From a virus: a stretch of DNA of 22,220 nt. Below are positions 1 through 22,220 of this stretch, piece after piece. Location: positions 1 through 22,220 of IMG/VR virus record IMGVR_UViG_3300044984_001225; one strand, 5' to 3'. Under the pieces are notes generated by a model that was not told the DNA's origin, ran no database searches, and worked only from the letters and a program-made list of their open reading frames with translations. The stretch's first letter is position 1; the number at the start of each line of letters is the position of its first letter. A program made the translations under genes and the position numbers.

Positions 1-8
1 GAACTACT

Positions 9-1841
9 ATGAAATCACTACGAGAAATGCGCGCAAGCGACATACCAAATGTACCTGCTGCGGCCGAGGTCGTAGATAACGGAACCCCTGCTATTTATGA
101 TAACGATGGCGAGGCGGATGCAACTGGACATACTCTAATCGCGCTCAATCATATCGCGACTATGGCTGATGACCTCTATACCGCGGTCGGCGATGAAGGC
201 ATCGAACTGTTGCCTGAAGAGATTGATGCAATCCTGAATTCATTCGATCTCATCTCTAGCATTCATGATAAGCACTCCGAGTTGTATGATATGCCAAGTC
301 AATCATACGACGAAGAAGATCTTGCGGGTGCGATGGATGAAGAAAACCAACTTCAGAAAGAAGAGCTTGAACTCGCGGAATCGCTTGCGTGGCAGACGAT
401 GGTCAAATCATTGGGTGTTGCAGGCTTTAAGATGATGCCGCCCGAGAAGTTTGCGTCCGGATGGAAACCTTCTAGTGGACAGGTTCATCATATGTTCGGC
501 ATCCAAATGCGTGCTGGTAAGTTTGCTGACACTTACTTCGCGATCACGGACAACGAGGCAAAGCCATACACCATCGTTAATGTTGAAGGTACTACCTCAT
601 ACGCTGAACTCGGCCAGGCACTCGCTGCTATCAAGAAGTTGACGAAGACAGGCACGGTTCAAGAAGGTGTATCTGACGAAGAACATGCGATCTCGGATAA
701 GTTCGTTCCTACTCCATGGGACATCATCGAAGCATTGGGCGATGAAGAAACGATCCGCCGCATGAATCGAATCAAGGAGTTTGGTGTCGGTCTTGCCCAG
801 GATGTTATCGTTGAACACATGATCGAGGAAATTAAGACAGTTGACCTCAATCTCAGTAAGGCTATCGGCGACTTCTATTCTGAACTCAAGGAGGCGTCTA
901 ACCCCGCTCATGGGTTTGCAGTTAGGTACTCCGTCTTCTCTAAGAAGGGCGATGGCCCGATCGTTCACAAGGAGATGTCGTTCCCTACCGCCGAGAAAAT
1001 GGAGAAATGGATGGACACCGCTGAAGACAAGGTTCCTTACTTCCACGAAATCCAATCAACGTCATACCCTCGAAAGAATGAAGATCTTGATGAAATGGTT
1101 GACATCGCTGAAGAGAACGTCGCTCCAGCATTGTGGAAAAAGGTGAAAGAGTTTATTGGTCAAGGCTGGGAACTCCAAGGCTATAAGGGATATCAAATGA
1201 GTGCTGACGTTGCTCATATGAGAAAAGGAAAGCTTGCAAAACACATCACCGCAAAGGGTGAAATCCAATGGCCACCTGTGAAGAAGGAGTCAGCTGACCT
1301 TGTTGAGAACAAGACTAACTCCGTTCTAACATGGGATGGCGCCAAGGGTCAAATGGATCCTTTCCGTCTCGAGGTTATTGGTCAAGATGGTTCTGTCGTT
1401 GCACGCCTACTCGACAAAGTTCTTCCTGCTGGAAAGGGCAACGTCTATGACGACCAAATCGGATTCAAGTCCACTAAAGAACGCGAAGCCGCTGCGAAGG
1501 CGCTTACACAATACTTCAAGGCTGTCAAGGAACAAGACCTAACCATCATTGACCTCGGCGATCTCAACGAAGCATTCGATGAAACGAAGTTCAAGAGACT
1601 CGCTATGACAGGTCTTGTTCCTGCCGAGGAAGTCAATGGAGTCGTTAGAGCAATGAAGGCACTTGAAGCTGGTAAGACACTTACTCCTGCTCAAAAGGAT
1701 TTGATCTCAGGCACCTTCCTAACACTTATTGGACTCGTCACAGGCGACACATCTGTCTTCTCCAAAATTCAAGGAGCTGCTAAGAAGGCGGTATCTGAGG
1801 AAGCAACTCAGGATTTGGATCGGAAACAATCAAACGCGTAA
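9..1841 (+). CDS. Hypothetical phage protein, 610 aa
   Basis: I do not recognise this protein. It is a long, soluble-looking, acidic and lysine-rich chain with no signal peptide, no membrane segment and no catalytic motif I can name. The N-terminal 130 residues are strongly acidic (runs of D and E around residues 103-123), the middle alternates charged helices, and the C-terminus ends in a lysine-rich tail. It opens with ATG at the window edge, so its promoter and upstream neighbour are not visible. Size and position beside small late-type genes would suit a virion or internal head protein, but that is inference only. Codon use matches the downstream genes, so it seems native to this genome. 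Confidence 0.85.
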   Translation: MKSLREMRASDIPNVPAAAEVVDNGTPAIYDNDGEADATGHTLIALNHIATMADDLYTAVGDEGIELLPEEIDAILNSFDLISSIHDKHSELYDMPSQSYDEEDLAGAMDEENQLQKEELELAESLAWQTMVKSLGVAGFKMMPPEKFASGWKPSSGQVHHMFGIQMRAGKFADTYFAITDNEAKPYTIVNVEGTTSYAELGQALAAIKKLTKTGTVQEGVSDEEHAISDKFVPTPWDIIEALGDEETIRRMNRIKEFGVGLAQDVIVEHMIEEIKTVDLNLSKAIGDFYSELKEASNPAHGFAVRYSVFSKKGDGPIVHKEMSFPTAEKMEKWMDTAEDKVPYFHEIQSTSYPRKNEDLDEMVDIAEENVAPALWKKVKEFIGQGWELQGYKGYQMSADVAHMRKGKLAKHITAKGEIQWPPVKKESADLVENKTNSVLTWDGAKGQMDPFRLEVIGQDGSVVARLLDKVLPAGKGNVYDDQIGFKSTKEREAAAKALTQYFKAVKEQDLTIIDLGDLNEAFDETKFKRLAMTGLVPAEEVNGVVRAMKALEAGKTLTPAQKDLISGTFLTLIGLVTGDTSVFSKIQGAAKKAVSEEATQDLDRKQSNA

Positions 1842-2030
1842 GATAATGAAACTACCTTTTCGTATTCCTACCTATCCCTTCGGGATCCGTTGGAGATCTA
1901 TTAAGATTCCAACATGCAACATTTATGTCGTGTTAAATACAATCAGTAGGTGCTTAATCAATATCTGAATCAATTTGGATTCGCATTGTTCGGCGCAGAT
2001 TCTAATTTATTTTAACACTTCCGGATTCAC
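1842..2030. other. Intergenic gap with a possible 41-aa ORF
   Basis: This 189-base gap separates the 610-aa gene from the next operon. It holds a small hairpin (ATCCC TTC GGGAT, about 1873-1885) without a following T run, so it is a poor terminator. An ATG at 1846 opens 41 codons ending at 1968, but the product (rich in I, R and P) is not convincing as a protein. The sequence turns AT-rich towards 2010, where a promoter could lie, but I see no match to the TTTACA-17-TANAAT promoters found elsewhere. Confidence 0.4.
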
Positions 2031-2435
2031 ATGTCAATTCAAAACCTTCGTAACCCGAATATTCTAATCAAGCCTAAGGTTGATCTCAACGAGAAGAACT
2101 TTGTTCTGTTTGCGGCAAAGAATTACATAAACCCGCGCGTTCTTGACCAAGAAGAGTTCGAGGAAGATCTGATTCGCTTCAAATACTTAAAGCGGTTGTT
2201 CAATCGTTACAAGGAAAAGAACGAATTGCAGGAGCGCTTGATTCTGAATCACTTGACTGTCATTCACAACGTGTTCAGTTTACAAGCAGCAACTGAAATG
2301 TGTTTCTTCAAAATTGATTCTGTCATGTGGCCAACCTTGAAAACATTTCTGCTATATCTTAACCTTTTACATCCTGACGAATACAAGACAATCCCATCCG
2401 ATATGTTTGTCGTCAAAAAACTTCAGCGACTATGA
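2031..2435 (+). CDS. Conserved hypothetical phage protein, 134 aa
   Basis: Basic, helical protein with many charged residues in the N-terminal half (DLIRFKYLKRLFNRYKEKNE) and a hydrophobic, tryptophan-containing C-terminal half. It resembles short conserved proteins of unknown function in T4-like marine phages, but I cannot name a family with certainty. The ATG at 2031 has no clear Shine-Dalgarno sequence. The stop codon overlaps the next start as ATGA, which implies translational coupling with the 187-aa gene and a shared transcript. No function is proposed. Confidence 0.8.
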   Translation: MSIQNLRNPNILIKPKVDLNEKNFVLFAAKNYINPRVLDQEEFEEDLIRFKYLKRLFNRYKEKNELQERLILNHLTVIHNVFSLQAATEMCFFKIDSVMWPTLKTFLLYLNLLHPDEYKTIPSDMFVVKKLQRL

Positions 2436-2995
2436 GTTTACTTTCACGCGGTGCCGACACTTTCTATGCCTTCCGATTCCTTCGACTGTTAACCACAGCA
2501 TGGGAGGACACTGGCGCGTTCAAAGCAGGATTGCTTGATAAGGACGGCAAGGTATTGCGGCAACCTGCGAACCCAGACGAAAGGTCGGTCTATAACATTT
2601 TTCACAAGCTCGTCTTCAATGTAAAGCGATTGGTCAACAAGGTTCCTTTCGGGAAGACGACCATTGCTTCATATCTAACCGCGCTTTACCTAATCAAAGA
2701 ACACACGTCAATGACTGACGCTGAGATCCAAGCAGTTCTTTCTGAGGCAACTAACGTTGAATTTCCTGCCCTAACTGAATCAGCTGAGAATGGTTTGATG
2801 CCAGGTCTATTCAGTCTTAGCCGTGATCTGCTGCATCCAGCAACCGCTTCGCCAATCATTCGGCGCGGTTCTCTTGTCGAAGTAGCTGACTCAGTTGAGC
2901 CATGCGGCCACATATTAGGTCAACCTATTTTCGAAGTGTTTCACCTTGAAACTAAAACCGTCATTAAAATAAGCCCCTTTGATATTGACCAATGA
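2432..2995 (+). CDS. Conserved hypothetical phage protein, 187 aa
   Basis: The N-terminal half is the most conserved-looking part: an opening MSLLSRGADTFYAFRFLRLL, a DxDGKV stretch near residue 38, then an F-x-VKRLVNK-x-PFGKTTIASY segment at about residues 66-82. Proteins of this pattern occur in T4-like marine phages, usually unannotated. PFGKTTIASY looks a little like a P-loop but lacks the GxxxxGK[ST] spacing, so I do not call an ATPase. It is coupled by ATGA overlaps to the genes on both sides (start over the 134-aa gene, stop over the 94-aa gene). Confidence 0.8.
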   Translation: MSLLSRGADTFYAFRFLRLLTTAWEDTGAFKAGLLDKDGKVLRQPANPDERSVYNIFHKLVFNVKRLVNKVPFGKTTIASYLTALYLIKEHTSMTDAEIQAVLSEATNVEFPALTESAENGLMPGLFSLSRDLLHPATASPIIRRGSLVEVADSVEPCGHILGQPIFEVFHLETKTVIKISPFDIDQ

Positions 2996-3276
2996 ATGTC
3001 GTAGCAAACATAGATACCACGCCGACGAACCACAAGCAACACCAGCGTTCGTCTGATACTTGGAAAATGTTCGACGTTCCATCTGATGTCTTCCGTCGTT
3101 TCGAGACTGGCCGCAACAAGTTTGAGCGGTGGTCAAAATATCTTGACGTCAATGATAAGGATCAAGCAGAGGTCCTAGCATATGCTAAGAAGCAACCTAA
3201 GAACACGATCGTACTTCGTGATTCAAGCAATGGCGTGCTACGACAAATTCGTCGCCGCGCCGCGAACGATTCCTGA
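2992..3276 (+). CDS. Hypothetical protein, 94 aa
   Basis: Small basic protein with an arginine-rich C-terminus (RQIRRRAANDS), last member of the 134/187/94-aa overlapping set. The ATG at 2992 overlaps the upstream stop (ATGA); a second ATG two codons on (2996) is out of frame. No motif is recognised. The RRR tail and positive charge would fit nucleic-acid binding but nothing else supports it. A promoter follows eight bases after the stop, so this gene ends its transcription unit, though no hairpin terminator is visible. Confidence 0.7.
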   Translation: MNVVANIDTTPTNHKQHQRSSDTWKMFDVPSDVFRRFETGRNKFERWSKYLDVNDKDQAEVLAYAKKQPKNTIVLRDSSNGVLRQIRRRAANDS

Positions 3277-3283
3277 AATTTGA

Positions 3284-3312
3284 TTTACACAGGGCACTAA
3301 CTGTTGTAAAAT
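3284..3312 (+). promoter_or_regulatory. Sigma70-like promoter, TTTACA-17-TAAAAT
   Basis: TTTACA at 3284-3289, 17-nt spacer, TAAAAT at 3307-3312. It belongs to a set of six promoters in this window with identical -35 box and spacing. The expected start (about 3319) lies next to the ATG at 3320, so the first gene would have almost no 5' leader. It probably drives the 59-aa ORF and the NrdJ operon. Confidence 0.8.
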
Positions 3313-3319
3313 ATCAAAT

Positions 3320-3499
3320 ATGGAATCATCTAAAATAGACAAGAACGACGCCGCATCGCTCTCCAAACTATCGAAGGAGGAGTTGATCGCTCGAGTGTTG
3401 TCTTTGCAGACATTGACACGCAATCATGATTACGTGTATGTAGACGCCGTCGCACGAAAAGGTTGTCATATCGGACTGCCTACAACACGGCCTGTCTGA
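3320..3499 (+). CDS. Hypothetical protein, 59 aa, probably leaderless
   Basis: Short ORF starting at an ATG seven bases after the promoter -10 box, so the mRNA would begin at or one base before the start codon. The product is helical in its first two-thirds (KLSKEELIARVLSLQTLTRNH), which reads like a small coiled-coil or leucine-rich helix, then ends GCHIGLPTTRPV. It falls just below usual ORF length cutoffs, but its promoter, codon use and position directly before nrdJ argue it is real. Function unknown. Confidence 0.65.
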   Translation: MESSKIDKNDAASLSKLSKEELIARVLSLQTLTRNHDYVYVDAVARKGCHIGLPTTRPV

Positions 3500-3535
3500 T
3501 ATATAGAATTGGGACGCATACGATTTTCAAAACTT

Positions 3536-5845
3536 ATGAGTATTAAAGCACTGTCGGCATACACTTTCTATTCGCGTTACGCGAGGTATAACACAACTAA
3601 AAAACGTAGAGAAACATGGGAGGAAGCCGTCGCGCGAGTTTATGCGATGCACCGCGAGAAATACGCTGAACAGATCGCTGCTAATCCAGAGCTTGACTCG
3701 CTTATCGCATTTGCACAGTCGATGCAGAACAAGAAGCGTGTGTTGGCTGCGCAACGATCATTACAGTTTGCGGGTGCGCCTATCTTCAAGCATGAACTCA
3801 AGATGTTCAACTGTTTGTTCACGCACATCGACCGTGAACGCGTTTTTGCAGAAACCCTATACTCACTCCTTTGCGGATGCGGTGTAGGTTTTTCAGTTCA
3901 AAAGCAACACGTCAAGAAGTTACCTAAGCTTGTATCCGAAACACCTACTGAGGAAGTTCATTGGGTTATTGCTGACTCGATTGAAGGATGGGCAGACGCA
4001 ATTGGCGTTCTCATCGCGTCCTTCCTTCCAAAGTCGAAGGAGTTTCCTGAGTATGCAAATAAGAAGATCGTTTTCGACTATTCGTTGATCCGTCCTGCAG
4101 GCGCGTTGATTGCAGGACAGTTCACTGCGCCAGGTCCTGACGGTTTGCGTGCTGCTATTGAAAAGGTAACAGCTCTCATATCTGGACGTATTAGCAGCGA
4201 GGCTTTCAAATCTGGAGAGTTTGCGAACAAGCTCCGTCCGATTGACTGTTATGACGTCATCATGCATATCTCAGATGCTGTTCTCTCGGGCGGTGTTCGT
4301 CGTTCAGCCACACTATGTTTGTTCTCACACGACGATCCGGATATGCTTACCGCAAAGACCGGTAATTGGTTCGTCAATAATCCGCAACGCGCTAGGTCGA
4401 ATAATTCAGCCGCTCTCCTGAAGGGATATGTTTCTCGGAAGGAGTTTGCAACATTGATGAAGTCGACCAAGGAGTTTGGCGAGCCAGGCTTTATTTGGAT
4501 GGACGACCTTGACTTTGGATACAACCCATGTGTTGAGATCGGGATGTACCCTCGAACACGTGACGGTCGTTCTGGATTCCAAGGATGCAACCTAACCGAG
4601 ATCAACGGTAAGTGGTGTGATACCCGCGAGAACTTCCTTCGCGCATGTGAGGCTTCAGCAATCATCGGTACACTCCAAGCCGGTTACACGAACTTCAAGT
4701 ATTTGAGCAAAGAGTCGAAGGAGATCTTTGACGAGGAGGCATTGCTTGGTTGTTCTATCACGGGTATGATGGATAACCCAGACGTTATTTTTGATGAGGC
4801 TCTTCAACGCGAAGCAGGACAATACATTCTCGAAACGAATAAGAAAGTTGCGGGAATGTTAGGTATTAGACCTGCCGCTCGTGCAACATGTGTCAAGCCT
4901 GCAGGATCAACCTCGTGCGTGTTAGGTACTGCATCGGGCATTCACCCCCACCACGCTAAGCGATACATCCGTCGTGTTCAGGCAAACAAAGGCGAGTTCT
5001 GTTTGCAAGAAACACAACGTCGCAATCCTGCGGCGGTCGAGGACTCTGTTTGGTCGTCGAATAAAACAGATGCCGTCATTTCATTCCTATGTGAAGTTCC
5101 AGGCGGCGCTATCGTCAAGAACCAACTCACCGCGGTCCAACTACTCGAGAAGGTAAAACTCACTCAACAGAATTGGGTTGGGGCAGGGACAGACGTTTCC
5201 CTTTGTGTTAATCCTAAGCTGAGGCACAACGTGTCGAACACGATTACGGTTAAGGACGACGAGTGGGTGGCAGTCGAGGATTTCATTTTCGATAACCAAG
5301 AATGGTTCGCAGGCATCTCGCTATTGTCATCATCCGGCGACCTTGACTATGCACAGGCTCCGTTCGCGACCGTGATGACTCCGCTCGAACTCGTCAAGGA
5401 ATACGGCGATGCATCGGTCTTTGCATCAGGCTTGATTGTTGACGGTCTTGCTGCCTTTGACGACAATCTTTGGAAGGCTTGTGATACCGTTCTTGGTTTT
5501 GGCGATGACTTATCAGGAGCCTATGATGTTCCTGAGTATCCTAAGAAGAAAACTAACAAGGACTTGGTTGAGTACTTCCTTGCGCGCGACGTATTTGACG
5601 CATGGTTCAACAAGAGCGATTGGGTTCGTCGCGTTCGACAATTCGCGGATCGTTACTTCGACACGGACATTCGGCGCGCGACATATTGCCTCAAGCACGT
5701 CTCGTTGTGGAAGACATGGTGCGATCTTAAGCGTGACTATGTTGAGATTGATTGGACCGTTGCAATCGAAGAGGCGCAAACATTCGTTGATGCAGACACT
5801 CTAGGTGCACAGGCATGCTCAGGCGGATCCTGTGAACTGATATGA
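3536..5845 (+). CDS. nrdJ: Class II (adenosylcobalamin-dependent) ribonucleotide reductase
   Basis: Converts ribonucleotides to deoxyribonucleotides through a cobalamin-generated thiyl radical, supplying dNTPs for phage DNA synthesis with or without oxygen. Numbering from ATG 3536 (769 aa): FNC at C93 and GCNL at C351 look like the redox pair, and the NPCVE motif gives N330, C332 (thiyl radical) and E334, the class II catalytic triad. PAGS near 456-459 is the phosphate loop. C761 and C766 near the C-terminus (CSGGSC) are the shuttle cysteines that take electrons from thioredoxin or glutaredoxin. Length suits the monomeric Lactobacillus-type RTPR family (about 740 aa). A TTG at 3509 would add nine residues but has no better ribosome site; I prefer ATG 3536. 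The stop overlaps the [2Fe-2S] gene (ATGA). T4 itself uses class Ia NrdAB, so this is a lineage difference. Confidence 0.95.
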   Translation: MSIKALSAYTFYSRYARYNTTKKRRETWEEAVARVYAMHREKYAEQIAANPELDSLIAFAQSMQNKKRVLAAQRSLQFAGAPIFKHELKMFNCLFTHIDRERVFAETLYSLLCGCGVGFSVQKQHVKKLPKLVSETPTEEVHWVIADSIEGWADAIGVLIASFLPKSKEFPEYANKKIVFDYSLIRPAGALIAGQFTAPGPDGLRAAIEKVTALISGRISSEAFKSGEFANKLRPIDCYDVIMHISDAVLSGGVRRSATLCLFSHDDPDMLTAKTGNWFVNNPQRARSNNSAALLKGYVSRKEFATLMKSTKEFGEPGFIWMDDLDFGYNPCVEIGMYPRTRDGRSGFQGCNLTEINGKWCDTRENFLRACEASAIIGTLQAGYTNFKYLSKESKEIFDEEALLGCSITGMMDNPDVIFDEALQREAGQYILETNKKVAGMLGIRPAARATCVKPAGSTSCVLGTASGIHPHHAKRYIRRVQANKGEFCLQETQRRNPAAVEDSVWSSNKTDAVISFLCEVPGGAIVKNQLTAVQLLEKVKLTQQNWVGAGTDVSLCVNPKLRHNVSNTITVKDDEWVAVEDFIFDNQEWFAGISLLSSSGDLDYAQAPFATVMTPLELVKEYGDASVFASGLIVDGLAAFDDNLWKACDTVLGFGDDLSGAYDVPEYPKKKTNKDLVEYFLARDVFDAWFNKSDWVRRVRQFADRYFDTDIRRATYCLKHVSLWKTWCDLKRDYVEIDWTVAIEEAQTFVDADTLGAQACSGGSCELI

Positions 5846-6069
5846 TCACGTCATGCATATGCTATCACAAGACATTTCGTGAGATCCTCGTGATAGCGAA
5901 GGAGAACGGCGTGACTTCTATATCCACACTTCGCAATAAATACAAGATATGCAACAAGTGTAAACTCTGCAACCCATACGTCGAGGAGGCGTTAGTGACA
6001 GGGCAAACTGAATTCACAGGCTTGTATAAATCTAGACGAAAACATGATCGAAAAAACGAAATGCCGTAA
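5842..6069 (+). CDS. BFD-like [2Fe-2S]-binding protein, 75 aa
   Basis: Four cysteines have the bacterioferritin-associated ferredoxin (BFD) spacing: C5-x-C7, 32 residues, C40-x2-C43. Between them lies TFREILVIAKENGVTSI, the typical helix-turn-helix of this fold, and CNPYVEEAL follows, as in BFD domains. C37 is an additional cysteine outside the ligand pattern. The protein should bind a [2Fe-2S] cluster and carry electrons in the cytoplasm. Its start overlaps the nrdJ stop (ATGA), so coupled translation suggests a redox role for the reductase, perhaps as an electron source for its C-terminal cysteines. That partnership is inference. The C-terminal 20 residues are basic and overlap the next gene by 26 bases. 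Confidence 0.85.
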   Translation: MITSCICYHKTFREILVIAKENGVTSISTLRNKYKICNKCKLCNPYVEEALVTGQTEFTGLYKSRRKHDRKNEMP

Positions 6070-6226
6070 TTGCGGAGCAGTGTACGAACTCATTTGGGAT
6101 GACACTGAAATGGATGATTGGCGCGATGACTTCGAGGATACCGTTGAGCAATCAGACGAAGAGTTTGAAACATCGGATCCCGCTTATTGCCCATTCTGTG
6201 GAACGCACTGTGACTATGATGAATAA
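6044..6226 (+). CDS. Zinc-ribbon protein, 60 aa
   Basis: Two CxxC knuckles, C7-x2-C10 (CRNC) near the N-terminus and C49-x2-C52 (CPFC) near the C-terminus, form a classical zinc ribbon, separated by a very acidic linker (residues 19-45, rich in D and E). Small zinc ribbons of this kind are common in T4-like phages and have no settled function; DNA, RNA or protein binding is possible. It is the third member of the nrdJ unit, overlapping the [2Fe-2S] gene by 26 bases. Confidence 0.8.
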   Translation: MIEKTKCRNCGAVYELIWDDTEMDDWRDDFEDTVEQSDEEFETSDPAYCPFCGTHCDYDE

Positions 6227-6229
6227 ATA
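6222..6229 (+). promoter_or_regulatory. Possible weak late box, AATAAATA
   Basis: Seven of eight bases match the T4-type late box TATAAATA. The predicted +1 at about 6235 is three bases before the ATG of the GIY-YIG gene at 6238. The box also overlaps the zinc-ribbon stop codon (TAA), so AT-richness alone could explain it. Confidence 0.35.
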
Positions 6230-6237
6230 AGTTCATA

Positions 6238-6687
6238 ATGGAACTTACTCAAATCAATCAGTGGTACTACAACGCCCAACCCTTCACGAAGGAGGCGGCC
6301 GCACAAAAGATTGAGGAAGGTTACATTGGATTCATTTACGAGATCACTGATAACCTAACAGGGAAAAAGTACATAGGCAAGAAGCTTATGGTTGGGAAGC
6401 GTCGTCTCCCACCGCTTAAAGGTCAGAAGCGGAAGCGTGTAAAGATGGTTGAGTCAGACTGGGAAAAGTATTTTGGTTCCAGCGAACTCCTATCCGCGCT
6501 TGTCGAAGAACGGCAGAACGATTTCAGTAGGGAAGTGTTATTCCTATGCAAGTCGAAGGGAGAACTAAACTATACGGAGGCTCGTGAACAATTCGCGCGC
6601 GAAGTCCTTCTCTCGGACGACTACTATAACAATTTGATTGCTGTGAAGATTCATGGCAGCCACGTGAATTCGCTTAGAAAAAAGTGA
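6238..6687 (+). CDS. GIY-YIG domain nuclease, 149 aa
   Basis: The GIY-YIG core is clear: GFIYEIT at residues 31-37 and KYIGKK at 44-49, followed by a basic stretch (KRRLPPLKGQKRKRVK, 54-69) and DWEKYFGSS (74-82), which recalls the region after the core in phage enzymes. A conserved glutamate could be E113 or E116 (ELNYTEAREQF). Such proteins in T4-like phages include Seg homing endonucleases and stand-alone nucleases that cut DNA once per recognition. Length and the absence of a NUMOD DNA-binding tail suggest a compact nuclease, not a full homing enzyme. No Shine-Dalgarno sequence is seen. Confidence 0.85.
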   Translation: MELTQINQWYYNAQPFTKEAAAQKIEEGYIGFIYEITDNLTGKKYIGKKLMVGKRRLPPLKGQKRKRVKMVESDWEKYFGSSELLSALVEERQNDFSREVLFLCKSKGELNYTEAREQFAREVLLSDDYYNNLIAVKIHGSHVNSLRKK

Positions 6688-6716
6688 TTTACAAAAGTCG
6701 GATTACTTGATACAAT
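6688..6716 (+). promoter_or_regulatory. Sigma70-like promoter, TTTACA-17-TACAAT
   Basis: TTTACA at 6688-6693 and TACAAT at 6711-6716 with an extended -10 (TGA just before the hexamer). The expected start near 6723 is two bases before the RNase H ATG at 6725, so the message would be nearly leaderless. It begins right after the GIY-YIG stop codon. Confidence 0.85.
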
Positions 6717-6724
6717 TGCGGTAG

Positions 6725-7591
6725 ATGATAATTGTCGACTATTCCGGGCTTGCTATGTCAAGCATGTTTTCTCTTAAGTCAAATGATGTTGACGAAGGCA
6801 TGCTTCGGCATTTGATCTTAAACTCCTTGCGGATGTATAACGTCAAGTACCGAGCAAAGTTCGGTAAGTTGGTTCTCGCGTGTGATGGCTGTTCTTGGCG
6901 GAAGAACGCGTTTCCGAATTACAAAGCGGCTAGGTCGATCAACCGCAAGGAGTCGCCGATTGATTGGGATGCGGTGTGGCGCGTCATCAATCTCGTGCGT
7001 GAGGAAATCATGGAGCATATGCCTTACAAGGTTGTGCAGGTTCGAGGAGCGGAGGCTGATGATATCGTTGCCGTGCTTGTCGAATCAACGCAAGAGTTTG
7101 GGCAAGGCGAGCCTGTGATGATCGTGTCAGCTGACCACGACTTCATTCAGTTGCAGAAATACACGAACGTGTCACAGTTCAGTCCAATGACGAAGAAGCT
7201 TGTGTCCGATAAGAACCCGCGTAAGTATCTGCTCGAGCATATCTTCCGAGGATGTGGAGGCGACGGAGTTCCCAACGTTCTTTCTCCTGATGACGTATTC
7301 ATCGATGCCACGAAACGGCAGAAGCCCCTCAAGGCAAAACTTGTCGATGAATGGATTGCCTCATACTCCAAGCTTGAGTCGATCATGGACGCCGACACAT
7401 ATCGCAACTATCTTCGTAACCGCGAGTGCATCGACCTTTCATACATTCCTTCGAATGTTGTTGAAGAGATCACGGCCTGTTATGAATCACAACCTGACAC
7501 TCCAAATGCCAAGGTTTTCAACTACCTCGTCTCAAAAGGTTGCCGCATGCTTGTAGGCAGCGCCGCTGAATTCTTCCCACCAAAACAATGA
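6725..7591 (+). CDS. rnh: T4-type ribonuclease H (5'-3' exo/flap nuclease)
   Basis: Removes RNA primers from lagging-strand fragments and trims flaps during phage replication, working with single-stranded-DNA-binding protein and the polymerase. It belongs to the FEN/5'-3' exonuclease family: metal-binding acids are visible as D5 (IIVDYSG), D54 (ACDG), E110-D112-D113 (GAEADD), D137-x-D139 (SADHDF) and D180 (GGDGVPN, the helix-hairpin-helix entry). FPNYKAAR at 63-70 corresponds to the conserved substrate-binding arch residues. Length (288 aa) is close to T4 RNase H (305 aa). Transcribed from its own promoter with a nearly absent leader; the stop overlaps the next gene (ATGA). Confidence 0.93.
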   Translation: MIIVDYSGLAMSSMFSLKSNDVDEGMLRHLILNSLRMYNVKYRAKFGKLVLACDGCSWRKNAFPNYKAARSINRKESPIDWDAVWRVINLVREEIMEHMPYKVVQVRGAEADDIVAVLVESTQEFGQGEPVMIVSADHDFIQLQKYTNVSQFSPMTKKLVSDKNPRKYLLEHIFRGCGGDGVPNVLSPDDVFIDATKRQKPLKAKLVDEWIASYSKLESIMDADTYRNYLRNRECIDLSYIPSNVVEEITACYESQPDTPNAKVFNYLVSKGCRMLVGSAAEFFPPKQ

Positions 7592-7878
7592 AATCTCGAT
7601 ACGTACTACACTTCGATCAAATCTTTCCTGCTGTTGAACTAACTCAACAAGGATCGGTTGTCATTCTTGAAGACAACAATGGAACTGTCGTTAGGCACTC
7701 TGCGTCTGACGTGTTCCTAACAGAGCTCGACGCAAAAGTCGAGTTGCGCTCCCGGGTTCAGCAAGAGGTTCAACTCGAGAGTCAGAATGCCAAGTCGGCT
7801 GCTGCTCGTTTGGATAATGCTATCTCGAGACTCGTTGATCTCAACTCGGAAATCTTTAACATCAAACACTCCAAATAA
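7588..7878 (+). CDS. Hypothetical protein, 96 aa, coiled coil
   Basis: The N-terminal half reads as a small beta-rich domain (YVLHFDQIF...SVVILEDNNGTVVRH), the C-terminal half (about residues 48-90) as one long helix with heptad-like spacing, probably a coiled coil that could form dimers. No known motif. Its ATG overlaps the RNase H stop, so it is translated with that gene. Function unknown. Confidence 0.75.
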   Translation: MKSRYVLHFDQIFPAVELTQQGSVVILEDNNGTVVRHSASDVFLTELDAKVELRSRVQQEVQLESQNAKSAAARLDNAISRLVDLNSEIFNIKHSK

Positions 7879-7879
7879 C

Positions 7880-8167
7880 ATGGGACAAGCAAAACGCCGC
7901 GGCACATACGATGAACGCAAGGAATCCGCTATTGCAGACAATCTCAAGACCATTCAACTTCTCAAGGAACGCGAAGACGCTTGGTGGGATTCATTAACTC
8001 CTGAAGAACAGCAGAACGTTGTTCGTGGTCGAATCAAACGAGCCGCTAAAACCAAGATGTACAACGACATAATCCGAGCAGGCCGAGGCGGTCCGCGTAT
8101 GTCTCGTCTTCCCAACATCGACTTACGCCCAGGCAGTGAAGCACTTTATGGACCTCTCGCAGATTGA
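7880..8167 (+). CDS. Hypothetical protein with MGQAKRRG start, 95 aa
   Basis: Starts at ATG 7880, one base after the previous stop; an in-frame upstream start inside the previous gene is possible but unlikely. The opening MGQAKRRGTYDERK is a signature shared by many small phage and bacterial proteins of unknown function (typically MGQAKxRGTxEER). The rest is basic and helical with a WWDSLTPEEQ segment near residue 35 and an arginine-rich C-terminal part. Basic charge would fit nucleic-acid contact, but no function is known to me. Confidence 0.8.
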   Translation: MGQAKRRGTYDERKESAIADNLKTIQLLKEREDAWWDSLTPEEQQNVVRGRIKRAAKTKMYNDIIRAGRGGPRMSRLPNIDLRPGSEALYGPLAD

Positions 8168-8330
8168 TTACGGTCGAGAAACAACGACTGAACTTTTACA
8201 CAGACTATACTATGATCGCAAGGAGCAAGAAAGAAAGCTGGAAGCTGGCAAAGAAGATGTACCCGATGTCGGCAAAGATGATGCGTGGTGGACGGTGCAT
8301 AGTCGAACAATGGACGGGCGACCCAGCTGA
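8136..8330 (+). CDS. Possible overlapping ORF, 64 aa
   Basis: Acidic, helical product (LLHRLYYDRKEQERKLEAGKE in the middle) with codon use like neighbouring genes, overlapping the 95-aa gene by 32 bases and the next ORF by 74 or more. Its composition looks protein-like, so it may be real, possibly from the ATG at 8148. The two overlapping frames between 8212 and 8330 cannot both be judged by eye. Confidence 0.4.
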   Translation: MKHFMDLSQIDYGRETTTELLHRLYYDRKEQERKLEAGKEDVPDVGKDDAWWTVHSRTMDGRPS

Positions 8331-8493
8331 GGGCGGCGTACTTGTTAAGCGAGATGTCGGCCCAACACGGGCATCCCTCCTAAGAGACCATGCTTACGGC
8401 AAGTGTTGGACTTGGTGTTCATTTTGCATCGCCGACGCTGAACGATATATGAAAGATCATCCTAATGAATTCACGCCACACGTGCAAGTTTAG
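8257..8493 (+). CDS. Hypothetical protein, 78 aa (start uncertain)
   Basis: The frame is open from a TTG at 8164 (109 aa, TTGA overlap with the upstream stop); ATG codons at 8212 and 8257 are alternatives. I give 8257, preceded by AAGAAG, because protein-like sequence begins there: GGRCIVEQWTGDP, then CWTWCSFC (a cysteine cluster that could bind metal). From residue 20 on it looks like a genuine coding frame. Function unknown. Confidence 0.5.
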   Translation: MYPMSAKMMRGGRCIVEQWTGDPAEGGVLVKRDVGPTRASLLRDHAYGKCWTWCSFCIADAERYMKDHPNEFTPHVQV

Positions 8494-8716
8494 CATGCTA
8501 ATGCGGACGAGTCCCGCAGGCGGCAATAGACGAAATGTTTCCGTGCTCGTGAAGTCATGCCCGTGCGGTAGCCTTCAATCAATTCATCCTGAGAAGCTAA
8601 ACTACTTTGAGAGGCGTTGGATTCAACGAGTCAACAAAAGAAGTGAATCATACCATGAAAACGAAGACAAAGACTTTTCGGATTGGGAGCATGATATTTC
8701 ATGTGTCGCATCTTGA
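8465..8716 (+). CDS. Hypothetical protein, 83 aa
   Basis: Overlaps the previous ORF by 29 bases and the next by about 60. Cysteines at 7, 32 and 34 (SCPCGS) and a basic middle (RRWIQRVNKRSE) are visible, followed by an acidic tail. The segment from MLMRTSPAGG to the basic block looks protein-like; the tail overlapping the next frame is less certain. No family recognised. Confidence 0.45.
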   Translation: MNSRHTCKFSMLMRTSPAGGNRRNVSVLVKSCPCGSLQSIHPEKLNYFERRWIQRVNKRSESYHENEDKDFSDWEHDISCVAS

Positions 8717-8942
8717 TGAAATCGCTTTCATCACTGGACCTGACGGAACACGTAACTATTGTTGTGTTCACATTGGTCCTGCGATTTCTCACGACGGCCT
8801 CATGATATTCGCGATCATCATTGGACATTTGAGTATCATGTTTGGTAGAAGTGGACAACCGATTTCATATAAATCAAACCAACATGAAAGTACAGAAATA
8901 CCTTTACCCACACGAGGCGTTTGCTGCTCTGTCAAAGATTGA
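8655..8942 (+). CDS. Hypothetical protein, 95 aa, possibly frameshifted
   Basis: Starts ATG 8655 with MKTKTKTFRIGSMIFHVSHLDE, a basic then beta-like N-terminus. After about residue 48 the frame continues as a hydrophobic, low-quality sequence that runs 59 bases into the next gene. The -1 frame instead reads PHDIRDHHWTFEYHVW and stops at 8848, before the next ATG, which is far more protein-like. A single-base indel near 8795, or a programmed shift, would join the halves into a protein of about 64 aa. Confidence 0.45.
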   Translation: MKTKTKTFRIGSMIFHVSHLDEIAFITGPDGTRNYCCVHIGPAISHDGLMIFAIIIGHLSIMFGRSGQPISYKSNQHESTEIPLPTRGVCCSVKD

Positions 8943-9330
8943 CTCGTTCCATGATCGAGTCAAGTTCCTGCAAGAGAAGCAGTCATTCGCGATTCGGACA
9001 ATTCTCCAGTGCGCCTTTACGCCACACATTGTTCTCGATCTACCTGAAGGAGTACCTCCGTTTGAGCGTGATATCCTTCCCGTAGGAAATTCATTAGGCC
9101 GTGTCGATAAAGCGGTCAAGGTGTTAGGCCAATTGGTTGCTCCTGGCGGTACACCCACAAAAGGCCTTAGCCGCATGAAGAAGGAGACACGCTTCATTGC
9201 GCTCCTTGAGTCAATTAACGGAAAGGATGCAGATGTTATCCTTGCTATGAAGGACAAGAAGTTGACCGAAATGTTTCCAGCGCTTGACCTTACGCTCGCT
9301 AAGGCGGCATTCCCAAATATCTTTAGCTGA
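8884..9330 (+). CDS. DUF6433-like protein, 148 aa
   Basis: Resembles the DUF6433 proteins of T4-like cyanophages and marine phages: an N-terminal YPHEAFAALSKIDSFHDRVKFL helix pair, a central LPEGVPPFERD segment (residues 56-66), then a GGTPTKGLSRMKKETRFIALLES stretch, and a C-terminal ILAMKDKKL followed by LTLAKAAFPNIF. These match the usual order in that family, which has no published function that I know. I start at ATG 8884; an earlier in-frame start adds an unlikely extension. TATAAATC at 8868 resembles a late box but differs at the last base. Confidence 0.8.
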   Translation: MKVQKYLYPHEAFAALSKIDSFHDRVKFLQEKQSFAIRTILQCAFTPHIVLDLPEGVPPFERDILPVGNSLGRVDKAVKVLGQLVAPGGTPTKGLSRMKKETRFIALLESINGKDADVILAMKDKKLTEMFPALDLTLAKAAFPNIFS

Positions 9331-9468
9331 CCAGCCTCTTAAATTGAATATACTTTACGTTACTCTAAAATTCATAAGCCAGGCCGTATCTTACGTTCTA
9401 TATTGGCTAATCATCCAAACAACGTTGTTATTCATAAGAATCTTAGCATTACTTCATTCGCTATTGCA

Positions 9469-9789
9469 ATGACATACGTCAACTGCATTCGGCATGAGTG
9501 TACACACTACTGCGGCCGAGCATCGTCTCGGCATAAAGCGAAAGGAGATCCGATTGATCTTAGCATCTTCGGCAATCCAAGCCCGTTACGATTCGAGGAG
9601 GACCGAGACGAGAACATTCGAGAGTACACCGCATATCTCCTTGATCGCTTGAGGAAGAACAAGTACCTTGTCGAGATTCTCCGATTGATTCCTGATGACG
9701 CGGTGTTAGGTTGCTTCTGCTATCCTAAGAACTGTCATTGCCGTCCGATCATTGAAGCATGTGAATACTTACGAGAACACGACCTATGA
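9469..9789 (+). CDS. DUF4326 domain protein, 106 aa
   Basis: DUF4326 hallmark pieces are present: an N-terminal VNCIRHECTHYCGR segment (in place of the usual N-x-R-x-x-x-D-x-Y-I-G-R), IFGNPSPLRF near residue 35, a helical middle, and LGCFCYPKNCHCRPI (the GCWCxPxxCH motif), whose cysteines and histidine could bind a metal. The family is common in phages and of unknown enzymatic role. ATG 9469 is chosen over an upstream TTG at 9403. Coupled to the next gene by ATGA. Confidence 0.8.
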   Translation: MTYVNCIRHECTHYCGRASSRHKAKGDPIDLSIFGNPSPLRFEEDRDENIREYTAYLLDRLRKNKYLVEILRLIPDDAVLGCFCYPKNCHCRPIIEACEYLREHDL

Positions 9790-9980
9790 ATTCCAAGCCA
9801 TTGCTACTATGTGTCAGTCACAAGCTGGAACTCGTGCGTCGTAACTATGCTAGCGTTGAAGCGCTTGCGCAATTTCCAATTTCATCAGAGGCGGCTTGTC
9901 AAATATGCAATGGCGAGTGGGCAAGAAATCAAAAAGAATCCAAGGATAAATCAGATTATGCAATACGACTATTTCTGTGA
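9786..9980 (+). CDS. Hypothetical protein, 64 aa
   Basis: Starts on the ATGA overlap with the DUF4326 gene. Contains C9 and a CQIC pair (C38, C41), enough for half a zinc site, in an otherwise helical chain. Its last 23 bases overlap the zinc-ribbon gene that follows. Moderately convincing as a gene; function unknown. Confidence 0.6.
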   Translation: MNSKPLLLCVSHKLELVRRNYASVEALAQFPISSEAACQICNGEWARNQKESKDKSDYAIRLFL

Positions 9981-10218
9981 TGCGTGCAAAGAGGTTTGGG
10001 AAGAGAAGCAATTCCTCAATGATCGTGACGTACCTCTATCGCTCCCTTGCCCTCATTGCAAGGAGGTAGGCTCGGTCAAGCGCGGCTTCTTCAAGGCATC
10101 TGCAATTTCATACGGCGGATCAAAGTCCGTCCTTGCTCGTGCAGGCTCAGGTTGGAACGATGTTCTCATGGGCGTCAAGAAAGCCTCGGCAAAGAATAAC
10201 ACGATCATCACCCGATGA
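9958..10218 (+). CDS. FmdB-like zinc-ribbon protein, 86 aa
   Basis: Begins MQYDYFCDACKEVWE and continues to CPHC at about residues 35-38, the standard layout of the FmdB/regulatory zinc-ribbon family (YxYxCxxC...CPxC). The C-terminal part (AISYGGSKSVLARAGSGW) is flexible and glycine- and serine-rich. These proteins are frequent in phages and probably bind nucleic acid or a protein partner. ATG 9958 is preferred over longer in-frame extensions because the family starts directly before the first knuckle. Stop overlaps the nuclease gene (ATGA). Confidence 0.8.
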   Translation: MQYDYFCDACKEVWEEKQFLNDRDVPLSLPCPHCKEVGSVKRGFFKASAISYGGSKSVLARAGSGWNDVLMGVKKASAKNNTIITR

Positions 10219-10895
10219 GTTTCAAGCACGAGCCGATCAGCGTAGGTTATGAAGACCTATACGTGACTAACGATGAAGTTGAGGGAAGACGGTACCTAAC
10301 ACCCGATGGGAAGAAGTATCCGTCGATGACGACTGTCCTATCAGTACGTGCAAAGGATTACCTTGAGGAGTGGCGGAAGAGAGTAGGCGATGTAGAGGCT
10401 GACCGTATTTGTCATCACGGTGTTACACGCGGTTCAGCACTCCACCTTCTTGCGGAGAAGCATATCAACAATGAAGTGGTTGATCTTAAAAAGGAGATGC
10501 CACACGTGATTCAATCGTTCGGTGTTGTGAGAAAGATTTTGGACGAACACGTTGATCGAATCATAGCGCAAGAGGTTGCTCTATTCTCTCATTACCTGAA
10601 GGTCGCGGGTCGAGCCGACTTAATTGCTTACTATGACGGCGTTCTCTCGATCATCGACTTCAAGACAAGCAAATCCGTCAAGACTGAAAAGGACATCGAG
10701 GATTACTTCATTCAGGAGACTGGATATGCAATTATGTTCGAGGAACGAACTGGGATTCCGATCTCAAATCTCGTCACAATCATGGTAGTCGATTACAGCT
10801 CAAAACCGCTGATTTTCAAGCAAAACCGAGATACCTGGGCTCCACTCCTGCTGGAAACCATCGGAAAATACTACGAAAAACACGGAGAAAATTGA
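10215..10895 (+). CDS. PD-(D/E)XK nuclease (exonuclease-like), 226 aa
   Basis: RecB/Cas4-type nuclease fold: GSALH at residues 73-77 (helical H before the core), E120, GRAD at 132-135, and DFKTSK at 148-153 with D148 and K150 as the catalytic pair, followed by a QETGYAIMFEE helix (167-177) typical of motif III/QxxxY. The N-terminal YPSMTTVLS segment is also usual in phage members annotated as exonucleases. It probably degrades or processes DNA during recombination or host DNA breakdown. No iron-sulphur cysteine set is seen, so it is not a true Cas4. Coupled by ATGA to the zinc ribbon before it. Confidence 0.85.
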   Translation: MSFKHEPISVGYEDLYVTNDEVEGRRYLTPDGKKYPSMTTVLSVRAKDYLEEWRKRVGDVEADRICHHGVTRGSALHLLAEKHINNEVVDLKKEMPHVIQSFGVVRKILDEHVDRIIAQEVALFSHYLKVAGRADLIAYYDGVLSIIDFKTSKSVKTEKDIEDYFIQETGYAIMFEERTGIPISNLVTIMVVDYSSKPLIFKQNRDTWAPLLLETIGKYYEKHGEN

Positions 10896-10907
10896 CGCAT
10901 TTTCTTG

Positions 10908-10936
10908 TTTACAAGCCGTGAATTGTTTGTTAGAAT
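10908..10936 (+). promoter_or_regulatory. Sigma70-like promoter, TTTACA-17-TAGAAT
   Basis: TTTACA at 10908-10913 and TAGAAT at 10931-10936, with TG at the extended -10 position. Unlike the two upstream promoters it leaves a leader of about 15 nt before the ATG at 10958. It should drive the two tandem paralogues and the HAD gene. Confidence 0.85.
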
Positions 10937-10957
10937 TTGTCGTAACCGAAATACATT

Positions 10958-11290
10958 ATGATCAAACACCCGAACCGCACTGAAACCTACCTTGGCTCAA
11001 TCACGAATGATTCTGCCGGGCTCGCCGAACTTGCACAAATCCGTGCCGAAAACAAAGTTCACAATGCGAACGAGCGCCTCCTGAAACTCAAGGACCCCAC
11101 TTACCGAAGCAAGCTCAAGCGAGTCGTTGCCTTCGGCCGCCTCGGCAAGAACAACCCGAATTCCGCCAAGTACAAAGTGGCCCGCAACCGCGGCTGGGGT
11201 TTCTGTTGCAGCAACTATCAATACATCGCCAAGGCCGATGCCGCCACGCTTGACATCTACATTCATACCGAATATCATTACGGTTTCTAA
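10958..11290 (+). CDS. Tandem paralogue 1, hypothetical 110 aa
   Basis: Small basic protein sharing four blocks with its downstream neighbour: TYLGSITNDSAGLAEL (residues 8-23), the arginine-rich middle, FGRLGKNNPNSAKYK (about 59-73) and DAATLDIYI near the end. Function unknown; charge and the GRLGKNNPN block suggest a small nucleic-acid- or ribosome-contacting protein, which is only a guess. Local GC is higher than in neighbours, with many GCC and CGC codons, which may mark a more recent arrival. First gene after its promoter. Confidence 0.8.
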   Translation: MIKHPNRTETYLGSITNDSAGLAELAQIRAENKVHNANERLLKLKDPTYRSKLKRVVAFGRLGKNNPNSAKYKVARNRGWGFCCSNYQYIAKADAATLDIYIHTEYHYGF

Positions 11291-11327
11291 TCGGCGCCTA
11301 GCGTCAACCTGAACTGCATCCTTCATT

Positions 11328-11642
11328 ATGAACAAGCTCCCATCTATCCGCAGCCGCCGCCGTTCGTCATCTTACCTCGGCACAATCAACAATGATGCAG
11401 CTGGTCTCCTCGAACTCAAAGAGGTTCGCGAATTGGTCAAGAAGAATAACAAACTTGAGCGCACGCTTTCAACGGGCCGACCAAACATCCAAAGAGTTCG
11501 CGCTTGCGGCCGCCTCGGCAAGAACAACCCAAATGCCGAGAAGTATAAGATTGCGAATAAGAGGTCGTGGCGGAATGCCTACTCTGACATCCTCAAGGAT
11601 GATGCGGCGACGTTCGACTTGTACATCACCACCGTGTATTGA
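11328..11642 (+). CDS. Tandem paralogue 2, hypothetical 104 aa
   Basis: Paralogue of the gene just upstream: SYLGTINNDAAGLLEL near residues 15-30, CGRLGKNNPNAEKYK near 60-74, and DAATFDLYITTVY at the end. The N-terminus is serine/arginine-rich (RSRRRSSS). The two copies are clearly related in protein but diverged in DNA, so the duplication is not recent. The stop overlaps a TTG of the next gene, consistent with one transcript from the promoter at 10908. Confidence 0.8.
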   Translation: MNKLPSIRSRRRSSSYLGTINNDAAGLLELKEVRELVKKNNKLERTLSTGRPNIQRVRACGRLGKNNPNAEKYKIANKRSWRNAYSDILKDDAATFDLYITTVY

Positions 11643-11644
11643 AT

Positions 11645-12226
11645 ATGCCTGAGATCCTTACTGACGTAGATGGAGTTCTGTTGAACTGGGAAGACTCATT
11701 CCATTCATGGATGTCTTCCCAAGGATTTGACCGAAACGATGAGCCTGCTTATCAACTCGAAAAGTGTTATCCCAGGCTCAATCCTGACTTCGTTTACGAC
11801 AAGATCAGAACATTCAATGCATCGGCCTGGATGGGTTATCTTGAGCCGTATGCCGATGCGCTTCATTGGGTGAAGCAACTTTACTACGCCGGGATTACTT
11901 TCCACTGCATCACTAGCATGGGCACTGATTACTGTGCAGGCAAGTTGCGCGAAAGGAATCTCAAGGATCTGTTTGGTCCTGCAATTTCAGGCGTGACTAT
12001 TCTCGATTGCGGCGCTCACAAGGGCGAGGCACTAGCACCTTACAAAGACTCAAATCGAATCTGGCTTGAAGATCACATCGGCAACGCCAACACTGGCTCC
12101 GAACTAGGTCTCCGAACATTCCTCTTCAACCATTCATACAATCTCGTGAATCCTACCAGCAAACCAGAAAACTTCACGAGAGTTGACAATTGGGAGCAAT
12201 TAGTTCCACACATCTTAAATAAATAA
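11645..12226 (+). CDS. HAD-superfamily phosphatase-like protein, 193 aa
   Basis: DVDGVLLNW at residues 7-15 is HAD motif I (D7 nucleophile, D9 acid/base), CITS at 88-91 gives motif II (T90 or S91), K126 may be motif III, and WLEDH at 140-144 is motif IV (E142, D143). The layout suits small phage HAD enzymes related to 5'-nucleotidases; a nucleotide or polynucleotide 3'-phosphate substrate is possible. ATG 11645 is preferred to TTG 11639, which overlaps the upstream stop; the choice changes two residues. The gene ends seven bases before tRNA-Leu. Confidence 0.85.
   Translation: MPEILTDVDGVLLNWEDSFHSWMSSQGFDRNDEPAYQLEKCYPRLNPDFVYDKIRTFNASAWMGYLEPYADALHWVKQLYYAGITFHCITSMGTDYCAGKLRERNLKDLFGPAISGVTILDCGAHKGEALAPYKDSNRIWLEDHIGNANTGSELGLRTFLFNHSYNLVNPTSKPENFTRVDNWEQLVPHILNK
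12218..12225 (+). promoter_or_regulatory. Possible weak late box before tRNA-Leu
   Basis: AATAAATA overlapping the HAD gene stop. A late-type start would fall at about 12231, two bases before the tRNA. It differs from TATAAATA at the first base and may be a chance AT-rich end. Confidence 0.3.
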
Positions 12227-12232
12227 CACAAA

Positions 12233-12317
12233 GCGCACGTGGCGGAATTGGTAGACGCCGCGTCTTTAAACGGCGCCGCCCTCGGGCGTGCAGGTTCGAG
12301 TCCTGTCGTGCGTACCA
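12233..12317 (+). tRNA. tRNA-Leu(UAA)
   Basis: Acceptor GCGCACG pairs with CGTGCGT, anticodon stem GCGTC/GGCGC closes loop TTTAAAC (anticodon TAA), a class II variable arm (GCCC TC GGGC) is present, T loop TTCGAGT, and CCA is encoded. It stands alone, about 2.9 kb before the main array, and is followed by the same CCA-N-TTT junction seen in the array. Confidence 0.95.
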
Positions 12318-12329
12318 CTTTACTTTATC

Positions 12330-12923
12330 ATGACACCTGTAAAACCAAACAAGAAGACGACTCTAGTCCTCACGGCATCATTCCAAGCAATTGGATTCTT
12401 CAATGCCCGCTCCGCGATCCGCACCTTGATAGGTGGGACAGTCCGTGGTGTTGATGCCGAGGGCAATATCTATGATTGGAAAACATGGAATGAGCGTGCC
12501 GACTTTGCCGACGACACACCGTCGTTGCGAACGACCAAGACGGAATATCCTGTGCCTACGATCGTCGTGATCCCAGGCTACTTTGGCAACTTCAAGGAAA
12601 TGAAGAAGCAACACACTCGCGTGTCGAGCCTGCGTCAAATCTTCAACCTCTACGGCGGTGTATGTCAATACTGTCACAAGGACATCAAGTTCAGTTTAGC
12701 AACTAAGGACCACTTGCTCCCTAAGTCGAAGGGTGGCGCTGACTATGACCAGAACATCGTTCTCGCTTGTAAGAAGTGCAACAACAAGAAGGCTTCGAAG
12801 TTTCCGTTCTACGACATTAAGGGATCGGAGGTAAAGCCTAAGATCCTGGACACCGTGGAGTTCATTGTTGCCGCAGACCGTTTGACGATGCGCCCTGAAT
12901 GGGAAAGCTTCATGAAGGTATAA
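12330..12923 (+). CDS. HNH endonuclease, 197 aa
   Basis: The C-terminal half carries an HNH domain of the HNH_5 type: C112-x2-C115 (CQYC), D127-H128 (TKDHLLPKSKGG), N142 (DYDQNIV) and C147-x2-C150 (CKKC) followed by N151 and N152. The two CxxC pairs bind structural zinc; D127-H128 and the asparagine form the metal-nucleophile centre. The N-terminal 100 residues look like an added DNA-binding or family-specific region. Start ATG 12330 lies 13 bases after the tRNA-Leu CCA. Free-standing HNH genes in T4-like phages are usually homing endonucleases, and this one sits beside a tRNA gene, a favoured site. Confidence 0.85.
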   Translation: MTPVKPNKKTTLVLTASFQAIGFFNARSAIRTLIGGTVRGVDAEGNIYDWKTWNERADFADDTPSLRTTKTEYPVPTIVVIPGYFGNFKEMKKQHTRVSSLRQIFNLYGGVCQYCHKDIKFSLATKDHLLPKSKGGADYDQNIVLACKKCNNKKASKFPFYDIKGSEVKPKILDTVEFIVAADRLTMRPEWESFMKV

Positions 12924-12926
12924 ATA
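12919..12926 (+). promoter_or_regulatory. T4-type late promoter, TATAAATA
   Basis: Exact TATAAATA. With the usual T4 late start six bases after the box, +1 is 12932, the A of the next gene's ATG, so the late mRNA would be leaderless. The box overlaps the HNH stop codon. Confidence 0.7.
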
Positions 12927-12931
12927 GAAGT

Positions 12932-13180
12932 ATGGACACTAAGAAACCAAATCTTGCCGTTGCTATTCGAGCAGTGCTCTCCGAATCAACCGCAGTTAAG
13001 CCTGTGGCTGACGTTCTCCGAGAGGACTATATTGAGTCAATGGGCCCTGACTTTGATTCCGGCATTGACAAGATTGTCGCTGCGTGGACAAAGTGGAAGA
13101 AGGGACCTATGACTGAGCATGAAGACATTGCTCCAGCCAAGGCTGAGATTCTATCTTACCTCAAAGGAAAACTCAAGTAA
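12932..13180 (+). CDS. Hypothetical late protein, 82 aa
   Basis: Opens with NLAVAIRAVLSES: an amphipathic N-terminal helix ending VLSE-S, which resembles the (L/I)xE cleavage site used by T4 prohead protease. The C-terminal part carries WTKWKKGPMTEHEDIAPAKAEILSYL; the EHEDIAP piece is echoed in the next protein (EEHDITP). These features would suit a small internal head or virion protein, but this is inference. Preceded at five bases by an exact late promoter box and no Shine-Dalgarno sequence. Stop overlaps the next start (TAATG). Confidence 0.8.
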   Translation: MDTKKPNLAVAIRAVLSESTAVKPVADVLREDYIESMGPDFDSGIDKIVAAWTKWKKGPMTEHEDIAPAKAEILSYLKGKLK

Positions 13181-14169
13181 TGCCTAACATCAACGAAGAA
13201 CTTAGTGCAGCTGACGCAGCTGCTGTAACAAAGGTGATGTTGTCTATGCACGCATCTTATGGCGAGATCAACACGGTCCGCGACAAGATGAACAAAGGCG
13301 ACGTTGTCGCAGGTCTGTTACTCGACATCATGACCAAGATCGCGAGAAACACTTCGTTGTTCAATGCATTTGTTGCTGAATACAAGAAGAACGAGTCTGT
13401 CGAAGAACATGACATTACCCCAACACGATCCGCTGTCGAAGGTTTAACTGAAGCGGTCAAGATGACGAACGGCGTCAAGTGGGAACTTGCTCCTGAAAAG
13501 GAACGCCTTCGCGGAGATTACTACGTCACGTATGATGTTCGCACGAAGAAGATGGTCGCGTATGGTCTCACCTTAAAGGGAGCTGACCGTATCGCAGCAA
13601 CCGACAAAGCTAATCTCAAGTCTGCTTCAGCAAATCACTTCGCGGATAACATCATGAATAAGGGTGTGACTGAAGCCGTTCTTACCGAAGAAAACTCAGC
13701 TAAACTGATTAACGACATTGCGTCACTCAAGCGAATCGGCTGGAATCTTGATCGCGTCACAAAGCATCTGATCACCTCGAAAGAGTACGGCATTCAGATG
13801 ACGTCGGACATAATCAAGAACATCTTTTCGCCTTCATTGAATAACGGCTCCAAGATGAAGCCTGTTAAAGTTCCAAAGGATCCTTCTGGCTGGGGAACTG
13901 GCAAGAAGAAGAGCTGGCCTAAAGATCCTCCTGCATCGCGTCTTAACGATCCTCAGCACGCCGAGGGTTACATCAGCCAAGTGATTGACTCAGGTGAATC
14001 TCCTGACATCACAGGCTCGGAGATGTATTCGATTCTTGACCAAGCTGGATACACTCGCCCAACGATCATGTGGGTTGTTCGCAACTTTGGTATGGAAGGC
14101 GACCTTTCCAAGTCTCAATTGGGAACATCCGCTCCTATGGCTAAGAAGGCTCCAAAGAAAGTAATGTAA
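13180..14169 (+). CDS. Hypothetical protein, 329 aa
   Basis: Alanine- and lysine-rich, mostly helical in the first 160 residues, with EEHDITPTRSAVEGL near residues 75-89 echoing the 82-aa neighbour. A mid-segment GDYYVTYDVRTKKMVAYGLTL looks beta-rich. The C-terminal third has a proline/lysine-rich linker (PKDPSGWGTGKKKSWPKDPP, about 228-247), a helical segment and a basic tail. No enzyme motif. Start codon overlaps the upstream stop (TAATG). Position in a late unit suggests a virion-associated role, unproven. Confidence 0.8.
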   Translation: MPNINEELSAADAAAVTKVMLSMHASYGEINTVRDKMNKGDVVAGLLLDIMTKIARNTSLFNAFVAEYKKNESVEEHDITPTRSAVEGLTEAVKMTNGVKWELAPEKERLRGDYYVTYDVRTKKMVAYGLTLKGADRIAATDKANLKSASANHFADNIMNKGVTEAVLTEENSAKLINDIASLKRIGWNLDRVTKHLITSKEYGIQMTSDIIKNIFSPSLNNGSKMKPVKVPKDPSGWGTGKKKSWPKDPPASRLNDPQHAEGYISQVIDSGESPDITGSEMYSILDQAGYTRPTIMWVVRNFGMEGDLSKSQLGTSAPMAKKAPKKVM

Positions 14170-14170
14170 C

Positions 14171-14380
14171 ATGGCAAGAACCCATTTAACAGAAGCGGCC
14201 AAAACGATCCTAGCTGAAGCATCTGCAAACGACAAGAAGTTCGCGGCTGTTATGGAGCTCGTCCGAAATGTAACCGATCCTGTTCCTCTTACCAAGTTCA
14301 AGATCTCGAAAGGTGTCGGCGGCTACTTCATATCTGACGGCGACGGCAACACCTGGAAAATTCTTGGTGAAAAAAGTTGA
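14171..14380 (+). CDS. Hypothetical protein, 69 aa
   Basis: N-terminal helix THLTEAAKTILAEASAND ends in ILAE-A, matching the (L/I)xE cleavage pattern of T4 prohead protease and resembling the N-termini of the 82-aa and 72-aa proteins in this window. The second half (FKISKGVGGYFISDGDGNTWKIL) is a short beta-type domain with a DGDG turn. It may be a small capsid-targeted protein; that rests only on the N-terminal pattern. Last gene before the RNA region. Confidence 0.7.
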   Translation: MARTHLTEAAKTILAEASANDKKFAAVMELVRNVTDPVPLTKFKISKGVGGYFISDGDGNTWKILGEKS

Positions 14381-14408
14381 AATAATCTCCTCTTAAGTAC
14401 TCTCTCTG

Positions 14409-14416
14409 TATAAATA
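14409..14416 (+). promoter_or_regulatory. T4-type late promoter, TATAAATA
   Basis: Exact match. The predicted +1 is about 14422, five bases before the ATG of a 29-codon ORF, so unlike the other late boxes it is not exactly in register with a start codon. It could instead produce a late transcript across the RNA region. Confidence 0.55.
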
Positions 14417-14542
14417 AATTCACAAGATGAAACACGAACATTCATATAAGCCATCAGATTCGCCGCAAGCGATTCTACGTGCTTGGGTGAATTTCAGACT
14501 AACATTTTCTGGATGATGCATTTCTAACCTCTCTTCTTCGGT

Positions 14543-14580
14543 CTTGAAATGCATGCTCCTAACAAAGCATGCATTTCAAG
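14543..14580. terminator. 15-bp perfect inverted repeat, possible terminator
   Basis: Arms CTTGAAATGCATGCT and AGCATGCATTTCAAG with loop CCTAACAA. It closes the protein-coding block and abuts the promoter at 14581. A factor-dependent or hairpin terminator, an mRNA end stabiliser or a protein-binding palindrome are all possible; the missing U tract argues against a standard intrinsic terminator. Confidence 0.5.
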
Positions 14581-14609
14581 TTTACAACCTAACACAAACC
14601 TGATACAAT
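14581..14609 (+). promoter_or_regulatory. Sigma70-like promoter, TTTACA-17-TACAAT
   Basis: TTTACA at 14581-14586, TACAAT at 14604-14609, extended -10 TGA. No gene follows closely: the predicted transcript starts near 14616 and runs into structured, non-coding sequence, so it probably feeds the RNA array. Confidence 0.8.
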
Positions 14610-14833
14610 ATTTCTGTAACGATTGGTGTTGCCACAATCTCAATCGTTTCCTTTTCAAGCAAGGCTTGGATCGTATCTGTTCATTACACTCCTCTGTCAA
14701 AGTTTTCTCATCCGGTCTGAAAAGAGCCTAAGGGAACGCGAAACTGACTCACAGCGCTTCGGCCTGAGTCAACGCTAGCGGGCGAATCCCAGTTGACCCG
14801 AGAAAAATAAAATTCATTTGTAGCACAAAGTTA
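14610..14833 (+). other. Non-coding stretch with two tandem hairpins
   Basis: No convincing ORF. Two inverted repeats sit back to back: GACTCA (14746-14751) with TGAGTC (14765-14770), and GTCAAC (14768-14773) with GTTGAC (14792-14797). They share bases, so the two helices could be mutually exclusive, as in an attenuator. The remainder shows nothing I recognise. Confidence 0.4.
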
Positions 14834-14862
14834 TTTACAAGTGCGAGAAACTTTGATAGAAT
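14834..14862 (+). promoter_or_regulatory. Array promoter, TTTACA-17-TAGAAT
   Basis: TTTACA at 14834-14839, TAGAAT at 14857-14862, extended -10 TGA. Probably the main early promoter of the tRNA array; the next 240 bases are a structured leader with a boxA-like site. Confidence 0.85.
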
Positions 14863-14974
14863 TTGCTGAGGCGATTGATTGAGCGAGTTGCAAAACTGCT
14901 CGGTTATTCTTCCTCCCTCGAAGTGAATATGCTTCGTTGAATCCGTTCTTTGACAATCGAAAACAAAACCAACT
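14863..14974 (+). promoter_or_regulatory. Array leader with hairpins and boxA-like antitermination site
   Basis: Hairpin one: GAGCGAGTT and AACTGCTC around GCAA (14881-14901). Hairpin two: CGAAG/CTTCG with an 8-nt loop (14919-14936). Eight bases later CGTTCTTTGACAAT (14944-14957) closely resembles bacterial rRNA boxA elements (consensus about TGYTCTTTRACAA), which recruit NusB-S10 to make polymerase resistant to Rho. A boxB-boxA layout is as expected for an untranslated 7-kb operon. Confidence 0.65.
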
Positions 14975-15049
14975 GAGGGGAACATGTGTTCAGTTAGAGC
15001 CGCTCCTTCAGGAGTAGAGTTCCACTAATCCCCTCGGTTTCTTTCCGAG
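14975..15049 (+). ncRNA. Structured tRNA-like remnant with 7-bp terminal helix
   Basis: GAGGGGA (14975-14981) pairs perfectly with TCCCCTC (15029-15035), enclosing a CTCC/GGAG hairpin. It is only 61 nt, has no T arm and no CCA. A second hairpin CTCGG/CCGAG (15033-15049) overlaps its 3' end. It is the first folded unit after the leader; identity unknown. Confidence 0.4.
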
Positions 15050-15055
15050 ATCACG

Positions 15056-15103
15056 AAAGTGCTGGCTAACAACCCGCGGCGAGTAACTGATCTCAAACAC
15101 TTT
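15056..15103 (+). other. Short structured element, AAAGTG/CACTTT closed
   Basis: AAAGTG and CACTTT pair around about 35 nt that include GGCTAAC, CCGCGG and GGCGAGTAAC. These short words also occur in 16S rRNA, but not with the right spacing, so I do not call rRNA here. Confidence 0.3.
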
Positions 15104-15174
15104 GGCGTTGGTCTAAATTCTAACGACATCAGGTTTCCAACCTGAAGATCCGGAATCGCTCCGGCCGCCAACAC
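15102..15174 (+). tRNA. Degenerate tRNA-Gly(UCC)-like
   Basis: TTGGCG pairs with CGCCAA, anticodon stem TCAGG/CCTGA closes loop TTTCCAA (anticodon TCC), D region GGTCTAAATTCTAACGACA is recognisable. The T arm (CCGG/CCGG around AATCGCT) is one pair short and the end reads ACA, not CCA. Probably decayed; an intact tRNA-Gly(UCC) lies at 20248. Confidence 0.5.
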
Positions 15175-15180
15175 TTTAAG

Positions 15181-15257
15181 GTGACCGCCCTGTCGTAAGA
15201 GTCTGTAGCTCGAAGAGACAAGCTAATCATAATTGCACAGCTGGGTTCGTGCAGCCA
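15181..15257 (+). ncRNA. tRNA-like remnant ending CCA
   Basis: Ends CCA followed by TTTTT, as in array units. GTCT/AGAC and GCAC/GTGC helices and a GGGTTCG T-loop-like segment are visible, with CAT in a small AAT/ATT hairpin, but no proper cloverleaf forms by eye. I treat it as a broken or unusual tRNA-like unit. Confidence 0.35.
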
Positions 15258-15258
15258 T

Positions 15259-15337
15259 TTTTGATGATAGGAAGACCCCAGGATGTCACTAAGACTGGCA
15301 TAGTAAGGAAACCGAATCTGGTATGTGCTCATCAAAA
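15259..15337 (+). ncRNA. Structured element closed by a 9-bp helix
   Basis: TTTTGATGA (15259-15267) pairs perfectly with TCATCAAAA (15329-15337). Inside are CCAG/CTGG and CATA/TATG helices. There is no anticodon arm or T loop. The long AT-type end helix resembles that of the element at 18856. Function unknown. Confidence 0.45.
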
Positions 15338-15363
15338 TAAGTTAAACATGCCGCGCTTTCAAT

Positions 15364-15458
15364 AGGTTGGTGGAAACAAATTCACAAAGCCAAGTGGTAT
15401 GGCATCGGTTCCGATCAAACCGATTTCTTCGAGGGTTCGATTCCCTCTCAGCCTTTCA
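15364..15458 (+). tRNA. Oversized tRNA-like gene, anticodon uncertain (GAU?)
   Basis: Acceptor AGGTTGG pairs with TCAGCCT, T arm GAGGG-TTCGATT-CCCTC is perfect and D arm GCC/GGC is present, but about 18 extra nt separate acceptor and D arm. The anticodon hairpin has seven pairs (ATCGGTT/AACCGAT) around CCGATCA, which would give GAT. The 3' end is TCA in place of CCA. Confidence 0.5.
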
Positions 15459-15466
15459 TTTTCAGA

Positions 15467-15558
15467 TATGATTAAAGAGCGGTGACTAATTCCGCGCCTG
15501 TCCACTATGCGTAACTCGCGGACTTGTTAGTGTAACGGTAAGCACGTGATCATGTTCA
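15467..15558 (+). ncRNA. Aberrant tRNA-like element
   Basis: Terminal helix TATGATT/GATCATG (7 bp), then T and TCA before the TTTTC junction. Internal arms GCGG/CCGC and GTCC/GGAC (enclosing GCG/CGC) do not match tRNA arms, and no T loop is present. The segment from 15518 (GCGGACTTGTTAGTGTAACGG) looks like the 5' half of a tRNA, so a truncated gene is an alternative. Confidence 0.4.
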
Positions 15559-15567
15559 TTTTCATAA

Positions 15568-15644
15568 CGGGATGTAGCTCAGCTTGGTAGAGCGCTGCGT
15601 TTGGGACGCAGATGCCGTCGGTTCGAATCCGGCTATCCCGACCA
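15568..15644 (+). tRNA. tRNA-Pro(UGG)
   Basis: Acceptor CGGGATG/TATCCCG, anticodon stem CTGCG/CGCAG with loop TTTGGGA, T loop TTCGAAT, encoded CCA. Canonical fold throughout. Confidence 0.95.
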
Positions 15645-15647
15645 CTT

Positions 15648-15733
15648 TCACGACGAGCTTGTAGTCATGACCAAGCGATGGTTCATAAGTAAAGCTTTTA
15701 CGAAAAGCCGTTCGATTCGGCAGTCGAGAAACC
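15648..15733 (+). tRNA. Aberrant tRNA-like gene with CAU
   Basis: Acceptor TCACGAC/GTCGAGA has one A-A mismatch, D arm GCTT/AAGC and T arm GCCG-TTCGATT-CGGC are intact, and an extra GCTTTT/AAAAGC arm sits in the variable region. The loop TTCATAA suggests CAU but its stem is mostly unpaired. The end is ACC instead of CCA. Confidence 0.45.
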
Positions 15734-15742
15734 CTTTCATAT

Positions 15743-15828
15743 GCGTGTGTTGATCTAGCGGCGAAGACGGAAGATTGTAAACCTTCCCCTTAAACGGCAC
15801 GTGGGTTCGAGTCCCACCGCACGCACCA
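15743..15828 (+). tRNA. tRNA-Tyr(GUA)
   Basis: Acceptor GCGTGTG/CGCACGC, anticodon loop TTGTAAA (GTA) on stem GAAGA/CCTTC with an A-C pair at 31-39, long variable region as expected for bacterial Tyr, T arm GTGGG/CCCAC, CCA encoded. Confidence 0.85.
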
Positions 15829-15838
15829 CTTTCTAAAT

Positions 15839-15927
15839 TCTCTTGTAGCTCAATGGCAGAGCGGTTGATTGTTAATCAGCAGGCCCTTAAAAGGTAAATG
15901 TAGGTTCGAGCCCTACCAGGAGACCCA
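15839..15927 (+). tRNA. tRNA-Asn(GUU) with long variable arm
   Basis: Acceptor TCTCTTG/CAGGAGA, anticodon stem GTTGA/TCAGC with loop TTGTTAA, T arm GTAGG/CCTAC, CCA encoded. The variable region is about 19 nt and contains CCTT-AA-AAGG, unlike normal tRNA-Asn (five bases). Confidence 0.88.
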
Positions 15928-15935
15928 CTTTCAAT

Positions 15936-16009
15936 GCTGCTATCGTCTAAGGGTAGGACGCCTGACTTTCAATCAGCAAATCGGAGTTCAACTCTCCGTA
16001 GCAGTACCA
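15936..16009 (+). tRNA. tRNA-Glu(UUC)
   Basis: Acceptor GCTGCTA/TAGCAGT, anticodon loop CTTTCAA (TTC), T arm CGGAG/CTCCG around TTCAACT, CCA encoded. Canonical. Confidence 0.93.
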
Positions 16010-16017
16010 CTTTCAAA

Positions 16018-16092
16018 TGGATTGTAGCTCAGAGGCAGAGCACCCGCCCGATAAGCGGTAGGTCGAGATTTCGAAATTCTCCAGTCCAACCA
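16018..16092 (+). tRNA. tRNA-Ile(GAU), C33 in the anticodon loop
   Basis: Acceptor TGGATTG/CAGTCCA, anticodon stem about CCGC/GCGG with loop CCGATAA (GAT), CCA encoded. Position 33 reads C where U is nearly universal, and the T stem GAGAT/TTCTC has a T-T mismatch, also seen in the tRNA-Val at 17981. Confidence 0.82.
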
Positions 16093-16094
16093 TT

Positions 16095-16171
16095 TTACGT
16101 ATCGTCTAAATCATAAAGATGCCCGACCATGAATCGGGAGATGCGAGACATTGAAGCTCGCTACGCAATCC
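16095..16171 (+). tRNA. Degenerate tRNA-like, apparent anticodon AUG
   Basis: Acceptor TTACGTA/TACGCAA has one A-C mismatch, D region matches the TCGTCTAA type, anticodon stem CCCGA/TCGGG closes loop CCATGAA (ATG, with C33). The T arm GCGAG/CTCGC has a 9-nt loop without TTC, and no CCA follows. Likely non-functional or unusual. Confidence 0.45.
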
Positions 16172-16231
16172 GCACCCCGCGCATACCCGGCCGGGACCAA
16201 GAGTCATGATCTTGATGTAGGGGTGCAACCA
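16172..16231 (+). tRNA. 60-nt T-arm-less tRNA-like gene, anticodon CAU
   Basis: GCACCCC pairs with GGGGTGC, a small CCC/GGG hairpin takes the D-arm place, and CAAGA/TCTTG closes loop GTCATGA (CAT). Only five bases separate the anticodon stem from the acceptor, so the T arm is absent, yet CCA is encoded and followed by the normal CTTTC junction. Confidence 0.55.
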
Positions 16232-16245
16232 CTTTCTGAAACAGA

Positions 16246-16322
16246 CGGGGCAAAACATTGCTGGTTGATGTACTAGGCTCTTAACCTTGAGAACTCGGTT
16301 CGATTCCTGAGTGCCCCGACCA
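16246..16322 (+). tRNA. tRNA-Lys(CUU)
   Basis: Acceptor CGGGGCA/TGCCCCG, D arm ACAT/ATGT, anticodon loop CTCTTAA (CTT) on a stem with one T-T mismatch, T loop TTCGATT, CCA encoded. Confidence 0.87.
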
Positions 16323-16329
16323 TTTCAAA

Positions 16330-16404
16330 TCCTGTGTAGCTCAGCGGCAGAGCGGGTGACTGTTAATCACTAGGTCCTTGGTTCGATCCCAAGTTCAGGA
16401 GCCA
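16330..16404 (+). tRNA. tRNA-Asn(GUU), second copy
   Basis: Acceptor TCCTGTG/TTCAGGA with one mismatch, anticodon GTGA-CTGTTAA-TCAC, normal 5-nt-type variable region, T arm CTTGG/CCAAG, CCA encoded. A conventional tRNA-Asn, unlike the copy at 15839. Confidence 0.93.
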
Positions 16405-16425
16405 CTTTCAAAATCATTCATCAAC

Positions 16426-16500
16426 GCTCACGTGGGGGAATGGCTACTCGGCAGATTGCAACCCTGTCCTATGTCGGTTCGAGTCCGGCCGTGAGCTCCA
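16426..16500 (+). tRNA. tRNA-Cys(GCA)
   Basis: Acceptor GCTCACG/CGTGAGC, discriminator T as usual for Cys, anticodon loop TTGCAAC (GCA), T arm GTCGG-TTCGAGT-CCGGC, CCA encoded. The 31-39 pair is A-C. Confidence 0.88.
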
Positions 16501-16509
16501 ATTTTATTT

Positions 16510-16585
16510 CCGAGGGTAGCCTAATCGGTTAAGGCCCTGCACTGTGAATGCAGCTATTCGGGTTCGATTCCCGGCCCGCGGACCA
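16510..16585 (+). tRNA. tRNA-His(GUG)
   Basis: Acceptor CCGAGGG/CCCGCGG with one A-G mismatch, anticodon CTGCA-CTGTGAA-TGCAG (GTG), T arm TCGGG/CCCGG, CCA encoded. The base before position 1 is T and the discriminator is A, so the typical G(-1)-C73 pair is not encoded. Confidence 0.88.
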
Positions 16586-16601
16586 TTTTCTTTTAACATA
16601 T

Positions 16602-16685
16602 GCGCGGCTGGTGGAATGGTATACACGGCAGTTTTAGAAGCTGTTGCCTTCGGGCTTGGGGGTTCGAGTCCCCCGTCGCGCACCA
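16602..16685 (+). tRNA. tRNA-Leu(UAG)
   Basis: Acceptor GCGCGGC/GTCGCGC, anticodon loop TTTAGAA (TAG), class II variable arm, T arm GGGGG/CCCCC around TTCGAGT, CCA encoded. Confidence 0.95.
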
Positions 16686-16695
16686 CTTTCATAAT

Positions 16696-16783
16696 GCTGC
16701 AGTAGGGTAATGGTAGCCCCCCAGAATTTCACTCTGGCCGATCGCAAGATCTCGTGCGGGTTCGACTCCCGTCTGCAGTTCCA
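16696..16783 (+). tRNA. tRNA-Glu(UUC) with long variable arm
   Basis: Acceptor GCTGCAG/CTGCAGT, anticodon CCAGA-ATTTCAC-TCTGG (TTC), T arm GCGGG/CCCGT, CCA encoded. The variable region holds a GATC-GCAA-GATC hairpin, not expected in class I tRNA-Glu. Confidence 0.88.
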
Positions 16784-16795
16784 CTTTCATTCAAT

Positions 16796-16872
16796 CGCGG
16801 GGAGGACAAGACGGTTAGTCGGCAGTCTCATAAGCTGCAATCTGGGAGATTCGAGCGCTCCACCCGCAACCA
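16796..16872 (+). tRNA. Initiator-like tRNA-Met(CAU)
   Basis: Begins CGCGGGG and ends CCCGCAACCA, the same ends as E. coli tRNA-fMet, including the C1-A72 mismatch that marks initiators. The anticodon stem GCAGT/GCTGC around CTCATAA lacks the three G-C pairs of initiators, and the T stem has an A-G mismatch. Confidence 0.85.
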
Positions 16873-16885
16873 CTTTCAAACATAA

Positions 16886-16960
16886 GCCTCTATCGTTTAA
16901 TGGATAGGACTCTCGCCTTCTAAGCGACTAACGTAGGTTCGATTCCTACTGGAGGCACCA
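16886..16960 (+). tRNA. tRNA-Arg(UCU)
   Basis: Acceptor GCCTCTA/TGGAGGC, anticodon TCGC-CTTCTAA-GCGA (TCT), T arm GTAGG-TTCGATT-CCTAC, CCA encoded. Canonical. Confidence 0.95.
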
Positions 16961-16975
16961 CTTTCAAATTTTCAT

Positions 16976-17051
<76 letters not shown>

Positions 17052-17061
17052 CTTTCATAAT

Positions 17062-17194
17062 GCCGGATTAGTTTAATGGGAAAACGGTACACGATGGCTA
17101 GCTCTCACCTAGTAAAGGAGCAAGATTGAGTAGGCCTCAAAATCTGCCATCTCGATGTAACAACGCGGAGGTTCGATTCCTTCATTCGGTTTCA
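17062..17194 (+). tRNA. 133-nt tRNA-like gene with interrupted anticodon arm
   Basis: Acceptor GCCGGAT/ATTCGGT (7 bp), D region TAGTTTAATGGGAAAAC and T arm GGAGG-TTCGATT-CCTTC are tRNA-like. Where the anticodon loop should be, GATGGC and GCCATC pair around about 47 nt containing further GCTC/GAGC and GATTGAG/CTCAAAATC helices. No anticodon can be assigned; the end is TCA, not CCA. Confidence 0.5.
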
Positions 17195-17207
17195 TATTTT
17201 CAAATAA

Positions 17208-17282
17208 GGAGCATTCGTATAATGGTCATTACGACCGCCTGTCGAGCGGTATACACGGGTTCAATTCCCGTATGCTCCGCCA
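17208..17282 (+). tRNA. tRNA-Asp(GUC)
   Basis: Acceptor GGAGCAT/ATGCTCC, anticodon ACCGC-CTGTCGA-GCGGT (GTC), T arm ACGGG/CCCGT, discriminator G, CCA encoded. Canonical. Confidence 0.95.
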
Positions 17283-17290
17283 ATTTCAAT

Positions 17291-17368
17291 TGCGGATAGG
17301 ACAAGATGGTTAGTCGCCACCCTCATAAGGTGGATCTCTGTGGGATTCGAGCGCCCAGTCCGCAACCA
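17291..17368 (+). tRNA. tRNA-Met(CAU), elongator type
   Basis: Acceptor TGCGGAT/GTCCGCA with a paired 1-72, anticodon CCACC-CTCATAA-GGTGG (CAT), T region GATTCGAGCGC shared with the initiator-like gene at 16796, CCA encoded. Confidence 0.88.
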
Positions 17369-17379
17369 CTTTCATAAAT

Positions 17380-17438
17380 GATAGAGCGTCTGCTTTGCAA
17401 GCAGAATGTAGATGGTCCGAATCCGTTAATCTCTATCA
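17380..17438 (+). tRNA. 59-nt D-arm-less tRNA-Ala(UGC)-like gene
   Basis: GATAGAG pairs perfectly with CTCTATC; only CG separates it from the anticodon arm TCTGC-TTTGCAA-GCAGA (TGC), so the D arm is missing. T arm GATGG-TCCGAAT-CCGTT is present. No CCA: TCA before CTTTC. It seems to derive from the tRNA-Ala at 16976 by loss of the 5' part. Confidence 0.5.
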
Positions 17439-17454
17439 CTTTCTAAACATAGAT

Positions 17455-17530
17455 GGGCTCGCATGTACCTCGGGGGCGAGAAACACTTGCAATGTATCTG
17501 TGGCCGGTTCGATCCCGGTCGGGTCCACCA
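17455..17530 (+). tRNA. tRNA-Ala(UGC)-like, third copy
   Basis: Acceptor GGGCTCG/CGGGTCC, weak anticodon stem (ACA/TGT) with loop CTTGCAA (TGC), T arm GCCGG-TTCGATC-CCGGT, CCA encoded. The D arm is irregular (CTCG-GGGG-CGAG). Confidence 0.65.
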
Positions 17531-17541
17531 ATTTCAACAGT

Positions 17542-17979
17542 ATGGCACTAAGTCAACGATATCACAAGACAGGAAGAACCAAGCGAACAGTTCAATGCGC
17601 TCATTGCAGCAAAGACACTCACAATGGCAAATTCTGCTCGACTGATTGCTCGTTCAGATTCAAAGAGGCTTCATTGCTAAAGAGAATCTTAGATGATTCA
17701 ATTGTAGGCACGGTTGCTCTTAAGCGATATGTGTTATCGCTGAATCCTAAATGTTCTCTGTGCCCATGCACCGACGAGTGGAACGGATTGAAACTCGTTC
17801 TTCATTTGGATCACATAGATGGCGATAGTGACAACGATAGACTTTCAAATGTTCGTCTGTTATGTCCTAACTGTCATTCACAGACGGAAACATACTGCTC
17901 GAGAAATAAAACTAATCCAAACTCGAAGAGATCAAAACGTCTCCGACGAGCACCATCAAGGTGCAAACAAATTTCATAA
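17542..17979 (+). CDS. HNH homing-type endonuclease with zinc finger, 145 aa
   Basis: N-terminal zinc finger C19-x2-C22 and C32-x3-C36 (CAHC...CSTDC), then an HNH core: C71-x2-C74 (CSLC), LHLDHIDG (H88, D90, H91), N103 (LSNVRLLCPNCH) and C108-x2-C111-H112. The tail is basic (SKRSKRLRRAPSR) and could grip DNA. The enzyme probably cuts near tRNA genes and promotes its own spread. ATG 17542 lies 11 bases after the tRNA-Ala CCA, and its stop TAA falls in the junction just before tRNA-Val, so it occupies exactly one inter-tRNA slot. Confidence 0.85.
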   Translation: MALSQRYHKTGRTKRTVQCAHCSKDTHNGKFCSTDCSFRFKEASLLKRILDDSIVGTVALKRYVLSLNPKCSLCPCTDEWNGLKLVLHLDHIDGDSDNDRLSNVRLLCPNCHSQTETYCSRNKTNPNSKRSKRLRRAPSRCKQIS

Positions 17980-17980
17980 T

Positions 17981-18055
17981 GCGCGCGTAGCTCAGAGGTA
18001 GAGCAAGTTCCTTACAAGAACGAGGCCGAGATTTCAAAATTCTCCGTGCGTACCA
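17981..18055 (+). tRNA. tRNA-Val(UAC)
   Basis: Acceptor GCGCGCG/CGTGCGT, anticodon GTTC-CTTACAA-GAAC (TAC), CCA encoded. T stem GAGAT/TTCTC has the same T-T mismatch as tRNA-Ile, with loop TTCAAAA. Confidence 0.9.
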
Positions 18056-18059
18056 TTTT

Positions 18060-18098
18060 CAGGAGGGCCCGAGTCCATGTCTCCTCCGCAATTAACAT
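18060..18098 (+). other. Short spacer hairpin between tRNAs
   Basis: AGGAG (18061-18065) and CTCCT (18081-18085) can pair. Otherwise nothing recognised in this 39-base spacer. Confidence 0.3.
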
Positions 18099-18173
18099 GC
18101 CACCGTAGCTCAGAGGCAGAGCGACCGTTTCATAAGCGGTAGGCCGGGATATCATGATTCCCCGGTGGCACCA
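18099..18173 (+). tRNA. tRNA with CAU anticodon (Met or Ile2)
   Basis: Acceptor GCCACCG/CGGTGGC, anticodon ACCGT-TTCATAA-GCGGT (CAT), CCA encoded. The T loop ATCATGA is abnormal. The identity, Met or lysidine-modified Ile reading AUA, cannot be decided by eye. Confidence 0.8.
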
Positions 18174-18213
18174 ATTTTCATTCTTCGAGATCGCTTGCAG
18201 GCATCTCGGACAA

Positions 18214-18342
18214 GCGCGCGAACATATCAGACCGATGAGCTGCAACTCGTCAAGATGGTATGATGGCGGTCGACTAGAGGATAAGTCACGGGCTCTATAG
18301 TCTGGACGCGGGTTCGAATCCCGCTTGCTGTATGTCGCGCGC
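18214..18342 (+). ncRNA. 129-nt tRNA-like RNA with extended end helix; possible CUA anticodon
   Basis: Ends pair as GCGCGCG-A-ACATA with TATGT-CGCGCGC. Inside are a GACCG/CGGTC helix enclosing hairpin GATGAG/CTCGTC, then a D-like arm GACT/AGTC, a hairpin CGGGC/GTCTG with loop TCTATA, and a perfect T arm GCGGG-TTCGAAT-CCCGC. A smaller tRNA using ATGGCGG/TTGCTGT is an alternative. No CCA. The loop could be read as CUA (amber) but lacks a standard seven bases. Confidence 0.45.
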
Positions 18343-18355
18343 AAGTTTTTCAAAC

Positions 18356-18429
18356 AGGTGGGTCGTTCAATGGTAGGACCTTGGATTCCAAACCCAAAGA
18401 CTAGAGTTCGATTCTCTATCCACCTGCCA
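18356..18429 (+). tRNA. tRNA-Trp(CCA)
   Basis: Acceptor AGGTGGG/TCCACCT, discriminator G, anticodon loop TTCCAAA (CCA) on TTGGA/CCCAA with A-C at 31-39, T loop TTCGATT, CCA encoded. Confidence 0.9.
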
Positions 18430-18433
18430 CTTT

Positions 18434-18441
18434 AATAAATA
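18434..18441 (+). promoter_or_regulatory. Late-type box, AATAAATA
   Basis: Seven of eight bases of TATAAATA. The +1 predicted six bases after the box is 18447, the A of the next ATG, the same register as the exact late boxes at 12919, 20553 and 21115. Confidence 0.55.
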
Positions 18442-18446
18442 CATGC

Positions 18447-18638
18447 ATGAAGACATTCCTTGAGTTCATTGAAAAATCGCCTAAGCTCGGTGATACGATT
18501 ACATGGGCAGCTGGCGAAAGACGATTGAGCGGTAAGGTGATTCGAGGCATGGATGGCCAAAAGCTAGTCGTTAAACATCCTACTGCTTATGGACAAGAGA
18601 TTCCGATCTCGTCATTGCGCGGAATCAAGATAAGCTAA
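18447..18638 (+). CDS. Small late protein, 63 aa, capsid-targeting-like N-terminus
   Basis: Begins MKTFLEFIEKS, which resembles the capsid-targeting sequence of T4 internal proteins (MKTYQEFIAEA). The rest, GDTITWAAGERRLSGKVIRGMDGQKLVVKHP, is a compact beta-rich domain like a small KOW/SH3-type fold. It could be packed into the head and injected, but the evidence is only the N-terminal similarity and the late promoter. No Shine-Dalgarno sequence; probably leaderless. It sits between tRNA-Trp and tRNA-Thr. Confidence 0.8.
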   Translation: MKTFLEFIEKSPKLGDTITWAAGERRLSGKVIRGMDGQKLVVKHPTAYGQEIPISSLRGIKIS

Positions 18639-18649
18639 CTACTTTCTTG

Positions 18650-18678
18650 TTTACATTTTCTCTTGACTGTTGTAGAAT
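18650..18678 (+). promoter_or_regulatory. Internal array promoter, TTTACA-17-TAGAAT
   Basis: TTTACA at 18650-18655, TAGAAT at 18673-18678. It restarts early transcription after the 63-aa late gene and would feed the second half of the array. An ATG at 18684 opens only 12 codons, so no protein is implied. Confidence 0.8.
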
Positions 18679-18763
18679 AACACATGCTGATTGAGCGTTG
18701 CCCGAACAACCGGACAACTTAAATAACCGCTAATGAGGTGGCCAATCAACATATCATCTTTTA

Positions 18764-18850
18764 GCTGTGGTCGCTTAGTGGTCGATAGCACCGGTTTTGT
18801 AAGCCGGATGGGCAACCTCGCCGTGAGTTCGAATCTCACTCACAGCTCCA
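18764..18850 (+). tRNA. tRNA-Thr(UGU) with long variable region
   Basis: Acceptor GCTGTGG/TCACAGC, anticodon CCGGT-TTTGTAA-GCCGG (TGT), T arm GTGAG-TTCGAAT-CTCAC, CCA encoded. The variable region is about 15 nt (GGGCAACCTCGCC), long for tRNA-Thr. Confidence 0.9.
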
Positions 18851-18855
18851 TTTTC

Positions 18856-18986
18856 TTTTCATGATAGCAAATCGGTAAAGCGGTTGGATAGTAGCCTATT
18901 ACACATGGCCAAACCTGACGATGAATCACGAGTGGTGCTCGGAAGATTCAAACAATGATGGACTCAAACCCATCTCATGAAAAACA
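18856..18986 (+). ncRNA. Oversized tRNA-like element closed by a 9-bp helix
   Basis: TTTTCATGA pairs with TCATGAAAA, followed by ACA and the TTTTC junction. A D-like AGCAAATCGGTAAAGC and a T-like GATGG/CCATC arm are present; the middle holds ATAG/CTAT and a GAATC/GATTC hairpin with an inner CGAG/CTCG. No anticodon loop can be assigned. Confidence 0.4.
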
Positions 18987-18994
18987 TTTTCCAT

Positions 18995-19092
18995 CGGGGC
19001 GTTAACATAGCTTGGCAATGTGGGCGACTTGGAATCGCTTGAGGGCAGAAAGAGTCTGTCTTCCGTGGGTTCGAATCCCACCGTCCCGACCA
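18995..19092 (+). tRNA. tRNA-Pro(UGG), second copy, long variable arm
   Basis: Acceptor CGGGGCG/CGTCCCG, D arm ACAT/ATGT, anticodon GGCGA-CTTGGAA-TCGCT (TGG), T arm GTGGG/CCCAC, CCA encoded. The variable region has a 6-bp hairpin (GGCAGA-AAGAG-TCTGTC), which tRNA-Pro normally lacks. Confidence 0.88.
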
Positions 19093-19097
19093 ATTTC

Positions 19098-19173
19098 GTT
19101 GATGTATCGTCTAAGTGTAAGGACACTCGCTCTCCAGCTTGAAATACGGGCTTTTTCAATCCGTTGCATCAAC
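19098..19173 (+). tRNA. Degenerate tRNA-like gene, anticodon unclear
   Basis: Acceptor GTTGATG/CATCAAC is perfect and the D region (TCGTCTAAGTGTAAGGACA) is normal, but the anticodon arm does not pair (CTCCAG region) and the T arm ACGGG/TCCGT has a 9-nt loop. TCG replaces CCA. Confidence 0.45.
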
Positions 19174-19226
19174 TCGTTTTGCTTAATGTGGGATTTCGCC
19201 ACACCTATTCCCTAGGCGCACACTGT

Positions 19227-19320
19227 GGAAGGCTGGCAGAGTCTGGTCTATCGCGTCTGTCTCGAAAACAGATGGTCTGTGAAAGCAGACCCGTGGGTTC
19301 AAATCCCACGCCTTCCTCCA
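19227..19320 (+). tRNA. tRNA-Ser(CGA)
   Basis: Acceptor GGAAGGC/GCCTTCC, anticodon TCTGT-CTCGAAA-ACAGA (CGA), class II variable arm GGTCTG/CAGACC, T loop TTCAAAT, CCA encoded. Canonical. Confidence 0.95.
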
Positions 19321-19329
19321 TTTCAAAGA

Positions 19330-19415
19330 TGAATTCGATTAACAGAAGGTCTGTTGAATCACAGCATGAGTCGAGAATTCAACCGGTGCTCGTTCACCGT
19401 TCATGCAAACGAGAT
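19330..19415 (+). ncRNA. Structured remnant between two tRNA-Ser genes
   Basis: TGAATTC/GAATTCA pair around a strong GATT-AACAG/CTGTT-AATC hairpin, and GCATGA/TCATGC enclose a CGGTG/CACCG hairpin; the helices overlap, so they are alternatives. Ends at an ATTTTC junction without CCA. Not a recognisable tRNA. Confidence 0.35.
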
Positions 19416-19421
19416 TTTCAT

Positions 19422-19512
19422 GGGTGTTTGGTCGAGTGGTTTATGGCGCCAGTCTTGAAAACTGGAGATGGTTAACAGCTGTCCGTGGGTTCAAATCCCA
19501 CAGCACCCGCCA
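19422..19512 (+). tRNA. tRNA-Ser(UGA)
   Basis: Acceptor GGGTGTT/AGCACCC, anticodon CCAGT-CTTGAAA-ACTGG (TGA), class II variable region, T arm GTGGG/CCCAC, CCA encoded. Canonical. Confidence 0.95.
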
Positions 19513-19518
19513 CTTTTA

Positions 19519-19610
19519 GACGGAGTAAAATCCTATCGAGCGGTTAGGCTGAAAGGCCATTGCGTCGAAATGCAACGAACAATAACCCGGCAAACACGTT
19601 GCTCTGATAT
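19519..19610 (+). ncRNA. tRNA fragment-like sequence (Ser-type?)
   Basis: D-like arm CCTA/TAGG and a TTGC/GCAA hairpin with GTCGAAAT resembling a Ser(CGA) anticodon arm are visible, but no matching acceptor 3' strand, T arm or CCA. Probably a truncated gene. Confidence 0.35.
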
Positions 19611-19616
19611 TCATAT

Positions 19617-19704
19617 GCGTCACGAAAGCAGGCGGCTTCCTGCAGCAAGACTGTAAATCTTGTCTCTTCACCGAGGAGTGGGTCGGCACCACCGGGGCGC
19701 ACCA
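19617..19704 (+). tRNA. tRNA-Tyr(GUA), second copy
   Basis: Acceptor GCGTCAC/GGGGCGC with one mismatch, anticodon CAAGA-CTGTAAA-TCTTG (GTA), variable arm CTC/GAG, CCA encoded. The T loop GTCGGCA is abnormal. Confidence 0.8.
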
Positions 19705-19712
19705 ATTTCAAT

Positions 19713-19830
19713 AGGACTACGGCTCTGCTGTTCTAACAGCGATTCTTTCAGGGAACGAGACAAGCAAGCCTGTAAACTTGCTACCGGTGCTCCGGTTAGA
19801 CTTAGGGGAAGATCCTGAGTAGGCCTACCA
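19713..19830 (+). tRNA. 118-nt oversized tRNA-Tyr(GUA)-like gene
   Basis: Acceptor AGGACTA/TAGGCCT (one mismatch), anticodon hairpin GCAAG/CTTGC around CCTGTAAA (GTA, 8-nt loop), variable arm ACCGG/CCGGT, six-pair T stem CTTAGG/CCTGAG with loop GGAAGAT, CCA encoded. About 40 nt replace the D arm and include a GCTGT/ACAGC hairpin. Confidence 0.55.
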
Positions 19831-19842
19831 ATTTACAAATCC

Positions 19843-20068
19843 TCGCTGTTAATCAGCAGCTAGTGTGTTCACGAAGAAAATGGTAAAGGAACGGCAAGCC
19901 TTTGCTCACACGAAAGAAGCCTGTAGCACAGGTAAAAATCGTAAGCCAAAGGTTGTTATGATAAGCAACAAAGGGCGTCCCGGCTACTGAGGCCGTATCC
20001 CACAGTTCATTGGAGCCTAACAGCGATGAAGGTGAACAAACCGCTTCGGCGGTTGTGAGAATCAGCGA
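19843..20068 (+). ncRNA. 226-nt structured RNA of unknown class
   Basis: TCGCTG (19843-19848) pairs with CAGCGA (20063-20068), and the CTTTC junction follows. Inside: CCTTTG/CAAAGG enclosing CCTGT/ACAGG, GTTGTT/AGCAAC, CGGC/GCCG with a 7-nt loop, GTTCA/TGAAC, and a very stable AACCGC-TTCG-GCGGTT hairpin. No ORF worth calling and no match to a known RNA I can name. GCTGTTAATCAGC near the 5' end recalls a tRNA-Asn anticodon arm. Confidence 0.5.
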
Positions 20069-20078
20069 CTTTCTATAA

Positions 20079-20153
20079 CCACCCATAGCTGAAATGGATT
20101 AGCACAGGATTGAAACCCCTGAGATGTTGGATCGTTACCAACTGGGTGGGCCA
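20079..20153 (+). tRNA. tRNA-Phe(GAA)
   Basis: Acceptor CCACCCA/TGGGTGG, anticodon loop TTGAAAC (GAA) on CAGGA/CCCTG with A-C at 31-39, T arm GTTGG/CCAAC with unusual loop ATCGTTA, CCA encoded. Confidence 0.88.
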
Positions 20154-20162
20154 CTTTCAAAT

Positions 20163-20237
20163 GGGCGTAAAGCTTTAATGGTGAAGCTTCCGACTTTTAA
20201 TCGGATGAACTGGGATCGTTACCCAGTGCGCCTACCA
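20163..20237 (+). tRNA. tRNA-Lys(UUU)
   Basis: Acceptor GGGCGTA/TGCGCCT, anticodon TCCGA-CTTTTAA-TCGGA (TTT), T arm CTGGG/CCCAG with the same ATCGTTA loop as tRNA-Phe, CCA encoded. Confidence 0.92.
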
Positions 20238-20247
20238 ATTTCATAAC

Positions 20248-20327
20248 GCGTCGTTCGCATAGTCTGGCTTATCGCACTTGTTTTCCAAACAAGCACCTCG
20301 TGGGTTCGAATCCCACACGACGTACCA
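20248..20327 (+). tRNA. tRNA-Gly(UCC)
   Basis: Acceptor GCGTCGT/ACGACGT, anticodon CTTGT-TTTCCAA-ACAAG (TCC), T arm GTGGG-TTCGAAT-CCCAC, CCA encoded. Confidence 0.92.
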
Positions 20328-20336
20328 CTTTAACAG

Positions 20337-20460
20337 CTAACCAATCATCTGACAAAGATGACATGCATCACTCGCTTGTATTTGATTGGTTAGAACGCTA
20401 AGCAGCACAATGGTAAGCGTTAATCGGGCCTCTAGGTGCTCGTCGTGTGCAACCTTTAAT
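20337..20460 (+). ncRNA. Long hairpin plus tRNA-like fragment
   Basis: CTAACCAATCA (20337-20347) pairs perfectly with TGATTGGTTAG (20383-20393), with CATC/GATG inside. Next, AACGCT/AGCGTT (20394-20421) encloses a D-loop-like CACAATGGTAA, followed by AGGT-GC/GC-A-ACCT. No anticodon or T arm. It fills one array slot. Confidence 0.4.
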
Positions 20461-20466
20461 TTTCAT

Positions 20467-20541
20467 GCGCGTATCGTATAACGGTTATTATGATGGCTTG
20501 CCAAGTCATAAATGGGAGTTCGATTCTCCCTACGCGCACCA
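20467..20541 (+). tRNA. tRNA-Gly(GCC)
   Basis: Acceptor GCGCGTA/TACGCGC, anticodon ATGGC-TTGCCAA-GTCAT (GCC), T arm GGGAG-TTCGATT-CTCCC, CCA encoded. Canonical. Confidence 0.94.
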
Positions 20542-20552
20542 CTTTCATTTCA

Positions 20553-20560
20553 TATAAATA
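20553..20560 (+). promoter_or_regulatory. T4-type late promoter, TATAAATA
   Basis: Exact late box; +1 six bases downstream is 20566, the A of the next ATG, so the message would be leaderless. Confidence 0.75.
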
Positions 20561-20565
20561 GTTTC

Positions 20566-20784
20566 ATGGGACACAAACCAAATTCTATTTTCGAAGCAGC
20601 GCACTCAGTGTTGACAAATGAAGCGAACGTTCCACCACCTCGCGTGTCGAAGGAAATTCGTTACAAGAATAAAAGTGGCGAAACCCGCGTAAGCTCGGTC
20701 AGTCCTGCAAAGGAAGACGAAGAAGTTAAACTGATCAAAGCGTTGGGTGGCACGATCGTCAAGATCACTGACGTCACGCACTAA
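20566..20784 (+). CDS. Small late protein, 72 aa
   Basis: N-terminal helix SIFEAAHSVLTNEANVP resembles the helices opening the 82-aa and 69-aa proteins (VLSE-S, ILAE-A), perhaps a head-targeting segment. A basic middle (RVSKEIRYKNKSGETR) and an acidic stretch (AKEDEEVKLIKAL) precede a short C-terminal TIVKITDV beta strand. No known domain. Occupies the slot between tRNA-Gly and tRNA-Arg under an exact late promoter. Confidence 0.8.
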   Translation: MGHKPNSIFEAAHSVLTNEANVPPPRVSKEIRYKNKSGETRVSSVSPAKEDEEVKLIKALGGTIVKITDVTH

Positions 20785-20795
20785 TAATTTCAAAT

Positions 20796-20870
20796 GGCCC
20801 GTTGGTATAACGGATAGAACATCGGCTTGCGAAGTCGAGGATCCAGGTTCGATTCCTGGGCGGGCTACCA
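20796..20870 (+). tRNA. tRNA-Arg(GCG)
   Basis: Acceptor GGCCCGT/GCGGGCT, anticodon TCGGC-TTGCGAA-GTCGA (GCG), T arm CCAGG-TTCGATT-CCTGG, CCA encoded. Bacteria normally read CGC with an ACG (inosine) tRNA, so GCG is uncommon. Confidence 0.9.
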
Positions 20871-20877
20871 TTTTTTA

Positions 20878-21000
20878 GGGAGGTTAGTTTAAAGGTAAAA
20901 CCTCGTGACTAAGCGAGCGATGTTGTTAGGTAATCAAGGAGAATGACGTCAACTCCTTCTTGTGCGTTCTAACTCGGTTCAAGTCCAACATCTCCCACCA
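20878..21000 (+). tRNA. 123-nt oversized tRNA-like gene
   Basis: Acceptor GGGAGGT/ATCTCCC, D region TAGTTTAAAGGTAAAACC and encoded CCA are normal. The hairpin CTCG/CGAG has an 8-nt loop TGACTAAG (no safe anticodon). About 60 nt lie before the T loop TTCAAGT, with nested helices GATGTTG/CAACATC, GTTAG/CTAAC and AAGGAG/CTCCTT. Confidence 0.5.
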
Positions 21001-21010
21001 TTTTCCAATT

Positions 21011-21094
21011 GACGCGAAGCCTAGCGGCCTGGCGCCGGTCTTTGAAACCGGAGAGAGCAATCTCATCGTGGGTTCGAATCCCACCGCGTCTACT
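21011..21094 (+). tRNA. tRNA-Gln(UUG) with variable arm, CTA end
   Basis: Acceptor GACGCG/CGCGTC, anticodon CCGGT-CTTTGAA-ACCGG (TTG), extra arm GAGA-GCAA-TCTC in the variable region, T arm GTGGG/CCCAC. The 3' end reads CTACTTTC where other genes have CCACTTTC, so CCA is not encoded intact. Confidence 0.8.
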
Positions 21095-21114
21095 TTCCTT
21101 TAAGATTCGAACCA

Positions 21115-21122
21115 TATAAATA
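21115..21122 (+). promoter_or_regulatory. T4-type late promoter, TATAAATA
   Basis: Exact late box; +1 at 21128 is the G of the GTG start of the nuclease gene. An ATG two bases earlier (21126) is in another frame. Confidence 0.75.
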
Positions 21123-21127
21123 GATAT

Positions 21128-21748
21128 GTGTACTACACTGTCTATAAGATTACGAATCAAGTGAACAACAAGATTTATGTTGGAGTTCATAAGACGCGCA
21201 ATCTTGATGATTCTTACATGGGTTCAGGGCTAATGCTAAAGAGAGCAATCACTAAGCATGGTCTCGAAAACTTCAAGAAGGAATATCTTGCGGTCTTTGA
21301 CAATCCTGATGATATGTTTAACATGGAATCTGAATTAGTGAATGAAGACTTCGTTAAGTCAACTCATTCTTACAATATGAAGGAAGGCGGGCATGGAGGA
21401 TGGGATCACATTTCGCAAACTACTAGGCATGCTGCTCAGCTTAAAGGAGCACGCGCCATCGCTCATAGAATAAAAACTGATCCTATACTCAGAAAACAAA
21501 ACTCAGACAGATGCAAAGCAACTACTGCTAGATCTAAAGAGGCAGGATTATACAAAGGCAAAAAAGCTTTCTTAGGCAAATCTCATTCTGATTCAACACG
21601 AAAGAAGATGAGCGTGTCTCATCAAGGAAAACATGACGGCTCAAGAAATTCTCAGTTTGGTTCCATGTGGATCACTGATCGAGTTTCAAACAAAAAGATT
21701 TCAAAAGACGATCCTATTCCAGACGGATGGATGAAAGGTCGAACATAA
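21128..21748 (+). CDS. GIY-YIG homing endonuclease with NUMOD3 motif, 206 aa
   Basis: N-terminal GIY-YIG domain: YYTVYKIT (2-9) and KIYVGVHKT (15-23), SYMGSG at 29-34, catalytic-type glutamate E69 in MESELVNEDFV and YNMKEGG after it, the standard Seg/intron-nuclease order. The C-terminal region has a NUMOD3-like FLGKSHSDSTRKKMSVSHQGK segment, a DNA-grip module, and a final MWITD repeat-like tail. Function: a site-specific nick or cut that promotes gene conversion of this locus. The start is GTG, leaderless under a late promoter, as late expression is usual for T4 Seg proteins. Confidence 0.88.
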   Translation: MYYTVYKITNQVNNKIYVGVHKTRNLDDSYMGSGLMLKRAITKHGLENFKKEYLAVFDNPDDMFNMESELVNEDFVKSTHSYNMKEGGHGGWDHISQTTRHAAQLKGARAIAHRIKTDPILRKQNSDRCKATTARSKEAGLYKGKKAFLGKSHSDSTRKKMSVSHQGKHDGSRNSQFGSMWITDRVSNKKISKDDPIPDGWMKGRT

Positions 21749-21754
21749 TTTCAT

Positions 21755-21826
21755 ACTCGTATCGTCTAGCTGGATAGGATGTCCCTGCGCAGGGAGACGG
21801 TGGTTCGATCCCATCTGCGAGTTCCA
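21755..21826 (+). tRNA. tRNA with 6-nt anticodon loop (Arg GCG?)
   Basis: Acceptor ACTCGTA/TGCGAGT, normal D region, T arm GGTGG-TTCGATC-CCATC, CCA encoded. The anticodon hairpin TCCC/GGGA holds only TGCGCA, so one base is missing; if T is position 33 the anticodon is GCG. Confidence 0.65.
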
Positions 21827-21830
21827 ATTT

Positions 21831-21914
21831 GCTAAGGAGCGGGTATGCTCTGGCCTGACGGATAGTGACCGTTCATAGACGAAGCCGTTGGTAATCGGTT
21901 CCAACTTAGTAACA
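21831..21914 (+). tRNA. tRNA-Thr(AGU)-like
   Basis: Acceptor GCTAAGG/ACTTAGT (one mismatch), D arm GAGC/GCTC, anticodon GACGG-ATAGTGA-CCGTT (AGT, U33 present). T arm GCCG/CGGT has an 8-nt loop without TTC. The end is ACA, then CTTT. Confidence 0.5.
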
Positions 21915-22016
21915 CTTTGAGTATGCCAATGCGTTCGGTAGGTAACATTGCATGGCATGAGTAACCCGGAAACGCATCCGCTCATGCTGATAACACCGAC
22001 TCGTCAGTACACTTTT
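21915..22016 (+). ncRNA. Structured spacer element
   Basis: Two hairpins: CAATG/CATTG extended by ATGCC/GGCAT, and GCATGAG/CTCATGC around a 19-nt loop. Ends ACACTTTT, close to the array junction. No tRNA fold is evident. Confidence 0.35.
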
Positions 22017-22095
22017 GCAATGTGTGTTCGAGCATTCGAGAGTACGGACTTTTACTCCGGAAAGTGCGGATGCTGTAATCTGATCATACTCATTA
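22017..22095 (+). ncRNA. tRNA-Lys(UUU)-like remnant
   Basis: A CGGA-CTTTTAC-TCCG hairpin resembles a Lys anticodon arm (TTT), within an AGCAT/ATGCT helix, with TTCGAGCATTCGAGAG like a D arm upstream. No acceptor or T arm can be paired. Probably a broken gene. Confidence 0.35.
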
Positions 22096-22097
22096 AC

Positions 22098-22171
22098 TGC
22101 CCGTTAGTATAATGGTAATACTCGCGACTTTGACTCGCGCTATCCGGGTTCAATCCCCGGGCGGGCTACCA
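22098..22171 (+). tRNA. tRNA-Gln(UUG), second copy
   Basis: Acceptor TGCCCGT/GCGGGCT with a T-T mismatch at 1-72, anticodon CGCGA-CTTTGAC-TCGCG (TTG), T arm CCGGG-TTCAATC-CCCGG, CCA encoded. A weak 1-72 pair is typical for Gln. Confidence 0.92.
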
Positions 22172-22181
22172 TTTTCAATGT

Positions 22182-22220
22182 CGGAATGTTGGCTTAGAAG
22201 CAGCCATCGTCTAAGGAGTG
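22182..22220 (+). rRNA. 23S rRNA GTPase-associated-centre fragment (cut by window end)
   Basis: Bases 22186-22208 are identical, as I recall the sequence, to E. coli 23S rRNA around 1057-1079 (core GGCTTAGAAGCAGCC), the helix 43/44 region that binds protein L11 and thiostrepton and contacts EF-G and EF-Tu. The following bases CGTCTAAGGAGTG keep the expected pattern (TTTAAAGA-GTGCG in many bacteria). It begins after a normal array junction (CCATTTTC), so it sits in a tRNA slot. Its 3' extent lies outside the window. Confidence 0.75.

Follow-up and report, generated by a model that had tools for sequence, protein, structure and literature searches.

The T4 tRNA cluster encodes two stable RNAs of unknown function, RNA C and RNA D, and leader RNAs of the L10 leader type (RF00557) imitate the site on rRNA to which a ribosomal protein belongs. 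RNAs of other kinds, GOLLD and ROOL, are also known from phage tRNA arrays (PMC12286853). Phages also encode the ribosomal proteins bL12, bS21 and uL11, which target the ribosome; both bL12 and uL11 do so at the same stalk (PMC6375957, PMC13157829). In the ribosome itself, the 58-nt H43/H44 region of 23S rRNA is the uL11 site and folds in isolation (PMC4409310). Phages carry a conserved family of RNA genes resembling this GTPase-associated centre (GAC), with a definite architecture, covarying helices and, often, a placement in tRNA arrays. The family shares with the 23S GAC (part of RF02541) the H43 sequence and loop, the 1082-1086 pair, U1060, A1088, the H44 loop GUARNA and the same order of helices at the three-way junction. 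It differs in being a stand-alone gene with its own H42-like sequence and a structured insert at 1090/1091, in having A for U1101, in its relaxed positions 1061, 1068 and 1070, and in a second insert after 1077, found in 12 of 125 members. Like GOLLD and ROOL, which are structured phage or prophage RNAs of unknown function often near tRNA islands, it is a structured phage RNA often found near tRNAs, but it is much shorter, contains a recognisable ribosomal domain and has no Rfam match; at the gathering score the GOLLD and ROOL models had no hit in 12 loci, and in three members there was no hit even at E up to 5. RNA C and RNA D resemble it in being small RNAs from a phage tRNA cluster whose function is unknown, but neither has a GAC core and our family covariance model R1 found no match in locus L146, so we rejected them as relatives. 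The L10 leader differs in that the phage RNA is a separate gene with no ribosomal-protein gene seen downstream and no Rfam match, and the phage ribosomal proteins are protein and not RNA. The family is apparently undescribed: Rfam has no family for it and we found no description in the literature searched (subscription journals and preprints lay mostly outside that search), in keeping with the first-pass annotation of this DNA, which knew of no such phage RNA.

The window, that is, the whole stretch of DNA analysed, makes up an entire IMG/VR record of 22,220 bases, and the sequence stops at 22220. An RNase H-type exonuclease, a second exonuclease and a ribonucleotide reductase give its phage a T4-like look, although this placement is approximate. 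The features that matter here, numbered where needed by their E. coli 23S equivalents, are as follows.

12233-22171, + strand: phage tRNA array with 28 tRNAs called by ARAGORN, tRNA-Gln being the last
22098-22171, + strand: tRNA-Gln(UUG) with encoded CCA (ARAGORN; Rfam tRNA 52.5 bits)
22176-22220, + strand: truncated 5' end of a phage GAC-like RNA (family model R1, 52.2 bits; LSU model, 27.3 bits)
22177-22184, + strand: 5' strand of the H42-like closing stem (equivalents of 1048-1055), placed by the family alignment, where this stem covaries
22185, + strand: A at the 1056 position, which in the family tends to go with a C1082-G1086 pair
22186-22210, + strand: H43 stem-loop (equivalents of 1057-1081), read directly against the family alignment
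22211-22215, + strand: CUAAG with the C1082-G1086 pair, a form present in phage RNAs and absent from the cellular 23S examined
22216-22219, + strand: GAGU, the H44 5' strand (1087-1090), which immediately precedes the insert site and hardly varies in the family

About 5 nt past tRNA-Gln, where the H42-like stem begins, the window reads CAATGTCGGAATGTTGGCTTAGAAGCAGCCATCGTCTAAGGAGTG and the record then ends. H43 has A-U, U-G and G-C as lower pairs and GGC/GCC as upper pairs, with the A1067 equivalent at 22196. The last base of the record (22220) is the first base of the H44 insert, and the 3' strand of the H42-like stem falls beyond it; since this copy is truncated, its 3' half must be inferred from relatives. 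The first-pass annotation had proposed a sense-direction match to 23S H43/H44 in the slot after tRNA-Gln, and both parts hold: the 23-mer that it named lies at 22186-22208, directly behind that tRNA, and LSU_rRNA_bacteria aligns to 22180-22220 on the + strand (E 1.5e-6, model positions 1092-1132, cut off at the 3' end), at a score below the gathering score of 50. Model R1 matches 22176-22220 with E 6.8e-11 over positions 1-45 of 155. The window's final 45 bases are thus almost certainly the start of a phage-encoded GAC-like non-coding RNA gene. It is no bare fragment of 23S rRNA, as complete members of the family have their own H42-like closing stem and a variable H44 insert.

The same 23-mer is found, without mismatch, in 20 further IMG/VR stretches. 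Ordinary 23S continues from it in only one of them (L022); in the remaining stretches unrelated sequence follows, and about 90-275 nt later comes GGCGTARNAGCACA, which is the 3' side of H44. A scan for TTTGGCGTARNAGCACAC returned at least 120 stretches. Among the matches listed, 115 of 131 passed a strict rule that required the H43 motif upstream and 16 of 131 exact 3' signatures lacked the 5' motif under the first strict rule, several of which later proved to be variants. A looser rule gave at least 125 distinct members, bacterial genome contigs included, and 112 once similar inserts were removed. With these relatives and their covarying stems, the suggestion of a stand-alone, sense-strand GAC mimic in a phage tRNA array is supported. 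Members come from IMG/VR contigs, cultured phages and some bacterial genome contigs. Searching 200 genomes of one phylum with the family model yielded a clearly phage-type match in one, the search-centre genome already known as a carrier; the other matches listed score like 23S. The whole RNA is present in the cultured phages Cronobacter GAP32, Pectobacterium CBB, Xanthomonas XacN1, Pseudomonas Milchi, pf16 and UNO-G1W1, and Aeromonas 4_4572; both halves were matched in Astolliot, and the 5' half was matched, in the parts examined, in Erwinia and Serratia BF jumbo phages and in the XbC2 and XaC1 records. None of these phage records annotates an RNA at this place, and those of Milchi and Kaldavass have hypothetical proteins across it. 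Locus L124 has two GAC-like RNAs in tandem (3847-4336, - strand).

In E. coli numbering, the RNA consists of the H42-like stem (1055-1104 outward), position 1056, H43 (1057-1081), the 1082-1086 pair and GAGU (1087-1090), followed by a variable insert with its own closing stem and then UUUG, GC-GUARNA-GC and ACAC (1091-1104), so that in full members the signature UUUGGCGUARNAGCACAC follows the insert. The stem that replaces H42 has 8-9 bp, and H44 is interrupted between 1090 and 1091 by the variable structured insert; members measure 94-434 nt (median 200). Some insert modules are common to distant phages, namely CACCCC(G/A)-tetraloop-GGUAAGG, GACCCUUAGAG, and GUGCGAAAUG with UGAUGUGC; GGUAAGG occurs in 27 of 112 inserts and CACCCCG in 18 of 112. 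One member, at L060 1054-1179 (- strand), has extra 23S-like sequence around H42 on both flanks (GACAGCCAGGATG ... CACTGGCCGAG) and is possibly near the original capture of 23S sequence.

The proposed helices are supported by covariation. In 51 aligned members, 95.4% of cells pair as against 73.4% after shuffling, and the covariation score is 0.566 as against 0.142; none of 500 shuffles attained either measure, both sides had changed in 13 of 21 pairs, and sliding the alignment by one column abolished the signal. Across 125 members the H42-like stem pairs in 86% as against 47% with shuffled partners, falling to background beyond about 9 bp, and the insert closing stem pairs in 74% as against 46%. 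Compensatory changes occur in the H42, H43 and 1082-1086 helices. The minimum-energy fold of the L143 member has the expected helices, without extra stability over shuffles (z-score 0.24), and thermodynamic z-scores were not significant. The 23S GAC has a contact between 1056 and the 1082-1086 pair, and the two are associated in the phage RNAs as well: among 106 members, A1056 goes with C-G in 25 and with U-A or A-U in 14, and G1056 with C-G in 4 and with U-A or A-U in 56 (Fisher p 9e-10, a significance inflated by sequence relatedness). The association is not exclusive, as A stands with U-A 12 times. It suggests a tertiary contact, for which we have no probing data or structure, and the GAC-like tertiary fold of the core is likewise inferred.

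As the window's motif lies at the extreme end of its record, we considered whether the last 39-45 bases are host 23S mis-assembled onto a phage contig. An 83-kb sister contig is identical across the overlap but ends at window position 22093, short of the motif, so that the last 127 bases of the window are supported by a single record; no other record with the window's exact tRNA-Gln pattern was found. Such contamination does occur, as the deposited Paenibacillus phage record Pd_22F holds true host 23S sequence and several other records probably do too. What speaks against it here is the diagnostic bases. The 35 distinct cellular 23S compared all have G1056 and none has C1082-G1086, which is present in 29 of 106 phage RNAs; 25 of the 106 phage RNAs, but none of the 35, share the combined A1056/C1082-G1086 form seen in the window. 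These 35 represent three phyla and a few further genomes and were drawn by a 23S query, which biases them to typical sequences. In addition, none of 299 genomes from one phylum had the window form GCAGCCAYCNTCTAAGGAGT, whereas GCAGCCAYCNTTTAAAGAR, the UUUAAAGA form, was present in 99 of them. The window's spacing after the tRNA matches that of other members, and its 45 bases score well with the family model, although whole copies of 23S reach 46-62 bits with that model across the shared core; hence the family score alone does not discriminate and the diagnostic bases do. Other members, at 24.5, 21.7 and 21.0 bits, also fall below the LSU_rRNA_bacteria (RF02541) gathering score. The rest of 23S is absent around members, whose flanks are tRNAs or ORFs (downstream of the window's copy lies beyond the record), and the H44 of members is interrupted, unlike that of RF02541. 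Host rRNA joined by chimerism, which the first-pass annotation had named as the result that would overturn its reading, is therefore rejected on the diagnostic bases and we regard it as very improbable. Separately, the phage-collection records MZ092003 and KM209255 contain host 23S, OR845016, OR847528 and similar ones probably do, and the same holds, for certain or probably, for several phage-collection records from Listeria, Staphylococcus, Salmonella, Escherichia and Acinetobacter.

Our preferred reading is that this is a widespread RNA class with a working copy of the GAC fold, its own closing stem and a variable H44 domain, made with the phage tRNAs and processed like them, which binds uL11 or seizes stalk-base factors and so alters elongation-factor or RelA/ppGpp function, controlling translation or the stringent response. 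We put the probability of this reading as a whole at about 0.5. Of 109 viral copies, 58 have a tRNA within 500 nt, as compared with 34% of random places in the same loci; in all 58 the tRNA is on the same strand, and it often stands about 10-20 nt from the core on one or both sides. From this spacing we infer tRNA-type processing: in an array the RNA would be transcribed with the array (we have no expression data) and would probably be cut from the transcript by tRNA-processing enzymes. No protein cluster recurred in more than 4 of the loci examined, and the RNA itself is therefore likely the active part. Its conserved fold would then probably bind host uL11, and perhaps other stalk-base partners, off the ribosome; uL11 would be lowered or redirected, which may alter elongation-factor or RelA/ppGpp function in infection, and the insert may serve as phage-specific tuning or as a second binding site. 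We favour uL11 because the 58-nt region, which folds in isolation, is where uL11 binds, and because conservation falls on the core; of the partners suggested, L11 agrees best with this pattern, but this is a guess from conservation without binding data. We consider binding of uL11 somewhat better supported than an even chance, any named physiological effect is doubtful and a guess, and our best guess remains that the RNA, by binding uL11, acts on the base of the ribosomal stalk as a decoy or regulator, its function being untested.

The pattern of conservation also bears on other partners. U1060, A1088 and G1093-U1094-A1095 are invariant across the family, and the A1067 and A1095 equivalents are mostly retained. 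Positions 1061, 1068 and 1070 vary in the phage RNAs (1068 in 19% and 1070 in 23%) and in none of the 35 cellular types, and so the phage RNA is not a strict copy of the 23S GAC; judged from sequence alone, this argues mildly against a role that needs the exact H43 loop. A decoy for translational GTPases, RelA or the tRNA elbow at the stalk base, acting via the H43/H44 loops and not via uL11, could draw on the presence of both loops and on the invariant G1093-U1094-A1095, but the relaxed 1068 and 1070 and an insert that adjoins the H44 loop leave it rather unlikely. That the RNA absorbs thiopeptide antibiotics such as thiostrepton would accord with the retained A1067 and A1095; yet A1067 is changed in 17 of 113 members (15%, not significantly different from the 9% in cellular 23S) and many carrier hosts have no expected thiopeptide exposure, and we find this hardly credible. 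Phage tRNA arrays have been proposed to resist tRNA-cutting defences, and the same-strand tRNA genes alongside 58 of 109 loci would suit an analogous decoy, one that draws off a host toxin or defence enzyme acting on the ribosomal GAC by cleavage or modification. However, no defence enzyme with the GAC as its target is known to us, 34 of 109 viral loci have no tRNA in the stretch examined, and selection for a separate insert would be left unexplained, which makes it improbable. The GAC fold might also be a stable scaffold only, for an RNA that binds a phage protein or self-assembles; the large structured insert with recurrent modules would agree with this, and other ornate phage RNAs build RNA-only cages (PMC12286853). 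Against it, there is no recurrent protein neighbour, and that phages of such diversity have all kept the ribosomal core suggests a partner in the host, so that we think it unlikely.

If the preferred reading is true, viruses would have a class of RNAs that mimic a functional ribosomal domain, and two open questions would be joined, namely the reason for large phage tRNA arrays, with their unexplained gaps, and the phage takeover of translation. It is directly testable, since carriers include cultured phages. Regardless of function, a GAC fold that tolerates large natural inserts in H44 offers new comparative data for a much-studied rRNA tertiary domain.

Some minor observations were made around these RNAs. 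A DUF2828 protein is encoded 1.5-2.9 kb downstream of the RNA in L041, L042, L093 and L176, and a neighbour protein resembling peptidyl-tRNA hydrolase by eye had no Pfam match and was set aside. In L010, a phage tmRNA (8864-9131, tag ANTNFALAA) lies about 200 nt downstream of the GAC-like RNA. Within the window, 270 nt between two tRNA slots (21826-22097) have no tRNA or convincing gene; complementary GAGTATG/CATACTC is present there, but structure is not shown (fold z-score -0.85). A weak tRNA (21755-21823, Rfam 31.1 bits) was not called by ARAGORN, a GIY-YIG homing endonuclease lies within the tRNA array at 21128-21748, and an HNH endonuclease ORF lies at 12288-12923.
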